Shown here piece after piece: positions 1 to 64,000 of a stretch of DNA of 64,000 bases (positions are counted from its first letter, which is position 1; each line of letters opens with the position of its first letter). The position numbers were made by a program, and so were the translations under genes. The notes under the pieces are model-generated. The model saw only the letters and a list, made by a program, of their open reading frames with translations, ran no database searches and had not been told where the DNA came from. The stretch is from assembly GCA_028707275.1 (NCBI GenBank), contig JAQTUP010000008.1, positions 1 through 64,000 of the forward strand, written 5' to 3'. The DNA comes from Gallionella sp. (GTDB lineage Bacteria > Pseudomonadota > Gammaproteobacteria > Burkholderiales > Gallionellaceae).

Positions 1-88
1 TGGCTAGCTCACTTCTCTTATCCTCTGTCCAAGTGGCACACCCTGATAATGCAATCAACACAACCAGTACCGTAATAGTTCGCATCAT
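1..88 (-). CDS. Lipoprotein, N-terminal part only (integron cassette gene)
   Basis: The reverse strand enters the window with the start of a protein reading MRTITVLVVLIALSGCAT, a short basic N-terminus, a hydrophobic stretch and a lipobox (LSGC), followed by WTEDKRSELA at the window edge. It should be an exported, lipid-anchored protein. AGGAG lies at 92-96 just before two adjacent ATG codons (86-88 and 83-85); the second has the better spacing. The gene begins shortly after an attC-like site (130-188), as cassette genes do. The body of the protein lies outside the window, so no function can be given. Confidence 0.6.
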   Translation of the reverse strand, partial: MMRTITVLVVLIALSGCATWTEDKRSELA

Positions 89-129
89 TTTCTCCTGTTG
101 AAAAAACAGTTGACCAAAACATAACGTAG

Positions 130-188
130 AGCTAACCTGCGCTGCGCGGCTTTATCGCGCAGCGTCCGTGTTGAGCGCAGGGTTAGCC
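130..188 (-). other. attC-like recombination site
   Basis: A 59 bp imperfect inverted repeat: GCTAAC-CTGCGCT on the left pairs with AGCGCAG-GGTTAGC on the right, with one unpaired base, as in attC sites. Its core heptamers (GTTAGCC and GTTAGCT type) differ from the consensus GTTRRRY. It shares the stretch TTAGCTYTACGTT with the site at 1433-1506 when both are read on the reverse strand. It begins 5 bp after the stop codon of the upstream gene, where a cassette's own attC should be. The exact ends are uncertain. Confidence 0.5.
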
Positions 189-192
189 GACA

Positions 193-615
193 TTAACGGC
201 ATTTCAATGTGTAGTATGTTTCGCCAGACATCTTTTGACTTTTTACGACATCCCATTGTCCTGATATCGAGCCTGAGCTTGCGTATCCAGTGCGCTTTTG
301 CCCGTTGAACGTATCCCAAGAGCCATTACATTCAAAAAAGACTCCACCTTTTGCTGCGTTCCAAAGTGCGAGGCCCGCCCCACCCCTGTAATCGTATGGG
401 GACTCAGCGAAGCGTAGTTGAAGTCTGACGGTCTTCCCCATATTTGAGCGGACAAACTTCACGAACTCCATGTCCTTTTCAGGTAAGAATGCTGCGTACT
501 CAGTGCTCGATAAAGGCACTGAGAATGGCTCTCTCGCAAGCACGTCTGTGGCGATAATTGAACTGCATACGATGCTAATTGCGGCAAATGACTTGAGTAG
601 GGTTGACGTATTCAT
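193..615 (-). CDS. Hypothetical exported protein (cassette gene)
   Basis: A 140-residue protein starting MNTSTLLKSFAAIS, with a signal peptide ending at about residue 28 (VLA|REPF) and so probably periplasmic or secreted. I chose the ATG at 613-615 because AAGGAG precedes it at ideal spacing; a longer reading frame upstream has no ribosome site and would bury the signal peptide. The mature part has several aromatic and glycine residues and two cysteines (FECNGSW; LKCR at the C-terminus), possibly a disulfide. I do not recognise the family. It lies between an attC-like site and the core-like GTTAGCC at 657-663, so it fits a single integron cassette. Confidence 0.7.
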   Translation of the reverse strand: MNTSTLLKSFAAISIVCSSIIATDVLAREPFSVPLSSTEYAAFLPEKDMEFVKFVRSNMGKTVRLQLRFAESPYDYRGGAGLALWNAAKGGVFFECNGSWDTFNGQKRTGYASSGSISGQWDVVKSQKMSGETYYTLKCR

Positions 616-666
616 GTTTGCTCCTTGGTCGTAGGTTAAAGCGGTTGGGTGAAGTTGGCTAACGGC

Positions 667-1433
667 GCTGTAGAAAAACCTAATTCTGAAAACCTGTTTC
701 AGCATTGGGTGGATTTTTTTCAAACCAGACCGTCTTTTTCATTTTTGGCGTCCTGTTTTTATAAAATATTTTCATTGCAAACTTGCCTGATCAGGCAAGT
801 CAGTTTTACGCGGTACAAGGCGAGAAAGCCCTTTTTCTGTCTTTTTATCTCGCATAACCATGATTCGCCAGCTTCTCGATGTTATGCATCATGCAGTACA
901 ACTTCCATTGTCCATCCACCTTGGTTTTTCCGCGTAGCGTAAAGCGGTGCAGACGTTTGTTGCCGCGCAAGTTGCCAAACACTGGCTCCACCGTTTGGCG
1001 ACCAACTCGCCCATGTTTGAGACGAAGGCGGCGAGTGTAGTGAAGTGCGGTTGGCTGTCGCCCGAGATCGCGATAAACAGCACGTTCTCGCGGCAGGCGG
1101 CTTCGATTTTGCGGCTGTGGATGATGCCGCGACTGTAGGCAAACAGGATGATTTTGATGAGCACTGCCGGGTCGTAAGCCGATGCGCCTTCGACGTCATT
1201 CTTGTAGCGTGCATGAAAGGCGGAAAGATCAAGTTCACTATCGACAAGGTGGCATAACGCGTATTCAAAACTACCTGGAATAACTTGCCGATCAAAGTCG
1301 ACCGGCAGTAGTTTTAAGCCTTTGTGTATCGGTTTGAACCGTGCCATGTCGCCTCCACCTTTGTTTTATCGCGCAGTGAAATTATGGCAGATCACGGGGC
1401 GATTTTCTGGGGAAATTTGGGTTTTTCTACAGC
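667..1433 (-). mobile_element. Internally deleted IS1182-type insertion sequence
   Basis: The 14 bp terminal inverted repeats GCTGTAGAAAAACC (667-680) and its complement (1420-1433) enclose a broken transposase gene. Full members of this group are about twice this length, so this 767 bp element is a deletion derivative that could move only with help from another copy. It sits exactly beside attC core-like sequences of the cassette array: CTCAAC directly follows the right end, and GGCTAAC lies 3 bp before the left end. I see no clear target duplication. Confidence 0.75.
845..1347 (-). pseudogene. IS1182/DUF772-type transposase, internal deletion and frameshift
   Basis: The N-terminal part (MARFKPIHKGLKLLPVDFD..., about 105 residues up to LAAFVSNMGE) is the DUF772 region of IS1182-type transposases, including the AYDPAVLIKIILFAYSRG segment. 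The frame then shifts: the typical C-terminus (VEPVFGNLRG...KTKVDGQWKLYCMMHNIEKL) is readable in another frame and stops at 845-847. The DDE catalytic core between the two is missing, so no active enzyme can be made. Start and terminal repeats identify the family; the exact subgroup is inferred. Confidence 0.8.
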
Positions 1434-1506
1434 CTCAACGTAAAGCTAAGGGGCTGCGCCGCTTTTGCGCAGTCCCAGCGGAGCGAACTTGACCGTAGGG
1501 TTGGGC
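1433..1506 (-). other. attC-like recombination site, interrupted at its core by an IS
   Basis: On the reverse strand the site begins with GCCCAAC (1506-1500), a perfect RYYYAAC, and ends with GTTGAG (1439-1434), six bases of a GTTRRRY core whose seventh position coincides with the end of the insertion sequence. Between them lie GC-rich complementary stretches (CTGCGCC/GCGCAG). It follows the stop codon of the small gene at 1543 by 36 bp, as expected for that cassette's attC. Confidence 0.55.
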
Positions 1507-1542
1507 ATACGCTTGCTATATCGAACGCGCTCAACCATGAGT

Positions 1543-1755
1543 TTACTTTCGAGCGCCAACACAGACTTTTTCCTTGTAATCAAATTTACCACCTGCATCA
1601 AGGCACTTATCAACGGCGATGAACTGCGTGATCTTTGGGGCAAAAACCGCGACAAGTAGGCCGAGTAGTAACACAAACAAAAATATGCCCATCATGAGTT
1701 TCGCCTCACGGCGGAAGTGATGCGATATACCAGCGCGCGGCTCTGTGCTATTCAT
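1543..1755 (-). CDS. Small single-pass membrane protein (cassette gene)
   Basis: Up to 70 residues. It starts at the ATG 11 bp inside the cassette after the core site at 1767-1773; an internal ATG pair (MMGIFLFV..., about residue 21) has a GAGG ribosome site and may be the true start, giving a protein of about 50 residues. One transmembrane segment (IFLFVLLLGLLVAVFA) is followed by a short tail with two cysteines (KCLDAGG...KVCVGARK). No family is recognised. With attC sites on both sides this is the clearest complete cassette in the window. Confidence 0.55.
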   Translation of the reverse strand: MNSTEPRAGISHHFRREAKLMMGIFLFVLLLGLLVAVFAPKITQFIAVDKCLDAGGKFDYKEKVCVGARK

Positions 1756-1766
1756 GGCTTTTTGAT

Positions 1767-1850
1767 GCCCAACGAATAGCGTTTATCTGCCGCGCAGCGC
1801 AGTTTGAACATGGCGATGAACTCATACGCGGCAGATAAACCTTGTTGGAC
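1767..1850 (-). other. attC recombination site
   Basis: Read on the reverse strand, this 84 bp element starts with GTCCAAC (perfect RYYYAAC) and ends with GTTGGGC (perfect GTTRRRY). Inside, GTTTATCTGCCGCG (1781-1794) and CGCGGCAGATAAAC (1827-1840) form a perfect 14 bp stem, leaving a loop of about 30 bases. Core heptamers, internal stem and position just 5' of a cassette gene together make this a convincing attC. No integrase gene is found to its right. Confidence 0.75.
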
Positions 1851-2101
1851 TGAACCGCCTCCCGGGAAGAGTGAAGGGACGGTACAGGGGATAGCTATGA
1901 TTCTTCCCACCCATTAACGTGAAACACGCGTAAGCGTTCGTTTGCCCTTTCCCCTGCTGGGTATGCGGGGGAAAGATGGAAAGGGGGAAACGGGCATGGC
2001 GAGTTTCATAATTAGGGGTGGCTGCTCGCCATGCCCGTGAGGGTCAGACTATAGCAGGGAATCTTGTTTCTGGCGTTGCAACTAAGCTCTTAATCTCAAA
2101 T
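1851..2101. other. Non-coding stretch with strong hairpin
   Basis: No supported gene. CGGGCATGGCGAG (1991-2003) and CTCGCCATGCCCG (2025-2037) form a perfect 13 bp stem around a 21-base loop. No run of T follows, so a terminator is not obvious. It may be the remnant of a cassette lacking a gene, or of the integron platform; no attI or integrase is recognisable. Confidence 0.4.
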
Positions 2102-2506
2102 AACTGACGTTACGCACACGTTCCAAAAATCAAGGTTGATGAATTATTTTAAAAAGTAACCTTGGCGCTCCACCCCAAGCCCCTGCGCGCCGCCGAAGAC
2201 TGCCTGTATACAGGCAGAAAGGCAAACAGCGGTGCTTTTGGGCGAGGACTGTTTGAGCACGTGGCCGCTGTGCGGATCGTGCGAGTTCCGCAGCCCCGTT
2301 GTTTGCTGACTGTCGAGGGCACCCCCGCCTGCCTGCCGCAGGTAGGGTCGGCGGGAGCGGCAAGCCGGGGTTGCCTTTTCTTGGGTTACTTTCTTTTGGC
2401 AACGCAAAAGAAAGTAACCAGCAGCCGGCCTGCCTGTCGGCAGACAGGGCTGCCCCGGCGAAGTTGATTTGAATACATGAATGATGTTACTGCGTAACAT
2501 CATTCA
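2102..2506 (+). repeat. ~400 bp intergenic repeat, copy A
   Basis: One of three near-full copies in the window (see 5249-5667 reverse, 38050-38417 forward; a terminal piece at 31545-31622). Shared landmarks in order are a start like ACTGACGTTACGCACA, a CTGCGCGCCGCCGAAGA stretch, the hairpin CTGCCTGTATACAGGCAG, the segment with GAGCACGTGGCCGC and CGGATCGTGCGAG, the long palindrome GGTTACTTTC...GAAAGTAACC (about 2384-2419), then GGCGAAGTTGATT, and the terminal palindrome at 2478-2506 (13 bp arms, TGAATGATGTTAC). Reading frames inside are not coding. Confidence 0.75.
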
Positions 2507-2576
2507 AATAAGTATCCGGCAGGACAAGCGCATGCACCGTTTGATGAGGGGGGCAGGCGAGAACCTATTCTCTACT

Positions 2577-2800
2577 CTACCCGAACCCTGTGTGACCCCC
2601 GAACCCCTGTGTTTCGACCCCTGTCTGCGTGCCTGTCTGCGTGCCTGTCTGCGTGCAACGCACAGGCAGGCAACGCACAGGCAGGCCCATCCTATCCCCG
2701 TTTCGCGCCTGTCTGCCCTGTCTGCCCTGTCTGCCGACAGGCAGGCGACAGGCAGGCGACAGGCAGGCGACAGGCAGGCCCCACGGTTGGCTTTGCACGG
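2577..2800. repeat. Short tandem and inverted repeats (GCCTGTCTGC / GACAGGCAG)
   Basis: Three head-to-tail copies of about 12 bases (TGCGTGCCTGTC) at about 2624-2655 are followed by inverted copies (ACGCACAGGCAGGCA). A second block has CTGTCTGCC units (about 2709-2735) followed by their inverted counterparts GACAGGCAGGC (about 2735-2778). The whole can fold into long hairpins. Units are too short, unspaced and lack spacers, so it is not CRISPR. The rest of 2507-2972 holds a short palindromic repeat (CCCCCTGCAAGGGGG near 2909-2923) and no gene. Confidence 0.7.
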
Positions 2801-2972
2801 CCAACCGACTCAGGCGGCTGAAAGCATGCTTTCAGAAATCCCGCCTTTGTCCCTTTCAGGGGAGGTTATTGCCTTCACCCCTCACTTCTACCCCCATCCT
2901 ATCCTTCCCCCTGCAAGGGGGAAGGAACTATTGGTGCTGCCCGGCGGCCACGAAGTTCGGCGGCGTCTGTGG

Positions 2973-3353
2973 TCAATGCAGTGTCTGTTGATAGGCCACA
3001 GCAAAACGCTCGGCCAATTTTGCAAGACGCTTGTCCAGCGTCCACAATTTTGTCCCGGGCGTAATGAGTGTAGAGGCAAGTAGCGCCATGTCCACCAACC
3101 CGCAGCCTAGCCCATACAGTTTTTCGTTTTCGATGAATTCCATTACTTCAGGCAAGCTTGCCTGATTGCAGGATTGCAAAAGACCGATGTTATTCAGTGT
3201 CTGGATGCGTGGTGACGGGGGTGTCCCGCATGCCATTTCGAGGATGACCATCGGGTGAGTGAGCGCGAGGTCTGACTCGATCAGCTCAACCAGGGCATCG
3301 TTGCCGTTCCGGAAGTGGTCTACCCACACCGATGTGTCGACCAGAACGCTCAT
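2973..3353 (-). CDS. vapC: PIN-domain ribonuclease toxin of a VapBC module
   Basis: A 126-residue PIN-domain protein, the expected length for VapC toxins, which cleave tRNA or rRNA. The first acidic residue is in [12 protein letters not shown] (residue 6), with further acidic positions around E39 and the [10 protein letters not shown] helix, and a final LWTLDKRL motif typical of the C-terminal half of the metal site. Its start overlaps the antitoxin gene by 4 bp (ATGA), so the two are co-translated. Substrate cannot be read from sequence. Confidence 0.9.
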
Positions 3354-3556
3354 CCTGAGACAGGATGCTCACGGCGGCGGGGTATATCCTGAATCTCGGG
3401 CATGGTGCCGCCCAGTGCGGCAAGGCGCTTGGCGGCCTGCACTCGCACAAAGGTCTTGACGGCCTCTCTGAAGAGATCCGCTTTGTCCATGTTGGTATCG
3501 GCAACTTCCAATGCCTTTGCATAGAGGGCGTCGTCTATCGTGACCGTGGTTCGCAT
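3350..3556 (-). CDS. vapB: VapB-type ribbon-helix-helix antitoxin
   Basis: A 68-residue protein starting [20 protein letters not shown], the N-terminal strand and helices of a ribbon-helix-helix DNA-binding domain. The C-terminal tail ([16 protein letters not shown]) would wrap the toxin. AAGGAG precedes the ATG at good spacing. Antitoxins of this type neutralise the PIN toxin and repress their own promoter, which would lie at about 3557-3620. It overlaps vapC by 4 bp. Confidence 0.88.
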
Positions 3557-3674
3557 GATGAATACTCCTTCGTCAATTTTGATGCGATTCTACATCAATA
3601 ACAACATCTTTGTTTTCCAGGAATTATATACCCCGCACGGGCATAGCGGCTTTGTGATAAACGGTAACGCTTAA

Positions 3675-3745
3675 CCGTTCGTCCTGAGCTTGTCGAAGGA
3701 CAGCAGGGTAAGCCGTTCATGGTTCGACAAGCTCACCACGAACGG
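3675..3745. repeat. Palindromic repeat with GAGCTTGTCGAAGG core
   Basis: CCGTTCGTCCTGAGCTTGTC at the left is mirrored by GACAAGCTCACCACGAACGG at the right. The same element, 66 bp long, is found in frame inside the nitrate reductase gene (51758-51823). The rest of 3557-3848 has no gene; near 3826-3872 the short unit ATCCACT is tandemly repeated, running into the end of the next gene. Confidence 0.8.
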
Positions 3746-3848
3746 CTTAACAAAAAAGCTCAATTTATGAACAGTATATCGAGAGAACGCCGCCTGACTG
3801 CCTGGCAGCGCGCCAGGTCAGACGTTATCCACTATCCACTATCCACTA

Positions 3849-4352
3849 TCAATTATTAACTATCAATTGATTTAATGCGATCCGTCTTGCCCCGTTGTAG
3901 CGGGTGCGCCAATATTTGTCGGTCAGGCGGGTCATCATGATGGCTTTCCCGCTGCTGGGGGAATGCACGAAGCGGTTTTCTCCGACGAAAATACCGACAT
4001 GCGAGTACGGACGATGCATGGTGTCGAAAAATACCAGATCGCCCGGCTGCAACTGCGCGGCACCCAGCGGCGCGCCCATACGACTCATCTCGGAACTTGT
4101 GCGCGGCAACTGTAGTCCCAGCGTATTCTGGAACACATACTGCACAAATCCGCTGCAATCGAAACCGTTGATACGGGACTTTCCGCCATACTGGTAAGGG
4201 GTGTCATACAGGCTGATGGCATAAATCGCCAGATTATTCATCTGAGCCTCGTCGTAACGCGGAGCGGGCAGGGGGCGCACGGAGGGAGCCTGGCGCGTTG
4301 TGCCGCAAGCGCTCAGCAATGTCAGGCACAGCAGTGTGATGAAATATTTCAT
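3849..4352 (-). CDS. NlpC/P60 family cell-wall peptidase, lipoprotein
   Basis: A 167-residue protein from the ATG at 4350-4352, chosen because it opens with a lipoprotein signal (MKYFITLLCLTLLSAC, cysteine 16 being the lipidation site). The NlpC/P60 domain occupies about residues 38-160, with catalytic Cys66 in NGFDCSGF, His118 in PYSHVGIF and a second polar residue His130. Such enzymes cleave D-Glu to diamino-acid bonds of peptidoglycan stem peptides; here it would act in the periplasm, anchored to the outer membrane. It is divergent from the secretin-like gene with only 46 bp between starts. Confidence 0.88.
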   Translation of the reverse strand: MKYFITLLCLTLLSACGTTRQAPSVRPLPAPRYDEAQMNNLAIYAISLYDTPYQYGGKSRINGFDCSGFVQYVFQNTLGLQLPRTSSEMSRMGAPLGAAQLQPGDLVFFDTMHRPYSHVGIFVGENRFVHSPSSGKAIMMTRLTDKYWRTRYNGARRIALNQLIVNN

Positions 4353-4398
4353 GGCTGCAAATTTACGGTAGAGTACCGGCTCTTGTAAAGGAAAAAAT

Positions 4399-5250
4399 GT
4401 GAGAATACTTTTAATCAGCCTGTTGTTGGCGCTGGCTTTTAGCGCGGAGGCGTACGATCTTGAAATCATCGAGCTCCGGCATCGCAGCGCCGGGGAGTTG
4501 ATCCCGACTATCCGGCCTTTGCTCGACCGCGATGAAATGGTCAGCGGCATGAATTACCAGCTTATCCTGCGTGCATCTCCCCGCAGCATCGAGCAGATCA
4601 GGCGCTTGCTCGACAGTATCGACACGATGCCCAGACGTCTTAAAATTACCGTCTTGCAGGATGTGGACAGTGTCACCGTCTCCCGTCTGACGGAGGTATC
4701 CGGCAGCGTGGGACTGGGGCGCAATGCCCGCCTCACACTGCCGGGCACCGTGCGTATGGTGCCGGGTCAGGACAGCCTCAATGCGCGTATCGAGAGCCGT
4801 CAATCGTTCGAAGATGACAAAAAGACTCAGCAGCTACAGGTTCTGGAAGGCAACAGGGCGCTGGTGCGCACCGGCCAGACCGTAGCCGTTCCCGAGCGTC
4901 AGGTGGTGCAATCAGCCTGGGGTACGCAGGTCATTGATTCCACAGCTTACCGGGACGTGGCCAGCGGTTTTTATGTGCTGCCGCGCATCAACGGTGATCG
5001 TGTCGTGCTGGAAATAAGCGCACAAAATGACGCTTTGCCCCCGAATCAGAACCCCTACCCGGGAGGCGGCTATCCTGCTGTTCGGATACAGAATACGACC
5101 AGCACCGTATCCGGCCGTCTGGGGGAGTGGATCGTGTTAGGCGGCATGGGCGAGCAGCGCAGCACCGGCAATTCTACCTTCACGTCTAGCAATACTGCCC
5201 GAACCAATGAACAGCGCAATGTGCTGATCAAGGTGGACGAGGTTAACTGA
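4399..5250 (+). CDS. Secretin-like (type II/III secretion) periplasmic protein
   Basis: A 283-residue exported protein with a GTG start preceded by AAAGGA and a signal peptide ending near residue 18 (FSAEA|YDLE). Residues 20-90 resemble a short secretin N-domain: the phrase YDLEIIELRHRSAGELIPTI...LLDRD is the pattern by which these domains list repeated binding of a partner. The C-terminal half carries a beta-rich region (GLGEWIVLGGM..., NVLIKVDEVN) like the start of a secretin core, but it is too short to form a channel. It may be a stand-alone secretin-domain protein; the partner is unknown. Confidence 0.65.
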   Translation: MRILLISLLLALAFSAEAYDLEIIELRHRSAGELIPTIRPLLDRDEMVSGMNYQLILRASPRSIEQIRRLLDSIDTMPRRLKITVLQDVDSVTVSRLTEVSGSVGLGRNARLTLPGTVRMVPGQDSLNARIESRQSFEDDKKTQQLQVLEGNRALVRTGQTVAVPERQVVQSAWGTQVIDSTAYRDVASGFYVLPRINGDRVVLEISAQNDALPPNQNPYPGGGYPAVRIQNTTSTVSGRLGEWIVLGGMGEQRSTGNSTFTSSNTARTNEQRNVLIKVDEVN

Positions 5251-5667
5251 CTGATGTTACTGCGTCACATCAGTCGTGTATTCAAATCAACTTCGCCGGG
5301 GGCAGCCCTGTCTGCCGACAGGCAGGCCGGCCGGCCGCGGGTTACTTTCTTTTGCGTCGCCAAAAGAAAGTAACCCAAGAAAAATCGACCCCGGCTTGCC
5401 GCGCCGCCTGACGGCCCTGCCTGGGGTAGGCAGGCGACAGTCAGTCGGCGTTCCCTTGATAGCCGCAAACAGGCGGGTGAGCTACTCGCACGATCCGCTA
5501 CGCGGCCACGTGCTCAAACAGTGCTCGCCCAGAAGCACCGTTGTTTGCTTTTCTGCCTGTATACAGGCAGTCTTCGGCGGCGCACAGGGGCTAAGGTGAA
5601 ACGCCCAGGTGACTTATCAAAACAACTCATTAAGCCTGATTTTTGGAGCTTATGCGTAACCTCAGTT
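5249..5667 (-). repeat. ~400 bp intergenic repeat, copy B (inverted)
   Basis: The same element as copy A in reverse orientation. It opens with the palindrome GACTGATGT-TAC-TGC-GTCACATCAGTC overlapping the stop codon of the secretin-like gene, and ends with the complement of the copy A start, reaching the stop codon of the hemerythrin gene. It holds the GGTTACTTTC...GAAAGTAACC palindrome and the CTGCCTGTATACAGGCAG hairpin. Both flanking genes end into it (convergent), so it lies in a terminator position. No gene is seen in it. Confidence 0.75.
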
Positions 5668-6190
5668 AACTGACTTCCGTTGCGCCGCGTCTGCGGCTCA
5701 TGCTGCGACCTATTTGCATGAGCTGTTTCGAGCTCAATATGCGTTCGGCCACCGGCAAAAGCGCTGTGTTCTCTGTCGCGATATGCCCGGTATAGCGGGT
5801 GATGAATGCGTCCGTCACCGCAGCGTCAAGATTGGTGCCATGCCCTGCGGCCAGTTGCACCAAAGCCGGACGCAGCGCATCCCAGGCGGCCAGCATGGCC
5901 TCGTGTTCGGCCAGCAGGCGATCGAGCAAGGGCAAATCGCTGATACTTCGCAAGGCGGGGAACAGATCCTCCTCCTCGTCCTGATGGTGCAACTGCCCTG
6001 CGGTATCGAAGTAGCGCAGGATGCCTGTGGCGGCTTGCTGAACCTGGGTATCGCACCCTTTATCCGCCAGGTGTGCCTCCAGTTTTTGCAGAATATCGCA
6101 CTGGCGCAGTATCTTTGCGTGGCAGGCGCGCAGCAGCTGCAGCGGGTGATCGAAGCCTGGCGCGGCATCGTTTGCAAAAAGGGATATCAT
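5666..6190 (-). CDS. Hemerythrin HHE-domain protein
   Basis: A 174-residue helical protein whose spaced histidines and acidic residues (HPLQLLRACHAKI, LHHQDEEEDLFPAL, LLAEHEAML, YTGHIATENTALLP) fit a hemerythrin-like di-iron site. Proteins of this family bind oxygen or nitric oxide, or help repair iron-sulfur centres. It is the last gene of a reverse-strand operon with SirB2, a large membrane protein, DUF2249 and a second hemerythrin, a setting typical of nitrosative stress. The C-terminus is arginine-rich (GRSMSRRRGATEVS). The ribosome site is weak. Confidence 0.85.
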   Translation of the reverse strand: MISLFANDAAPGFDHPLQLLRACHAKILRQCDILQKLEAHLADKGCDTQVQQAATGILRYFDTAGQLHHQDEEEDLFPALRSISDLPLLDRLLAEHEAMLAAWDALRPALVQLAAGHGTNLDAAVTDAFITRYTGHIATENTALLPVAERILSSKQLMQIGRSMSRRRGATEVS

Positions 6191-6202
6191 ATTTTCTCAG
6201 TA

Positions 6203-6580
6203 TCAAAAGGGCAGGGGATCATGGTGGATGGCCACCAGTACGATATAGGCGAAAACGACTTGTGCCGCCAGCCAGGACGATACGCGCACCGCCTGGCTGC
6301 GCCCGTATTTGAGCGCGATAAACCCGAGTCCTATATATAGCAGCAGGGCGGCGAGCTTGGCGGTGAGCCAGGCATCGACAAACGGGTACTGTCCGGAGAG
6401 GATGGCTAACGCAACGGCGGATGCGAGCAGCAGGGTGTCCACGATGTGCGGCACGATTTTGACCCAGCGCTGCCGCAGGACGGCCGCTTCATTCAGACGC
6501 CAGAGGCCGCGCAGAAAAAACAGCATGAAACTGGTGGCGGCGCAGCCAATATGGAGGGTTTTGAGCAGCAGAAAACTCAT
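6203..6580 (-). CDS. SirB2-family membrane protein
   Basis: A 125-residue protein starting MSFLLLKTLHIGCAATSF, four transmembrane segments, the size and N-terminal LKTLHI pattern of SirB2. The ATG at 6578-6580 is chosen because GAGGAGG precedes it and because it overlaps the stop of the upstream gene by 4 bp; the longer frame adds 23 non-membrane residues. The biochemical role of SirB2 is not known. Its position between NO-linked genes suggests a part in the same response. Confidence 0.8.
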   Translation of the reverse strand: MSFLLLKTLHIGCAATSFMLFFLRGLWRLNEAAVLRQRWVKIVPHIVDTLLLASAVALAILSGQYPFVDAWLTAKLAALLLYIGLGFIALKYGRSQAVRVSSWLAAQVVFAYIVLVAIHHDPLPF

Positions 6581-7839
6581 GAAAGAACCTCCTCGGCGTT
6601 TCGCCGCGTGCGCCTGTATACCGCGATGGCGGTGTATAAGGCGATGCAAAGCAGTATGCCCTGCAGCAACAGGCCTGTCATGACCAGCCAGATGAATTGG
6701 TGCCGGAACAGGGCTGACAAGAGGGCGAGCAACGTGGCCGCATGCAGCCAGAAATGCCCCCGCATCAGGGATTCGGGGATGATTTCCTTCATATTGGGCA
6801 CGCCTTTTTTCATGCCGCCGCGAAACAGATGAAACCAGACCAGAAACGGGACGATCTTGTAGAGCATGCCTAGCATCACCGACAGCGCGAAACCCAGTAT
6901 AAAGATGATGAGGGAGAGCGTCCTCAACTGTCCGGAGAAAAACGCTGACAGCAAAAAACCTGCGGCGCAGAGCAGCGCAATCATCCCCAGCCTGAAAAAA
7001 TTCAACGTTGCGTCCGCCACCCGGCGTCGGCGACGGCTTTGCAGCCTGAGCGTCACGAAGGCAAAACAGCCGGCCAGCGCGCAGAGTACGCCTTCTGCCA
7101 GAGCTTGCAGGGTCGTGGCGTCAGACAGGGTGGATGCGAGAGACAGCAGCAGCGCGATGAATAAGGTCGGCGCCAGATTATCCGATAACCATTTCGGATA
7201 ATTCGCGGTGAGCTGAAACATGGGGACGACCTGGTATGACACGCCGACTATCAGCAGCATGACCCAGCCGCCCAGCGCCATTTTGATGTGCAGGCTTGCA
7301 ATGTTCGGATAATCCAGCGGCAGCCCCGTCGCATAGCCGCGCGCGAGCCATATTCCCAGCGTGACGGCCATGGCGAGTGTCAGAACGGACAACAGTATCG
7401 CGACCCTGGACGCGTTCTTTGCAGGCGCGCGTATCAAGGAGATCAGGCTGGCTGCGATGAACAGCAAAAACGCCAGGCCCAGCAACACGCAGGCAAGATT
7501 GAGCAGAGCAGGGTTAGTCAGCACGAAGCCGCCTGCCAGCGACAGGGTGCCCGTGAGCAGCGGCAGCAGACTGAACCTGGCCATCCCGGGCATGGGGCTG
7601 CCTATCATCACCGGCAAAATTTGCTGCATGGCGCCGAACATGATGAAGGCCATGAATCCCAGCGTGATGCAATGCGTGGCGGCCAGCAGCGCGGGAGAAT
7701 GCGCATCGGCAAACGGGTTGACGCTGTTGGTCGCGAGGATGAATGCGGCGAGTATCAAAAACAGGGGCGCTATGACAAAAAAGCGCAGTGGAACCGAAAT
7801 GGCGGGGGCCTGTTCGGTGCTGAGTGCGGCGGTGCTCAT
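6577..7839 (-). CDS. Large polytopic membrane protein, NnrS-like/haem-copper-like
   Basis: A 420-residue protein with about 12 hydrophobic segments. Conserved-looking histidines lie in membrane segments (LLAATHCITLGFMAF, SLHIKMALGGW, PFLVWFHLF, MRGHFWLHAATL), as in NnrS or subunit I of haem-copper proteins, so haem or copper binding is possible but unproven. It overlaps DUF2249 upstream and SirB2 downstream by 4 bp each, so all are translated together. Proteins of this type are found beside hemerythrin and DUF2249 genes in denitrifying bacteria. The exact function is unknown. Confidence 0.7.
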   Translation of the reverse strand: MSTAALSTEQAPAISVPLRFFVIAPLFLILAAFILATNSVNPFADAHSPALLAATHCITLGFMAFIMFGAMQQILPVMIGSPMPGMARFSLLPLLTGTLSLAGGFVLTNPALLNLACVLLGLAFLLFIAASLISLIRAPAKNASRVAILLSVLTLAMAVTLGIWLARGYATGLPLDYPNIASLHIKMALGGWVMLLIVGVSYQVVPMFQLTANYPKWLSDNLAPTLFIALLLSLASTLSDATTLQALAEGVLCALAGCFAFVTLRLQSRRRRRVADATLNFFRLGMIALLCAAGFLLSAFFSGQLRTLSLIIFILGFALSVMLGMLYKIVPFLVWFHLFRGGMKKGVPNMKEIIPESLMRGHFWLHAATLLALLSALFRHQFIWLVMTGLLLQGILLCIALYTAIAVYRRTRRNAEEVLS

Positions 7840-8060
7840 GATGCAGGGCTGATCCGTATGGAAAAACTGCCATCCGCCTGTGCACGGGTCTGCCAGGTAT
7901 GGCCCGTACTGCGCAATTCATCGTAGAGCGGATAAGGTTCGCGATGTATCAGCACATGCAGACATGAACCGCTTTCCAGCATTTGCAGCGCCTGCATGAT
8001 CTGCACGAAGGGTTCAGGGGGCGGCAGGCCGCGCACATCCAGCTCAATCATGGCGGTCAA
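7836..8060 (-). CDS. DUF2249 protein
   Basis: A 74-residue protein with the DUF2249 pattern: ELDVRGLPPPEPFVQIMQAL, then a strand-rich end with HREPYPLYDEL. The fold resembles TusA-like sulfur-carrier proteins. The function is unknown, but genes of this family recur with hemerythrin, NnrS and NsrR. It overlaps both neighbours by 4 bp. MIELDV three codons later is an alternative start. A second DUF2249 gene lies on the other strand at 8806. Confidence 0.8.
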   Translation of the reverse strand: MTAMIELDVRGLPPPEPFVQIMQALQMLESGSCLHVLIHREPYPLYDELRSTGHTWQTRAQADGSFSIRISPAS

Positions 8061-8488
8061 ACGGCTTTGAGCCGGTCGATGAGCGCCTCACGCCCCACGG
8101 CCAGGATACGATCTGCGATCGGGTAGAGAATCTGCTCTTCCTTCAGGTTGTGCTGCTGCATCACGATCAGCAATGTTTCAGAAAGACCGCCGTAGCTTTT
8201 TGCATTCCTGGTGACAACGGAGGCTGCCATCTGTTCGATCAACTCGTTGATCTGCGCGTGTTCCATGCGCATCACCTGAACTGGACCTTGCGGGCCGTTG
8301 GCATTCATAATGGCCGGAAACAGCACATCTTCCTCCCGGCGAAAATGCCGCGCCATGTCCTTGCCAAATGCGTTAAAGGCTGATTCTGCCGTAACCCAAT
8401 CCCCTGCATAGACGGCATCTTCGGCCAGAGCGAAGGCTTCGTCGCAGGATTTATGATCGGTGCTCATATAGTCAGCCAGGGTACTCAT
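8057..8488 (-). CDS. Hemerythrin HHE-domain protein
   Basis: A 143-residue protein with the four-helix hemerythrin signature: STDHKSCDEAF, MARHFRREEDVLFPAI, MRMEHAQINELIEQM and MQQHNLKEEQILYPI supply the di-iron ligands. It is the first gene of the reverse-strand operon, with AAGGAAC before the ATG. Members bind O2 or NO, or act in iron-centre repair. It differs from the second hemerythrin of the operon (5666-6190), so the two are not a recent duplication. Confidence 0.9.
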   Translation of the reverse strand: MSTLADYMSTDHKSCDEAFALAEDAVYAGDWVTAESAFNAFGKDMARHFRREEDVLFPAIMNANGPQGPVQVMRMEHAQINELIEQMAASVVTRNAKSYGGLSETLLIVMQQHNLKEEQILYPIADRILAVGREALIDRLKAV

Positions 8489-8556
8489 GTGAAGTTCCTT
8501 ATTCGGGGTGCGGCGTTAAATAACAAGGCTATGTCATCGTTATTTATTGATGTTGC

Positions 8557-8573
8557 GTAACATTATGTGTTAC
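8557..8573. promoter_or_regulatory. Dyad upstream of the hemerythrin operon
   Basis: GTAACA-TTATG-TGTTAC is a perfect 6 bp inverted repeat about 70 bp upstream of the first hemerythrin start. It could be an operator. It overlaps a degenerate copy of the GATGTTAC/GTAACATC palindrome found elsewhere, so it may instead be part of that repeat. Confidence 0.3.
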
Positions 8574-8580
8574 GTGTTAT

Positions 8581-8670
8581 TTGTAGGGTGGAAAAATCGC
8601 AGCGTTTCCACCGAAAAAGCAATGGTTCGCGGTGGATACGCGCTTGCGCTTTATCCACCCTGCCCGAAGT
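8581..8670. repeat. Inverted repeat GTAGGGTGGA...TCCACCCTG
   Basis: TAGGGTGGAAAAATCGCAGC at the left is answered by GCGCTTTATCCACCCTG at the right, with an internal GGTGGATACGCG. This kind of intergenic repeat (GGTGGATAAGCGnnnCGC type) is common in proteobacteria. It fills the middle of the 305 bp divergent gap 8489-8793. Confidence 0.6.
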
Positions 8671-8722
8671 TCAACACACACAGTGACATAGCCAAATAAC
8701 AATTTTTTGTACTATACAATAA

Positions 8723-8745
8723 AACATGTATTATCTGCACATGTT
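8723..8745. promoter_or_regulatory. Candidate NsrR operator
   Basis: AACATGTATTA-T-CTGCACATGTT is an 11-1-11 dyad, the spacing of NsrR operators, whose half-site is close to AAGATGYATTT. It lies 60-80 bp before the DUF2249 start and 22 bp after a possible -35/-10 region (TTGTAC...TAATAAAA-like AT-rich DNA). An nsrR gene is in the operon it would control, giving autoregulation relieved by nitric oxide. The match is by eye only. Confidence 0.5.
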
Positions 8746-8805
8746 AGTTGCGGCAGCCTGTTAAAGTCGCACAACTTTACCATCAACCCACCCATGGAAT
8801 ACGAA

Positions 8806-9066
8806 ATGACACATAATTGCGCCAATACCATCACTTTCGATCTGAGCTACCCGTTCGACGCGCGCGGCGTAGCCAAACGCTTTCGCCATGCGGCCATTTT
8901 TGGCGCGCTCGACGCACTGAATCCGGGAGAAACCATGGCCTTTGTGAATGATCACGACCCGCTGCCCTTGTTAGTCCAGTTAAAACAACGTTATGGCGAT
9001 GGCCTTGAAATTAGCTATGTCAGCCGCGAACCGGGAAATATTTATATCAATTTCAAGCGCATATAA
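8806..9066 (+). CDS. DUF2249 protein
   Basis: An 86-residue protein from MTHNCANTITFDLSYPFDARGV; an ATG four codons earlier (8794) is possible. The DUF2249 signature is visible (DLSYPFDARGV, ALNPGETMAFVNDHDPLPLL, VSREPGNIYINFKRI). The fold is TusA-like. It is the first gene of a forward operon with an HPP protein, NsrR and NnrS, directly downstream of a candidate NsrR operator, so induction by nitric oxide is expected. Confidence 0.75.
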   Translation: MTHNCANTITFDLSYPFDARGVAKRFRHAAIFGALDALNPGETMAFVNDHDPLPLLVQLKQRYGDGLEISYVSREPGNIYINFKRI

Positions 9067-9100
9067 TCACTCAGTCCGCCTTCGAAGAGACTCTTGCCAT

Positions 9101-10030
9101 ATGTCTTTATACAAAAAAATCATCAGTGCGTCGGGCGTCGGGTCGGATGCGACAGGTCACGCGGAAAAGCTGATATCCGCCGCAGGCGGCTTCATCGGCA
9201 TTTCGCTGACCCTGTGGTTGAGCAGTCATTATCTCGGGCTACAAGGCGCGGCTTTGCTGGTGGCGTCCATGGGCGCCTCCGCCGTATTGCTGTTCGCCGT
9301 GCCGCACGGTGCGTTGTCGCAGCCCTGGCCGCTGGTGGGCGGCAACCTCATTTCTGCGATCATCGGTGTCAGCTGCGCGCAGGCGGTTTCCAATATGTTG
9401 ATTGCAGCGCCCCTGGCGGTCGCGTTAGCCATCGCGGCGATGTACTACTTGCGGTGCATTCATCCGCCCGGCGGGGCAACGGCGCTTACGGCGGTAGTCG
9501 GGGGCGCGCAGGTTCATCAGTTGGGTTATCAGTTCGTGTTAACGCCGGTGCTGCTCAACGTTGTCGTCATGCTGATTGCGGCCGTGGCAGTCAACTGGGC
9601 TTTCCCCTGGCGCCGTTATCCGGCAGCCTTCAGAAAACTGCCCGAGAGCGTTGCCAGGCCGCAGTTAGCGCATGCCGACTTTCAATATGCGCTGGCTCAA
9701 ACGGGTTCTTATGTCGACGTCAATGAGGATGATTTGCTCAACATTTACCGGCTGGCGGCCAAACATGCGTGGCAATTGTCCGATCAGCCCGAAAAAATAA
9801 CGGCCGGACTCTGTTACAGCAACGGTGAAACAGGGGATGACTTGTCGGTGCGCAAGGTGGTATCGCTGGGTGAGCCGGGGGCGGAAGTCACTTACAAAAT
9901 AGTAGCGGGAGAGGGGCTGGGCATGATAAAAACCTCCCCGCTGGCCGATTTTTCCGACTGGCAGCGCTATGAAGTGATACTGAAAAATAACGCCTGGCAC
10001 AGGATAAGAAACACCGGTGTCGGCTCCTAG
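9101..10030 (+). CDS. HPP-family integral membrane protein
   Basis: A 309-residue protein starting MSLYKKIISASGVG, chosen over longer frames because the family begins just before its first membrane helix. About four to five transmembrane segments (residues 20-175) contain the hallmark IHPPGGATAL. The C-terminal 110 residues are soluble and hydrophilic (EDDLLNIYRLAAKHAW...), of unknown role. Some plant and cyanobacterial HPP proteins transport nitrite; a nitrite or related role here is inferred from the family and the NO-linked neighbours. Confidence 0.8.
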   Translation: MSLYKKIISASGVGSDATGHAEKLISAAGGFIGISLTLWLSSHYLGLQGAALLVASMGASAVLLFAVPHGALSQPWPLVGGNLISAIIGVSCAQAVSNMLIAAPLAVALAIAAMYYLRCIHPPGGATALTAVVGGAQVHQLGYQFVLTPVLLNVVVMLIAAVAVNWAFPWRRYPAAFRKLPESVARPQLAHADFQYALAQTGSYVDVNEDDLLNIYRLAAKHAWQLSDQPEKITAGLCYSNGETGDDLSVRKVVSLGEPGAEVTYKIVAGEGLGMIKTSPLADFSDWQRYEVILKNNAWHRIRNTGVGS

Positions 10031-10044
10031 GATTGAAAGACGAC

Positions 10045-10548
10045 ATGAAACTGACCCAATATTCCGATCTTGGCTTGCGGCTGCTGATGTATCTGGCGCA
10101 CCGTTATGGCGAATCGGTGACCATACAGGAGGCGAGCGACAGGTTTGCCGTATCCAAGAACCATATGGTGAAAATTTCCCACCAGCTGACCAAATCCGGT
10201 CTGATCGAGAGCCTCAGGGGGCGCAACGGCGGGGTGCGCCTGGCTCGTCCGCCCGAAGCCATTTCCGTAGAGGAGGCGTTACGCGCTACCGAAGATAACT
10301 TCGATCTGGTCGAGTGTTTCGGCGCCAGTCAAAACCGTTGCGTCATCACTGATGGATGTAAATTAGCCGGGGTGCTCGATGCGGCGCTCGCCGCTTTTTT
10401 TGCGGTGCTGAGCAAAACCTCACTGGCCGATCTGGTCAGTAACGGCAATGCTCTCGAACATTTACTGCTGCCCCGGCCACAGGAAATCCAGATTAAATTT
10501 CGCCCGCGTGCGACTATAAAAAACCGGGACGACGAATCCGCCGCATGA
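10045..10548 (+). CDS. nsrR: Rrf2-family nitric-oxide sensing repressor NsrR
   Basis: A 167-residue Rrf2 regulator starting MKLTQYSDLGLRLLMYLA, with winged-helix recognition region (VSKNHMVKISHQLTKSGLIESLRGRNGGVRLA). Three cysteines in ECFGASQNRCVITDGCKL (about residues 93-107) match the iron-sulfur ligand spacing of NsrR rather than IscR. The cluster reacts with nitric oxide and the repressor leaves DNA. An in-frame TTG at 10033 is an unlikely start. It overlaps nnrS by 4 bp. Confidence 0.9.
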   Translation: MKLTQYSDLGLRLLMYLAHRYGESVTIQEASDRFAVSKNHMVKISHQLTKSGLIESLRGRNGGVRLARPPEAISVEEALRATEDNFDLVECFGASQNRCVITDGCKLAGVLDAALAAFFAVLSKTSLADLVSNGNALEHLLLPRPQEIQIKFRPRATIKNRDDESAA

Positions 10549-11699
10549 AACCATACTCGCTCTGGCTGTTAGGTTTTCGCCCGTTTTTTATACTCGCGAT
10601 CTTGTCGGGATTGATTCTGCCTGTTTTGTGGGCGCTGATCTTCTCGGGGGTTATTGCCGCGCCCGCGACCACTTTTTCCGCGATGCAGTGGCATGCGCAC
10701 GAGATGTTTTTTGGTTTCGGCTGGGCCGTCCTTGGCGGTTTTTTGCTCACAGCCAGCAAAAACTGGGTCAAGGTTCGAGGTTATCACGGCATGGCGCTGA
10801 TGTTTCTTGCAGCCGCCTGGTTGTTTGAACGGGCAGGCATGTGGTTCGAGGGGGTTTGGCCCCATTTGCTATTCACAATTTCAAACAAGCTGTTTTTGGG
10901 CGCTATCGTCGCCATGATCGTGTGGACGCTGATTCGCTATCGCCGTGCCGACTTCTACCGCGACAATTACTTTTTCTTGCTGATTCTGCCCTTGTTTTTG
11001 GTCGCCAAGCACCTGCTGCTGAGCGTCGACTATTTCCAGGAAGGCGCCGTCATGGCAGTGGGGCTGTTTCGTATGGCTTTTCTGGTGATGCTGGAGCGCA
11101 CGGTGACGCAGTTCATGAAAGGCGCATTCCAGGTCGAAATACTGAGCAATCCGCTGCTGGACAAGACGATCAAGTTGCTGGGACTCAGTCTGGTGTTCGC
11201 AGGCTTCATGCCGCCCGTTCTTGCCGGCGGCTTAGCCTTGTCGCTCGCGCTGTTGCTGGCGCTGCGCCTGGTTTTCTGGAAACCGCAGCTGGCCATGCAG
11301 CGGCTCGATATTGGCATCATGTATCTGGGGTATCTTGCGATCACCGCACAACTGGTGATTGAATCGATGAGGCTGACGGCGTATCCGCAATGGCCGCTGT
11401 CCTTGTCCATACATGTGTTTACTTTCGGCGCGATAGGGCTGATTATTCCTGCGATGTTGATCAGGATTAGCCGTGGACACACCGGCCGTCAGGTGGTATT
11501 TGACGCGCGCGACAAACTCGTTCTGTGGCTGATGATGGCAGCGTTTGTCTTCCGTCTCATCGCGCCCGCACTCGATTCTGCCGACTATACGCGCTGGATT
11601 TTTCTGGCGGCCGCCTGCTGGTCAGTCAGCTTCGCGCTGCTCGCCTGGCGCTATATTCCCTTTTTGCTGCAACCCAGAATTGATGGCCGCGAACACTGA
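10545..11699 (+). CDS. nnrS: NnrS family haem-copper membrane protein
   Basis: A 384-residue protein with about 12 transmembrane segments. The family signature is clear at the start: LLGFRPFFILAI, then MQWHAHEMFFGFGWAVLGGFLLTASKNW. Conserved histidines in H-A-H-E and later helices (SIHVFTFGAIG) are thought to bind haem and copper. NnrS proteins relieve nitric-oxide damage to central metabolism in other proteobacteria. It is last in the NsrR operon and translationally coupled to nsrR. Confidence 0.9.
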   Translation: MKPYSLWLLGFRPFFILAILSGLILPVLWALIFSGVIAAPATTFSAMQWHAHEMFFGFGWAVLGGFLLTASKNWVKVRGYHGMALMFLAAAWLFERAGMWFEGVWPHLLFTISNKLFLGAIVAMIVWTLIRYRRADFYRDNYFFLLILPLFLVAKHLLLSVDYFQEGAVMAVGLFRMAFLVMLERTVTQFMKGAFQVEILSNPLLDKTIKLLGLSLVFAGFMPPVLAGGLALSLALLLALRLVFWKPQLAMQRLDIGIMYLGYLAITAQLVIESMRLTAYPQWPLSLSIHVFTFGAIGLIIPAMLIRISRGHTGRQVVFDARDKLVLWLMMAAFVFRLIAPALDSADYTRWIFLAAACWSVSFALLAWRYIPFLLQPRIDGREH

Positions 11700-11730
11700 G
11701 TCGCCAGTTGTCCTGCTGGCAGCGCCTTTC

Positions 11731-12483
11731 CTATGGCGAATCGGGGCAGGTCATGAACACGTTGCAAACGCCGCAGATGATTTTTGTCTCGGGCGCGACC
11801 CAGGCTTTGCTGCCGCACTGCGGGCAGGTTAACCGTCCCCGGTTCGCGGCTTTTCGAGGCGCAGGCCTGCAAACTGCGGCCTGGCCTTCGATGTCTGTCG
11901 GCAATTGTTTGATGGGGGGCTCTGAGGCGGGGTATTCGATACCGGCTTCTTTTAACGCCTGCGTCGCGATCTCCTGAGTCTCAGGTTCGGCGGGCAAATG
12001 TCTGTCCAGCCACGGGATGAAGAAGCCGCCTGCCACCAGCGTCTGACAGGACGCCAGAAAAGCGCCGTCTGGCATGATGTGGTGGCTGACCGAACGCCCG
12101 GTTTTCTTGCCGCCGGGCAGCCCCGTGCCCGTTGGCATCAGCCCCAGCGACTCCATCTTTTGCGCCCACTCCTGATTGTGCGCATTGCTGGGCGTGGGCG
12201 TGCCAAAGTGTTCCTGCCACTGGTGGATCATTTCATGCACCAGGGTCGACAATACCGATTCGACAGGGCGCAGGGTAAAAAATCCCGGATGCAAACCGAT
12301 TTCGTCTATCTGTTGGCCGCCGGGGGAGACAAAACGCCCCGCGTGGTAATAGCCATAGACCCGGCTGGCCGAGCGCAGGGTGATCAGGCAATGCGGCAAT
12401 TTACCCTCGAACAGCTCCGCGTTGAAGTGATCGTAGGCGCTCTGGAGCAAGTCATAAAAATGGCGGGTAGGCGTGGTCTGCAT
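11731..12483 (-). CDS. SprT-like zinc metallopeptidase
   Basis: A 250-residue protein with an N-terminal SprT-like domain: FYDLLQSAYDHFNAELFEGKLP, then the zinc-binding HEMIHQWQEHFG (HExxH, about residues 104-108). The C-terminus has a zinc ribbon (CPQCGSKAW...ICGVCNVFM). SprT-type proteases in eukaryotes remove DNA-protein crosslinks; the bacterial role is unproven. The middle region is unlike short SprT proteins and may bind a partner. It converges with nnrS, 31 bp apart. Confidence 0.85.
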   Translation of the reverse strand: MQTTPTRHFYDLLQSAYDHFNAELFEGKLPHCLITLRSASRVYGYYHAGRFVSPGGQQIDEIGLHPGFFTLRPVESVLSTLVHEMIHQWQEHFGTPTPSNAHNQEWAQKMESLGLMPTGTGLPGGKKTGRSVSHHIMPDGAFLASCQTLVAGGFFIPWLDRHLPAEPETQEIATQALKEAGIEYPASEPPIKQLPTDIEGQAAVCRPAPRKAANRGRLTCPQCGSKAWVAPETKIICGVCNVFMTCPDSP

Positions 12484-12663
12484 GGTTGTCCGGGAAAAAA
12501 GATGGCTGTCCGCAGATTATATGGCTGTTCAGACAACGCGCAACCTATATGCCTGATTCTATCCTGTGGCTGATGACTCGCCAGTCTGTCCTGCGCGTCC
12601 GTGACAAGTGGATATATCCTGCCATTCGCTCCTTCGAGAAAATGACGAATCGTTTGAGGCTTG

Positions 12664-14004
12664 TTAAGTTTCGCCGGGTTTTTCGGATTGGGCGTCCACG
12701 AGTGACCAGTATGTTTCAACGGCCTCTTCTTCGGTGGTGCAGACGAAGTCTATGACTGTTTTTTCATTCTGTCCGGAAGAAAGCCATTCGCTCTCAGCTT
12801 CATCGAAAAAAGCGGGCCCATCCCGGTAGCCAAACTCGATGATCCCCCATAAATCGCAGTCTTGCTTGCGAATTGCCGCAATTCCTGTACCGCGTTTGAG
12901 CAAGGAAACCTCGCCGATTTCAGCATAGCGGTCTGCCACCAGCCAGCGCGCCTGTCGGTCTATGATCCCCCAGCCTTGGGCCGTGCGCGCCCGGGCGTAG
13001 TCATCCCAGACCAGGCGCGACAGTTCCAGAAAACGAGGTTCGATCTGCCAGTGATCGTGGACATCAACAAACCCCCAGCGCCCGTTCAGTTTGGCGACCG
13101 CGCGCCCGCCGTGGAATCCGTCAACCTCCTCGAAGCGGGGCGGCAGAACAATCTCGCCGTTTTCATCGAAGCGTCCCATCCCGGTATCGGTTTTGAATGC
13201 CGCCGTTCTCAGATCGCCAGACGCCGTGAAATAGCCGTCCAGCACGTTTTCGTCCTCGAACAGCACGACTCGCTGGCCGCTGGTGTCCAGCCACGCTTCC
13301 CCGGAATTCCAGCCCTTCAGCCCGACACGCGTTCCGGGGCATGACGGCCGCGCGAACAGTTCTTTTTTGATGGCGCGCACCAGGTGAGGCAGCGCCCGGC
13401 GATCCTCAATGATGTATTGCAGCGCAGTCGTGCTGACGAACACTTTCCAGGTGTAATAGTTGGCAAGCTGAGGACTGGCAGCAACAGCCGCGTCTGCTGC
13501 TTCCCGGGTGAAATACAGCCCGTCAACATCGTCCGGACTGCTATCCAGCTTATCCCTTTCGCAGTGCAAAAAGACGCTGAGATGGGCCCAGCGCGCATCG
13601 GCTACCGCTTCCTGCCAGCTCGCGCCATTTATCCGGTTCATGCCAATGCCTGCCAGCGCGGCGCGTACTTCGTCAGGCGCGGCTAGCCAAAGAGGTGTGT
13701 CGTCCTTCAGGCGCTGATGCCAGGTATGGACTTGAACCGGGGCCGGATTATCCGTCGGCGTTTCGGGAATAGAGTGCGCTGGAGGGTTGAGGGCAGGTTC
13801 ATCTGTGACGGCCAGTTCGGGTGAAAAAAACAGCAGCCATATGGCGCAACCTGCCAGTAAGCCGCCGGTGGCCAGCATCATCAGCACACCCCCAATCGGC
13901 CCGCCTTGCCAGGCAAACCAGACACCTTCGAGCAACAGCGCCACGCCCAGCAATCCGAGCATGGACAAATTCACCGTCAGGGCGATTCCTTGGGCGCGAT
14001 TCAT
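12664..14004 (-). CDS. WG-repeat membrane protein of unknown function
   Basis: A 446-residue protein from the ATG at 14002-14004 (GGAAG upstream). Two transmembrane helices lie at about residues 8-30 and 38-60. A DUF4123-like or unknown middle follows, and then WG-type repeats from about residue 240 (GMGRFDENGEIVLPPRFEEV, LNGRWGFVDVHDHWQIEPRF, AQGWGIIDRQARWLVADRYAE). WG repeats form beta-propeller or extended binding surfaces. The C-terminus is acidic. It is divergent from the gene at 14185, which also starts with two membrane helices. Confidence 0.7.
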   Translation of the reverse strand: MNRAQGIALTVNLSMLGLLGVALLLEGVWFAWQGGPIGGVLMMLATGGLLAGCAIWLLFFSPELAVTDEPALNPPAHSIPETPTDNPAPVQVHTWHQRLKDDTPLWLAAPDEVRAALAGIGMNRINGASWQEAVADARWAHLSVFLHCERDKLDSSPDDVDGLYFTREAADAAVAASPQLANYYTWKVFVSTTALQYIIEDRRALPHLVRAIKKELFARPSCPGTRVGLKGWNSGEAWLDTSGQRVVLFEDENVLDGYFTASGDLRTAAFKTDTGMGRFDENGEIVLPPRFEEVDGFHGGRAVAKLNGRWGFVDVHDHWQIEPRFLELSRLVWDDYARARTAQGWGIIDRQARWLVADRYAEIGEVSLLKRGTGIAAIRKQDCDLWGIIEFGYRDGPAFFDEAESEWLSSGQNEKTVIDFVCTTEEEAVETYWSLVDAQSEKPGET

Positions 14005-14184
14005 CAAGGGGCTTCCAAAAATAAACAGAGTTATGGACGATTTTCGCCAGTTGCCGTTGATGCGTTTGCTGGCAGCTTGCGCCGGTCACCGCTCAAAAGT
14101 GTTTCCCGCCACGCATTTTTTAAGGCTCGGAGTGACTTCGAATGAAAAAAGAGCCTAACATTCAGTATTCTCAGTCAGTCTTTT

Positions 14185-14937
14185 ATGAATTTTACTAAAT
14201 TTTTTCATTTCCGCGCCGGGCTGATCGGCGCTGTCGGCATCGCCATGAGTGTTTATAGCGCCTGGCTGTTGTGGCGCGATGCCGAAGAGCTCGTCGTGCG
14301 CGTCGTGTTGTGCGCCCTCATCGTTGGAGGGTTGGTCATGATGTTTGATGCCTGGTTTGGATGGAAAAAGCGGCGAGTAGCAGTTGATGTGCCGATTGCG
14401 CCTGTCGAAGCTGTGCCTGAAACCCGTTCGCGTCAGTCAGAGGTTGTCAGCGAATTCGAGGTCGAAGGCATGCATTTTCTGGTGTTGTGGAAACCGGGTT
14501 TGTGCCTGCTGCGCACCATAGAGAGCTACGGCACGGCAGATGCCAGGCAATACACTGCGTCCGACCTGTTCACGCAACTCTACGACGGCTCGCCCGACTA
14601 TGAACTGGGACGGGATGAGGCGATAGCACAGGCGCCGCTGGTGGCGACCATGCTGGTGCACGAACAGCGAGCTCGGGAGGTGGCCTTTTTGGCGCAACTC
14701 TATGCCTCGCCCGAAATGCAGCGGGACTATCCTGTATACCAGATATGGCAGCAAGAGGCGGGCGGGGTGAGCCGTCCCGTCATCTGGGCCAGCCACAACG
14801 CCGGGCTGTACTGGCGGGTGGACGGGCAATGGCAGGTCGCAGGGGGCGCGCAAAGCCGGATAGAGGCGGAAGCTTGTATCGGTGCGATAAACCTTAAAAA
14901 AGCAGATTCACGCGGAGACGCGGAGAACGCGGAGTAA
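14185..14937 (+). CDS. Hypothetical membrane-anchored protein
   Basis: A 250-residue protein with two N-terminal transmembrane helices (about residues 10-30 and 35-58) and a soluble remainder. I do not recognise the family. The last eleven codons (ADSRGDAENAE) and the stop are formed by a tandem repeat of CGCGGAGA/CGCGGAGAA at about 14909-14936, so the natural C-terminus has probably been replaced by a repeat insertion. Divergent from the WG-repeat gene, possibly with a shared promoter in 14005-14184. Confidence 0.6.
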   Translation: MNFTKFFHFRAGLIGAVGIAMSVYSAWLLWRDAEELVVRVVLCALIVGGLVMMFDAWFGWKKRRVAVDVPIAPVEAVPETRSRQSEVVSEFEVEGMHFLVLWKPGLCLLRTIESYGTADARQYTASDLFTQLYDGSPDYELGRDEAIAQAPLVATMLVHEQRAREVAFLAQLYASPEMQRDYPVYQIWQQEAGGVSRPVIWASHNAGLYWRVDGQWQVAGGAQSRIEAEACIGAINLKKADSRGDAENAE

Positions 14938-15045
14938 AATCAACACATCGTCAGGCAGGCGTGGGTTTCGTGGACAACTGCTGTTTTCAGGATTAACGCC
15001 ACGGACTGCCGGTTACCGCCGGATTTTCGAGGATAATTTGAAGGT

Positions 15046-15261
15046 ATGAACCAAAATTCCAAAGCCTCCCTGTGCTTCGTGCTGTTGCTTCTGGCATCCT
15101 TTGCGTCACAGGCGAGGGAGGAGGTGTTTCCGGTTCCGCTGGTGGCCTGGCCTGAAAAATCCGAACTCAGTCTTGACGAGCTGCGCCGCGATGTTGAACT
15201 GGGTGACGCTGAGGCGATGAAGAATCTGGGCGTTCGCTACCATGTCCGCGCATGGCAGTGA
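15046..15261 (+). CDS. Short exported protein, probable truncated Sel1-repeat protein
   Basis: A 71-residue protein with a signal peptide (MNQNSKASLCFVLLLLASFASQA). The end, ELGDAEAMKNLGVRYH, is the beginning of a Sel1-like (TPR-related) repeat and then stops at TGA (15259-15261), inside the palindrome GCAGTGACATGTCACTGC (about 15254-15271). Full Sel1 proteins have many repeats, so this is likely a gene cut short by an insertion or deletion at the palindrome. AAGGT precedes the ATG. Confidence 0.5.
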   Translation: MNQNSKASLCFVLLLLASFASQAREEVFPVPLVAWPEKSELSLDELRRDVELGDAEAMKNLGVRYHVRAWQ

Positions 15262-15355
15262 CATGTCACTGCACTCCAAAACAGCTCACTGTTTCTTGTT
15301 CATCCCTTGCCGTCCACAACGGTTGGCTGAATAATCCCCCTTTCAGGAGCATGCC

Positions 15356-16564
15356 ATGAAGCATCGCAGGTCAGTTGTCGGAGTCGTTCTTGGGTGCGCG
15401 CTGTCAGGCGCCGCAGCTTTTGCCGAAGAGGGCGCGCCCTCGCCGCTTACCGCTGCCGAGTTGCAGCAGTACCGCGAATTATCCAGGCGGATTCAGGCGG
15501 ATTATGTCGATCCGGTGGACGATAAGCGGCTGTTCAATGCCTGCCTTGTCGGCATGAGCCATCTCGATCCGCATTCCGATTATCTGGATGCCGCAGCCCT
15601 CAAAGCGATGAAGACGGGTTCGGGCATTGCGGGGGTGGGGCTGGAGCTGGGGATAAAAAACAACCGTGCCACGGTGATTTCCGCGATTGAAGACTCACCC
15701 GCCTCAAAGGCGGGCATACGCCGGGGCGACACCCTGTTCAAGATCGACGGCGAACCCGTGGTCGATCTGTCGCTGGTCAAGGTGGTCGATGCATTGCGCG
15801 GCGCAGCGGACAGTAAAGTCCGGCTCACGATATTGCGCGAAGGTTCGCCCGAGCCTGTCAATTTCGAACTGACCCGCAAGGTGATTAAGCTCAGCACGGT
15901 TAAATCAAAAATGCTGGAGCCGGGCTACGCCTACGTCAAAATCAGCGCTTTTTACGACGAGACCATTGAAAAGTTTGTTGCAGCCATGCAGGCGCTGGAC
16001 AAGCCGGGCGAATTGAAAGGGCTGGTGCTGGATCTGCGCAACAATCCGGGCGGGTTGTTCGCCGGCTCAATGGCACTTGCTTCGGTGTTTTTGCCTGACG
16101 GCGCGGAGCTGTTAAATGTCACCGAGCGCCGCTATGGCAAGCCTGTGACCGTTCAGTACAACGACCGAGATTTGCGACGCAGTGATGCCCGGGCGCTGAA
16201 CTCCTATCCTTCAGGAATCAAGCGACTCAAGACAATTCCCCTGGTCGTGCTGGTCAACAACGGCTCGGCGGCGGGGGTGGAAATTGTCGCAGGCGCCTTG
16301 CAGGACTACCGGCGCGCGCTGATTATCGGCACGCCGACTTTCGGCAAGGACTCGATTCAGACTCTGATCCCCCTGGGCGACGAGCCCGAGGAGACGGCGC
16401 TCAAGCTGACCACCGCCCGCTGGCACACGCCGAAAGGGCGTTCGAGTTTCCCGTCAGGCATCGCGCCCGACATTCTGGTCGAAGTCACGGCTTCACCTGA
16501 CGCCGATGATACTGCGCTGGATCGGGCGCTGCGTGCGTTGAAAGAGCAGAATGCGGCGCACTGA
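15356..16564 (+). CDS. S41-family C-terminal processing peptidase (CtpA-like)
   Basis: A 402-residue periplasmic serine protease: signal peptide to about residue 23, a PDZ domain at about 90-170 (GVGLELGIKNN...SKAGIRRGDTLFKIDGEPV), and the S41 domain after it. The catalytic serine is in NNGSAAG (about 303) and the lysine in TFGKDS (about 331). Such proteases trim or degrade proteins by their C-termini in the cell envelope. The N-terminal segment is shorter than in typical CtpA. CAGGAG precedes the ATG. The TPR/AAA pair starts 184 bp downstream. Confidence 0.88.
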   Translation: MKHRRSVVGVVLGCALSGAAAFAEEGAPSPLTAAELQQYRELSRRIQADYVDPVDDKRLFNACLVGMSHLDPHSDYLDAAALKAMKTGSGIAGVGLELGIKNNRATVISAIEDSPASKAGIRRGDTLFKIDGEPVVDLSLVKVVDALRGAADSKVRLTILREGSPEPVNFELTRKVIKLSTVKSKMLEPGYAYVKISAFYDETIEKFVAAMQALDKPGELKGLVLDLRNNPGGLFAGSMALASVFLPDGAELLNVTERRYGKPVTVQYNDRDLRRSDARALNSYPSGIKRLKTIPLVVLVNNGSAAGVEIVAGALQDYRRALIIGTPTFGKDSIQTLIPLGDEPEETALKLTTARWHTPKGRSSFPSGIAPDILVEVTASPDADDTALDRALRALKEQNAAH

Positions 16565-16589
16565 TTTCAAATAATCATTAAAAATCAAA

Positions 16590-16722
16590 CTTGCGCCTTC
16601 CCCCTTGCAGAGGGGGAAGAGCGAAGCGAGGGGGCAAACAGGATGGGAGTAAACACGTTAAAATATATGCGTTTCTACCCCCACCCTAGCCCTCCCCCTG
16701 CAAGGGGGAGGGGCTAAAGCGG
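16590..16722. repeat. Two copies of the CCCCCTGCAAGGGGG palindromic repeat
   Basis: One copy reads CTTCCCCCTTGCAGAGGGGG (about 16597-16616), the other CCTCCCCCTGCAAGGGGGAG (about 16690-16709). They belong to the family also found at 2900-2930, 21335-21366 and 39487-39519 and, in variant form, inside coding genes. They separate the protease gene from the TPR gene. Confidence 0.75.
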
Positions 16723-16748
16723 TTAACGGATTATTCGAGGGATTTTCC

Positions 16749-18197
16749 TTGGCAGACGCGGTTCAATCTCATGTGAACGACACGCATACACAAACCCTTT
16801 CATCCGAATCCGGCCCGTTGGAGCGCGCGCGGATTTTGTTCAATCTGGAGCGCTACCGCGATGCGCTGGGGCTGCTGCGCCCGCATATCCACGAGGCCGA
16901 CGATCCGGTTGCAGCTTACGAGTTGTGCGCCACCTGTCTGCGCCTGATGGATGAATTTACCGCTGCCCGCAAGCTGGCTGAGGAAGCGCTGAGTCACTAC
17001 CCGCAAGAATCGGTCTTGCACATGGAGTTGTCGCGCGCCTTGTGCGGTCAGTCGCTGTTTCAGGCGGCGCTTGAAGCGGCGCGGCAGGCGGTGGCATTGT
17101 GGCCCTGTGCCGATACGCACGCGCTGGAGTCTGCCGTGTTGTATGACATGAACCGCTATGACGATTCGGTTTCATGCATCCGGCGCGCACTGGATTTGGA
17201 GCCCAACAATCCAAACTGGCACTCTCTGCTGGCGAAAAACCTGTATTACCAGAACAAGGAGGTGGAATCGCTGGCCTCGGTGAATACCGGTTTGGCGTTG
17301 GAGCCGAATCATGTCGAATTGCTGGGAATGCTGGCACGACTGGAGCATCAGCGCGACAAAAAGCTGGACTTGCTGCGTTCGGTGTTGCGCATCGATCCCA
17401 GGCATGAAGGGCATCGGCGGCTCTACGATGAAGGGACGCAGCTATTCCGGCGCACCTTGCTTCTGGCGGCAGCTTTTACGCTGCTGCACTTCGCGGTTAA
17501 ATTTCTGCCCCCCGAAGACTGGCAGTGGGCATACAAGAGCTATGGCGCTATCGTCATCTGGATTGCGGGGATCGCACTGGACAACCCTGAGCCGAAAATC
17601 TTCCGGCTGATCGTCGGCTTCAATTTTGTCAATATCGCGCTGGGCATAGCCCCCAATGATTTGGCTGCGGCCTGCGATACCCTGATCAATCAGGGTGTCG
17701 CGAATTTTTTGGCTATGAGCGTCGGGCTGACCATCATGGCCTACATCGGCGCGCAGCTAATGATGATCGTGAAAGTCATACTGATCGTTCCCCGGGCTAC
17801 CGCCCGGCAGTTTTTGCAGGCATTTCGTGACGCGCGAAAATCGGGGGTCACACATGGCTTTCTGCGCGAACTGGTCAACTCGCGCAATGCCTGGTTCAAC
17901 CTCGCCGCCTGTTTACCGCCGCTGTTCGCGCCCTGGCTTGCTCCCTCATGGGATGCGCTTGCCGCCTATCTGTTTTTTGTCCAGCCGCTGCTGCTTTATG
18001 TGCTCAGCCGTTTGTGGCTGCCGGAGGGGCAACGGGTCGGCTATTGGGGATTGTTGTTTTTGCATGGATTTGTCCTGTTTTTTGTTTCCGCAGGTCACGA
18101 TCCTGATGTATTGAGCTTGTCGGGTAACCTGTTGCTGGGACTGGCACTCGCACTGACCGGCATCATTACGGCAGATTTTTTACGGAGAATTGCATGA
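16749..18197 (+). CDS. TPR-containing multi-pass membrane protein
   Basis: A 482-residue protein with a TTG start (GAGGG eight bases before it). Residues 20-230 are tetratricopeptide repeats (RARILFNLERYRDALGLLRPH, AVLYDMNRYDDSVSCIRRALDLEPNNPNW). Residues 235-480 hold about six to seven transmembrane helices. TPRs should bind a protein partner on the cytoplasmic side. The gene overlaps the AAA ATPase by 4 bp (ATGA), so the two very likely form one complex. Function unknown. Confidence 0.75.
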   Translation: MADAVQSHVNDTHTQTLSSESGPLERARILFNLERYRDALGLLRPHIHEADDPVAAYELCATCLRLMDEFTAARKLAEEALSHYPQESVLHMELSRALCGQSLFQAALEAARQAVALWPCADTHALESAVLYDMNRYDDSVSCIRRALDLEPNNPNWHSLLAKNLYYQNKEVESLASVNTGLALEPNHVELLGMLARLEHQRDKKLDLLRSVLRIDPRHEGHRRLYDEGTQLFRRTLLLAAAFTLLHFAVKFLPPEDWQWAYKSYGAIVIWIAGIALDNPEPKIFRLIVGFNFVNIALGIAPNDLAAACDTLINQGVANFLAMSVGLTIMAYIGAQLMMIVKVILIVPRATARQFLQAFRDARKSGVTHGFLRELVNSRNAWFNLAACLPPLFAPWLAPSWDALAAYLFFVQPLLLYVLSRLWLPEGQRVGYWGLLFLHGFVLFFVSAGHDPDVLSLSGNLLLGLALALTGIITADFLRRIA

Positions 18198-19465
18198 CAC
18201 TGGATGAACTCAAGCTGATACACGCAGCGTACCGCGCCTCCCCCGGTAATCCGGATCTGGCGCTGTTGCTGGCAAGTAAACTGGCCGCGCTACAGATGTG
18301 GCCGGAGTTGCTCGATAACCTGGATGCGTGGCTTGGTCAGCCCGTGGAAAAACAGCCGCCGGAGCTGGCTGCTTTGTTGATACGCGCATTGCTGGAAACC
18401 GCTCGCCTCCCGGAGGCCGAAGCAAAACTGAACAGCTTGCTGGATGCCGCACCGGATTATGATGTCGAAGCACTGCTTGCCGCCTTCGAGGGAAAAGGCC
18501 TCAAGCCGCGCCGCAGCAACAGGCAAAGGAGCGTTGACGACCCGATGTCTGACCTTTCCGACTTTCGCCCGCTCGATCTGAAAACCCGTTCTCAGGTGAG
18601 CTTTGCGCAGGTGGGCGGACTGGACGCGCTCAAGGAAGCCGCCCGCATGAAAATAATCCTGCCGTTCCAGAAGCCGGAGCTGTTTGCCAAATACGGCAAA
18701 AAGGCGGGAGGCGGGCTGTTGTTGTACGGCCCGCCGGGTTGCGGCAAGACCCATTTTGCCAAGGCGGTTGCGGGCGAATGCGGCGCGGCGTTCTTCAATG
18801 TCGGCATACACGATATCCTCAATCTCTATGTCGGCAACAGCGAACGCAACATGCGCCGTCTGTTCGAGACTGCCCGCAGCAATAAACCCGCTATTCTGTT
18901 TATTGATGAGATAGACGCGCTGGGGCGCAAGCGCGAACTGATGCGCCACAGCGGCATGACCACCACCATCAACGCCTTTCTCAACGAATTGGACGGCGTG
19001 GGCAACGACAACGCCGGGCTGCTGGTGATGGGCGCGACCAATGCGCCGTGGGATATTGATTCCGCCTTCAAGCGCCCCGGCAGATTCGATCAGCGCCTGT
19101 TCGTCCCGCCGCCCGACCTTGCCGCGAGAGAATCCATCCTGCGCATTTATCTGGCCGATAAACCGGTAGCCCCCCTGGATCTGGCGCAGATCGCCCGCAA
19201 CACCGAACACTTCTCCGGTGCGGACCTTGCCGCGCTGGTCAGCCAGGCCGCAGATATTGCGCTGACCGAGATTCTCAAAACCGGCCGCGAGCGTCCGATA
19301 GACAGCAAAGACATCGCCAGTGTGCTCAAACAAATCAAACCCTCCACGCTGGAATGGCTGGCAGTCGCAAAAAACTATGTGGAATACGCCAACGAAGAAG
19401 GCAGCTACGACGAAATCCGCGACTATCTGGCGGGGACTGGCGGCAAAAGGAGGATGGGGTTTTGA
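18194..19465 (+). CDS. AAA+ ATPase of the FtsH/Cdc48 type, partner of a TPR membrane protein
   Basis: A 423-residue protein. Residues 1-100 are helical and TPR-like; a single AAA domain follows at about 135-380, with Walker A GPPGCGKTH (about 179), Walker B ILFIDEIDA (about 233), sensor MGATNAPWDID and arginine finger FKRPGRFDQRLFVPPPD. It has no protease domain, so it should remodel or extract proteins, perhaps feeding a separate protease; a CtpA-like gene is two genes upstream but acts in another compartment. It is co-translated with the TPR membrane gene. Confidence 0.85.
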   Translation: MTLDELKLIHAAYRASPGNPDLALLLASKLAALQMWPELLDNLDAWLGQPVEKQPPELAALLIRALLETARLPEAEAKLNSLLDAAPDYDVEALLAAFEGKGLKPRRSNRQRSVDDPMSDLSDFRPLDLKTRSQVSFAQVGGLDALKEAARMKIILPFQKPELFAKYGKKAGGGLLLYGPPGCGKTHFAKAVAGECGAAFFNVGIHDILNLYVGNSERNMRRLFETARSNKPAILFIDEIDALGRKRELMRHSGMTTTINAFLNELDGVGNDNAGLLVMGATNAPWDIDSAFKRPGRFDQRLFVPPPDLAARESILRIYLADKPVAPLDLAQIARNTEHFSGADLAALVSQAADIALTEILKTGRERPIDSKDIASVLKQIKPSTLEWLAVAKNYVEYANEEGSYDEIRDYLAGTGGKRRMGF

Positions 19466-19499
19466 CAGAAAAGCATATAAAGAACCGATTCCCGAATCT

Positions 19500-19540
19500 C
19501 TATATATCAGGTATAGTGCACTCTATATATTAACGCTCGA
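19500..19540 (+). promoter_or_regulatory. AT-rich dyad before the toxin-antitoxin operon
   Basis: CTATATATCAGGTATAG and CTCTATATATTA lie within 50 bp upstream of the antitoxin start and form an imperfect dyad of TATATA blocks. Such sites are usual operators for antitoxin autorepression, and TATAGT could be the -10. Suggested by position only. Confidence 0.35.
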
Positions 19541-19551
19541 TAGGTAATGAA

Positions 19552-20013
19552 ATGGCTGCTGCTGACAATACCATAGACCATGTGACGCTTTCCCGGCTGG
19601 TCGAGGCCAACGCCGTTAATGGTGCAAACATCATCGGACAACCGGGCGGCTGGGGGGTCGTTATCAAGTACGGCATGACCGAACGTACTTTAGCGGCCAA
19701 ACGTGGAACAGTTCGCATCTTTCGCAAGTTTGAAACGCTGGTTGCCTACCTGAAAGAAATCGGCGTGGCTAAATATCAGGTGGATGCCACTAATTTTGAT
19801 CCGGCTGCACTCAAGTTGACTCGAAATAATGAAGGAGCCGGGGCGCGCATGAAGGCCGCACACGAGGCCGCTGCTTACGATAAATGGTTTCGGGCGCAAG
19901 TGCAGGAAGCACTGGACGACACCAGTCCCGCAATTCCCGATGCCGAGGTTAAAGAATACTTTGCGGCCAAACGCGAAAAACTTGAACAACGCATAAAAGC
20001 GAATGCGCCATGA
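19552..20013 (+). CDS. Antitoxin, stability-determinant type with long N-terminus
   Basis: A 153-residue protein. The C-terminal third (AAYDKWFRAQVQEALDDTSPAIPDAEVKEYFAAKREKL) matches the stability-determinant antitoxins that bind ParE toxins. The N-terminal 100 residues (TLSRLVEANAVNGANIIGQPGGWGVVIKYG...) are an extra domain of strand-rich character, perhaps DNA-binding, which most such antitoxins lack. It overlaps the toxin by 4 bp. Assignment rests on the C-terminus and context. Confidence 0.75.
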   Translation: MAAADNTIDHVTLSRLVEANAVNGANIIGQPGGWGVVIKYGMTERTLAAKRGTVRIFRKFETLVAYLKEIGVAKYQVDATNFDPAALKLTRNNEGAGARMKAAHEAAAYDKWFRAQVQEALDDTSPAIPDAEVKEYFAAKREKLEQRIKANAP

Positions 20014-20285
20014 AACTCAAATGGAGGGCCGCCGCATTGAGAGACCGCGAGCGAATCATGGACGTCATCGCTCTGGAAAATCCGCAAGCTGCTCTTGATC
20101 TTGACGCCTTGTTCGAGAAAAAAGCCGACACGTTGATTGAACAGCCAAAATTATTCAAGTCGGGCCGCATCAAAGGCACCAGGGGGGCCGTGGTACACCC
20201 CAACTACGTTCTGGTCTATCAGGTGTCCGACAAGGCCGTGACTATTTTGCGTGTGCTGCACACCTCGCAGGCATGGCCTATTTGA
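20010..20285 (+). CDS. ParE/RelE-family toxin
   Basis: A 91-residue protein with the ParE fold pattern: KWRAAALRDRERIMDVIALENPQAAL, then LIEQPKLFKSGRIKGTRGAVVHPNYVLVYQVSDKAVTILRVLHTSQAWP. The HTSQAWP end and ILRVLH strand are typical of ParE. These toxins poison DNA gyrase or cleave mRNA; which one applies cannot be told. It is co-translated with the antitoxin. Confidence 0.87.
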   Translation: MKLKWRAAALRDRERIMDVIALENPQAALDLDALFEKKADTLIEQPKLFKSGRIKGTRGAVVHPNYVLVYQVSDKAVTILRVLHTSQAWPI

Positions 20286-20580
20286 CAGGCAAAAAATACA
20301 GTATGCAGTCCTGTATGTCGACTATGCGTGTTGCTCCGCCTCCCGGCCTTTACAGGTCTGCGCGGTACGGGACTGGCTCCGGTTCGGTATTTGCTGAGGG
20401 TGAGGCGCGTCATGCCGATGGCTTTGGCCGCATCGGATAACGCCTTGGCCGAGGGGTAGGGCGTGTGCCCGGTCGAATTTTTTGCCATTGCCTGATGTTG
20501 CACAGTAACATCGGCTAATATACTCCCCCGTGCCCGCCGGATGCAAAAGGGCGCGCGCTTATCACTTATGGGATTTTTGA
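20286..20580. other. Intergenic region before moaC with palindrome
   Basis: No supported gene. An opposite-strand reading frame here (20219-20701) overlaps both neighbours and looks non-coding, although a short stretch in it resembles a helix-turn-helix. GATGTTG-CACA-GTAACATC (about 20494-20512) is one more copy of the palindrome found at the ends of the ~400 bp repeats, about 70 bp before moaC. A promoter for moaC is expected near TAATATACT (20516-20524). Confidence 0.4.
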
Positions 20581-21081
20581 ATGAACGAATTAACGCACTT
20601 TTCTGATGCCGGGCGGGCGCGCATGGTGGATGTGTCTGCAAAATCCGAAACACCGCGCACGGCGAAGGCCAGCGGTGTGCTGCGCATGCTGCCTGCCACA
20701 CTCGAACAGATACGGCTGGGGCGCATGAGCAAGGGCGATGTGCTGACGGTCGCGGATGTGGGCGCCGTGATGGCCGCTAAACGCACCCCCGACATCATCC
20801 CCATGTGTCATTCCATTGCGCTGACCGGGGTGGATGTGGCCTTTTCTGAACTAAATGAGCCGGACATCGGGGGGTGCGTCGGGATTAAAGTTGTCACGAC
20901 GGTCAGTTGCGTCGGGCAAACCGGCGTCGAAATGGAAGCGCTGTGCGCGGCCAATATCGCCTTGCTGACGATTTATGACATGTGCAAGGCCATTGATCGC
21001 GGCATGCGCATCGAATCCGTGCAGCTGGAAGAGAAGCGCGGCGGCAAGAGCGGCGTATGGCAGCGCGGAGCACAGCCATGA
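20581..21081 (+). CDS. moaC: Cyclic pyranopterin monophosphate synthase MoaC
   Basis: A 166-residue protein of normal length. MoaC converts the MoaA product into cyclic pyranopterin monophosphate, the first stable intermediate of molybdenum cofactor. Conserved segments include [52 protein letters not shown] and the lysine-rich EEKRGGKSG. It opens the operon moaC-moaD-moaE-mobB-mobA and overlaps moaD by 4 bp. No moaA is in the window. Confidence 0.95.
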
Positions 21082-21317
21082 TTAAGGTGCTGTTTTTTGG
21101 CCCGGTGGTGGAACACACCGGCTGCAACGCCATGTCCGTCGCATACCAACCCGGCATGAGCTTGCAAAATTTGCGCGATCAGCTGGCAGTGCAATATCCT
21201 CGCGCCTTCGAGATCGTCTGTCTGGTTGCGGTCGATGGTCATCATGTGCGCGATCTGTCGATGCCGCTGGCTGACAACAGCGAAGTGACCTTCATGGCCA
21301 AATTTTCCGGGGGCTAA
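21078..21317 (+). CDS. moaD: Molybdopterin synthase small subunit MoaD
   Basis: A 79-residue beta-grasp protein ending in the obligatory double glycine (AKFSGG), which is made into a thiocarboxylate and donates sulfur to molybdopterin. The start [15 protein letters not shown] is chosen because its ATG overlaps the moaC stop (ATGA); a frame opening 21 bp earlier is not needed. It works with MoaE, encoded next. Confidence 0.93.
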
Positions 21318-21329
21318 ATGAAATTTGCG

Positions 21330-21375
21330 AAGCAAATCCCCTCTCGCCCGCTTGCGGGAGAGAGTCAGGAGAGAG
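21330..21375 (+). repeat. Palindromic repeat between moaD and moaE
   Basis: CCTCTCGCCCGCTTGCGGGAG (trimmed core CTCTCGCCCGC / GCGGGAGAG, about 21341-21363) separates moaD and moaE by 63 bp, although every other junction in this operon overlaps. It belongs to the CTCCCC-GCnnGC-GGGGAG family and appears to have inserted here. The end of it supplies GAGAGGA, which now serves as the moaE ribosome site. Confidence 0.65.
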
Positions 21376-21380
21376 GAAAC

Positions 21381-21806
21381 ATGAAAGAAGCGGTCAGAAT
21401 TCAATCGGACGATTTTTCCCAGGACGAGGAAATCAGGGCACTCAAGGCGACGTCGCTGCGCATCGGTGGCATCGCCACCTTTGTGGGCTGCGCCAGGGAT
21501 TTTTCGGAGGGGCGTGAGGTCACGCAAATCAGCTTCGATGCCTATGGCAGCATGGCGGTCTCGGAAATGAGCCAGTTGCGCCTGGACGCCATCGCCCAAT
21601 TTAAATTGCTCGATGCGCGCATCGTGCACAGGATATGTACCGTCACGGCAGGGGAGAATATCGTGTTTATCGCCGCAGGAGCCGAACACCGTGCAGCGGC
21701 TCTGGACGCCTGTCGCTGGATGATAGATGAGCTAAAAGTGCGCGTGCCGATCTGGAAAAAGGAAGTCACGCCGGAAGGTGAGACCTGGGTCACATCGCAT
21801 CCATGA
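21381..21806 (+). CDS. moaE: Molybdopterin synthase catalytic subunit MoaE
   Basis: A 141-residue protein starting MKEAVRIQSDDFSQDEE, with AGAGGAAAC before the ATG. MoaE accepts sulfur from MoaD to build the dithiolene of molybdopterin. Family segments are GGIATFVGCARDFSEG, ISFDAYGSMA, HRICTVTAGENIVFIAA, and the catalytic lysines in VPIWKKEVTPEGETWV. An in-frame extension upstream consists of repeat sequence and is not credible. Overlaps mobB by 4 bp. Confidence 0.93.
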   Translation: MKEAVRIQSDDFSQDEEIRALKATSLRIGGIATFVGCARDFSEGREVTQISFDAYGSMAVSEMSQLRLDAIAQFKLLDARIVHRICTVTAGENIVFIAAGAEHRAAALDACRWMIDELKVRVPIWKKEVTPEGETWVTSHP

Positions 21807-22297
21807 AAATGCCAATTGTAATATCCATCGTCGGGCACTCGGGTGCCGGAAAAACCACGCTGGTTGAAAAGCTGGTGCGCGAATTGAGCGGGCAGGGATT
21901 GAGCATTGCCACGATCAAACACGCCCACCACAAGGTAGCGCTCGATACGCCAGGCAAGGACAGTTATCGCTACAAGGCGGCGGGCGCGTCGATGAGCATG
22001 CTGCTCACTCGTGATGCGCTGCAACTGGTGGCCGATGCCATTGATGAGCGAGAGCCGGAACAGCTGGCGCGCCGTTTTATGGGGGAGGCCGATCTGGTGC
22101 TGGCGGAAGGCTTCTCCCATGCGCCGGGTGAAAAGATCGAGGTATTGCGCCGCGAGTGCGGCAAGCCGCCGCGTTGCGCACTCGAAGACGGCCTGATCGC
22201 CATGATTACCGATATGGATGAAATCTATCCGGAATTGCCGCATTTCGGACTGGAAGACATCGAGGGCATCAGCGAGTTTATCCTGGCGCGAAAATGA
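21803..22297 (+). CDS. mobB: Molybdopterin-guanine dinucleotide biosynthesis adapter MobB
   Basis: A 164-residue P-loop protein with Walker A GHSGAGKTTL at residues 9-18 and the family segment ATIKHAHHKVALDTPGKDSYRYKAAGA. MobB binds GTP and is thought to assist MobA in adding GMP to molybdopterin. ADLVLAEGF is the usual second conserved block. It overlaps moaE and mobA by 4 bp each. Confidence 0.93.
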   Translation: MKMPIVISIVGHSGAGKTTLVEKLVRELSGQGLSIATIKHAHHKVALDTPGKDSYRYKAAGASMSMLLTRDALQLVADAIDEREPEQLARRFMGEADLVLAEGFSHAPGEKIEVLRRECGKPPRCALEDGLIAMITDMDEIYPELPHFGLEDIEGISEFILARK

Positions 22298-22899
22298 TCG
22301 ACGACTGCACGGCACTGATACTCGCGGGCGGCGAATCCCGCCGGATGGGGCAGGACAAGGCTCGCTTGCGGCTGGGCGATAAGACGCTGCTGCAAAGTGT
22401 GATTGCCGCCTTAGAACCCTTGTTTTCAGAGATCATCGTGAGCGTGCGCGAGCCGCGCGCCGAGTGCGAGTTGTCACAGGTTTGCGATGATCCTCTGCAT
22501 GCGGGCCCCCTGGCAGGTCTGGCGGCAGGTATTGAACGCGCCCGGACAGCCTGGGTGTTTGTCGTGGCGTGCGACATGCCCTTTATCACGGGAGAGCTGA
22601 TCGGGCATCTGGCAGATTTTCGCGCGGGGGTGGAGGCGGTCGTGCCTGTCGTGGCGGGCTATCCACAGCCGCTGGCGGCATTTTATGCCACGCGCACTCT
22701 GAAACCGTTGCGCGAAATACTATACGGTGGCGGCAAACAGAGTTTTCGGGCGCTGCTGGAGAAGCTGGACGTGCGCTATGTGAGCGAGGACGAAATGCGA
22801 GCCGCCGACCTGCGCGGTTTTTTCGATCTGGATACGCCCGAGGATATGGCCATTGCCGCCAACAGGTCAGGCGAGCTGAAGGCAAGGAGAATAGAATGA
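22294..22899 (+). CDS. mobA: Molybdenum cofactor guanylyltransferase MobA
   Basis: A 201-residue nucleotidyltransferase of usual length that joins GMP to molybdopterin, giving the bis-MGD cofactor used by DMSO-reductase-family enzymes such as NasA. The N-terminal LILAGGESRRMGQDKARL loop binds GTP, and VVACDMPFIT carries the metal-binding aspartate. Its stop overlaps a truncated HTH gene by 4 bp. Pieces of a second, broken mobA lie at 24274-24546. Confidence 0.95.
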   Translation: MIDDCTALILAGGESRRMGQDKARLRLGDKTLLQSVIAALEPLFSEIIVSVREPRAECELSQVCDDPLHAGPLAGLAAGIERARTAWVFVVACDMPFITGELIGHLADFRAGVEAVVPVVAGYPQPLAAFYATRTLKPLREILYGGGKQSFRALLEKLDVRYVSEDEMRAADLRGFFDLDTPEDMAIAANRSGELKARRIE

Positions 22900-23078
22900 A
22901 ACGGGACCTGTTTGATGAACTGAAAGAGGGATTCAATGCCTTGCAATCTGTACGCGAGGGGAAAATCACCTTACGCCCGCATGTGCTTGAAAAGAAACCT
23001 GTCCCATCAATACACGACGAGACATCACGAACAATCATTTACAATGGAGTCCCCCCGCAGTGCCACGTCAGCCACTGA
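22896..23078 (+). pseudogene. Truncated XRE/HigA-like regulator, N-terminal piece
   Basis: The frame starts MKRDLFDELKEGFNALQSVREGKITLRPH, the beginning of short helix-turn-helix antitoxin-like regulators that usually follow a RelE/HigB toxin. Sequence similarity ends after about 45 residues, before the helix-turn-helix itself, and the frame runs into unrelated DNA. The same first seven codons occur at 24543 after the broken second mobA. A remnant rather than a working gene. Confidence 0.6.
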
Positions 23079-23118
23079 CCTTAGCCGGACATGAGCGGAA
23101 ATAATTACACAGGCAAGA

Positions 23119-23403
23119 TGCTCCCATCCCGTCCCCCTGCTCACCGAGCAAAACAAGGCCGACCTGACCACCTGCGCCGAGAATATTCTGCTGGCGCGTG
23201 AAGCGCATTTTCCCGCCACCATCGCCGACCTGTACGCCCCGGACACCATGCCGGAGAATCTGCGCCATGCGCATGAGCGCTGCGACGAGGTGCTGGAGCG
23301 CATCTACATCTGTCGCCGCGTCAAGAACGACACCGAGCGACTGGAAAAATTGTTCGAGTTTTATATGAAGATGACGGCGGCAAAGCCCAGGCCCCGCAAG
23401 TAG
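23119..23403 (+). pseudogene. C-terminal fragment of a DNA methyltransferase (type IIL/Eco57I-like)
   Basis: Frame ending at TAG 23401-23403 reads LLTEQNKADLTTCAENILLA...FPATIADLYAPDTMPENLR...ERIYICRRVKNDTERLEKLF. This is the usual C-terminus of large single-chain SAM-dependent DNA methyltransferases of restriction systems (YeeA/MmeI-like). Everything before it, including the catalytic domain, is missing. An N-terminal piece of the same type of protein is at 27912-28031. Confidence 0.7.
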
Positions 23404-23491
23404 ATGCTCTGGCATCTTGCTTGACGAACTTACCTCAATAAGTACAATTGCAAATATACTTGTTCGAGTCAACTTGTAAGGAGTTTTCGCT

Positions 23492-23722
23492 ATGTCACAA
23501 ATTACGCTATATCTGGACGATGCCACGCAGGCACTGGTGGAGCAGGCCGCTCAGGCCAATGGCTTATCGAAAAGCCGTTGGGTGTCTGAATTGATCCGCA
23601 AATACGCAACCCTTGAATGGCCCCGGGATTGCCTGGCGCTGGCGGGATGTTTTGCTGATTTCCCCCTGCGCGAAGAAAACACAACCGCGATGCCAGTCGA
23701 TGTGCCACGCGTGGGTTTTTGA
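23492..23722 (+). CDS. Antitoxin, ribbon-helix-helix type
   Basis: A 76-residue protein: TLYLDDATQALVEQAAQANGLSKSRWVSELIRKYA is a ribbon-helix-helix domain; the C-terminal part (FADFPLREENTTAMPVDVPRVGF) should bind the PIN toxin encoded 9 bp downstream. AAGGAG precedes the ATG. CTTGTTCGAGTCAACTTG just upstream (about 23459-23476) may be its operator. Confidence 0.82.
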   Translation: MSQITLYLDDATQALVEQAAQANGLSKSRWVSELIRKYATLEWPRDCLALAGCFADFPLREENTTAMPVDVPRVGF

Positions 23723-23731
23723 TTGCCTGTC

Positions 23732-24139
23732 ATGTTGATTCTCGACAGCAACACCATAAGCTACTATTTTCGCGGCGACCCGCTGGTGGTACCGCGCATG
23801 CAGTCACTGCGACCCGCCGATCTGGGCGTACCTGCCATTGTCGAATATGAGCTGCGTTATGGTATTTTGCGCATGCCACCGGAGGCCGCCAATCCTCGTT
23901 TGACGGCATTAACCGTTTTGCTGCGACCGATGCAACTTCTGCCCTTCGACAGCGAATGTGCGGCTTATGCTGCCCGTATCCGTGTCGAGTTGGAAGCCGT
24001 CGGCACACCCATCGGCCCGCATGATACGTTGATTGCCGCCACGGCATTGCGTTATCAGGCCACGCTGGTGACACGCAATGTGCGCGAATTTTCCCGTGTG
24101 CAGGGTTTACAGTGGCTGAATTGGCACGATGTCCTATGA
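23732..24139 (+). CDS. vapC: VapC-type PIN-domain toxin
   Basis: A 135-residue PIN protein starting MLILDSNTISYYFRGD, with the acidic residues of the metal site at the start (ILDSN), in IVEYELRYGI, and in IGPHDTLIAATAL; the ending LVTRNVREFSRVQGLQWLNW is the common VapC C-terminus. The HDTLIAA motif is typical of VapC that cleave initiator tRNA, but the target is not shown here. The ATG at 23732 is preferred to a TTG three codons earlier. Confidence 0.88.
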   Translation: MLILDSNTISYYFRGDPLVVPRMQSLRPADLGVPAIVEYELRYGILRMPPEAANPRLTALTVLLRPMQLLPFDSECAAYAARIRVELEAVGTPIGPHDTLIAATALRYQATLVTRNVREFSRVQGLQWLNWHDVL

Positions 24140-24180
24140 TCATCCAGTACTGCACAGACAATAAAATCCTGGATGCTTAA

Positions 24181-24270
24181 ATTGTCCAACAGCTTGCTGG
24201 ACAATTGCTTTAGCTTACTGGCGTGGCCGGAGGCGAAATTTGTGCAACCAGTTGTTGCACAATTACCTTG
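24181..24270. repeat. Two adjacent AT-rich palindromes
   Basis: AATTGTCCA-ACAGCTTGC-TGGACAATT (24179-24206) and TTGTGCAAC-CAG-TTGTTGCACAA (about 24239-24262) are two separate inverted repeats in the gap between the toxin gene and the broken mobA. They look alike in build and may be regulatory sites or the ends of a lost element. Confidence 0.45.
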
Positions 24271-24273
24271 GCA

Positions 24274-24440
24274 GTACCAACTTCTCCAGCAGCGCGCGAA
24301 ACTCTGTTTGCCGCCACCGCCCAGTATTTCGCGCAACGGTTTCAGAGTATGCGTGGCATAAAATGCCGCCAGCGGCTGGGGATAGCTCGCCACGACAGGC
24401 ACGACTGCCTCCACCTTGGACTTGGCCACGCGCATCTCGT
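24274..24440 (-). pseudogene. Internal fragment of a second mobA, inverted
   Basis: On the reverse strand the DNA reads VEAVVPVVASYPQPLAAFYA followed by HTLKPLREILGGGGKQS, nearly the same as residues 110-150 of the intact MobA, then runs into unrelated sequence. The nucleotide match to the intact gene is close but not perfect, so the copy is not very recent. It is inverted relative to the C-terminal fragment that follows. Confidence 0.7.
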
Positions 24441-24449
24441 CCACGCCGG

Positions 24450-24546
24450 GCGCCGACCTGCGCAGTTTTTCGATCTGGATACGCCCGAGGATATGGCGCT
24501 GGCAGCTAACATGTCAGGCGAACTGGATGCCAAGAGAATAAAATGA
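24450..24546 (+). pseudogene. C-terminal fragment of a second mobA
   Basis: Forward-strand frame DLRQFFDLDTPEDMALAANM then SGELDAKRIK and stop, matching the last 32 residues of MobA. The stop overlaps the ATG of a frame starting MKRDLFD exactly as at the end of the intact mobA. So the junction mobA-ATGA-MKRDLFD occurs twice, at 22899 and at 24546. Confidence 0.7.
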
Positions 24547-24641
24547 AACGAGACCTGTTTGATCGCATCACTTTTATCCACTATCTAGTTGTAATCGAAT
24601 GGGTGGGAACTCATGCCGAGTACAGTAAGAAGAAATTTTAG
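24543..24641 (+). pseudogene. Chimeric 32-codon frame: regulator start fused to HigB tail
   Basis: The frame begins with MKRDLFD (start of the HTH-type regulator) and passes without break into RITFIHYLVVIEWVGTHAEY and SKKKF. The second part is the C-terminus of a HigB mRNA-interferase toxin (compare the usual WVGTHAEYD ending). It lacks the catalytic core, so it should be inactive. It lies 37 bp before the HigA-type gene, where an intact higB would be. Confidence 0.6.
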
Positions 24642-24678
24642 GGCAATCCAGGTGTAGTGTTTTCGGGGGGGGAAGTTA

Positions 24679-25890
24679 ATGAATATTAAAGTTATTAAGT
24701 CCAGTGATGATTATTCACAGGCAATTGCGCGACTTTCCGCGCTGATGACGCTCGACCCGCAAGCCGATTCAATGGAAGAAAACGAACTGGAGCTTCTGGC
24801 GCTGGTCATCGAAGATTATGAACGGAAAATTGTGCCGGTCACGGCGTCCGATCCGATAGAAGCGATTCTTTTTCGTATGGATCAAATGAATCTCGCACGC
24901 AAAGATTTGCAACCCTATATGGGTTCCCTGTCCAAGGTTTCGGAAGTGTTGTCGCGTAAGCGTCCTCTCTCGCTTTCCATGATTCGCCGCCTGCATAGTG
25001 GACTCGGGATCCCGGCGGACGTGCTTATCGGCGGTAGCGAAATTAGCCAGGTAACTGTTGGCGATGCGCCTGAGATGGATTACACAAAATTTCCCCTCAA
25101 GGAGATGTTTGATCGCGGATGTTTTGGTGACTTCAAAGGGAACACGCAACGCCTTCGAGATTACGCCGAAGAGATGCTTCCCGGTTTCATGCATGGACTC
25201 TTACCCAAACAAGTCGAACCCGCATTTCTGCGCGCACCGTTACATCAACGCGGCACCCGAGATGCGGACGGATATGCGCTGCTTGCCTGGAGGCTGTGCG
25301 TAATCAAAAAGGCGCGCGCCAATCCCGCCCCGCGCGAGTACAAAAAAGGCGTTGTTACTGCAAAATGGCTGAAAGACCTTGCACGGCTTTCGGCATTCGA
25401 AGATGGCTCGCGTCTGGCCCGTGAGCAACTCGGCATGGCAGGCATTACGCTGGTCATTGAACCGCACTTCAAGGGCACTTATCTTGATGGCGCGGCGATG
25501 CTCGATGAGGGGCGTCCTGTTGTCGCCATGACGCTGCGCCATGATTGCCTGGATAACTTCTGGTTTGTGTTGATGCACGAACTGGCTCACGTCTCGTGCC
25601 ACCTGGATGAAGCACATCCTCTGTTCACGGACAATCTGGATAGCCCGGATGCACAAGATCGCATCGAGCGAGATGCTGATGAAATGGCGGGCGCGGCACT
25701 CATTCCACAAGTCGCCTGGGAAAAATCTGCTGCCAGTACCAGTCATCTATCCGCCGATGTGGTTGCCCTTGCCGAAAAACTGGGTGTACATCCAGCTATC
25801 GTTGCAGGCCGCGTTCGGCATGAAACGAAGAATTACCATATTCTGGCCAAGCTAGTTGGCCACGGCCAAGTTGGCCGCCACTTTGCATAA
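24679..25890 (+). CDS. HigA-type antitoxin fused to ImmA/IrrE metallopeptidase
   Basis: A 403-residue protein. Residues 1-60 resemble HigA-type N-termini (ENELELLALVIEDYERKIVP), residues 60-120 hold a helix-turn-helix (MNLARKDLQPYMGSLSKVSEVLSRKRPLS), and residues 200-360 an ImmA/IrrE domain with HELAHVSCH (HExxH, about 300). Such fusions act as antitoxins or cleave repressors in mobile elements. The toxin upstream is reduced to a tail, so this is an orphan. GGGGGGGAAG precedes the ATG. Confidence 0.82.
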   Translation: MNIKVIKSSDDYSQAIARLSALMTLDPQADSMEENELELLALVIEDYERKIVPVTASDPIEAILFRMDQMNLARKDLQPYMGSLSKVSEVLSRKRPLSLSMIRRLHSGLGIPADVLIGGSEISQVTVGDAPEMDYTKFPLKEMFDRGCFGDFKGNTQRLRDYAEEMLPGFMHGLLPKQVEPAFLRAPLHQRGTRDADGYALLAWRLCVIKKARANPAPREYKKGVVTAKWLKDLARLSAFEDGSRLAREQLGMAGITLVIEPHFKGTYLDGAAMLDEGRPVVAMTLRHDCLDNFWFVLMHELAHVSCHLDEAHPLFTDNLDSPDAQDRIERDADEMAGAALIPQVAWEKSAASTSHLSADVVALAEKLGVHPAIVAGRVRHETKNYHILAKLVGHGQVGRHFA

Positions 25891-26080
25891 GGTTATTGAG
25901 ACTTCATGAACCCCCAACAGCAACTTAGAAATCAGCTCTGTAGAAAATTTATAGATTGAAATTGTGCTTAAAGCCCCTGTAGAAATGTCTTTTGACTCTG
26001 ACACCTTTGCCAAACTTATTCGCAGTGGGCAAAACCTGACCTAAAAGTATGTTGAGTTTAATTATGAAGGGAAAGCCAGA

Positions 26081-27817
26081 ATGATTACCCGATTGACCTT
26101 GAGCAATTTCAAGAGTGTAGGCAAACAAATTTACGACTTCACTCAGTTCGATCTGCTGGTCGGGCGCAATAACAGCGGCAAGAGCACCGTACTTCAGGCA
26201 CTGGCCATCTGGCAGTTTTGTGTGGATGAGTTTCATCGTTCCAAGAGCCGTGGCTCTAAGGGTATCCAAGTCGTGCTGCCAAACTTTACCGCCTTGCCAG
26301 TACCGGAATTCAACCTGCTTTGGAAAGATAGAGATATACGTCACTCGCCCAATAAAAAGCAGGAATACATCCTGATAGGCATTCATGTGGAATGGCAGCG
26401 TGCGACAGGCGAGACCGGAGCATTTGGTGTGGATTTACGCTATCACTCGCCACAAACCATTTACGCTATTCCCGTGGGTGGCTGGGCAAAATTCCGAGCC
26501 TGCGAGCAGCAAGGCGATCTGCCGACAATTGCTTATGTACCGCCATTTTCCGGACTGGAACCGATGGAGAAGTGGCTGGATATTGCCCCGATCCGCCAGC
26601 AAGTGGGCAAAGGTCAACCCGGCAGCGTGCTAAGAAATCTACTATTAAAAACCTGTCCGTCACCTGTCCGTGGACAGGATGGACGCATCGCCAAGGGCTA
26701 TGTACCACCTCCGAATTGGCAAGAGCTGGCTAACATTATCGAACGTTGGTTTTCGGTCAAAATTAGTGAGCCAAAATATGACTCAGCCAAAGATGTTTAC
26801 ATCACGGTTGAGTACCGCCAGAACGGCAAGGACTACGACATCATCGCAGGTGGGAGCGGATTCCATCAAACAATGACGTTGCTGGCTTTCCTGTATGGTT
26901 ATCAGCCGACAACCATTCTGCTCGACGAGCCGGATGCTCATCTGCATGTCAACTTGCAACGAGAGATTCTCGATTTCTTCAAACGGAAGTCTGTTGAGAG
27001 AAACACGCAGTTCCTGATTGCCACACACGCTGAGGAGTTTGTACGCGGTGTGGATGCCAGTCAGATTGTTTCCCTGTTAAGCCACGAACCCAAGCGTGTT
27101 CCGTCTACGCCCGAAGTGCGGCGTGCCATGTCGGAGGTATCGAACGAGGAAATCACGCGGTTGATGGCATCGCCTTACATCCTTTATGTGGAGGGAGAAA
27201 GCGACGAGCGAATTTTGCGCGCATGGGCCGATGTTTGCGCAGCTCAGGTGGCGATGGACAAGGTTTGTTTCAAAACTATGGGTGGCGGCGGCAAGGAAAA
27301 TATGAAAACCAGGGCGGATGAGCATTTTGCTGCGCTGAAGCAGATCATCCCAAATGTAGCAAGATTAATGCTTTTTGATTACGACAGCAGCGATACCGCT
27401 TTCCACCCAGCGCCCGGCAATCCTACACTGACTGAGTGGAAGCGAAAAAATATTGAAAACTACCTACTCGTTCCCGACGCATGGAAGCGAGCTGTACTAG
27501 TGCAGATGCAATGCGATGAGAATGATTTGTTTGCGCAGCCTGTTTTGCAGATGATCGACGTGCTTTTTGCTGACCAGAATTTAACGTTACCGCTTGGAAA
27601 ATCCTGGCGGAATGTCACCGCAAATGTGTTCAGCGTGGTGGATGGCAAGCGAATTTTGTTCGAGAACGACGATTCGTTTTTCCATCAACTACGGAAAGGC
27701 TCACCATCCATTAAACTTGTCCGCGAACAAGTAGCATTGAGTATGGAAGCCGACGAAATCCATGAGGATGTACATCATTTTCTCGGCAAGTTGGTTGAAA
27801 TGGTCGGAACAAACTGA
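26081..27817 (+). CDS. OLD-like ATPase with C-terminal TOPRIM/DUF4435-like domain
   Basis: A 578-residue protein. The ABC-type ATPase half has Walker A GRNNSGKST (about 28), a signature-like GGSGFHQTM (about 255) and Walker B TILLDEPDAHLH (about 280), then ATHAEEF. The C-terminal part has a TOPRIM-like acidic motif YVEGESDE (about 368), LFDYDSSD (about 430) and the WKRKNIENYLL motif seen in DUF4435/OLD nucleases. Families of this build (OLD, Gabija GajA, PARIS) defend against phages. It stands alone, with no obvious partner, in an accessory island. AAGGGAAAG precedes the ATG. Confidence 0.75.
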   Translation: MITRLTLSNFKSVGKQIYDFTQFDLLVGRNNSGKSTVLQALAIWQFCVDEFHRSKSRGSKGIQVVLPNFTALPVPEFNLLWKDRDIRHSPNKKQEYILIGIHVEWQRATGETGAFGVDLRYHSPQTIYAIPVGGWAKFRACEQQGDLPTIAYVPPFSGLEPMEKWLDIAPIRQQVGKGQPGSVLRNLLLKTCPSPVRGQDGRIAKGYVPPPNWQELANIIERWFSVKISEPKYDSAKDVYITVEYRQNGKDYDIIAGGSGFHQTMTLLAFLYGYQPTTILLDEPDAHLHVNLQREILDFFKRKSVERNTQFLIATHAEEFVRGVDASQIVSLLSHEPKRVPSTPEVRRAMSEVSNEEITRLMASPYILYVEGESDERILRAWADVCAAQVAMDKVCFKTMGGGGKENMKTRADEHFAALKQIIPNVARLMLFDYDSSDTAFHPAPGNPTLTEWKRKNIENYLLVPDAWKRAVLVQMQCDENDLFAQPVLQMIDVLFADQNLTLPLGKSWRNVTANVFSVVDGKRILFENDDSFFHQLRKGSPSIKLVREQVALSMEADEIHEDVHHFLGKLVEMVGTN

Positions 27818-27911
27818 TGAATTTTCGAATTACTGACACAGGTATAACTATTGGGTATTCCAAACCTAATGCATCCGATCCAGACATTAGTGACACAATT
27901 AACTACCCCTT

Positions 27912-28031
27912 ATGAACATTGCCAAAATCGAATCATCGCTCAAAGAACTGGTTGAGGCGCCGTTTGCTGCCGACACGTTTATTTTTCGTTTCTTGGAAAT
28001 TTACGATGCGCCGAAGGCTACAGGTTCCTGA
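27912..28031 (+). pseudogene. N-terminal fragment of a DNA methyltransferase
   Basis: A 39-residue frame, MNIAKIESSLKELVEAPFAA then DTFIFRFLEIYDAPKATGS, matching the opening of large type IIL/Eco57I-like methyltransferases (usual form MNI..IE..L..L.., LL.AYGLPKA). It ends at TGA, only 67 bp before moeA. With the C-terminal piece at 23119-23403 it marks a lost restriction-modification gene. A 32-codon frame at 27819-27917 just upstream has no recognisable meaning. Confidence 0.6.
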
Positions 28032-28098
28032 CTTTGGCAAATATCAGGTTTGGCGCTGTGAAAATTATACTGTGCAAGTTTCGAGTTAAAGGAAAACA

Positions 28099-29448
28099 AT
28101 GGAACACTTAAAAATCAGTGAGGCGCAGCGCGTCATTTTTGAATCCGTCAACGTGCTGGGTACGGAGCGGGTGTCGCTGGAGCAGTCGCTGGGGCGCGTG
28201 CTGGCTCAGGATATGATGGCTAACCGCGACCTGCCGCCCTACGATGTATCGGCGATGGACGGTTTTGCGGTGAGAAGCTGCGACCTGGCGACCGCCCCCG
28301 CAACGCTTGAAATCATTGAGGACATCCGGGCGGGCGACATGCCGACCAAGACCTTGCAGGCAGGACAATGTTCGCGGATCATGACAGGCGCTGCGATGCC
28401 ACGGGGGGCGGATGCCGTGGTGCGCGTGGAAGATACGCAGGAAGTATCGACCGACACGGTGCGGATCGGCACAACGGTCAAATCCGGAACCGATGTGCGC
28501 GAGAAGGGGGAGAACATGCGCTGCGGGGACGTGGTGCTGACGAAGGGGACTGAAATCACCCCCGGTGTGATCGGCGTGCTGGCGACGATCAAGGCGGTAA
28601 ACATGCTGGTGTACCGGCGTCCGCGTGTGGCGATTCTCTCCACCGGCAATGAACTCGAAGCCCTTCATGCCCCGCTCGATACTGACAAGATTCCGGATTC
28701 GAACACCTATGCGCTGCTCGCGCAAGTGCAGGCGCTGGGCATCGAACCCGTGCTGCTGGGCATCGCGCCGGATGACCCTGCCGAGCTCGAAGCATATCTC
28801 AGGCTGGGGCTGGATTATGACGTGCTGCTGGTGTCCGGCGGCACCTCGGTCGGCGTGCACGACTACGTGCGGCCTGCCATTGAAAAGCTGGGGGTTTCGA
28901 TGAAATTCTGGCGCGTGGCGATGAAGCCCGGGCATCCTTTGGCGTTCGGCGTACTGGGTCGCATTACCAGCGGCCATGCTCGCGTCCCTCTCCTCAACCC
29001 TCTCCCGCCAGCGGGCGAGGGAGCAAACGAATCGCTACGCGATCTTCACGCAAATGCAGGTGCCGCCCCGGACAGCTTTGTTTTCGGCCTGCCGGGCAAT
29101 CCTGTGTCCAGCATGGTCTGCTTCGAAGAATTCGTGATACCCGCATTGCGCCGCATGATGGGGCATGCGCGCCTGTACCGGCGCACCCTGAGCGCACGTC
29201 TGGCGCATCCGGTGAAGTTTCGTCCCGGTCGCACCGAATTTGTCCGCGTGCAACTGACGTGCGATGATATAGGCTATCTTGCCACCTCCACCGGCACCCA
29301 GAGCAGCGGTGTGCTGCTGTCCATGGCGCGTGCCGACGGCTTGCTGGTGATCCCATCCGACAGCATGGGGCTGTTGCAGGGCGAGCAGGTGACCGTGCAG
29401 TTGCTCGACGGCACGTCATTTCAAGAATACACAGGCTTTAAGGAATAG
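28099..29448 (+). CDS. moeA: Molybdopterin molybdenumtransferase MoeA
   Basis: A 449-residue protein; MoeA inserts molybdate into adenylylated molybdopterin. Typical blocks are LPPYDVSAMDGFAV, RIMTGAAMPRGADAVVRVED, VAILSTGNEL, DVLLVSGGTSVGVHDYV and GLPGNPVSS. It is about 40 residues longer than usual because repeat-derived sequence (about 28960-29075; LNPLPPAGEGANESLRD) is inserted in frame between PLAFGVLG and FVFGLPG, near the active site. Whether the enzyme tolerates it is unknown, but the frame is intact on both sides. Confidence 0.93.
   Translation: MEHLKISEAQRVIFESVNVLGTERVSLEQSLGRVLAQDMMANRDLPPYDVSAMDGFAVRSCDLATAPATLEIIEDIRAGDMPTKTLQAGQCSRIMTGAAMPRGADAVVRVEDTQEVSTDTVRIGTTVKSGTDVREKGENMRCGDVVLTKGTEITPGVIGVLATIKAVNMLVYRRPRVAILSTGNELEALHAPLDTDKIPDSNTYALLAQVQALGIEPVLLGIAPDDPAELEAYLRLGLDYDVLLVSGGTSVGVHDYVRPAIEKLGVSMKFWRVAMKPGHPLAFGVLGRITSGHARVPLLNPLPPAGEGANESLRDLHANAGAAPDSFVFGLPGNPVSSMVCFEEFVIPALRRMMGHARLYRRTLSARLAHPVKFRPGRTEFVRVQLTCDDIGYLATSTGTQSSGVLLSMARADGLLVIPSDSMGLLQGEQVTVQLLDGTSFQEYTGFKE
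28985..29045 (+). repeat. Palindromic repeat in frame inside moeA
   Basis: CCTCTCCTCAACCCTCTCCC and GCCAGCGGGCGAGGGAG form an imperfect palindrome followed by AAACGAATCGCTACGCGA, a tail nearly repeated at the start of mogA (29468-29485). It encodes PLLNPLPPAGEGANESLRD, a phrase absent from normal MoeA. Confidence 0.75.
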
Positions 29449-29449
29449 C

Positions 29450-30031
29450 ATGAGCAAAGAGCATATAAACGAATCGCTGCGCGAATTAGAAGTTAACGCA
29501 CGTATCGGTATTTTGACCATCTCGGACAGAGCCAGCAGCGGTGAATATGAGGACAAGGGCGGTCCCGCGCTGCGCGCCTGGTTTGAACGCGTGCTGACCT
29601 GCCCGTGGGAGGCTGTATCCCGGGTGGTTCCGGATGAGCAACCTCTGATCGAAGCTGCGCTGATCGAACTTTGCGAGGCGTGCTCTTTGGTCGTCACCAC
29701 CGGCGGCACGGGCCCTGCGCTGCGCGATGTCACGCCGGAGGCCACCGAGGCGGTCTGCGAGAAGATGATGCCAGGCTTTGGCGAGCTGATGCGCAGCGCG
29801 TCCTTGAAATTCGTGCCCACGGCCATCTTGTCGCGCCAAACCGCCGGGATACGCGGCAGGAGCCTGATCGTGAATCTGCCTGGCAAGCCGTCGGCTATCG
29901 ACGACTGCCTGAACGCGGTGTTTCCGGCCATTCCTTATTGCATAGATCTGATCGGTGGCGCATATTTTGAATCTGCCCCCGAGCAGTGCCGCGCATTTCG
30001 TCCGGCACACGCAAAACCACGACAGGGTTAG
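29450..30031 (+). CDS. mogA: Molybdopterin adenylyltransferase MogA
   Basis: A 193-residue protein that adenylylates molybdopterin before molybdenum insertion by MoeA. Conserved blocks: IGILTISDRASSGEYEDKGGPAL, VVTTGGTGPALRDVTPEAT, GIRGRSLIVNLPGKPSAI. AAGGA lies before the ATG, 1 bp after moeA. It has about 15 extra N-terminal residues (SKEHINESLRELEVNA); their DNA resembles the tail of the repeat inserted in moeA, so the extension may be repeat-derived. Confidence 0.93.
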   Translation: MSKEHINESLRELEVNARIGILTISDRASSGEYEDKGGPALRAWFERVLTCPWEAVSRVVPDEQPLIEAALIELCEACSLVVTTGGTGPALRDVTPEATEAVCEKMMPGFGELMRSASLKFVPTAILSRQTAGIRGRSLIVNLPGKPSAIDDCLNAVFPAIPYCIDLIGGAYFESAPEQCRAFRPAHAKPRQG

Positions 30032-30032
30032 T

Positions 30033-31541
30033 ATGGCAATGAATAAAGTAGACGTATTGCTGGTGGGCGCCGGGGTGATGAGCGCGACACTGGGTAAATT
30101 ATTGGCGCAGCTGGATCCCGCGCTCAAAATCATGATGGTCGAGCGACTGAGCCGTGTGGCGAGCGAGAGTTCGCACGGCTTGAATAATGCCGGGACGGGG
30201 CACGCCGGATATTGCGAGCTCAATTACACCCCGCAACAGCCTGACGGGCGCGTTTTAATCCATCGCGCGCTGGCGATTAACGCGGCCTACGAGGTGTCGC
30301 TGCAATTTTGGTCGTATCTGGTGGAAAATGGCGTGCTGCCCGCGCCGGAAAAATTCATCAATCCCATTTTTCATCAGAGTTTTGTCTGGGATAAGGAAAA
30401 TGTCGATTTCTTGCGCCGCCGCTATGAAGCCTTGCGCACCCACCATTTGTTTGAAGAAATGGAATACAGCGAAGATCACGCGGTGTTGCGCGAATGGATG
30501 CCGCTGGTGATGCAAAACCGCGACCCTCGTCAGGCGCTGGCCGCCACGCAGGTTAAACACGGCACCGATGTCGATTTCGGGTTTTTGACCCGCAAGCTGG
30601 TGCGCGCGATGACCAAACACTCGACCTTCGATTTGAAACTGTCCCACACGATCACCAGCCTGAAACAACAGGCCAATGGCAGGTGGCACGTGCGCGTGAA
30701 GGACAATCAAACAGGTCACAGCAAGACGACCGATGCAGGTTTTGTGTTTCTCGGTGCCGGCGGCGGCGCATTGCCGTTGCTGCAAAAATCAGGTGTGCCC
30801 GAGAGCATGGGATATGGCGGGTTTCCGGTGAGCGGACAATGGCTGATCTGCAAAAATCCGCTCGTGGTGGAAAAACATACCAGCAAGGTCTATGGCAAAG
30901 CGCCCATCGGTGCGCCGCCCATGTCAGTCCCCCATCTGGATACCCGTATTATCGACGGGAAACCGGCGCTGCTGTTCGGTCCGTTCGCCAGCATCACGAC
31001 GAAATTCCTCAAAGAGGGCTCGGTGCTGGATCTGTTTTCCTCCGTCAAATCCGGCAATCTCAAACCCATGCTCGCGGTAGCCAGAGATAACCTTGATCTG
31101 ACCCGCTACCTCATCACCGAGGCGTTTAAATCTCACAGTGAACGGGTCGCCAGTTTGCAGGATTTTTATGCCGATGCCCGGGAAGAAGACTGGGTATTGG
31201 CCTCCGCCGGACAGCGCGTGCAGATCATCAAATCCTGCGACACTAAAGGCGGTCGTCTGGAGTTCGGCACCGAGATTGTCACCAATACCTGCGGCACCCT
31301 GGCCGCACTGCTGGGCGCATCGCCCGGAGCATCGACATCTGTGCAGGCGATGATAGAAGTGATCGAGCGTTGTTTTGCCGAAAGGGTTCAAAGTGCGGAC
31401 TGGCAGCAAAAACTGAAGGAGATGATTCCCTCGTATGGTCAGTCGCTCGATGATGATGCCGAGCTGCTGCACAGGGTACGTGAACGGACGCTGGCGACAC
31501 TGGGACTTGAGCATCGGGCGGGCAAAACCGGCAGCAAGTGA
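30033..31541 (+). CDS. mqo: Malate:quinone oxidoreductase
   Basis: A 502-residue FAD enzyme of the peripheral inner membrane that oxidises malate to oxaloacetate and reduces quinone in the citric-acid cycle. The FAD-binding start VDVLLVGAGVMSATLGKLLAQLD is followed by SSHGLNNAGTGHAGYCELNY and later GFPVSGQWL...HTSKVYGKAPIGAPPMSVPHLDTR, all Mqo hallmarks. The ATG at 30033 has AGGG upstream; a longer frame runs into mogA. It has 1 bp spacing to mogA, so it may share transcription. Confidence 0.95.
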   Translation: MAMNKVDVLLVGAGVMSATLGKLLAQLDPALKIMMVERLSRVASESSHGLNNAGTGHAGYCELNYTPQQPDGRVLIHRALAINAAYEVSLQFWSYLVENGVLPAPEKFINPIFHQSFVWDKENVDFLRRRYEALRTHHLFEEMEYSEDHAVLREWMPLVMQNRDPRQALAATQVKHGTDVDFGFLTRKLVRAMTKHSTFDLKLSHTITSLKQQANGRWHVRVKDNQTGHSKTTDAGFVFLGAGGGALPLLQKSGVPESMGYGGFPVSGQWLICKNPLVVEKHTSKVYGKAPIGAPPMSVPHLDTRIIDGKPALLFGPFASITTKFLKEGSVLDLFSSVKSGNLKPMLAVARDNLDLTRYLITEAFKSHSERVASLQDFYADAREEDWVLASAGQRVQIIKSCDTKGGRLEFGTEIVTNTCGTLAALLGASPGASTSVQAMIEVIERCFAERVQSADWQQKLKEMIPSYGQSLDDDAELLHRVRERTLATLGLEHRAGKTGSK

Positions 31542-31544
31542 TCC

Positions 31545-31622
31545 AACAGGTCGCCAGCAGCCGGGCTGCCCCCGGCGAAGTTGATTTGTATGCACAATTG
31601 ATGTTACGCAGTAACATCAATT
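31545..31622 (+). repeat. 3' end of the ~400 bp repeat, copy C, with perfect palindrome
   Basis: GCCAGCAGCCGGGCTGCCCC and GGCGAAGTTGATTTG match the last part of copies A and D. The palindrome AATTGATGTTAC-GCA-GTAACATCAATT (31596-31622) has perfect 12 bp arms. The rest of the unit is absent. It lies just after mqo and just before the four-gene operon. Confidence 0.75.
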
Positions 31623-31647
31623 AATAATTACTTTCTTGCGAGTGCTT

Positions 31648-32709
31648 ATGAGTGGCCCGATTACCGCAATTTATGTCGCAGACCCGTTAACCGTGATGCT
31701 TTCCGCATCCGCCATCCGGGCGGCGCAGGCGATCGCCGAAGGTTACGCGCGCGCGGACAATTTACGCGCAGAGCAACAAGATTATCGCAATCGTCTGCGA
31801 GATGAGCTAAAAGGTGCGGATGCCGCAGGGCGCGAGGCGGCGGCGCAAGCACTGCTTGCGGCAGAGGCCGAGTTCGAGACCCTCGCGGCTTTGGCACAAC
31901 GCTATGTTGCGCAAGAGAACATCGACGCGATGCGCCCGGCTCGTGCGCAGGCGGGTGATGCATTGCAACAGGCCACTTATCTGCACACTTTGCAGGCGTT
32001 GACTGGCGAGTTGCGCGCCATTCTGCTGACTGAATCCGCGCGGCGCATGGACGATCTCGGACAGGCCATCCTGCCGGAGCGTGACGTCACCCCCCTGACG
32101 GATGTACAGCGCCTGCTGGCGCGCATTTCCCATCTGGGCGAATTGCCGCAGGAGATTGCCGGTGTGGCAAAGGAAATCGCGGACTCGCCTTTTATGGATA
32201 CCGAGCGGGTGCAATTATTGACGACCGAGTTGCGCATGCGCATCCAGCGACATGTCGAAGCCGTGCGGACTCGGGAGGTGCAGGCCGCATCCGCGCTCAT
32301 CTTGCAACAATCCTTGAAGGACTTGGGGTATCAGGTGGAGGAGGTGTCCAGCACCCTGTTTGTCGAGGGCGGTGTGGTGCACTTCAGGCGGCAGGGCTGG
32401 GACAATTATATGGTGCGGATGCGCGTCGACGCGAAAGCTGGCACGAGCAACTTCAACGTCATTCGCGCGGCGGAGGAGGCGGGCAATGAACTTAGCGTGC
32501 TGGATCATCTGGCCGAAGACCGGTGGTGCGCCGAATTTCCGGCCTTGTTGCAGGCTCTGGACGTGCGCGGTCTGCACCTGAATGTCACGCGCCGCAAGGC
32601 GGCCGGAGAATTGCCTGTGCAACGGGTGCAAAAAGACAAGCTGCCGACCTTCGCAGAAGAGGATGCACCGGAACACCGCCAAAAATTACATACTCGTGAA
32701 TTAACATGA
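31648..32709 (+). CDS. Coiled-coil protein of unknown function, first gene of kinase/Clp/radical-SAM operon
   Basis: A 353-residue soluble protein from MSGPITAIYVADPLTVMLSA (an in-frame TTG lies 12 bp upstream; no clear ribosome site). Residues 20-130 are alanine-, glutamate- and arginine-rich and should form coiled coils; about 190-260 are again helical (TELRMRIQRHVEAVRTREVQ). The region SLKDLGYQVEEVSSTLFVEGGVVHFRRQGWDNYMVRMRV looks like a small alpha/beta domain. No family is recognised. It overlaps the Clp-like gene by 4 bp and is probably a substrate, adaptor or structural partner in that system. Confidence 0.7.
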   Translation: MSGPITAIYVADPLTVMLSASAIRAAQAIAEGYARADNLRAEQQDYRNRLRDELKGADAAGREAAAQALLAAEAEFETLAALAQRYVAQENIDAMRPARAQAGDALQQATYLHTLQALTGELRAILLTESARRMDDLGQAILPERDVTPLTDVQRLLARISHLGELPQEIAGVAKEIADSPFMDTERVQLLTTELRMRIQRHVEAVRTREVQAASALILQQSLKDLGYQVEEVSSTLFVEGGVVHFRRQGWDNYMVRMRVDAKAGTSNFNVIRAAEEAGNELSVLDHLAEDRWCAEFPALLQALDVRGLHLNVTRRKAAGELPVQRVQKDKLPTFAEEDAPEHRQKLHTRELT

Positions 32710-34607
32710 CGCTACCCGCCTCGCGCTGGCTCACCGATTTCGAACGGCTGTTAGCCATCCGTTCGCAGTTTGTGGTCTCCGGCAGCATCCATGATAATTT
32801 TCTTGTGCCGCTCTCCACGGGGGCTGCGCTGGTGCCTTTGATCCGCGCGGTATGGGAAACGCTGAAGGTCAAAAATTATCGCTTTTTGCTGGTGTACGAT
32901 CCGGCCGATGGCGTGCGCGTTTATCCTGACGAATTATCCTGTCGCGAGCTGGCCGAAAAACTGTTCGATCTGAAGTTAAAATCCGGCTATCAGATGGTGA
33001 GCCTTGAGAGTTTATCCAACATCATGAAAGCAATGGTGATGCAGCGTGAAGTGCATTGTGCGCTGGTGGTTGATTTCGCCTCGCGCATCACCCGTCAGGC
33101 CGATCATCCGGGTGAGGGCGAACACCGTTTTTTTGTGGCGGCCGAAAAACTGGCCTTGAATGCCGCGCCTGTTGTGCCGTCCCCCCTTTCCAACTTTCCC
33201 CCGCAAGCGGGAGAAAGAGCAAACGAGAAAGTCAATGTTCAATCCTTGGGCGGCGGCAAGCCTTTATATAATCCGGTGTTGTGGCTGGTCAACCGTGCGC
33301 AGGACCTGCCTTCCTGGTATACGCTGGACAGCGAACGCATCGCCAGCCTGATCATCGGAAAACCGGATTACGAGATGCGCCGTGCGACCGCGCAGCAATT
33401 GGCGCCGTTATTTGCAGGCTATGCCGAGGCACAGGCTCCCGCTCGCGATAAATTCGTCGAACGCATGGCGGATGGCACGGAAGGCATGTCGCTCACCGCC
33501 TTATCTGACATCACCGAACTGGCCGATCGCAGCGGGCTGGGGATGGGCGACATCGACGATGCGGTGCGCTGCTACAAGGTGGGCGCGTTGGATAATCCGT
33601 GGCGGCGGGATTATCTGCGCGAGAAAATCAGCCATGCGCAGTCCTTCATCGAGGATCGCGTCAAAGGCCAGCACCCGGCTGTGGTGAAGACCCTCGATAT
33701 TCTCAAACGCTCGGTGATGGGGTTAACCGGCGCGCAGGCAAGATCCGGCGGCAGTCGCCCGCGCGGCGTGCTGTTTTTCGCAGGGCCGACAGGGGTCGGT
33801 AAAACCGAACTCGCCAAGACGCTGACCCAGCTGGTATTCGGCAACGAGAAGGCTTACCTGCGTTTTGACATGAGCGAATTTTCCGAGGAACACAGCAGCG
33901 CCCGGCTGCTCGGCGCACCGCCAGGCTATGTCGGTTTCGATGCGGGGGGCGAGCTGACCAATGCCGTGCGCGAAAAACCCTTTTCGGTGGTGCTGTTCGA
34001 TGAGATCGAAAAAGCCCATCCGCGCATTCTGGATAAATTTTTGCAGATACTCGAAGACGGGCGGCTGACCGACGGGCGCGGCGATACCGCCTATTTTTCC
34101 GAAACCATACTGGTATTCACGTCCAACCTTGGCATCTTTGTCGAGGACAAACAGGGCAATCGCATCCAGCATGTCAAGCCGGGGGATGCCTACGAGACCG
34201 TGGAGAAAAATGTGCGTGAAGAAATCGGCAACTACTTCAAGTTCAAACTCTCGCGCCCGGAACTGCTCAATCGTATCGGCGACAATATCGTCGTGTTCGA
34301 TTTCATCAGCCCGGAAGTGGCGTCCGTTATTTTCGACGGCATGTTGAAAAATGTGGCGCGCCGTCTGTTTGAGGAATGGAAGGTTCAGCTGGCGTTGCCC
34401 CCGACAATCCGTGAGCAATTATTGATGCGCTGCACCAGCGATCCTAGCAACGGCGGGCGCGGCATCGGCAACCAGCTCGAATCCGCCTTCATCAACCCGC
34501 TGTCCCGCGCCCTGTTTGAGCATGATCTGGAAGGGAAAACAAGGCTGCTGGTCACCCGGATGACCGAACAGGACAAAGTCATTACGCTCGAACTAAAAAG
34601 CTCATGA
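32706..34607 (+). CDS. ClpB/ClpA-like AAA+ ATPase with degenerate first AAA half
   Basis: A 633-residue protein. Residues 340-600 are a ClpB-type second AAA module: Walker A GPTGVGKTEL (about 360), FDMSEFSEEHSSARLLGAPPGYVG, Walker B VVLFDEIEKAHP (about 432), sensor TSNLG (about 472) and a ClpB D2-small C-terminal part. Residues 1-290 resemble an AAA core without a P-loop (LLVYDPADGVRV where Walker A would be, and LWLVNRAQDLPSW as sensor-like strand). No Clp N-domain, M-domain or ClpP-binding loop is seen. Repeat sequence (33178-33225) is inserted in frame. It is probably an unfoldase in a signalling complex. Confidence 0.82.
   Translation: MTLPASRWLTDFERLLAIRSQFVVSGSIHDNFLVPLSTGAALVPLIRAVWETLKVKNYRFLLVYDPADGVRVYPDELSCRELAEKLFDLKLKSGYQMVSLESLSNIMKAMVMQREVHCALVVDFASRITRQADHPGEGEHRFFVAAEKLALNAAPVVPSPLSNFPPQAGERANEKVNVQSLGGGKPLYNPVLWLVNRAQDLPSWYTLDSERIASLIIGKPDYEMRRATAQQLAPLFAGYAEAQAPARDKFVERMADGTEGMSLTALSDITELADRSGLGMGDIDDAVRCYKVGALDNPWRRDYLREKISHAQSFIEDRVKGQHPAVVKTLDILKRSVMGLTGAQARSGGSRPRGVLFFAGPTGVGKTELAKTLTQLVFGNEKAYLRFDMSEFSEEHSSARLLGAPPGYVGFDAGGELTNAVREKPFSVVLFDEIEKAHPRILDKFLQILEDGRLTDGRGDTAYFSETILVFTSNLGIFVEDKQGNRIQHVKPGDAYETVEKNVREEIGNYFKFKLSRPELLNRIGDNIVVFDFISPEVASVIFDGMLKNVARRLFEEWKVQLALPPTIREQLLMRCTSDPSNGGRGIGNQLESAFINPLSRALFEHDLEGKTRLLVTRMTEQDKVITLELKSS
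33178..33225 (+). repeat. Palindromic repeat in frame inside the Clp-like gene
   Basis: CCAACTTTCCCCCGCAAGCG and GGGAGAAAGAGCAAACGAGA encode PSPLSNFPPQAGERANEK, with the same GAGCAAACGA tail as the repeat in moeA. It falls between residues 155 and 175 in the degenerate AAA half, probably in a surface loop. Confidence 0.7.
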
Positions 34608-35260
34608 AAATCAGCATCAATAAGGCACACTTTCCCGTCTCGGTGTTAGGCCCCGGCAAACGCCTGGGCATCTGGTTGCAAGGGTGCAGCATCGGTTGCA
34701 AGGGCTGCGTCTCGCAGGACACCTGGGCGCCTGATGCGGGGCGCGACATGACGGTCGCCCAATTGCTCGCCTGGTGCCGACAAACCGCGACCGGCGGATT
34801 CGATGGCGTGACGATCTCGGGCGGCGAGCCTTTCGATCAGCCTCAGGCATTGGCGGCCTTGCTGGACGGCCTGCACCACTGGCGCGAGGCCTGCAAACTC
34901 GATTTCGACATCCTCTGTTACAGCGGCTATCCGGCAGCTACGCTGCAAACAAAGCATGCAAAGCTATTACTGATGCTCGATGCCCTGATCCCAGAACCTT
35001 ATATTGATGCCAAACCGCTGACGCACGTCTGGCGCGGCTCATCCAATCAAACGCTGCTGCCCTTGTCTTTGCGAGGTCACAGGATATATACGCCCTGCCT
35101 GGATATGCTCTCAGCTCAGGCTGACAAACGCATCCAGATCATGCAGGACGGGGATCGCGTCTGGTATGTCGGCCTGCCCGGTCGCGGCGACATGGCCGCG
35201 CTGGAGTCTGTTTGTAAGTCGCGAGGTATCGAACTGACCGATGTTTCCTGGAGGTCGTAG
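34604..35260 (+). CDS. Radical SAM activase-like protein (single 4Fe-4S)
   Basis: A 218-residue protein with GCSIGCKGCVSQDTW (Cys 28, 32, 35: the CxxxCxxC that binds the 4Fe-4S cluster and SAM) and TISGGEPFDQPQAL (GGEP SAM site). Length and order resemble NrdG/PflA activases, which place a glycyl radical on a partner. No glycyl-radical enzyme is nearby, so the target is unknown; within this operon it could modify the Clp-like, kinase or coiled-coil protein. It overlaps the Clp-like gene by 4 bp. Confidence 0.85.
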   Translation: MKISINKAHFPVSVLGPGKRLGIWLQGCSIGCKGCVSQDTWAPDAGRDMTVAQLLAWCRQTATGGFDGVTISGGEPFDQPQALAALLDGLHHWREACKLDFDILCYSGYPAATLQTKHAKLLLMLDALIPEPYIDAKPLTHVWRGSSNQTLLPLSLRGHRIYTPCLDMLSAQADKRIQIMQDGDRVWYVGLPGRGDMAALESVCKSRGIELTDVSWRS

Positions 35261-37627
35261 ATGGATGCCGAGCTGATCCGCCGTTGTCCGGCCTGTGGCG
35301 CAGAGAATGCGCCGCAGGCCATGCGTTGCGGCTGCGGGATGATTCTGGCCGGGGTGGATATTGTCACCCGGCACGCCGCCACACCTGAAAAACATCAAGC
35401 CGAGGCGCCGGGCGCGGCCTTGCCGGTAGTTTGTCCCTTTGAGGATTGTGCTCAGGAAAACCCGCCGGGTTCGACTCTCTGTCTGTATTGCAATCGACCC
35501 GTCGGGGGCGTTGTCGCGCCGACTTCATCCGCATCATTACAGAGTCTGGTCAATCTGCCTGCGGCTTTGAAGGAGCGTTACCGCATCATCAGCCCCATGC
35601 CCACGCGCGGCGCAGAGGCTGAGTTGTTGATTGTGCAGGCGGTGGCGGGGGGGGGCAATTTGGTCGCCAAGATTTACCGGCACGGCATTGTACCCAGGGC
35701 GGATGTGCAGGCGCGCATCAACAAAATTCCGGTGGCGCATCGGGTCGAGGTGTTTGAAGTCGGCGTATCGGACGGTTATGCCTATGAACTGATGGAACTG
35801 TGCGAGCAAGGTTCCTTGCGCCAGATGATGGATGGCGGTGCGCTGGCGCCGGAAATATTGCAAAGCGTGATAACCGAGCTCGCCACCGCGCTGCATGACG
35901 TGCATGCGGCAGGTCTGGTGCATCGAGATTTGAAACCTGAGAATGTGCTGATTCGCAGCCGGGAACCGCTGGATCTGGTGCTGACCGATTTTAGTATTTC
36001 CTCGATACTTGACGTTACGCAACGCTTTACCGGGGTGGCGCGCACCTTGCCTTACGCGGCGCCTGAGAGTCTGTCCGGGGTGATCGACTTCAAGTCCGAC
36101 TTCTGGGCCATGGGCATGATCGTCCTGGAGGGCGCCACAGGCAAACATCCTTACGCCGGTTTGTCAGAAGCGGTGGTGATGCACCACCTGACCACGCGCA
36201 ATATCGATCTTATCGAAGTGAGCGATCGCAATGTGCGCAAGTTGCTGCGAGGCCTGTTGCAGCGGGATCCGGCCTTGCGCTGGGGGGCTGACGAAATTGA
36301 GCGCTGGCTCAATAATGACCCGCGCCTTGCCGAGCCCGCTGAGGCAAGTGCGGTCAAAGGCTTTAACGAGCCCTATCATATCGCACGTGAAGTTTGCTAC
36401 AAACCGGAGCAATTGGCCGTTGCCCTGGCGCGCCACTGGAAGGAGGGGGTGGCGGACATCTCTAACGGGCAGCTTTTGACCTGGTTTCGCGATGTGCAAA
36501 AAGATCAGAATGTGGTGCGCTTACTGCTCGACATGCGCAGTCCGGGGAACAGTCAGGGGAATATCTCCGTGCACCTGCAACTGCTCAGACTGATTCTCCA
36601 CCTGGCGCCCGGGATTCCGCCCGTATGGCAGGGCGAAACGATCGCGCTCTCCACCATCCTGACTTATGCCAATCAATCCCTCAACGGAGATATGGCCGCC
36701 GCCCGCTGGCTGGATAATCTGTACCAGTTCCGCGTGCTGGAATTCTATGCCGAGGCCGGTAATCTTCAGGCGGCCGATCTGGTCAAAAGATGGCATCATG
36801 CCCTGGACTTGTTTGATTCCGCATGGACGGCCAAGCTCGCCATTATTTCAGATAAAAGTGCCGCGCGCGACCCGGAGGTGCTGGCTGACTTCGATCAGCT
36901 CATGTACGGCCGCGACGATTTGCAGCGCCCGGACCTTGCCCACATGCATGCCAGATTGCTGGCCATGTCATATGACCCTTCATGGAGCGAACGTCTGCGC
37001 CGCCGCGTGCTCGCAGAACTGCTCAGCCTCGCTTCCCGGTGTGCCTGGGTAGCTGACCTGGGCGACCCGCTGCAAATGGATGCAGCGTCCCTCCTGGTAT
37101 TGGAAGCGCTGTTGCCGGAGGCTAAAAAATCGGTCGAGCACCAGCTTAAAAAAATGGCGCGCGATCGCGATGAGATGGACAGGGAATACACGGCCCTGCG
37201 TGAGGACATCGGTACGGTGCTGGATCATATTCGCAGTGTCGCCACCTCCGGGCTGGCGACCCCTGCCGTCTGCGACGATCTTCGGGCGCATATCGAACAC
37301 TACATGCAACTGATCGTTGCGATACGCGCCTCGTCCCGATCCGATCAGGACTGGCTGGATTTTAAAAAACAGGCGCTGCGCTCGCAAATGGCGGCCAGCA
37401 GAATGCTGGAAAAACTGGATGAACTCGCCCGGCATCGCGCGATCTCGGCAGGATGGTTTACCCTGGAGGCGACAGGTTTTGTCGTCCTGGGGCTTTTTGT
37501 GCTGCCTGTCCTGTTCCCCGGTATCAGGCTCTGGTTGATCCTGGCGATTATCGCCCTGGTCGCCTGGCGCTTATTGCCCGACTACCTGATGATGAAGTCA
37601 ATTCAGGAGCTAGGTGCGCTTTTTTAG
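35261..37627 (+). CDS. Zinc-ribbon Ser/Thr protein kinase with C-terminal membrane anchor
   Basis: A 788-residue protein. Two zinc ribbons lie at the N-terminus (CPACGAENAPQAMRCGCG; CPFEDCAQENPPG...CLYCNRPVGG). A Hanks-type kinase follows at about 105-360: lysine in VAKIYRHG (about 137), HRDLKPEN (about 222), TDFSIS in place of DFG (about 245), YAAPESLSG. Then come about 330 helical residues, a coiled coil (VEHQLKKMARDRDEMDREYTA broken here for length) and two transmembrane helices near the end (about 735-780). The start abuts the previous stop, with GGAGG before it. It should tie the operon to the membrane. Confidence 0.85.
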   Translation: MDAELIRRCPACGAENAPQAMRCGCGMILAGVDIVTRHAATPEKHQAEAPGAALPVVCPFEDCAQENPPGSTLCLYCNRPVGGVVAPTSSASLQSLVNLPAALKERYRIISPMPTRGAEAELLIVQAVAGGGNLVAKIYRHGIVPRADVQARINKIPVAHRVEVFEVGVSDGYAYELMELCEQGSLRQMMDGGALAPEILQSVITELATALHDVHAAGLVHRDLKPENVLIRSREPLDLVLTDFSISSILDVTQRFTGVARTLPYAAPESLSGVIDFKSDFWAMGMIVLEGATGKHPYAGLSEAVVMHHLTTRNIDLIEVSDRNVRKLLRGLLQRDPALRWGADEIERWLNNDPRLAEPAEASAVKGFNEPYHIAREVCYKPEQLAVALARHWKEGVADISNGQLLTWFRDVQKDQNVVRLLLDMRSPGNSQGNISVHLQLLRLILHLAPGIPPVWQGETIALSTILTYANQSLNGDMAAARWLDNLYQFRVLEFYAEAGNLQAADLVKRWHHALDLFDSAWTAKLAIISDKSAARDPEVLADFDQLMYGRDDLQRPDLAHMHARLLAMSYDPSWSERLRRRVLAELLSLASRCAWVADLGDPLQMDAASLLVLEALLPEAKKSVEHQLKKMARDRDEMDREYTALREDIGTVLDHIRSVATSGLATPAVCDDLRAHIEHYMQLIVAIRASSRSDQDWLDFKKQALRSQMAASRMLEKLDELARHRAISAGWFTLEATGFVVLGLFVLPVLFPGIRLWLILAIIALVAWRLLPDYLMMKSIQELGALF

Positions 37628-37693
37628 ATCGTTAACGGTTATTCAACCCGCCCCTGAACAAATGACTTTTTTCGATATTGATACATTTTTACC

Positions 37694-38020
37694 ATGACTC
37701 GCCCAAATCACCACAATGTCTATGTGATAGAACTATCGAAGGACGTTCTTTACGAGGCCAAGTTCAAAAAGCGCAATCCGGATTACATCACGGGCAAACC
37801 TTGCGTGTATGTCGGTATGACAGGGCTGGATCCGGATCTTAGATTCGACAAACATAAGGCGGGCATCCAGTCCAACAGATATGTCCGGCAATACGGTTTG
37901 CGTTTATGGCCTGACCTCTACGAAGCTTACAATCCGATGTCCTACGATGAGGCGTGCGAGATGGAAGTGGAATTGGGGATTATGCTGCGTGAAGCGGGGT
38001 TTGGAATCTGGCAGGCGTGA
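37694..38020 (+). CDS. GIY-YIG-like small protein
   Basis: A 108-residue protein: NVYVIELS, then CVYVGMTGLDPDLRFDKHKAG resemble the GIY and YIG strands and the following arginine helix of GIY-YIG nucleases. The usual catalytic glutamate could be in the CEMEVELGIML helix. It is 66 bp after the kinase operon with its own poor ribosome site, so its link to that operon is uncertain. It may be an isolated GIY-YIG domain protein of unknown job. Confidence 0.6.
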   Translation: MTRPNHHNVYVIELSKDVLYEAKFKKRNPDYITGKPCVYVGMTGLDPDLRFDKHKAGIQSNRYVRQYGLRLWPDLYEAYNPMSYDEACEMEVELGIMLREAGFGIWQA

Positions 38021-38029
38021 TCAGCCCCT

Positions 38030-38417
38030 GGCGAAGTTGATTGATCTGCACAACTGATGTTACGCACATGCTCCTGAAATCAGGCTTGATGAGTCATCAA
38101 ATATATTTTAAGGAGGGTAATCTTGCGCGTCACCCACAGCCCCTGTGCGCCGCCGAAAATAGCCAGCAAACAGAGGTGCAGTTGGGCGAGGACTGTTCGA
38201 GCACGTGCGCGCTGTGCGGATCGTGCGAGTTCCGCAGCCCCGCTGTTTGCTGGCTATCAAGGGAACGCCGCCTGACAGCTTGGCGGCGCGGCAAGCCGGG
38301 GTCGCTTTTTCTTGGGTCACCTTCTTTTGGCGACGCAAAAGAAGGTGACCAGCAGCCGGGCTGCCCCCGGCAAAGTTGATTGATCTGCACAACTGATGTG
38401 ACGCAGTCACATCAGTT
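38030..38417 (+). repeat. ~400 bp intergenic repeat, copy D
   Basis: Forward copy of the element seen at 2102-2506: CTGATGTTACGCACATGCTC at the start, AATCAGGCTTGATGAG, CTGTGCGCCGCCGAAAA, GAGCACGTGCGCGC, the long palindrome GGTCACCTTC...GAAGGTGACC, GGCAAAGTTGATTG, and the end palindrome AACTGATGTGAC-GCA-GTCACATCAGTT (38391-38417). The palindromic arms have changed together (TTACTTTC to TCACCTTC on one side, GAAAGTAA to GAAGGTGA on the other), which suggests selection on the folded form. 38418-38468 holds only the promoter region of glk. Confidence 0.78.
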
Positions 38418-38468
38418 GTAACATAATGCCCGTATAGTGGGAATCGGCTGGGATACATTTACAAGGAT

Positions 38469-39461
38469 ATGATGAGTTATATTTTATCGGGTGACATAGG
38501 CGGCACAAAAACACGCCTGGCGATCGTGGAAGTGAGCGGCACAAAGGTCAGCATCGTGCGGGAGAGCTGTTATGCCAGCCGGGATTTTGCCGCTTTTGAG
38601 CAGCTTTTGGCAGATTTTCTGGCAGGTCTCGTGCAGCCCTATCACGCGGCTTTCGGCGTCGCCGGCCCCGTTCAGGGCTCTGTCGTACAAACTACCAATT
38701 TACCCTGGCTGATCGATGCGGATGCGCTCAAGGGGCAGTTTGGCTTTGCACGCTGCACTCTGCTCAACGATCTCGAAGCGATGGCATACGGACTGCCTGC
38801 CCTGGCCTGTGATGACTTGCAGGTTTTACAGGCGGGTGCTGCTGATGCGACAGGCAATATCGCGGTGATCGCGGCCGGTACCGGGCTGGGGGAGGCAGGT
38901 TTATACTGGGACGGCAAACAGCACCATCCGTTTGCGACAGAGGGCGGGCACAGCAGTTTTAGCCCGGAAAATGAGGTGGAATTTGCCCTGCTGCGCCATT
39001 TGCAGCTAAAGCACCTGCATGTGAGCTGGGAGCGGGTGGTATCCGGCATGGGCTTGCCTGACCTGTACGAGTTTTTTTGTCAGTATCGGGGGGGGGCTAC
39101 GCCGCCCTGGCTCCTCGAAGAAATGCGTCACGGGGATATTGCTGCCGCGATTTCCAAGGCCGCCATGACGGGTACTGATGAGATTTGCGTCCAGACGCTG
39201 CATTGCTTCGTCCATTTATACGGCGCTGAAGCGGGCAATCTCGCCCTCAAATTAATGAGCCACGGCGGGTTGTATATAGGCGGCGGGATTGCGCCAAAAA
39301 TTTTGCCGCTGCTCAACACAGGTGTGTTTATGGCGTCTTTTCTGGGCAAGGGGCGGATGCGCCACCTGCTGGAGGCCATGCCTGTGAAGGTGATGCTCAA
39401 CGACAAGGCGGCGCTGTATGGACCGGCCTTGTGCGCGGCTGCAAATTCACACGCGCATTGA
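38469..39461 (+). CDS. glk: Glucokinase
   Basis: A 330-residue ROK-unrelated bacterial glucokinase (Glk family) that phosphorylates glucose to glucose-6-phosphate. The phosphate-binding start is ILSGDIGGTKTRLAIVEV; NDLEAMAYG, VIAAGTGLGEAGL, EGGHSSFSPE and GGLYIGGGIAPKI are family blocks. AAGGA lies before two adjacent ATGs (38469, 38472). Together with the glycogen phosphorylase downstream it suggests storage-glycogen use. Confidence 0.93.
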   Translation: MMSYILSGDIGGTKTRLAIVEVSGTKVSIVRESCYASRDFAAFEQLLADFLAGLVQPYHAAFGVAGPVQGSVVQTTNLPWLIDADALKGQFGFARCTLLNDLEAMAYGLPALACDDLQVLQAGAADATGNIAVIAAGTGLGEAGLYWDGKQHHPFATEGGHSSFSPENEVEFALLRHLQLKHLHVSWERVVSGMGLPDLYEFFCQYRGGATPPWLLEEMRHGDIAAAISKAAMTGTDEICVQTLHCFVHLYGAEAGNLALKLMSHGGLYIGGGIAPKILPLLNTGVFMASFLGKGRMRHLLEAMPVKVMLNDKAALYGPALCAAANSHAH

Positions 39462-39478
39462 CTGGGGATTCTGCACTG

Positions 39479-39521
39479 TTACCCCCTCCCTAACCCTCCC
39501 CCTGCAAGGGGGAGGGGGCGC
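39479..39521. repeat. CCTCCCCCTGCAAGGGGGAGG palindrome after glk
   Basis: CCCTCCCCCTGCAAGGGGGA (39493-39512, trimmed) is a perfect palindromic repeat 25 bp after the glk stop. It may serve as a terminator-like hairpin although no T-run follows. The rest of 39522-39725 holds no gene; AT-rich DNA near 39690-39715 should carry the glgP promoter. Confidence 0.7.
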
Positions 39522-39725
39522 TTTGCTAATCATTATCTTTATTCAACAATTAACGATGACATAGTCTTAAATGACGGTGTATGAAGTTCTGCGGAAGATC
39601 AGCAAAAGCACGGTGATCGCAAAAACGCCGGTCGTTTAATATATGACACGGACACAGTTAGTTGTTAAAATCGGACAAGTTTCGATTTTAACTTATTAAA
39701 TTTATATAAAATACAGGCATTTGTC

Positions 39726-42206
39726 ATGACTTCTTCAAAAAACCCCTGCTCCGAACCGATTGATCGTTCGAATCCCGTCGTCATTCAGCGGATGCTGACC
39801 AATCACCTGATCTACACCGAAGGAAAATCCGTCAAGACGGCGACAGGCCGTGACTGGTATGAGGCCGCTGCTCACACGGTGCGCGACCAGCTCATCGAAA
39901 AACAGCTGAAAACGGCGGAAGAACATGCAGGACAAGATCCTAAACGACTGTATTATCTCTCGCTTGAATTTTTGATCGGCCGCACGCTGTCCAACGCGGC
40001 GCTCAATTTAGGCGTAGAACCGGCCTTGCGTGAAGGCTTGAAGGCGCTGGGGCAGGATCTGGAAAAAATCGAAGAAGTCGAGATTGATGCGGCCCTGGGT
40101 AACGGCGGTCTGGGTCGCCTGGCCGCCTGTTTCCTCGATTCCATGGCAACCCTCGATCTGCCGGGGCAGGGGTATGGTATACGCTATGAATATGGCATGT
40201 TTAACCAGCGCATCAAGAATGGCGAGCAGGTAGAGCGCCCCGATAACTGGCTGCGTTTTGGCAATCCCTGGGAATTCCAGCGCCCCGAGTGCATCTACCC
40301 GGTCAAGTTTTTCGGCAGAGTCGTTCAGTTCCCCGATGGCAATGACGGTGTCGAGCATCACTGGGTAGACGGCGAAACGGTCATGGCGATGGCCTACGAC
40401 GTGCCTATTCCGGGTTACAACACGGATACGGTGAACAACCTGCGTCTGTGGGCGTCGAAAGCCACCCGCGAATTCAATCTGGATTCATTCAATGCGGGCG
40501 ACTACATCAGTTCAGTGCAGGAAAAGAATATCTCCGAGAGCCTCTCCAAGGTGTTGTACCCGAATGACAGTTCGGCCGTCGGCAAGGAGTTGCGCTTAAG
40601 ACAGGAGTATTTCTTCGTTTGCGCCTCCATCCAAGATATTCTGGTGCCATTTTTCGAAAAGCACAACGACTGGACCTTGTTGCCTGAGAAGGTCGCCATT
40701 CAGCTCAATGATACCCATCCGGCCGTCGCAGTCGCCGAGTTGATGTATCAGTTGATCGACGTGCATCATTTAAGATGGGATCACGCCTGGGAGCTGGTCA
40801 CAAAAATTTTCGCCTACACCAACCACACCCTGATGCCCGAGGCGCTGGAATCCTGGTCGGTGGATATGTTCGAACGCGTATTGCCGCGTCACATGGAAAT
40901 CATTTACGAGATCAACCGCCGTTTCATGGCATTTGTGAACCATCACTTCCCAGGCGACACCGACTTGCTCAGACGTGTCTCCATCATCGATGAGACTCAC
41001 GGTCGTCGCGTGCGCATGGCGCATCTGGCCGTGATTGGCAGTCATACGGTCAATGGCGTGGCGGCCATTCACAGCGGCTTGTTGAAGACCACGCTGTTTG
41101 CTGATTTTCATCGAATTTTCCCGGAAAAATTCGTCAACGTCACCAACGGCATTACGCCGCGTCGCTGGCTCAACCAGTGCAATCCCGGTCTGGCTGAACT
41201 GATCGCATCCCGTATCGGCACGGGGTTTGTCCGCGATCTGGACCAGCTGAAAAATCTGGTCCCTCATGCGGAAGACGCTGATTTCCGCCACCAGTTCCGT
41301 GCGGTCAAACAGGCCAACAAGATGCATCTGGCCGCGTACATCGAGCAGAAGGTCGGCATCAGGGTCAACCCTGATTCCTTGTTTGACGTGCAGATCAAAC
41401 GCATACACGAATACAAGCGTCAGCTGCTCAATGTGCTGCATGTGATCACCCTGTACAACCGCATCCGTTCGGGTCGCGCGCATACAATCACCCCGCGCAC
41501 CATCATTTTTGCCGGTAAAGCCGCCCCCGGATATAAGCTTGCCAAGCAGATCATTCGCCTGATCAACGATGTCGCCAGCATCGTCAACGACGATCCGGCG
41601 GTGCACGGATTGCTGAAGGTCGTGTTCCTGCCCAATTATGACGTTTCGTCAGCCGAGAAGATTTTCCCGGCCAGCGATCTGTCCGAACAAATCTCCACGG
41701 CGGGGACCGAAGCTTCCGGCACGGGCAACATGAAGATGGCGCTCAACGGCGCGCTGACTATCGGCACGCTCGACGGCGCCAACGTTGAAATTCTCGAAGA
41801 AGTGGGCGATGACAATATTTTCATCTTCGGCATGACCACCGCGCAGGTCGCCAGTCTGCGCCAGAACGGCTACAGCGCCTGGGATTACTACCACGGCAAT
41901 GAAGAGCTCAAACAGGTGCTGGACATGATAGGCAACGGTTTCTTCTCGGTCGATGATACCGATCGCTATCGCCAGATTTTTGACAATCTGACGCAGCACA
42001 ATGACCATTATCTGTTGCTGGCCGATTATGCAAGTTACATCGCCAGCCAGGACAAGGTCAGCTTGCTCTATCAGGACAAGGAAGAGTGGACTCGACGCGC
42101 CATCCTCAATGTGGCCAATATGGGTAAATTCTCCAGCGACCGCACCATCCAGGAATATGCCGACAATGTGTGGGATGTAAAGAGCGTGAAGCACGACAGA
42201 AGTTAA
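39726..42206 (+). CDS. glgP: Glycogen/maltodextrin phosphorylase
   Basis: An 826-residue PLP enzyme, usual length, releasing glucose-1-phosphate from glycogen. Recognisable blocks are LGNGGLGRLAACFLDSMATL, RYEYGMFNQ, QLNDTHPAVAVAELM, TNGITPRRWL and the PLP-lysine region EASGTGNMKMALNGALTIGT (lysine in NMKM). It follows glucokinase. A strong terminator closes the gene. Confidence 0.96.
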   Translation: MTSSKNPCSEPIDRSNPVVIQRMLTNHLIYTEGKSVKTATGRDWYEAAAHTVRDQLIEKQLKTAEEHAGQDPKRLYYLSLEFLIGRTLSNAALNLGVEPALREGLKALGQDLEKIEEVEIDAALGNGGLGRLAACFLDSMATLDLPGQGYGIRYEYGMFNQRIKNGEQVERPDNWLRFGNPWEFQRPECIYPVKFFGRVVQFPDGNDGVEHHWVDGETVMAMAYDVPIPGYNTDTVNNLRLWASKATREFNLDSFNAGDYISSVQEKNISESLSKVLYPNDSSAVGKELRLRQEYFFVCASIQDILVPFFEKHNDWTLLPEKVAIQLNDTHPAVAVAELMYQLIDVHHLRWDHAWELVTKIFAYTNHTLMPEALESWSVDMFERVLPRHMEIIYEINRRFMAFVNHHFPGDTDLLRRVSIIDETHGRRVRMAHLAVIGSHTVNGVAAIHSGLLKTTLFADFHRIFPEKFVNVTNGITPRRWLNQCNPGLAELIASRIGTGFVRDLDQLKNLVPHAEDADFRHQFRAVKQANKMHLAAYIEQKVGIRVNPDSLFDVQIKRIHEYKRQLLNVLHVITLYNRIRSGRAHTITPRTIIFAGKAAPGYKLAKQIIRLINDVASIVNDDPAVHGLLKVVFLPNYDVSSAEKIFPASDLSEQISTAGTEASGTGNMKMALNGALTIGTLDGANVEILEEVGDDNIFIFGMTTAQVASLRQNGYSAWDYYHGNEELKQVLDMIGNGFFSVDDTDRYRQIFDNLTQHNDHYLLLADYASYIASQDKVSLLYQDKEEWTRRAILNVANMGKFSSDRTIQEYADNVWDVKSVKHDRS

Positions 42207-42268
42207 TGCCAGCAGCCTGTCGGGCTTGTTTTGCAAGTGCGACAGGTTGCCAGGCGGCACGTAAACCG

Positions 42269-42301
42269 ATAACCACCTGTTGATACGGGTGGTTATTTTT
42301 T
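42269..42301 (+). terminator. Rho-independent terminator of glgP
   Basis: ATAACCACC (42269-42277) pairs with GGTGGTTAT (42288-42296), a perfect 9 bp stem with a 10-base loop, followed by TTTTTT. It lies 62 bp after the glgP stop. Confidence 0.9.
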
Positions 42302-42485
42302 TCGCCCCATGGATTTCGATGAGGAGGGCTGTGTTCTGCATCCAGTTCAAATTGCCCGGCACAACACGCGTGCAGCACTGTTTTGGTGCGCCAGCCTCGC
42401 GTCGATGAACAGAGTCCCCATAACAGCAGGTATTTTCGGTCTGGCGCGATTGTTGCTTGGTTACATCGAGAGATGAGGTGCCATT

Positions 42486-43064
42486 TTGAAAAAAATATTG
42501 ATCATTGATGATGTGACAGATCGAGCTGCCTGGTTGAAGGCCAGTCTTGAACTGGCTGAGTACGTTGTTGTCGGGATATTGAACTGGGAACTGGTCGATG
42601 AGCACTCGATACAGGCGGCATCCGCCGACGTGATTATCGTCGATGCCAATGCGCCGGGGCGGGATACGCTGGAGCAGATCAGCCTGATGTCCAGGACACT
42701 GGAAAAGCCGGTGGTGGTATTGGGCGGACAGAAGGACCAGAGCAGTATTCAGCAGGCGATGCGCGCCGGAGTCAGCGCGTATGTGGCGCACACGATACAA
42801 AGCGAGGATCTGAGCGGCATTATCCAGGTCGCTGCGGCTCGTTTTGCAGAACACAAGCGGTTGCGTGACGAATTGAAGGAGGCGAAGGGCGAGCTGGTCG
42901 ACCGAAAACTGGTGGACAGGGCTAAAGGCATCCTGATGACCGATCATGGTTTTAGCGAAGCAGAGGCTTATAAGCGGATGCGCAACATGGCGATGAGCCG
43001 GGGAAAACGTCTGGTGCAGGTTGCCGAGGCCATTATTCTCGCCCGCGAGCTCAGTGAAGGTTAA
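42486..43064 (+). CDS. nasT: ANTAR-domain response regulator NasT
   Basis: A 192-residue protein with a TTG start (GAGG seven bases before). A receiver-like domain covers residues 1-120 (ILIIDDVTDRAAW..., VIIVDANAPG), and a C-terminal ANTAR RNA-binding domain covers about 130-190 (LVDRAKGILMTDHGFSEAEAYKRMRNMAMSRG). NasT proteins bind hairpins in the leader of nitrate assimilation operons and prevent termination; such a hairpin and terminator lie downstream. The sensor partner NasS is not adjacent, though the transporter SBP downstream resembles it. Confidence 0.9.
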   Translation: MKKILIIDDVTDRAAWLKASLELAEYVVVGILNWELVDEHSIQAASADVIIVDANAPGRDTLEQISLMSRTLEKPVVVLGGQKDQSSIQQAMRAGVSAYVAHTIQSEDLSGIIQVAAARFAEHKRLRDELKEAKGELVDRKLVDRAKGILMTDHGFSEAEAYKRMRNMAMSRGKRLVQVAEAIILARELSEG

Positions 43065-43073
43065 TCGTCAATT

Positions 43074-43112
43074 TGCACCAGTTTGGATACACAGATGCAC
43101 CAGACCGGCTCC
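43074..43112 (+). promoter_or_regulatory. Two NtrC-like sites
   Basis: TGCACC-AGTTT-GGATAC (43074-43090) and TGCACC-AGACC-GGCTCC (43096-43112) each have a perfect left half of the NtrC site TGCACC-N5-GGTGCA and a weak right half, 22 bp apart. They lie about 110-150 bp before the expected transcription start, the usual place for enhancers of a sigma-54 promoter. Confidence 0.5.
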
Positions 43113-43198
43113 TGACTGATCCATCTTCTGCCTGACGGACAACCTGCCTATTAATATAAACTGTTAATTATCAAGTAGTAAACCTTAATTTATTTTAC

Positions 43199-43214
43199 TG
43201 GCATGACTGTTGCT
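43199..43214 (+). promoter_or_regulatory. Sigma-54 promoter of the nitrate assimilation operon
   Basis: TGGCATGACTGTTGCT matches the -24/-12 consensus TGGCAC-N5-TTGCW with the exact GG to GC spacing. Transcription would begin near 43225, giving a leader of about 115 bases before the first gene. This predicts nitrogen control through NtrC. Confidence 0.8.
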
Positions 43215-43230
43215 TTGTAATACACATCAA

Positions 43231-43309
43231 GGAATCAACGGCGATTCCGAGCATTGCACTACCGGACAAAGGCGTCCCACTGCGTACAAGCGCGGTCGGG
43301 CGCCTTTTT
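43231..43309 (+). promoter_or_regulatory. ANTAR-target hairpin and leader terminator
   Basis: GGAATC-AACGGC-GATTCC (43231-43248) is a perfect 6 bp stem with a hexanucleotide loop having A at position 1 and G at position 4, the ANTAR recognition rule. It is followed by a terminator: AGGCGTCCC (43270-43278) and GGGCGCCT (43298-43305) with TTTTT after it. In the presence of nitrate, NasT should bind and let transcription pass. I could not define the second hexaloop hairpin; it may lie within the terminator stem. Confidence 0.75.
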
Positions 43310-43340
43310 GCTTTTTACGAAACGATGAAGGAGCTTGAAA

Positions 43341-44618
43341 ATGGAAAATTCAAAAATCATCACAGTGGCTGAACCCGAACAAAACAGCAGGAGGGAATTC
43401 ATGAAACAGACAGGCGCTATTTTGGGTGCGGCGGGCATTATGTCGATGGTGCCGATGGGAACGCGTGCGGCAGCCTGGGCGGCAGGTTCGGATGCGCCGG
43501 AACTCAAAGAAGTCAAGGTAGGCTTCATTCCGTTGACCGATTGCGCGTCGCTGGTGATCGCGTCTGCAATGAAGTTCGATGAAAAATATGGCATCAAGAT
43601 CATCCTGTCCAAGGAAGCGTCCTGGGCCGGGGTGCGCGACAAGCTGACCAACGGCGAACTTCATGCAGCGCATGTGCTGTACGGCCTGGTCTATGGCGTG
43701 CATCTGGGCATAGGCGGACAAAAGCAGGACATGTCGGTGCTGATGACACTGAACAACAACGGTCAGGCGATCACCCTGTCCAACCAGTTGAAGGACCGTG
43801 GCGTGACCAACGGCGCCACATTGAAGAAGCTGGTGGACAGCGAAAAACGCGATTACACCTTCGCCCAGACTTTTCCGACCGGTACCCATGCGATGTGGCT
43901 GTATTACTGGCTGGCCAGCCACGGCATCAATCCGCTCTCCGATGTTAAGACGATCACCGTACCGCCGCCGCAGATGGTAGCGAACATGCGCATCGGTAAC
44001 ATGGATGGCTTTTGCGTGGGAGAGCCGTGGAACAACCGCGCCATCTACGACAAGATCGGATTTACCGTTACAACCACCCAGGACATCTGGAAAGACCATC
44101 CTGAAAAGGTGCTGGGTTGTACCGGTGCATTTGCCCAGAAATATCCGAACACCGCCCGCGCGTTGATCATGGCCGTGCTGGAGGCGTCTAAATATATCGA
44201 CGAGATGGGCAATCGCCGCAAGGTCGCCGAAATTATTGCCAATAAATCGTACGTCAACTGCCCGTTGGAAGTGATCGACCAGCGACTGGAGGGCAAATAT
44301 GAAGACGGGCTGGGCAAGAAGTGGAACGATCCCAATTACATGAAGTTTTATAACGACGGCACGGTGAATTTCCCCTACCTGTCCGACGGCATGTGGTTCC
44401 TGACCCAGCACAAGCGCTGGGGCCTGTTGAAGGAAGATCCTGATTATCTGGCTGTCGCCAAAAAGATCAACCAGATCGAGTTGTACAAACAAGCCGCCTC
44501 TCAGGTGAAAGTGCCTGTGCCGAAGGATGTGATGCGCAGCTCCCGTCTGATGGATGGCACGATATGGGACGGGCGCGACCCGAAGAAATATGCCGCCAGC
44601 TTCAAGGTGAGAGCGTGA
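43341..44618 (+). CDS. nrtA: Nitrate ABC transporter substrate-binding protein
   Basis: A 425-residue periplasmic protein with a Tat signal (NSRREFMKQTGAILGAAG), starting at the ATG after AAGGAG. The NrtA/NasF fold is visible in VKVGFIPLTDCASLVIASAMKFDEKYG, THAMWLYYWLASHGINPL, GNMDGFCVGEPWNNRAI and ALIMAVLEASKYID. It binds nitrate or nitrite outside the membrane. First gene of the operon behind the ANTAR leader; overlaps the permease by 1 bp. Could also be related to NasS, but the Tat signal argues for an exported protein. Confidence 0.9.
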   Translation: MENSKIITVAEPEQNSRREFMKQTGAILGAAGIMSMVPMGTRAAAWAAGSDAPELKEVKVGFIPLTDCASLVIASAMKFDEKYGIKIILSKEASWAGVRDKLTNGELHAAHVLYGLVYGVHLGIGGQKQDMSVLMTLNNNGQAITLSNQLKDRGVTNGATLKKLVDSEKRDYTFAQTFPTGTHAMWLYYWLASHGINPLSDVKTITVPPPQMVANMRIGNMDGFCVGEPWNNRAIYDKIGFTVTTTQDIWKDHPEKVLGCTGAFAQKYPNTARALIMAVLEASKYIDEMGNRRKVAEIIANKSYVNCPLEVIDQRLEGKYEDGLGKKWNDPNYMKFYNDGTVNFPYLSDGMWFLTQHKRWGLLKEDPDYLAVAKKINQIELYKQAASQVKVPVPKDVMRSSRLMDGTIWDGRDPKKYAASFKVRA

Positions 44619-45388
44619 TGAATATCCGGCGCTATTTTGGAGAACACTTGCTCCCGCCGCTCATCGGTGCCGGATTGTTCATCGTCGTCTGGATGATTTT
44701 GGCGCAAAGCAGCGAAGCGCTTCCCGGCCCCATGAAGACTTGGAATTCCGCAGTCGCCTTGTTCAGCGATCCGTTCTACCAGAACGGCCCGAACGATCAG
44801 GGCATAGGATGGAACATCCTGTATTCATTGGGGCGGGTCGGTGTCGGTTTTAGTCTTGCCGCGCTGATCGGTATCCCGGCAGGCTTCATTGTCGGGCGCG
44901 TTCAGTTCATCGACAAAATGACCTCGCCCATCATCAGTATGTTAAGGCCGGTGTCGCCTCTGGCTTGGCTACCGATTGGTCTGCTGGTATTCCAGGCGGC
45001 GAATCCTGCCGCAATCTGGGTGATTTTCATCAGCAGTATCTGGCCGATGATCATCAATACCGCGATGGGGGTGCGCCAGTTGCCGACAGATTATCTCAAC
45101 GTGGCCCGGGTGCTGAATCTGTCAGAGTGGAAGATCTTCACCAAAATTCTGTTCCCTGCGACGCTGCCTTACATGCTGACTGGTATTCGTTTAGCGATCG
45201 GCACAGCGTGGCTGGTAATCGTTGCGGCGGAGATGCTGACCGGCGGGGTAGGGATCGGTTTCTGGGTGTGGGATGAGTGGAACAACCTGAATGTCGAACA
45301 CATCATTATCGCGATTTTCGTTGTCGGTATCGTCGGTCTGCTGCTGGAAATGATGCTGGTCAGGTTTGCCAAACGATTTTCATATTAA
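44618..45388 (+). CDS. nrtB: Nitrate ABC transporter permease
   Basis: A 256-residue inner-membrane protein with six hydrophobic segments and the permease loop motif (EWKIFTKILFPATLPYMLTGIRLAIG) that contacts the ATPase. Start MNIRRYFGEHLLPP overlaps the binding-protein stop; a longer frame goes back into that gene. Family: SsuC/NrtB. Confidence 0.9.
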   Translation: MNIRRYFGEHLLPPLIGAGLFIVVWMILAQSSEALPGPMKTWNSAVALFSDPFYQNGPNDQGIGWNILYSLGRVGVGFSLAALIGIPAGFIVGRVQFIDKMTSPIISMLRPVSPLAWLPIGLLVFQAANPAAIWVIFISSIWPMIINTAMGVRQLPTDYLNVARVLNLSEWKIFTKILFPATLPYMLTGIRLAIGTAWLVIVAAEMLTGGVGIGFWVWDEWNNLNVEHIIIAIFVVGIVGLLLEMMLVRFAKRFSY

Positions 45389-45411
45389 AGCTGGTACTTG
45401 AGGAGTTTTAA

Positions 45412-46203
45412 ATGAACAGATACGTATTGATCGAAGACGTGCAGATGTCTTTTTCGACCAGACAAGGCTTATATGTTGCACTCAAAGACGTCAGTCTGAC
45501 CATTGCTCGCGGCGAATTTATCACCTTGATCGGACACTCCGGTTGCGGAAAATCTACGCTGCTGAATCTGGTCGCCGGGTTGCTGATGCCGTCAGACGGG
45601 ATTTTGTTGTGTGCAGAGAGAGAGATCGCAGGCCCAGGCCCTGATCGCGGTGTCGTGTTTCAGAACCATTCTCTGCTGCCCTGGCTGACATGTTTTGACA
45701 ACGTCCACCTGGCCGTCGAACGGGTGTTCGGCGCAACAGAGGGCAAGGCGCAGTTAAATCAGCGTACGCATGACGCGCTCGGTTTAGTGCATCTGACCCA
45801 TGCCGAACAGAAATATCCGCACGAAATTTCGGGAGGCATGAAACAGCGCGTCGGGATAGCCCGTGCTTTGGCGATGCAACCCAAGGTGTTGCTGATGGAT
45901 GAGCCGTTCGGCGCGCTGGACGCATTGACCCGCGCGCATTTGCAGGACGAACTGATGAAAATCGTCGAAAAAACCAACAGCACCGTAATCATGGTGACTC
46001 ACGATGTGGACGAGGCTGTCTTGCTCTCCGACCGTGTCGTCATGATGACCAACGGGCCTGCGGCAACCATAGGCGAAATACTGAAGGTCGATTTGCCCAG
46101 GCCGCGCAACCGCCTGGCGCTGGCGAATGATGTGCATTATCACCGTCTGCGCGGCGCCGTGCTGGAGTTTTTGTACCAGAAGCAGGCTAAAGACGCGGCC
46201 TGA
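45412..46203 (+). CDS. nrtC: Nitrate ABC transporter ATP-binding protein
   Basis: A 263-residue ABC ATPase: Walker A GHSGCGKST (about 43), Q-loop VFQNHSLLPW, signature SGGMKQRVGIARAL, Walker B VLLMDEPFGALD and switch VTHDVDEAV. It is of the short NrtD-like form without a fused binding domain. GAGGAG lies before the ATG. The three genes form one importer. Confidence 0.92.
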   Translation: MNRYVLIEDVQMSFSTRQGLYVALKDVSLTIARGEFITLIGHSGCGKSTLLNLVAGLLMPSDGILLCAEREIAGPGPDRGVVFQNHSLLPWLTCFDNVHLAVERVFGATEGKAQLNQRTHDALGLVHLTHAEQKYPHEISGGMKQRVGIARALAMQPKVLLMDEPFGALDALTRAHLQDELMKIVEKTNSTVIMVTHDVDEAVLLSDRVVMMTNGPAATIGEILKVDLPRPRNRLALANDVHYHRLRGAVLEFLYQKQAKDAA

Positions 46204-46208
46204 TTCAC

Positions 46209-46517
46209 ATGAAAAAGCCCTTTGCCCATTTTTTTCTGGCTTATCTCAAGCGTAAGCAGGCCGTTTCAATCATGTACTTTGGCCGGACCAGTGAATTTTT
46301 GATGATGACCTCAGAACGCATGGTGATTCCAGACGGGGTTTATACGTTAGAACAGCTGCTCAATGGCTTGCGTATGCGCGGGAGCCGGTGGGCGCGGGAG
46401 CTTGATGACAGTCATGTGATTTGCACGGTCAACGGGCAGGCTGCCCTGTTGTCAGACACCGTCGCAGCCGGTGGTGAAATCGGGATATTTTCGCGTAAAT
46501 CCGTGTTTGAGATGTGA
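46209..46517 (+). CDS. MoaD/ThiS-like beta-grasp protein lacking the terminal GG
   Basis: A 102-residue protein; from about residue 21 it reads SIMYFGRTSEFL...VYTLEQLLNGLRMRG...VICTVNGQAALLSDTVAAGGEIGIFS, the order of strands seen in MoaD. The C-terminus is KSVFEM rather than GG, so it cannot be activated as a sulfur carrier. MoaD-like genes of this sort accompany nitrate assimilation operons. Its job is unknown; cofactor insertion or NasA maturation is possible. It starts 5 bp after nrtC. MMTSERMV is a less likely internal start. Confidence 0.65.
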   Translation: MKKPFAHFFLAYLKRKQAVSIMYFGRTSEFLMMTSERMVIPDGVYTLEQLLNGLRMRGSRWARELDDSHVICTVNGQAALLSDTVAAGGEIGIFSRKSVFEM

Positions 46518-46566
46518 GCAGAAAAAGCAGATCTTGGGGCCGTGTTTCATTAATTTTGAGGGGTGC

Positions 46567-49014
46567 ATGATGGAAAAAAATAAAATGCGATTGGTGGTGA
46601 TCGGCAACGGCATGGCAGGGATACGCACCGTAGAAGAATTGCTCAAAATGTCGGCGAATGAATATGACATCACCGTGTTTGGCGCCGAGCCGCAGCCCAA
46701 TTACAACCGTATCCTGCTCTCCCCGGTATTGTCAGGTGAAATGAAGTTTCAGGATACCGTGCTCAATGACTGGAGCTGGTACCAGGAAAACAACATCACG
46801 CTGCATGTCGGCAAGAGGGTGAGCAAAATCGACCGTCAGCGCTGTCAGGTCGAAACCGAAGACGGGCTGATCGCACCTTATGACCGGTTGTTGATCGCGA
46901 CAGGATCGAATCCGATCATGTTGCCGGTACCGGGGATCAATCTGCCGGGCGTGCTGGCGTATCGCAGCATTGCTGATGTGCAGGAGATGCTGAGCATGAC
47001 CGGCATAGGGCGTCGCGCGGTGGTGATCGGCGGCGGGCTGCTCGGACTGGAGGCGGCAAACGGATTATTGATGCGCGGGATGCAGGTGGCGGTCGTGCAC
47101 TTGTGCGACTGGCCGATGGAGCGCCAGCTGGACAAGGTGGGCGGGGGGCTGTTGAAAGAGGCGCTGGAAAAACGCGGGATGAAATTCTATCTCGCCAGGC
47201 AGACTGAAGCCATTCTGGGCGAAACTGCCGTCGCAGGTTTGCGCTTTGTCGATGGAGAGGAAATTGCGGCTGACTTGATTGTGATGTCGGCTGGCATACG
47301 TCCTGATATTGCGCTGGCCAAATCGGCGGGAATACATTGCGAGCGCGGTATCGTGGTGAGCGACACGATGCAGACTTTTGATCCGAAGATTTATTCGGTA
47401 GGGGAGTGTGTTCAGCATCGCGGGCAAACTTACGGGCTGGTCGCACCTTTATTTGAACAGGCTAAAGTGGCCGCTAACCATCTCGCCCGTTATGGCAGGA
47501 TGCGCTACGAAGGCTCATCCGTCTCCGCCAAGCTCAAAGTGACCGGGATTGATCTGTTTTCGGCGGGTAATTTTAATGCAGAGCCAGGCGATGAAGAGTT
47601 GTTGCTGCAAGATTCTGCGCGCGGCGTGTACAAAAAACTGGTGTTGCGCGACAATAAATTGCGCGGCGCGGTGATGTATGGCGATACCGTGGATGGTCCC
47701 TGGTACTTTCAGATGATGCGCGACGGAACGGACATCACGCAACTGCGTGAACATATCCTGTTCGGACAGATGCATCTTGGGGATTCGGGGCACGGCGGCG
47801 CGGCCAGCGTGGCAAACATGCCGGACAGCACCGAAATTTGTGGTTGTAACGGCGTATGCAAGGGCACGATTGTCAATGCCATCATCGAAAAAAAGCTGTT
47901 CACGATAGACGAGGTGCGCGCTCACACCAAGGCCTCCGCGTCCTGCGGTTCGTGTACGGGTCTTGTGGAATCCATACTGGCGAACACGCTGGGCGGCGAT
48001 TATTCGGCCAAGTCCAGCAAAAAGGCGATCTGCGCCTGCACCGAATCTGCGCATCAGGATGTGCCAGCAGCAATACGCGAGCTGGGCGCAAAAACCATCC
48101 CCGAGCTGATGCGTGCGCTGGAGTGGAAAACGGTCGATGGCTGTCATGTCTGCCGTCCGGCTTTGAATTATTACCTGATGACGGCCTGGCCTGGCGTATA
48201 TCAGGATGATTCCCGTTCGCGCTTTATCAACGAACGGGTGCATGCCAACATCCAGAAGGACGGCACTTATTCAGTCATTCCGCGTATTTGGGGCGGCGTG
48301 ACATCGCCCGCTGAGTTGCGCGCGATTGCCGAAATTGCCGAACGTCATAAGGTGCCTACAGTACATATTACCGGCGGACAGCGCATCGGTTTATATGGCA
48401 TCAGTAAAGAAAATCTTCCAAAAATGTGGGCAGAGCTGGTCGAGGCAGGGTTTGTATCCGGCCACGCTTACGGGAAATCGCTGCGTACGGTAAAAACTTG
48501 CGTGGGTTCGGAATGGTGCCGTTTCGGCACGCAGGATTCAACAGGGCTGGGCATCCGGGTCGAGAAAATGACCTGGGGCTCCTGGACACCGCACAAATTC
48601 AAGATCGCGGTGTCCGGCTGCCCGCGCAATTGCGCCGAGGCCACGATCAAGGATTTCGGCATCGTTTGCGTGGATTCAGGGTATGAGATTCATGTCGGTG
48701 GAAATGGCGGGATCAAGGTGCGCGTGACTGATTTTCTGTGCAAGGTCGGAACTGAAGAAGAGGTGCTGGAATACTGCGGGGCATTCATGCAGCTCTATCG
48801 CGAACAGGCTCACTACATGGATCGCACCGCGCCCTGGATAGAACGCGTCGGTCTGGCTTATGTGAAACAACACATCGTCGATGATGCGACCGGGCGGGCG
48901 GAACTGTATGTACGCTTTCTCGAATCTCAACGCCACTCGCAGAATGACCCGTGGAAAGAGCGTGCGAATGGCATCGACGCGCATGAGTACACAGCGTTAG
49001 CCAGCATCGCGTAG
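46567..49014 (+). CDS. nirB: Assimilatory nitrite reductase large subunit NirB
   Basis: An 815-residue NAD(P)H-dependent enzyme that reduces nitrite to ammonium in the cytoplasm. Order: FAD/NAD(P)H domains (VVIGNGMAGIRTVEELL, AVVIGGGLLGLEAANGL), a bfd-like [2Fe-2S] domain (CGCNGVCKG...SCGSCTGLVE), a second cysteine set (AICACTE, CHVCRPAL), then the sirohaem/4Fe-4S part (TCVGSEWCRFG, AVSGCPRNCAEA). Start at the first of two ATGs after GAGGGG; 46570 is equally possible. It works with NirD, encoded next. Confidence 0.94.
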   Translation: MMEKNKMRLVVIGNGMAGIRTVEELLKMSANEYDITVFGAEPQPNYNRILLSPVLSGEMKFQDTVLNDWSWYQENNITLHVGKRVSKIDRQRCQVETEDGLIAPYDRLLIATGSNPIMLPVPGINLPGVLAYRSIADVQEMLSMTGIGRRAVVIGGGLLGLEAANGLLMRGMQVAVVHLCDWPMERQLDKVGGGLLKEALEKRGMKFYLARQTEAILGETAVAGLRFVDGEEIAADLIVMSAGIRPDIALAKSAGIHCERGIVVSDTMQTFDPKIYSVGECVQHRGQTYGLVAPLFEQAKVAANHLARYGRMRYEGSSVSAKLKVTGIDLFSAGNFNAEPGDEELLLQDSARGVYKKLVLRDNKLRGAVMYGDTVDGPWYFQMMRDGTDITQLREHILFGQMHLGDSGHGGAASVANMPDSTEICGCNGVCKGTIVNAIIEKKLFTIDEVRAHTKASASCGSCTGLVESILANTLGGDYSAKSSKKAICACTESAHQDVPAAIRELGAKTIPELMRALEWKTVDGCHVCRPALNYYLMTAWPGVYQDDSRSRFINERVHANIQKDGTYSVIPRIWGGVTSPAELRAIAEIAERHKVPTVHITGGQRIGLYGISKENLPKMWAELVEAGFVSGHAYGKSLRTVKTCVGSEWCRFGTQDSTGLGIRVEKMTWGSWTPHKFKIAVSGCPRNCAEATIKDFGIVCVDSGYEIHVGGNGGIKVRVTDFLCKVGTEEEVLEYCGAFMQLYREQAHYMDRTAPWIERVGLAYVKQHIVDDATGRAELYVRFLESQRHSQNDPWKERANGIDAHEYTALASIA

Positions 49015-49060
49015 GTCAGATTTTAATCCGACAAATTATTCACGAAAAAAGGTAAATATT

Positions 49061-49396
49061 ATGAACTGGATACAAGTAGGCCGCCTGGAAGACATACCGC
49101 GCCAGGGTTCGCGAGTGATTAACACTTCAACCGGTGAGATCGCGCTGTTTCGCAGCGTGGATGATCGGGTATTCGCGCTGAATAACCGTTGCCCGCACAA
49201 GGGCGGGCCGCTGTCACAAGGCATCGTGCACGGCACGCGCGTCACCTGTCCGCTGCACAGCTGGGTGATCGATCTGGAAACGGGGGAGGCGATCGCGCCC
49301 GATAAGGGCTGTGCTCAACGCCATGAAGTGAGGGTTGCTCATGGCGTGTTATTCCTTGAAGTCAAAGACCAGGATCCGGGATCGAGGTGCAAGTGA
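49061..49396 (+). CDS. nirD: Nitrite reductase small subunit NirD (Rieske type)
   Basis: A 111-residue Rieske-like protein with the two cluster boxes CPHKGGPL and CPLHSWVIDLETG (ligands C, H, C, H). This differs from the enterobacterial NirD, which has lost these ligands. It partners NirB. AAAAGGT lies upstream. It overlaps the nasA reading frame by up to 10 bp. Confidence 0.92.
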   Translation: MNWIQVGRLEDIPRQGSRVINTSTGEIALFRSVDDRVFALNNRCPHKGGPLSQGIVHGTRVTCPLHSWVIDLETGEAIAPDKGCAQRHEVRVAHGVLFLEVKDQDPGSRCK

Positions 49397-52230
49397 AAAC
49401 CTCCAATCCTGAGCAATCCGCAATCCTCATTCCGCAACCCTCAATCCTCAATCCGCATTCCGCAACCTTGACCACCTGTCCTTATTGCGGGGTGGGCTGC
49501 GGGGTAGAGGTGAATATCGGGGAATCGATCAGCGTGAGGGGGGATCTGCTTCATCCTGCGAATTTGGGGCGGTTATGCTCCAAGGGTGCAGCACTGGCCG
49601 AGACGCCAGGGAGTGAAGGGCGCCTGCAATATCCGCTGATAGATGGGCAGCGCACCTCGTGGGATGAGGCGCTGAGCCGTGTCGCAGACGGATTCGGGCG
49701 CGTCATCGCCGAGTACGGGCCGGACGCCGTCGCATTTTACGTGTCAGGCCAGTTGCTGACAGAGGACTATTATGTCGCCAACAAGCTGATGAAAGGTTTC
49801 ATCGGCAGCGCGAACATCGACACTAATTCGCGGCTGTGCATGTCCACGGCGGTGGCGGCACACAAGCGCGCCTTCGGCGCGGATGTCGTGCCGGTTTGTT
49901 ATGAGGATGCAGAACTCGCGGATCTGGTCGTCATTGTGGGTTCCAACTATGCCTGGGCACATCCTGTGCTCTACCAGCGCCTGGCTGCCGCAAAAAAAGC
50001 GCGTCCCCAAATGCGCATAGTGGTGATCGATCCGCGCCGCACGGCGACTTGCGATATTGCCGATCTGCATCTGGCGATCACTCCCGGAGCCGATGCATTT
50101 TTATTCAACGGGTTGCTGCATTATCTGCGCTGCGAGGATGCGCTGGATCTTGGTTTTGTCGAGGCGCATGTGGAAGGTTTTGCGGCAGCTTTTGCCGCCG
50201 CGCGAGAAGCGGGCTCAGTGCCGAAAGTGGCGCAAGTTTGCGGCGTGATGGAAACCCAGATCAGCGAATTTTATCGCCTGTTCGCGCGCACTGTGCGTAC
50301 CGTGACGATATTCTCTCAGGGGATTAACCAATCCTCCAGCGGCGTAGATAAGGCTTGTGCAATCATCAACGTGCATCTGGCGACAGGCCGCATTGGTCGT
50401 CCTGGCATGGGGATATTCTCTGTGACCGGCCAGCCTAACGCGATGGGAGGACGCGAGGTGGGGGGACTTGCCAACCAGTTGGCAGCACATATGGATTTTT
50501 CCGATCCTGCGAGTATCAACCTGGTCTCGCGCTTCTGGAATGCGCCCAACATTGCACGCTCTCCGGGACTCAAAGCGGTGGAGATGTTTCAGGCTATCGC
50601 CGATGGAAAGATCAAGGCGGTGTGGATTATGGGCACTAACCCGGTGGTGAGTATGCCGGATGCGAACAAAGTGCGTGCCGCCTTGCTGGCCTGCGAGCTG
50701 GTGGTGGTATCCGATTGCGTGCAGCACACCGACACCACGGCCTGTGCCGACATTCTGTTGCCGGCCAGAGGCTGGGGGGAAAAGGACGGCACGGTGACCA
50801 ATTCCGAGCGGCGCATCTCGCGCCAGCGATCCTTTCTGCCAGCGGCGGGGGAGATGATGCCTGACTGGTGGATCATCACGCAACTGGCGCATCGCATGGG
50901 ATTTGCCGGTGCGTTTCCTTATACAAAACCTGTACAGATATTCCGCGAGCATGCGCGCCTGTCGGGTTTCGAGAATTCTGGCAACGGGCATCGCGCGTTC
51001 GACATTAGCGCGCTGGCCGAGTTGAGCGATGAACAGTATGACGCGCTGACGCCCGTGCAATGGCCGATCATACAGACACCCCCCTTTGCAAAAGGTGGGC
51101 AGAGGGAATTTGAAGGCACGCAACGCTTGTTCGAGGACGGGAAGTTTTATACCCCCACCGGGCGGGCGCGCATGGTAGCTGTCTCCCCCAGACTGCCTGC
51201 CATGCCAGTGGACGCCGATTTTCCGTTAGTGCTGAACACCGGCAGGATACGCGATCAGTGGCACACCATGACACGAACCGGCAAGGTTCCTCGCCTGAAT
51301 GCACATTTGTTCGAGCCATTCGTGCAAGTACATGCAAATGATGCCCATGAGCTGACCGATGGAGGGCTAGCACGCCTGATTAGCCGTTCGGGCACCATGT
51401 TGGCACGCGTGCAGGTAAGCGCCGATCAGCGTCCAGGTTCTGTATTTGTGCCCATGCACTGGAGCGATGCCCATGCCAAATCGGCAAGAGTGGATGCGCT
51501 GGTCGCCCCGATCACCGATCCTGTTTCCGGTCAGCCGGAATCCAAACACACGCCGGTATCTGTAGTGCCTTATCGCACCGCATGGCAGGGATTCGTGTTG
51601 AGTCGCACGCGTCTTGCGTTGCCGGATACCCGTTATTGCGCCTGCTCGCAGGGTGAGGGTTACTGGCGACATGAAATCGCCGGAGAAGTGCTGCCGGACA
51701 ACTGGAGCGAGTGGGTGCAAACCGCATTATTTAGTCGACAAGAATTGGAATTGCACTCCGTTCGGCCTGAGCTTGTCGAAGGCAGTGTAGCCATTCATGT
51801 TTCGACAAGCTCAACACGAACGGATTCATGCTTTTATCATGCAGAATCAACAGGTAGCACTGAAAAGTGGATCGAATATCGCGATGCGGCGATGGGACGT
51901 TACCGCGCCGCCTGTATTCAGGAAGGTCGACTGAAAGCCGTGTTTTTCATCGAAAAAGATCAGCGATTACCGGCGCGCGAATGGCTCGCCAGCCTGTTTA
52001 ACCAGCCACAACTTGAAGCCGCTGATATGGCAGGATTGCTGGCTGCACGCGCACCCAAAGGGGCTGACACCGGACGGACAGTGTGTGCCTGTTTCAGTGT
52101 GGGCGAAAAAACTATCTTGAATGCCATTCAGACGCAGGGCTTGAAGAGTGTGGCCGCCGTGGGGCAGTGCCTGAAAGCCGGTACCGGTTGCGGCTCATGT
52201 GTCCCGGAAATTCGCCGTCTGTTGGGATAA
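49387..52230 (+). CDS. nasA: Assimilatory nitrate reductase catalytic subunit NasA
   Basis: A 947-residue molybdenum enzyme (bis-MGD) reducing nitrate to nitrite. The 4Fe-4S site is CPYCGVGCGVEV...GRLCSKG (about 35-80), the Mo-pterin domains fill the middle (VVIVGSNYAWAHPVLYQRL, TVTIFSQGINQSSSGVDKACAI), and the C-terminus has a bfd-like [2Fe-2S] domain (VCACFSVGEKTI, GTGCGSCVPEI). It uses a GTG start (49387 or 49393). The first 25 residues before the Fe-S site (PEQSAILIPQPSILNPHS) look repeat-derived, and two repeats sit in frame inside (51075-51116; 51758-51823), so it is longer than usual. Confidence 0.92.
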   Translation: MQVKTSNPEQSAILIPQPSILNPHSATLTTCPYCGVGCGVEVNIGESISVRGDLLHPANLGRLCSKGAALAETPGSEGRLQYPLIDGQRTSWDEALSRVADGFGRVIAEYGPDAVAFYVSGQLLTEDYYVANKLMKGFIGSANIDTNSRLCMSTAVAAHKRAFGADVVPVCYEDAELADLVVIVGSNYAWAHPVLYQRLAAAKKARPQMRIVVIDPRRTATCDIADLHLAITPGADAFLFNGLLHYLRCEDALDLGFVEAHVEGFAAAFAAAREAGSVPKVAQVCGVMETQISEFYRLFARTVRTVTIFSQGINQSSSGVDKACAIINVHLATGRIGRPGMGIFSVTGQPNAMGGREVGGLANQLAAHMDFSDPASINLVSRFWNAPNIARSPGLKAVEMFQAIADGKIKAVWIMGTNPVVSMPDANKVRAALLACELVVVSDCVQHTDTTACADILLPARGWGEKDGTVTNSERRISRQRSFLPAAGEMMPDWWIITQLAHRMGFAGAFPYTKPVQIFREHARLSGFENSGNGHRAFDISALAELSDEQYDALTPVQWPIIQTPPFAKGGQREFEGTQRLFEDGKFYTPTGRARMVAVSPRLPAMPVDADFPLVLNTGRIRDQWHTMTRTGKVPRLNAHLFEPFVQVHANDAHELTDGGLARLISRSGTMLARVQVSADQRPGSVFVPMHWSDAHAKSARVDALVAPITDPVSGQPESKHTPVSVVPYRTAWQGFVLSRTRLALPDTRYCACSQGEGYWRHEIAGEVLPDNWSEWVQTALFSRQELELHSVRPELVEGSVAIHVSTSSTRTDSCFYHAESTGSTEKWIEYRDAAMGRYRAACIQEGRLKAVFFIEKDQRLPAREWLASLFNQPQLEAADMAGLLAARAPKGADTGRTVCACFSVGEKTILNAIQTQGLKSVAAVGQCLKAGTGCGSCVPEIRRLLG
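51075..51116 (+). repeat. Repeat in frame inside nasA (TPPFAKGGQREFEG)
   Basis: CACCCCCCTTTGCAAAAGGT and GGGCAGAGGGAATTTGAAGG encode TPPFAKGGQREFEG, a phrase produced by the common CCCCCTTTG...CAAAGGGGG-type intergenic repeat. It lies between PVQWPII and TQRLFEDGKFYTPTG, two normal NasA segments. Confidence 0.65.
51758..51823 (+). repeat. Palindromic repeat in frame inside nasA (VRPELVEG...STSSTRT)
   Basis: CCGTTCGGCCTGAGCTTGTC and GACAAGCTCAACACGAACGG bound a 66 bp palindrome that is exactly 22 codons long. It encodes VRPELVEGSVAIHVSTSSTR and is the same element as the intergenic one at 3675-3745. It lies between the Mo-pterin part and the C-terminal [2Fe-2S] domain, so it may act as linker. 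Confidence 0.85.
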
Positions 52231-52300
52231 CATGGCATCGGGCGACAAGGTTTTCGGCTTGTACGCCGGTGAGCCTGTTGCCGGTGATGCAAATGACTCA

Positions 52301-52324
52301 CTGATGTTACTGTGTCACATCACT
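52301..52324. repeat. Palindrome CTGATGTTAC-TGT-GTCACATCA between convergent genes
   Basis: Another copy of the short palindrome that ends the ~400 bp repeats, here alone between the convergent ends of nasA and the GGDEF-EAL gene. Its position fits a bidirectional terminator or a site recognised by a DNA-binding protein. Confidence 0.6.
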
Positions 52325-52330
52325 GACTAA

Positions 52331-55300
52331 TCAGCCTGCCCGATTGTTCAGAAGGGCTTCAAATTCATTGACCGGAATCGGACGGCTGAATAAATAGCCC
52401 TGAAATAAATAGCAACCGTGCTGACACAGTAAATCACGCTGTTCAGCAGTTTCAACGCCCTCGGCGATTACATTCAACCCGAGCGCCTGTCCCATGGCAA
52501 TGATGGTTTTCACGATAGCCACATCGTTGGAGTCCGTGGTAATGTCGTTTACAAAGGATCGGTCTATCTTGATCTGATCCAGTGGCAAACGCTTTAAATA
52601 TTGCAGCGAAGAATATCCGGTACCAAAATCGTCCATCGAGAAACTCACGCCCAGATTTTTTAATTCACGCATTTTTGCGATGGTATTTTCAACATCTTTA
52701 AGTGCAATACTTTCGGTGAGTTCAAGTTTAAGTCGTGAAGGATTTACCCCGCTATTGAGCAGTACACCTTGAACCTGGCTGAAAAAATCGGATTGATGGA
52801 ATTGTCGGGCACTGACATTGACAGCCAGCACCAGATCCCGTGTCAGTGCATTGTTCTCCCATGCCTTGAGTTGCGCGCAAGTTGTCCGCAACACCCACAA
52901 GCCGATAGGTTCAATCAGTCCGGTTTCTTCGGCCAGCGGAATGAATGTCATGGGAGAAACCAGCCCGCGCACCGGATGTTCCCAGCGCAGCAACACTTCA
53001 GCTCCCAGAGGCCGGTACGAATTGTCCATCTGAATCTGGTAGTGGAGACAAAACTGTTTTTTATCGAGTGCCTGATGTAATTCCCCCGCCAGCTCGGAGC
53101 GAGCTTCGATAGCCGCCTGCATTTCGGGGTCGTAAAAGCGGATGCAGTTTCGTCCCGCAGACTTGGCCTGATACATGGCTGTGTCGGCGTATTTAAGCAG
53201 ATTTTCCAGCGTTTCCTGATGTCCGAGAAACAGCACGATGCCGATACTAGGGGTGCTTCGATGGGTATAATTACCGAGCAGATAAGGCTGACTCAATACG
53301 AGGCTCACCTTCTCGGCAATCTGCTCTGCCAGAGCTGCGGCATCCGCTCTGATTGGACTGAGCGATTCGAGCACCAGCACAAATTCGTCCCCCCCCAAAC
53401 GCGCGACCGTATCGCTGCCGCGCACGCAGGACATAAGGCGCCGGGCCACTTCCAGCAGCAGCAAGTCACCGACGCTATGGCCTTTTGTGTCATTGAGTGT
53501 CTTGAAATTATCCAAATCCAGGAACAACAGCGCGCCATATCGTCCGCTACGCAAACTGAAGTCAAATGCGCGCGTTGTGCGATCGAGCAACAAGCGCCGG
53601 TTAGGCAGGCTGGTCAGCGTATCGTAAAAGGCGAGTTGGTGCAGCATCTTCTCGTCCTGTTTTCGCTGGCTGATGTCACTGGATACGGCGACATAGTGGG
53701 TCGTCAGGTGCTGCTCATCGTATATCGCCGTGATGGTCATGTATTTCGGATAAATTTCACCGTTCTTGCGTTTGTCCCAGATTTCACCATCCCACTTTCC
53801 GGTCGCTAACAACATGGACCACATGTCACGGTAGAAGGCTTCATCGTGTCGCCCGGACTGCATGATGCGCGGATTCTGCCCGATGATTTCTTGCGCGCTG
53901 TAGCCTGAAACTTCCTCGAAGGCATGATTAACACGCAGTATTTTTGAATCAGCATCGGTAATGACGATGGCTTCCTGGGTCTCGAACGCGGCGGCAGCGA
54001 TGCGCAATGTGGCCATTATCTCTCGGCGTTCGGTCACATCGTGCAAGAACGCAATGAGATAATCAGATTCCGGAATAAATGAGGTCACCACCTCAATATC
54101 GATCAGATGTCCGTCAGCATGACGATGCTGCGTTTCAAAACGGTCATGCCCATGTTCGACAATATGCTGGACATGTGCTGCAACCGCTTCAGGGGTGAGC
54201 TCTATCGCCTCAAATTTGGAAATATGCGCGCCGACAACCTCCTCTTTTGCATAACCTGTCAGACGACAATACGCATCGTTGGCTTCGACGATGTGGCCCG
54301 ACTGTTCCAGCTTCCAGAATCCTTCGCCGGACGTATCCAGCATCACCTGCAATTCACGGAGCGCGTTGGACTCCTGCTGCTGAGAGGCACGCAGCCAATG
54401 GGTCATCAAGTTAAATGAGGTCGAAAGATCAGAAATTTCATCGCTCCCTGCCACCTCCGCCTGAACGACATCATCTCCTAAAGCGATGTGTCTGGCTACT
54501 TTGGTGAGCCTCTTGATCGGCTTGACAATGCTTTTAGCCAGATAGACGATCGCGATAATCAGGAGCGCGCTAAACAGAGCAATGGCCATCAATAAACGCT
54601 GCTCCAGCCGCGTTACCGAAGCAAAGGCTTCCTCCTGGGTAATGTGAGCCATGATACAGGCAGCGCCCAGTTCCGGAATAAATCGAAAGCCATGAATGAT
54701 GGCGACGTCCCGGTAATCCAGATCGAGTACCTCGCTCGATTGTCCGCCAAGACAGGTTTGCATGGGGTGCGCGGAAATGGGAATGCCATGGCCTTGAGTG
54801 GCGTGATATTTGGGACGGGTGACGAAATATCCCTCGCCATCAGCCATAAAAGTCTCCCCTGATGCGCCCAATGCAGCAGGAGGAGGGGAGAAAATCGACT
54901 CAAAAACGGATGACGGATAAGTGATGTCCACCTGCAGACCTGCCGATTTATCTGTCGCTGAAACGAAATAGGCGTGGTTACTATGGGCGCCGGTTTCGAT
55001 AAATTTTGCCAGTTGCCCGGATTTAAACGGAACGGATTTTTCATTACGGGTCACAGAGGCGCCTATGGACAGGCTGTCACCGTTCGCCTTTCGCAGTTTT
55101 GCGCCCACAGCACCTTCTGATGCCAGGTATGACTCGATCCAACGGGTGGCGCAAAGCGCGTCCAGACTGTCTGTTTTGGCAATGCATTGCTCATGCAGAT
55201 CCGACAAGAGATGCGCTGTGCGGGCATTTTGCCGGGCTAACAGCATGATGAGCTGATTGTGTTTGGCATCTGCCGCCTGCCCAACGTCCTTGATCCGTTC

Positions 55301-55438
55301 AGCCCTGATGTTCGAGGACATTGCATGAGTGGCGAACCCGCCGATGCTGATTGCAGGCAAAATAACCATCAACAACAGCGCGGTGGTGAGGCGTGTTTCA
55401 AGGGAATTGAATTTTATTTTTAATGCCATGGCAGTCAC
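52331..55438 (-). CDS. Membrane-bound GGDEF-EAL protein with Cache, HAMP and PAS domains
   Basis: A 1035-residue cyclic-di-GMP enzyme. Order: transmembrane helix, periplasmic Cache-like sensor (about 45-270), second helix, HAMP (IVKPIKRLTKVARHIALGDD, about 300-350), two PAS domains (about 360-600), GGDEF (intact VARLGGDEFVLV, about 680), EAL (EVLLRWEHP, about 812, with later DDFGTGYSSL). Both catalytic motifs look complete, so it could make and break c-di-GMP. The GTG at 55436-55438 is preferred because AAGGA lies five bases before it; ATG is three codons later. Confidence 0.9.
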   Translation of the reverse strand: MTAMALKIKFNSLETRLTTALLLMVILPAISIGGFATHAMSSNIRAERIKDVGQAADAKHNQLIMLLARQNARTAHLLSDLHEQCIAKTDSLDALCATRWIESYLASEGAVGAKLRKANGDSLSIGASVTRNEKSVPFKSGQLAKFIETGAHSNHAYFVSATDKSAGLQVDITYPSSVFESIFSPPPAALGASGETFMADGEGYFVTRPKYHATQGHGIPISAHPMQTCLGGQSSEVLDLDYRDVAIIHGFRFIPELGAACIMAHITQEEAFASVTRLEQRLLMAIALFSALLIIAIVYLAKSIVKPIKRLTKVARHIALGDDVVQAEVAGSDEISDLSTSFNLMTHWLRASQQQESNALRELQVMLDTSGEGFWKLEQSGHIVEANDAYCRLTGYAKEEVVGAHISKFEAIELTPEAVAAHVQHIVEHGHDRFETQHRHADGHLIDIEVVTSFIPESDYLIAFLHDVTERREIMATLRIAAAAFETQEAIVITDADSKILRVNHAFEEVSGYSAQEIIGQNPRIMQSGRHDEAFYRDMWSMLLATGKWDGEIWDKRKNGEIYPKYMTITAIYDEQHLTTHYVAVSSDISQRKQDEKMLHQLAFYDTLTSLPNRRLLLDRTTRAFDFSLRSGRYGALLFLDLDNFKTLNDTKGHSVGDLLLLEVARRLMSCVRGSDTVARLGGDEFVLVLESLSPIRADAAALAEQIAEKVSLVLSQPYLLGNYTHRSTPSIGIVLFLGHQETLENLLKYADTAMYQAKSAGRNCIRFYDPEMQAAIEARSELAGELHQALDKKQFCLHYQIQMDNSYRPLGAEVLLRWEHPVRGLVSPMTFIPLAEETGLIEPIGLWVLRTTCAQLKAWENNALTRDLVLAVNVSARQFHQSDFFSQVQGVLLNSGVNPSRLKLELTESIALKDVENTIAKMRELKNLGVSFSMDDFGTGYSSLQYLKRLPLDQIKIDRSFVNDITTDSNDVAIVKTIIAMGQALGLNVIAEGVETAEQRDLLCQHGCYLFQGYLFSRPIPVNEFEALLNNRAG

Positions 55439-55511
55439 CCAATTCCTTATTGCGTCTAACTTGAACCCATTATCTCAACTCGGGCCGGCGCTCAGTATGT
55501 CAACTTACAGG

Positions 55512-58500
55512 TCAATTTGCTTCTGATGAACTTATCCGGTAAGTGTTCTTGCCGACTGACTTCGCCTGGTACATCGCCTCGTCGGCGCGCATCATCAGTT
55601 CATCTGCCGTGTCGGCATCTGCCGCGTAACGCGCGATGCCGATACTGATGCCGATTTTTGCCGGCTGTCCGTCAAGATCATACGGCACAGCAATCGCCTC
55701 GATGATTTTTGTCGCGATCACCGAAACGTCTTCATGCTTGTGTGTTTCGTTGAGAATAATGGTGAACTCATCGCCCCCCAAACGCGCCACGGTATCACTT
55801 TCCCGAACGCACCCGGACAAGCGGTCGGCCACCTTCTTTAATAATAAGTCACCCGCATGATGCCCCAGCGTATCATTTATTTTCTTAAAGCCGTCCAGAT
55901 CCATATACAGCAAGCCCAGCCCCTCCTGAGAGCGTTTTGCCAGCAACAATGCCTGCTTTAATCGGTCATAAAAAAGGGCTCGATTAGGCAGACCGGTTAA
56001 TGCATCGTAATGCGCCATGTGTTCGATGCGCCCTTGCGTGAGCTTCTGAGCGGTGATGTCTTCGTGTATGGCAATGAAGTGAGTGAGCTCGCCGTCACTG
56101 ATAATCGGCGTAATGGTTTGTGAAACAGTGTAAAGATTTCCATCCTTGGCACGCTCCACCGCTTCGCTGCTCCAGTTTTCGCCTTTACTGATCGTAGCCC
56201 ACAGCGTCTGATAATATTCAGGCGATTGCTTGCCGGATTTCAAGATGCGCGGTGTTTGACCCAATAACTCCTGTCGGCTGTAACCGCATAATTTTGAAAA
56301 GGCCGGGTTTGTCCATTCTATTCTCCCCCGCTGATCGGTAATCAATACCCCATTGCCTGCGGCTTCCAGTGCCGAGCTCAACAAGCGAACCTGCTCCTGA
56401 TCCATCGCGGCTTCGAGCGCAATGCAGATGCGCTTGCTGATACTGTTGAGCTGCTCGGTAAGCTTTGGTTCGTCGAACAAAATCGGGTTGCTCGAATACA
56501 GCGTAAACACCCCATATATCTCACCGCGTATCACCAGCGGAATGGCCAGGATAGATTGCAGATTGTTTTCCCGCGCAATGGTTGCCCACACCTGAAAGTT
56601 CTGTTCACTCACACTGAACTTCTGCGGATGTCCGAAGCGAATCGCGCTGCCTGCCGGGCCTCGTCCTTGCGGCGTATCATCCCAACGCACCCCGCAAGCT
56701 TGTAAACAGGCAATGTAATTACTCGCTAATCCCGCTTCACCTAACACACTGATTGCGCCACCCGGCTCCTTGCGCCCCAACCATACTACATCCAGCCTGA
56801 ATAACACCGACACCTTGTGACAAATAGCCGTCAATACCTCATGCAGGGATGCCCCTTGCAGGATCTCCTGATTGATTGCGGACAGCATTTCATCAATAGC
56901 CTGCTGCCTGTGTTGCTGCGTGACATCTGCCGCGTAGACTGCAAAACGAACCACAACCCCTTCGGCGTCAAAAACCGGATAAATGGAACTTAAGAAACGC
57001 TGACCGGCACGTTCATCCTCCATGGCTTCAGCTTTTCCATTTTTAGCGATGCGCTCAAATTGTTCCCTGCGCGATTGGGCCACTTTTGGGGGAAGAATCT
57101 CATAGACATTTTTACCGATCAATTCTTCCGGTTTGACATTCAGGCGTTGCGCGCCCACGTCGTTGATCAGCAGCATCGTGCCATCCCTCTCCATCAAGAA
57201 GGTCGATTCCTGTATCGCATTGAGCAAGGCGCGCTGATTTCGCGTCTGCATGGCTTTTTCTTCCTCTGCCTGTTTCTTTGCCGTGACATCGCGCGCAACC
57301 GCATAGATCAGCGTATCTTGATAAGGTTTTGAATACCATTCGATCCAGCGGTACGAACCATCTTTGCAGCGGTAGCGGTTGACGAAATTCAGCACTTCCT
57401 TATCGGCTGACAACTGGCTCATTGCGGCTTGCGTGGCGTCGATGTCATCGGGGTGAACATAATCGAAAAAGGCGGCTCCTTCCAACTCGCTCAGAGGATA
57501 GCCCAGCGTAGTTTCCCATGCGCGGTTCAGGCGCAGAAAATGCCCCTTTATGTCGGCGATGCACAGCAGGTCAAGCGACAGGGTAAAAAAACGGTCCAAC
57601 TCTTCACTGGTTTCACGAATTTTTCGTTCTGCGCGCTCACGTTCAATGAGATAAGCACGTTGCCGCAGCTGGTAGAACAACAGCCAGAATATGGAGGTTA
57701 ACGACAACACGCCAAACAATCCAACTTGTATATATGCATGCAGCCGCCAGTTAGCAAAGATCGTTGGCAAATCACGCGCCACGGCAACCACCAGCGGATG
57801 ATCCATTTTCAGTTTCTCTGGCTGAATCGTCCGCAAGGCGATCATGCGATTTTCCCCGGTGGCATACACCGTTCCGGAAAATACGCTGGTGTCTTGTTTA
57901 CTCACCAGGTGGCGTATGAAAAATGTCCCCGGCTGTGCCAGATTTTTCCCGACTACATCCTGCCGATGCGGAGTCATCATGAAAATGACGCCCGTACCAT
58001 GCGTGAGCGACGTCCACATGTCCGGCGTGTAACGCACAGAATTCATCAGCACATCAAACTCGACCGGTTCCAAGGTGGCGGTAATGACACCGGCAAAGTG
58101 TCCGTCAGCGTCCATGATTGCCCGCGATACGCTCATCGAGAAAACATTAAGCGAAGTCGTAAAGGGGGGGCTGATATAAAGCGTCTCGGAAGAGGGAGCT
58201 AGCAACGGTGCCTGAAAATATTCGCGGGACTTGAAGTTTTGCCCGATGAGTTGTTCACGATTGGAATCCGTCACCGTGCCGTGCGCATCCGTAATCAAAA
58301 TGGTGCGCACGCCCCGCATGGCATCCACCAATACCTTAAGATGTGGAACCGCGTACTCCATGCCTCCTTTGAATTTATCGTTCCGGATGCTGGCGAGTGT
58401 CCGTCCAATCGAATCCAGCTGATTCGCTATATTCTGATCGATCACTTTGGCCTGTGCCACAAGTTGCTCACGCTCGGCCAGATCAACGCGCAGATGTTCG

Positions 58501-58670
58501 GAATAAATGTTTTGGATGATGAATCCGCCCAATACCAGCAGAGCGCAGCCGAGTATCAACCATTGTGGCAAGAAAGGATGTCGTTTGACAGGTATCAGAT
58601 CAAGCATAGTATTTTTTGCGCTGCACAGTTTTTCTGCATATGACTGGTTTTGATTGTACAGTCGTATCAC
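55512..58670 (-). CDS. Membrane-bound diguanylate cyclase with Cache, PAS and GAF domains
   Basis: A 1052-residue protein if the GTG at 58670 is used; the ATG at residue 22 (MLDLIPVKRHPFLPQW) is a likely alternative, neither having a clear ribosome site. Order: transmembrane helix, periplasmic double-Cache (about 70-310), second helix, PAS (about 375-490), PAS (about 500-620), GAF (about 635-780), PAS (about 790-905), GGDEF (VARLGGDEFTIIL, about 966). No EAL follows, so it should synthesise c-di-GMP. It lies 73 bp upstream of the GGDEF-EAL gene on the same strand. Confidence 0.9.
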   Translation of the reverse strand: MIRLYNQNQSYAEKLCSAKNTMLDLIPVKRHPFLPQWLILGCALLVLGGFIIQNIYSEHLRVDLAEREQLVAQAKVIDQNIANQLDSIGRTLASIRNDKFKGGMEYAVPHLKVLVDAMRGVRTILITDAHGTVTDSNREQLIGQNFKSREYFQAPLLAPSSETLYISPPFTTSLNVFSMSVSRAIMDADGHFAGVITATLEPVEFDVLMNSVRYTPDMWTSLTHGTGVIFMMTPHRQDVVGKNLAQPGTFFIRHLVSKQDTSVFSGTVYATGENRMIALRTIQPEKLKMDHPLVVAVARDLPTIFANWRLHAYIQVGLFGVLSLTSIFWLLFYQLRQRAYLIERERAERKIRETSEELDRFFTLSLDLLCIADIKGHFLRLNRAWETTLGYPLSELEGAAFFDYVHPDDIDATQAAMSQLSADKEVLNFVNRYRCKDGSYRWIEWYSKPYQDTLIYAVARDVTAKKQAEEEKAMQTRNQRALLNAIQESTFLMERDGTMLLINDVGAQRLNVKPEELIGKNVYEILPPKVAQSRREQFERIAKNGKAEAMEDERAGQRFLSSIYPVFDAEGVVVRFAVYAADVTQQHRQQAIDEMLSAINQEILQGASLHEVLTAICHKVSVLFRLDVVWLGRKEPGGAISVLGEAGLASNYIACLQACGVRWDDTPQGRGPAGSAIRFGHPQKFSVSEQNFQVWATIARENNLQSILAIPLVIRGEIYGVFTLYSSNPILFDEPKLTEQLNSISKRICIALEAAMDQEQVRLLSSALEAAGNGVLITDQRGRIEWTNPAFSKLCGYSRQELLGQTPRILKSGKQSPEYYQTLWATISKGENWSSEAVERAKDGNLYTVSQTITPIISDGELTHFIAIHEDITAQKLTQGRIEHMAHYDALTGLPNRALFYDRLKQALLLAKRSQEGLGLLYMDLDGFKKINDTLGHHAGDLLLKKVADRLSGCVRESDTVARLGGDEFTIILNETHKHEDVSVIATKIIEAIAVPYDLDGQPAKIGISIGIARYAADADTADELMMRADEAMYQAKSVGKNTYRISSSEAN

Positions 58671-58940
58671 AGCATTCAGTTAACTTTCCGCGTTTTCGGA
58701 CAGATCGGAACAGGACGCGGCGCGCCGGGCGCCAAGTTACACGCAAAAATGCCCCGGTCATCGGGCCGTTTTTGTTTTCCCCCTGGGGTGAATGTCTACA
58801 AAGTGGAAATATTCACAGGCTGGGAGGATAATCGGCCAAAGTCGGGCAACCCGTTTGTAACACTTGCCCTGTAGTATTTTCCTTTCATGTCGGAAATCCG
58901 CTTGCCGGATTTCAATATTCAACTATTTTGGTCTCCTCCT

Positions 58941-61619
58941 ATGTCAAAACACTACCTCACCCCGCTGTTTTCCCCGACATCTGTCGCCGTATTTGGTGCG
59001 AGCGACCGGGTCGACTCGGTTGGCCAGATCGTTTTCCATAATATGCTGGACGGCGGCTTCAAGGGGGCGCTCTACGCCATCAATTCCCGTGTGGCTGAAG
59101 TACAAGGCTGTCGCGCTTATGCGTCTATCAGCGAAATCGAGGAGGAAGTTGAGCTGGCAGTGATCGCCACCCCCCCGCAAACGGTTCCCGACATCATCGA
59201 GGAATGCGGTAAACACGGCGTTAAGGCAGCTGTCATCATTACCGCCGGTTTTGGCGAAATCGGCGCCGAAGGGCAGGAACTCGAACGGCGTCTTCTGGCT
59301 AATGCAAAACGCTACGGTATCCGCCTGGTAGGCCCTAACTGCCTGGGCGTGATGCGCCCGGGGATAGGGCTCAATGCCACCTTCAACAAGGGCGGGGCGA
59401 ATGTCGGGAATCTGGCGCTGGTCTCACAATCGGGCGCTTTGTGTACCGCCATTTTAGACTGGGCTCAGATCAACGATGTCGGCTTTTCAAGCGTGGTCTC
59501 CATGGGGTCTTCGGCCGACGTGGATTTCGGCGAGACGCTGGACTATCTGGTCTCCGATCCGCAGACGCAGAACATTCTGCTTTATATCGAGGGGATACGC
59601 GAATCGCGCCGCTTCATGAGTTCGCTGCGCGCCGCAGCGCGCATCAAGCCGGTGATTTTGATCAAGGTCGGGCGCCATGAGGCAGGTTCCAAAGCCGCGA
59701 TGTCGCATACCGCTTCCCTGGTAGGCTCGGACGATGCGTTCGATGCCGCCGTGCGCCGGGCAGGCGTGGTGCGTGTTCACTCCGTGACGCAACTGTTTTC
59801 GGCGGCCAAGGCCTTGTCCTGCGGCTTTCATCCTTCGGGCAACCGTCTGGCGATCGTCACCAACGGCGGGGGGCCGGGCGTGATGGCGACCGACCGGGCC
59901 TCCGATTTGGGACTGGTGATGGCCACGTTGTCCCAGGCGACCATCGAGCGCCTCAATCAGGTATTGCCGCCTAACTGGTCGCACGGCAACCCGGTGGACA
60001 TTATCGGCGATGCACAGGCGGATCGTTACCAGCATGCGGTCGCTGCCTGCATGGAAGACCCGAACGTCGATGGCGTGCTGACCATCCTGACGCCGCAGGC
60101 GATGACCAAGCCTCTGGAGGCCGCAGAAGCGGTGATCGCACTGGCCGACCAGTACAAAAAACCCCTGCTGACCTGCTGGATGGGCGAGACTCAGGTGGCC
60201 GAATCGCGTAAATTATTCGCCCATGCCAAAAAGCCCAACTTTCGCACGCCTGAACCCGCAGTCGAGGTTTTTTCCTACCTGTCCGATTACTATGCGAACC
60301 AGAAGCTGCTGATGCAAATGCCGGAACCCCTGTCGCACCGTCTGGCGCCTGATGTTGAAGGCGCGCGCATGGTGATCGAAGGCGCTTTGCAGGATAAGCG
60401 AAAAGTGCTGAGCGAGATGGAATCGAAGGCGCTGCTGTCCGCCTTTCATATTCCGGTCGCGCAAACCATGATCGCCCGCTCGCCCAATGAGGCGTTGCTG
60501 ATCGCACATCAACTGGGGTTCCCCGTGGCGATGAAAGTCAATTCGCGCGACATCACGCATAAAAGCGATGCGGGCGGGGTGATGCTCAACCTGGGCAACG
60601 CGCAGGCGGTGCGTGCGGCCTACCACGAGATTGTCGAGAACATCAAACGCAATCGCCCCGGCGCGCATATGGACGGCATTTCCATCCAGCCTATGATCGT
60701 CAAACCCAACGGGCGCGAGTTGATGGTAGGCGTGATCTGCGACCCGGTTTTCGGCCCCGTGATTACCTTTGGCGCAGGCGGCACGATGGTCGAGGTGATG
60801 GGCGATGCACAGGTCACCTTGCCGCCACTCAATGCCTATCTGGCGCGCGAGCTGATTAACAGGACGAATGTCTCGAAGCTGCTGGGCGCCTTCCGCCATA
60901 TGCCGCCCGCCGACCTGGACGCGCTCGAAGGGGTGTTGCTGCGCGTGTCAGAAATGGTCTGCGAGTTGCCGATGCTGATGGAGATGGATATCAATCCTTT
61001 GATCGTGGACGAGCACGGCATCATTGCGGCTGATGCGCGCGTGGTGGTAGAGTTCAGGCAGCCCAGTGCGGACCGTTATTCCCACATGGCCATCTATCCG
61101 TACCCGACCCATCTGGTCAATCATTGGCAGCTGGCGGACGGCACCGACATGACCATCCGCCCCATCCGCCCGGAAGACGCAGAACTGGTACAGGCCTTTG
61201 TGCGCAACTTGTCGGCAGAATCGCGTTATTTCCGCTTCATGAACAGCGTTCAGGAATTGAGTCAGGCAATGCTGGTGCGCTTCACGCAAATCGACTACAG
61301 CCGGGAAATGGCGCTGATCGCGGTGAGTGAAGTACACGGCCAGGAAGTCGAGCTGGGGGTTGCGCGTTTCGCCATCAATCCCGACGGTGAGAGTTGCGAA
61401 TTCGCACTGGTCATCGCAGATGAAATGCATGGCAAGGGCTTAGGTCAGCGACTGATGACCACCTTGATGGAAGCTGCGCGCGCAAAGGGATTGAAAGTGA
61501 TCGAAGGCGAAGTGCTCAAAATAAACACCGACATGCTGCATCTGTTGGACAGGCTGGGCTTCGAGGTTAAGACCAGCACGGAGGACGACAGTATCAAGTC
61601 GGTTCGCAAGGCACTTTAA
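58941..61619 (+). CDS. Pat-type protein lysine acetyltransferase (acyl-CoA synthetase-like + GNAT)
   Basis: An 892-residue protein starting MSKHYLTPLFSPTSVAVFGA. Residues 1-470 are the CoA-binding and succinyl-CoA-ligase-like part of ADP-forming acetyl-CoA synthetases, 490-710 an ATP-grasp part (VAMKVNSRDITHKSDAGGVML), and 735-892 a GNAT acetyltransferase (MTIRPIRPEDAELVQAFVRNL, EMHGKGLGQRLM). This is the architecture of Pat/YfiQ, which acetylates lysines of metabolic enzymes such as Acs. In Pat the synthetase half is inactive and regulatory. A deacetylase gene follows 26 bp downstream. No ribosome site is clear; an ATG 18 codons earlier exists. Confidence 0.9.
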   Translation: MSKHYLTPLFSPTSVAVFGASDRVDSVGQIVFHNMLDGGFKGALYAINSRVAEVQGCRAYASISEIEEEVELAVIATPPQTVPDIIEECGKHGVKAAVIITAGFGEIGAEGQELERRLLANAKRYGIRLVGPNCLGVMRPGIGLNATFNKGGANVGNLALVSQSGALCTAILDWAQINDVGFSSVVSMGSSADVDFGETLDYLVSDPQTQNILLYIEGIRESRRFMSSLRAAARIKPVILIKVGRHEAGSKAAMSHTASLVGSDDAFDAAVRRAGVVRVHSVTQLFSAAKALSCGFHPSGNRLAIVTNGGGPGVMATDRASDLGLVMATLSQATIERLNQVLPPNWSHGNPVDIIGDAQADRYQHAVAACMEDPNVDGVLTILTPQAMTKPLEAAEAVIALADQYKKPLLTCWMGETQVAESRKLFAHAKKPNFRTPEPAVEVFSYLSDYYANQKLLMQMPEPLSHRLAPDVEGARMVIEGALQDKRKVLSEMESKALLSAFHIPVAQTMIARSPNEALLIAHQLGFPVAMKVNSRDITHKSDAGGVMLNLGNAQAVRAAYHEIVENIKRNRPGAHMDGISIQPMIVKPNGRELMVGVICDPVFGPVITFGAGGTMVEVMGDAQVTLPPLNAYLARELINRTNVSKLLGAFRHMPPADLDALEGVLLRVSEMVCELPMLMEMDINPLIVDEHGIIAADARVVVEFRQPSADRYSHMAIYPYPTHLVNHWQLADGTDMTIRPIRPEDAELVQAFVRNLSAESRYFRFMNSVQELSQAMLVRFTQIDYSREMALIAVSEVHGQEVELGVARFAINPDGESCEFALVIADEMHGKGLGQRLMTTLMEAARAKGLKVIEGEVLKINTDMLHLLDRLGFEVKTSTEDDSIKSVRKAL

Positions 61620-61645
61620 ACCGAAAACTGTAAACGGGTTTTTAT

Positions 61646-62569
61646 ATGCAAACAGCCTATCTGACACATCCGTCCTGTCTCAAGCATGAAATGGGCGCAG
61701 ATCACCCCGAGAGCCCGCTGCGCATCCACGCGATAGAGGATCAGCTCATCGCGTCCGGGCTGCTGCATTATCTTGCATACCATGAGGCGCCAGAAGTCAC
61801 GCGGGCGCAACTGCTGCGCGTTCATTCTGCCTCGTATGTAGACTCCGTATTCGCCAGCTCCCCCGAAACAGGCCTGGTGTATCTGGACGGGGATACGGCG
61901 ATGAATCCGTACACCCTGAGCGCCGCGTTGCATGCGGCGGGCGCCGCAGTCAAAGCCGTGGATCTGGTCATGGAAGGGGCAGCGGAGAACGCTTTTTGCA
62001 ATATACGCCCGCCGGGCCACCATGCCGGACGAAATTCGGCGGCGGGGTTTTGCCTGTTCAACAATGTGGCGGTGGCAGCGGCTCACGCCCTGAGCCAGTA
62101 TGGCATCGAGCGCGTCGCGATCGCCGATTTCGACGTGCATCACGGCAATGGCACAGAGGACATCTTTCGCGACGATCCGCACGTGATGTTGTGCTCGACT
62201 TATCGTCACCCCTACTATCCGTACTGCGGCACGGACAGCGGCAATGAGCACATCATCAACGTGCCGCTCAAGGCAGGTGCGACAGGATCTGATTTTCGCT
62301 GTGCGGTAAGCCAATACTGGCTGCCTGCACTGGAGCATTTTCAGCCGCAGTTGCTGCTGATTTCGGCAGGCTTCGATGCGCATCGGGAGGATGATATGGG
62401 AGGCCTGTCGCTGCGTGAGGCGGACTATATCTGGGTGAGCGAACAGCTCAAGGAAGTGGCCGCCCGTCATGCCGACCGCCGTATCGTATCGGTGCTCGAA
62501 GGCGGCTATGCATTAAATGCACTGGGGCGCAGCGCTGCTGCGCATATCAGGGTATTGAGCGGACTGTAA
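61646..62569 (+). CDS. Histone-deacetylase-family hydrolase
   Basis: A 307-residue zinc hydrolase of the HDAC/AcuC/acetylpolyamine amidohydrolase group. The catalytic histidine pair is in RPPGHHAGRNSAAGFCLFNN (His 129-130 region), zinc ligands are in IADFDVHHGNGTEDIF and SAGFDAHREDDMGG, and the tyrosine in VLEGGYALNALG. It could remove acetyl groups put on by the Pat protein encoded just before it; other substrates such as acetylpolyamines are possible. Probably co-transcribed with pat. Confidence 0.9.
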   Translation: MQTAYLTHPSCLKHEMGADHPESPLRIHAIEDQLIASGLLHYLAYHEAPEVTRAQLLRVHSASYVDSVFASSPETGLVYLDGDTAMNPYTLSAALHAAGAAVKAVDLVMEGAAENAFCNIRPPGHHAGRNSAAGFCLFNNVAVAAAHALSQYGIERVAIADFDVHHGNGTEDIFRDDPHVMLCSTYRHPYYPYCGTDSGNEHIINVPLKAGATGSDFRCAVSQYWLPALEHFQPQLLLISAGFDAHREDDMGGLSLREADYIWVSEQLKEVAARHADRRIVSVLEGGYALNALGRSAAAHIRVLSGL

Positions 62570-62695
62570 CAGGCGATACTGTCAAAGAAGAGCCTGCGCA
62601 CGCGGCGCACTATAGGAATTGTCTGATGGACACAGAGCATGTAATCCGTGTATCTTGCTTACCCGTACGTGTGATCTGTCCGCAAAGGATTTAGT

Positions 62696-64000
62696 GTGGT
62701 TGAAGATGTAACTGAAACACAGAACCTGCCCGCCGACATTAAACACCCATTTCCTATTGCCGGCATGGGGGCTTCCGCTGGTGGGCTCGAAGCCTTCGAG
62801 CAGTTCTTCCAGGCGATGCCGCCCACAAGTGGTATCGCTTTCGTGCTGGTATCGCATCTGGACCCGAGTCACGCGAGCATACTCACCGAAATTCTGCAAC
62901 GCTCGACATCCATGCCGGTGGTCGAAGTGCAGGACCAGATGAAAGTTGAACCCAATTGTGTGTACGTCATTCCGCCCAATCGGGACATGGCGATCTTTCA
63001 TGGCGTGTTGCAACTGAGTGTGCCTGAGCAGCCGCGCGGTCTGCGCATGCCGATTGACGCCTTTTTGCGTTCACTGGCCGAAGACCAGGGCGAGTCGGCC
63101 ATCGGCATCATCTTGTCCGGTACCGGTACCGACGGTACGCTGGGCTTGCGCGCGATACTGGGGGCGGGCGGAGTCTCGCTGGTGCAGGAACCGGCGACTG
63201 CGAAATACGATGGCATGCCCGACAGTGCGATCAATGCCGGCTACGCGACGCTGGTCATGCCGGTCGAAAAAATGCCCGACGCCTTGATGTCAGGCATACG
63301 TTTGCAGAATCTTCCCCCCGTCATTCCTCCTGCCGGCGGCCTGAATCGGGTGCTGATGCAATTGCGCAGCGCGACCGGGCACGATTTTTCCCAATACAAG
63401 AAGAGCACCATCGGTCGCCGCATAGACCGGCGCATGGCCATGCACGGCATCGACAGCCTGGAGGTGTACTCGCGCTACCTTAAAGAACACCCGGCCGAGA
63501 TTGCCAAGCTGTTTAAAGAGTTGCTGATTAACGTCACCAATTTTTTTCGCGACCCGGAAGCCTTCGATACACTTAAAGCCGAGGTGTTGCCGCAACTGTT
63601 GACCGACAAGGCGGAAGATTATGTGTTTCGCGCCTGGGTGGCCGGCTGCGCCACCGGGGAGGAGGCCTATTCCATCGCGATCTTGCTGTGCGAATACATG
63701 GAAGAGACCCGCCATGAGGTGAAGGTGCTCCTGTTCGCCACGGATCTGGACGATGATGCGATCAGCGTTGCACGCTCGGGTTTTTATCCGCCCAATATCG
63801 CGCAGGATATGAGCGCAGAGCGGCTCAGGCGGTATTTTGTCAAAGAGGATGCGGGTTATCGGGTGAAGAAAAACATCCGTGAGATGGTGGTGTTTGCGAT
63901 TCAGAATGTGATCAAGGACCCGCCGTTTACCCGGCTCGATCTGCTCAGCTGCCGCAATCTGATGATCTATCTTGAGCCTGAAGTGCAAAGCCGATTGATC
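62696..64000 (+). CDS. CheB-CheR fusion protein, C-terminus outside window
   Basis: Open to the window edge; 435 residues are visible from a GTG start with AAGGA six bases before it. Residues 20-205 are a CheB methylesterase domain (IAGMGASAGGLEAFEQFF with the catalytic serine, VLVSHLDPSHAS, IILSGTGTDGTLG), residues 215-435 a CheR methyltransferase (YKKSTIGRRIDRRM, VTNFFRDPEAF, AWVAGCATGEEAYSIAI for SAM, LSCRNLMIYL). Such fusions usually continue into PAS and often kinase domains and act outside classical chemotaxis. No receiver domain precedes CheB. Confidence 0.92.
   Translation, partial: MVEDVTETQNLPADIKHPFPIAGMGASAGGLEAFEQFFQAMPPTSGIAFVLVSHLDPSHASILTEILQRSTSMPVVEVQDQMKVEPNCVYVIPPNRDMAIFHGVLQLSVPEQPRGLRMPIDAFLRSLAEDQGESAIGIILSGTGTDGTLGLRAILGAGGVSLVQEPATAKYDGMPDSAINAGYATLVMPVEKMPDALMSGIRLQNLPPVIPPAGGLNRVLMQLRSATGHDFSQYKKSTIGRRIDRRMAMHGIDSLEVYSRYLKEHPAEIAKLFKELLINVTNFFRDPEAFDTLKAEVLPQLLTDKAEDYVFRAWVAGCATGEEAYSIAILLCEYMEETRHEVKVLLFATDLDDDAISVARSGFYPPNIAQDMSAERLRRYFVKEDAGYRVKKNIREMVVFAIQNVIKDPPFTRLDLLSCRNLMIYLEPEVQSRLI

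Follow-up and report, generated by a model that had tools for sequence, protein, structure and literature searches.

The closest described counterparts of the locus analysed here are the FtsH ternary systems (vWA-MoxR subsystem 3; Kaur et al. 2020, PMC7159879), a predicted conflict system in which a two-domain AAA+ protein, its first domain devoid of P-loop and Walker B, is encoded together with a radical SAM protein and additional effectors. A literature search by domain combinations found only PMC7159879 close to our locus; the passages of PMC10853773 examined do not describe the gene set. Our window, a 64,000-nucleotide stretch of a Gallionella sp. contig (JAQTUP010000008.1), carries a four-gene cassette, A to D, in which B is likewise a tandem AAA+ protein with a first domain that appears inactive and a second that its motifs mark as active, and both sides of the comparison include radical SAM proteins and other effectors. 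However, the AAA+ proteins of the ternary systems are of FtsH type with vWA and MoxR partners, whereas B is of Clp type (AAA_2 and ClpB_D2-small). No vWA or MoxR family exceeds its cut-off among A to D, and a bpMoxR profile scores 18.1 bits on B, below its cut-off of 27.

Several better-known families share single components with the cassette. ClpB, ClpC and Hsp104 resemble B in the Clp-type D2 with its pore loop and D2-small domain, but ClpB and ClpC carry a P-loop in each of two domains, whereas B has one, a dead D1, about 630 residues, no ClpN match and a recurrent radical SAM partner. NrdG/PflA-type radical SAM activases, which are usually regarded as serving glycyl-radical enzymes, share with C its small size, CX3CX2C motif and Fer4_12 domain, although C does not reach the family cut-offs. 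Mokosh MkoA, Hhe and PDC-S37 resemble the SF1 helicase, restriction endonuclease (REase) and kinase modules of variant effectors described below; the definition of Mokosh includes an RNA helicase (MkoA/MkoC), which the window copy lacks, and we know of no Mokosh, Hhe or PDC-S37 system built on B and C. DolB of Dodola and PDC-M37B (PADLOC) match the D2 core of B only in part, inside residues 349-475. The initial annotation knew of no described system joining these four protein classes, and the profile libraries that we used name none either.

Architecture of the four-gene cassette

The features of the cassette, all on the + strand, are as follows.

31648..32709, +, gene A, 353 aa from ATG, predicted coiled-coil protein with an MSGP N-terminus
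32527..32529, +, Cys294 codon in gene A; all 74 aligned relatives keep this cysteine
32706..34607, +, gene B, 633 aa, Clp-type AAA+ protein
32706..33605, +, first half of B, D1-like AAA domain lacking both Walker A and the Walker B glutamate (VVDFAS)
33783..33806, +, Walker A of the B D2 domain, GPTGVGKT, residues 360-367
34604..35260, +, gene C, 218 aa, NrdG-like radical SAM protein
34685..34708, +, iron-sulphur motif CX3CX2C at residues 28-35 of C, unchanged in all 19 aligned sequences
35261..37627, +, gene D, 788 aa, zinc-ribbon Ser/Thr kinase, predicted to be membrane-anchored
35285..35491, +, zinc-ribbon pair of D, with Cys 9, 12, 23, 25 in one and 58, 63, 74, 77 in the other
35558..36325, +, kinase domain of D (Pkinase), with Lys137, HRDLKPEN and DFS motifs kept
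37448..37564, +, C-terminal transmembrane hairpin of D, predicted

By their ORF coordinates the genes are coupled as first annotated, through ATGA overlaps at 32706 (A/B) and 34604 (B/C) and a 0-bp junction at 35260/35261, where the TAG of C abuts the ATG of D. An in-frame TTG lies upstream of A at 31636, yet all 74 aligned relatives keep the MSGP that begins here at 31648. The cassette is flanked by molybdenum-cofactor and central-metabolism genes and contains no nuclease. A GIY-YIG-like ORF at 37694-38020 was considered as a fifth gene and rejected, as it falls under the Pfam cut-off and nothing above 45 bits was found in 43 loci. In the seven same-genus glk loci examined as candidate empty sites, glk had no mqo close by.

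Judged by its motifs, the first AAA half of B is dead and the second intact, as the initial annotation had proposed. The only P-loop of B begins at residue 360, followed by the pore-loop GYVG and DEIEKAH. D2 retains an intact pore loop along with its Walker B and TSN motifs. A single P-loop, C-terminal to the first domain, recurs in all 30 B frames (two of them partial; 27 distinct records). The predicted model of B aligns over its full length with the D1-D2 pair of ClpC/ClpB, while AAA_2 and ClpB_D2-small match the second half only. D2 is nearest ClpB (NCBIfam, 258 bits against a cut-off of 1232) and scores 209.9 bits against TssH/ClpV.

A has no family in Pfam, NCBIfam, PADLOC or PHROGs, and its predicted model has no PDB match in Foldseek at E 0.001. 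This model (mean pLDDT 80.6) has helices at residues 13-50, 55-86, 105-133 and 186-225 and a small alpha/beta C-terminal domain, which gives a middling KA1-like Z against the KA1 fold (VIA) and houses Cys294, the sole cysteine of A. In a wider alignment, which includes proteins whose homology to A is not established, this cysteine is kept in 17 of 21. C belongs to the Fer4_12/radical SAM family. In D the eight zinc-ribbon cysteines are invariant in 16 of 16 aligned sequences, although the ribbons score under Pfam cut-offs; a hydrophobic segment lies inside the last 110 residues in 39 of 40 D frames, and the window's D is a kinase only, with no helicase attached.

A patchy cassette with exchangeable partners

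The four named classes form a real module, as had been supposed: 39 of 43 related loci, mostly betaproteobacterial, keep all four genes in the same order and strand, and the other four are incomplete and end early. Median intergenic gaps across loci are -4, -4 and +1 nt. Because other ORF clusters are shared by at most 7 of 44 loci, this linkage goes beyond chance. Within genomes the cassette is nonetheless accessory, with a patchy, mobile distribution that is unspecific to defence: counting the window's own genome each time, it occurs in 2 of 37 genomes of the genus, 10 of 300 of the order, 5 of 321 of the class and 9 of 398 of the phylum. The initial annotation had proposed co-occurrence of all four genes in distant phyla as a check; the full form is found in Pseudomonadota plus one possibly mis-binned MAG titled Mycobacteriaceae, whereas the B relatives, which extend to Clostridia and one cyanobacterium, stand there with C and other partners. 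Relatives of the Clostridial B number 1444.

A phage origin of the cassette was rejected, with one IMG/VR locus found. A has no locus in IMG/VR, nor has the PIN-class B; one B variant matched none of 50,697 phage records, and a DNA-level comparison of one B variant with E. coli genomes gave no match. The Clostridial B returned at least 600 IMG/VR stretches, at least 590 of them encoding a relative, but we did not count these: among the 80 matches listed all begin at query residue 202 or later with 33-43% identity and read as ordinary Clp proteins.

What is constant across the wider set of relatives? Compared by sequence, the most widely conserved core is B with C. We collected 30 further B loci, 27 of them distinct, since L059, L060 and L061 duplicate L033, L041 and L045; two other loci fall outside this set, one with no B by the seeds (L102) and one with the kinase only (L124). 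C was found in 20 of the 27 and not found by the seeds in seven: L063 and L072 stop at B, and in L079, L080, L082, L100 and L101 no C follows B over a stretch of at least 2.5 kb, L080 and L082 containing partial frames. Homologues of A stand beside B in 12 of the 27, after 6 of 18 A-slot matches (L073, L075, L077 and L083-L085) were dropped as matched solely by seeds of their own class. In some variants the protein in the place of A looks unrelated to it by sequence: PIN-class A-slot proteins lack MSGP, and neither those of five PIN variants (hhalign E 0.09) nor that of Aristaeella (E 0.066) has a significant profile match to A. We therefore rejected a homologue of A in every variant, give the core as B-C and confine A to its own branches.

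The kinase slot is exchangeable, judging from gene content, and the effector is replaced elsewhere. In place of the window's transmembrane-anchored kinase, relatives carry a WD40 kinase, a kinase-SF1 helicase-REase fusion, or an SF1 helicase with a PIN nuclease, several of them on plasmids. By PADLOC, with matches that are partial or single-domain, the SF1 helicase of L077 is MkoA-like (E 8e-93) and the effector of L058, which also carries an MkoA-like helicase, matches PDC-S37 (E 4e-149) and Hhe (E 9e-68). A fixed four-gene set including the kinase, as first described, does not stand: five SF1-helicase/PIN plasmid variants have no kinase by the seeds used, and the same-genus genome G1019 has A, B and C without an adjoining D, a D-like kinase of 34% identity lying on a separate contig. 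B, mostly with C, is plasmid-borne in Rhizobium, Caballeronia, Leisingera, Photobacterium, Acinetobacter, Moellerella, Polaromonas, Aristaeella and Geminocystis (plasmids examined: one of six for Moellerella, two of seven for Rhizobium). The cassette of Polaromonas CJ2 comprises five genes, and Undibacterium has a complete four-gene one.

Competing readings of the cassette

Because plasmids repeatedly carry B-C relatives next to kinases, helicases and nucleases that can replace one another, we regard the cassette as a likely undescribed defence-type system. Our main reading, to which we assign a probability of about one half, is that of a modular system, probably directed against phages or serving another kind of conflict. 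In it B, the predicted unfoldase, would remodel A and C would modify A, whose state would then turn on an exchangeable effector, in our locus the kinase D. Against this reading stand the nuclease-free window copy with its setting among metabolic genes, the partial or single-domain PADLOC matches, the A-slot proteins that do not match A, the B loci in which the seeds found no C, and the cassette genomes that do have a glycyl-radical enzyme or NrdD. The initial annotation had offered stress, defence or envelope functions side by side; the helicase and nuclease variants and the plasmid carriage lend indirect support to a defence-type role.

What, then, might C act on? NrdG is its best scorer (81.6 bits) and phrog_626, the anaerobic ribonucleotide reductase small subunit, matches with E 4e-23, as would be expected of an ordinary activase that serves NrdD, or some other glycyl-radical enzyme, in trans, with A, B and D regulating anaerobic ribonucleotide reduction. 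We rejected this reading as highly improbable: the NrdG score lies below the curated cut-off of 126.1, none of A to D contains the motif [RK][VI][SATC]G[YFW], and neither Gly_radical nor NRDD occurs in 20 of 25 cassette genomes (several of which are MAGs and possibly incomplete), among them the 99.95%-complete window genome; a glycyl-radical enzyme or NrdD is present in the other five. The first annotation had noted that no such enzyme lies near the locus, and indeed none occurs there or anywhere in the window genome. The tie of C to a Clp-type unfoldase, together with these 20 genomes, points to a substrate of some other kind. B and C may both act on A, which is the only other constant small partner in this branch and has one cysteine that is invariant in its relatives, with no glycyl-radical enzyme to take its place; the A-slot proteins without a match to A weaken it as a general target of C.

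Two further alternatives turn on B. The proximity of its D2 to ClpB, the housekeeping look of the flanking genes and the missing nuclease in the window copy would suit a stress or quality-control module without any role in defence. B would then disaggregate damaged proteins of the membrane or of the iron-sulphur type, with A as adaptor, C as repair enzyme and D as stress kinase; we consider this possible yet unlikely, given the rarity of the cassette within its own genus, the plasmid-borne relatives and the occupation of the kinase slot by helicase/REase or helicase/PIN genes. ClpV takes apart the type VI sheath, and B might similarly dismantle a coiled-coil assembly of A under the control of kinase D, leaving C as a structural or regulatory Fe-S protein. 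The TssH/ClpV match, the predominance of long predicted helices in A and the FHA, PP2C and kinase partners seen in variants are consistent with such a motor, but it leaves the nuclease and helicase partners unexplained and sits poorly with the full conservation of CX3CX2C in C, and we judge it rather improbable.

A possible switch and its implications

Under the modular conflict reading, B would form a ring that threads its substrate without the help of a protease; the inactive D1 ring is predicted to serve as an ATP-independent docking platform, and D would be anchored in the membrane through its C-terminal hairpin. B may pull A open, giving C access to a site on A, and a phage or stress signal may then release the effector: in the window version, D would phosphorylate targets at the membrane and bring about growth arrest, and in other versions nucleic acid would be attacked. 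We speculate, as a tentative and less probable elaboration, that B threads A while C places a radical-derived modification on it, at Cys294 or at the MSGP glycine, and that A, once modified, gives plug-in effectors licence to act (a membrane kinase, a WD40 kinase or a helicase-nuclease), other branches running B-C on another partner with PIN nucleases.

In A the cassette offers a single candidate substrate, which has just one conserved cysteine, and its relatives supply natural effector variants. If it is a defence system, it adds a plasmid-borne core with exchangeable effectors that reaches Lachnospiraceae through its AAA+ relatives. Should the radical-based switch prove true, it would represent a new immune logic in which radical SAM chemistry is coupled with the unfolding of proteins, and which would extend from Betaproteobacteria as far as Clostridia and cyanobacteria.

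The four-gene cassette and its conservation

The initial annotation described four coupled genes, and the open reading frames (ORFs) are indeed present in the window, all on one strand:

31648-32709, +, ORF of A, a 353-aa predicted coiled-coil protein
32706-34607, +, ORF of B, a 633-aa Clp-type AAA+ protein whose first half lacks a P-loop
34604-35260, +, ORF of C, a 218-aa NrdG-like radical SAM protein
35261-37627, +, ORF of D, a 788-aa zinc-ribbon Ser/Thr kinase, predicted to be membrane-anchored

The A/B and B/C junctions are ATGA overlaps, and C and D abut directly. The surrounding genome (3.17 Mb, 99.95% complete; the window lies within its contig C9) has its closest relatives by A in records titled Gallionella and Sideroxydans.

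A genome-wide scan with A as query yielded 43 loci with A relatives, betaproteobacterial for the most part; one each is titled Methylococcaceae, Rhodospirillales and Mycobacteriaceae, the last (L034) possibly mis-binned. All four genes are present in 39 of the 43 loci, with identical order and strand in 39/39. Median A/B, B/C and C/D gaps in these complete loci are -4, -4 and +1 nt, and gaps of at most 60 nt are found in 35/39, 31/39 and 38/39, respectively. Three incomplete loci (L008, L035, L045) reach contig ends, and the fourth, L046, is cut at the onset of a D-like zinc-ribbon start about 1.3 kb downstream of C; antitoxin-like and restriction-endonuclease-like ORFs, identified by eye, lie in between (17020-18420). 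Because non-cassette ORF clusters recur in at most 7/44 loci, the cassette is the conserved unit. Pairwise distances correlate between proteins A-D (r 0.69-0.88), which, without a control gene, indicates joint inheritance only.

Two further window ORFs, an HTH-plus-metallopeptidase (24679-25890; ImmA/IrrE-like, by eye) and an OLD/GajA-like AAA ATPase (26081-27817; PADLOC matches NsnB, AriA and AbiLi), are flanked by molybdenum-cofactor genes, some 4 kb before the start of the cassette, and are a possible small defence cluster. Directly downstream, a 108-aa GIY-YIG-like ORF (37694-38020) was rejected as a fifth gene: its Pfam match (E 0.014) does not reach the cut-off, and it has no match above 45 bits in the 43 A-scan loci.

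Variation around the B-C core

In 30 further B frames, representing 27 distinct records, B has one P-loop per frame, always past the first domain (the frames of L080 and L082 are partial). C lies within the locus in 20 of the 27; in L074 and L081 the distance between B and C is 7-9 kb. An A homologue, detected with the window or L058 seed, occurs in 12/27, and another protein, unconnected to A by profile comparison, fills the A slot in 6 more. C is split over two frames in the Rhizobium plasmid copy L086 (10725-11481), where it may be broken or misread; in L076 it occupies a single frame. The effector slot, held by D in the window, varies between loci.

Effector slot in variant loci
L062, L064, L065, L066: TM-type kinase; L066 also a PP2C gene
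L081: kinase with C-terminal WD40 repeats, plus FHA/zinc-ribbon gene
L058, L076, L078, L086, L097: kinase-SF1 helicase-MTES_1575 fusions, 1824-2366 aa (domains called by Pfam for L058 and L097, by seeds for L076, L078 and L086)
L098: kinase-helicase
L099: kinase plus PP2C
L075, L077, L083, L084, L085: SF1 helicase plus PIN protein; seeds found no kinase in these loci
L073 (Clostridia): DUF4011 helicase, kinase, FHA, PP2C

The L081 kinase (8842-11841) is of D type, with WD40 repeats in place of the TM tail. In the same-genus genome G1019 no D follows C, and a D homologue (34% identical) sits on a different contig; the A-B-C locus of this genome, L119, carries an ankyrin-repeat-like ORF (by eye; 8619-9077) between A and B.

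Candidate substrate of the radical SAM protein

What might C act on? As the initial annotation had noted, no glycyl-radical enzyme lies nearby to account for the activase; neither Gly_radical nor NRDD was found in the window genome, and among 25 cassette genomes they occur in 2 and 4, respectively (either one in 5). A-D contain no glycyl-radical-like motif. The sole cysteine of A, Cys294, is invariant in 74/74 relatives, as is the MSGP N-terminus in those 74; MSGP also begins 15/21 A-slot proteins in a wider set, including 6 of its 12 distinct distant ones, and the Aristaeella A-slot protein starts with it despite having no profile link to A. Given these sequence patterns, A would be the likeliest substrate of C in the window's branch, with Cys294 the better candidate site of modification. 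In other branches the A slot holds seemingly unrelated proteins, which argues against a single substrate shared by all.

Distribution and proposed role

With the first half of B as query, and counting the window genome, matches occur in 3/61 relatives (genus subset 2/37, the window genome and G1019), 10/300 genomes of the order, 5/321 of the class sample and 9/398 of the phylum sample, two of them weak (G882 and G973; seeds did not find B in G973 despite that match). Five B queries against 72,556 plasmid records gave 9, 12, 19, 17 and 12 matches, some of them shared between queries. The Aristaeella B query gave 1444 protein matches at E 0.001 or better from 3738 candidates; organism names among the 120 matches listed are Clostridia throughout, including Lachnospiraceae and Clostridium scindens. 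A transposase-like ORF (IS3-type, by eye; L058 10590-12128) lies directly upstream of a B-C-D'-A' cassette, and a B relative at the extreme edge of an IMG/VR contig (L072 8977-10863), where the neighbouring genes look phage-like (by eye, of BRO-N and RusA type), is possible prophage cargo.

In the proposed mechanism, B would pull A through the active ring, the dead ring serving as a platform; C would act on A, and A in turn would free the effector or switch it on. Phospho-signalling has one line of support, the recurrence of kinase, PP2C and FHA genes. A defence role is suggested by the patchy distribution, by plasmid carriage and by the similarity of helicase/nuclease effectors to models in PADLOC (MkoA 8e-93, PDC-S37 4e-149, Hhe 9e-68), all read from sequence.

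Among the systems found in print, the closest relative is the predicted FtsH ternary system, which likewise joins a dead-first/active-second AAA+ protein with a radical SAM gene, but differs in its FtsH-type motor and vWA-MoxR partners (PMC7159879, section 21). Our literature search, with most subscription journals outside its coverage, found the present gene combination in no paper. Thus, as far as searched, the cassette is itself undescribed, and it would belong with the modular AAA+-centred conflict systems.
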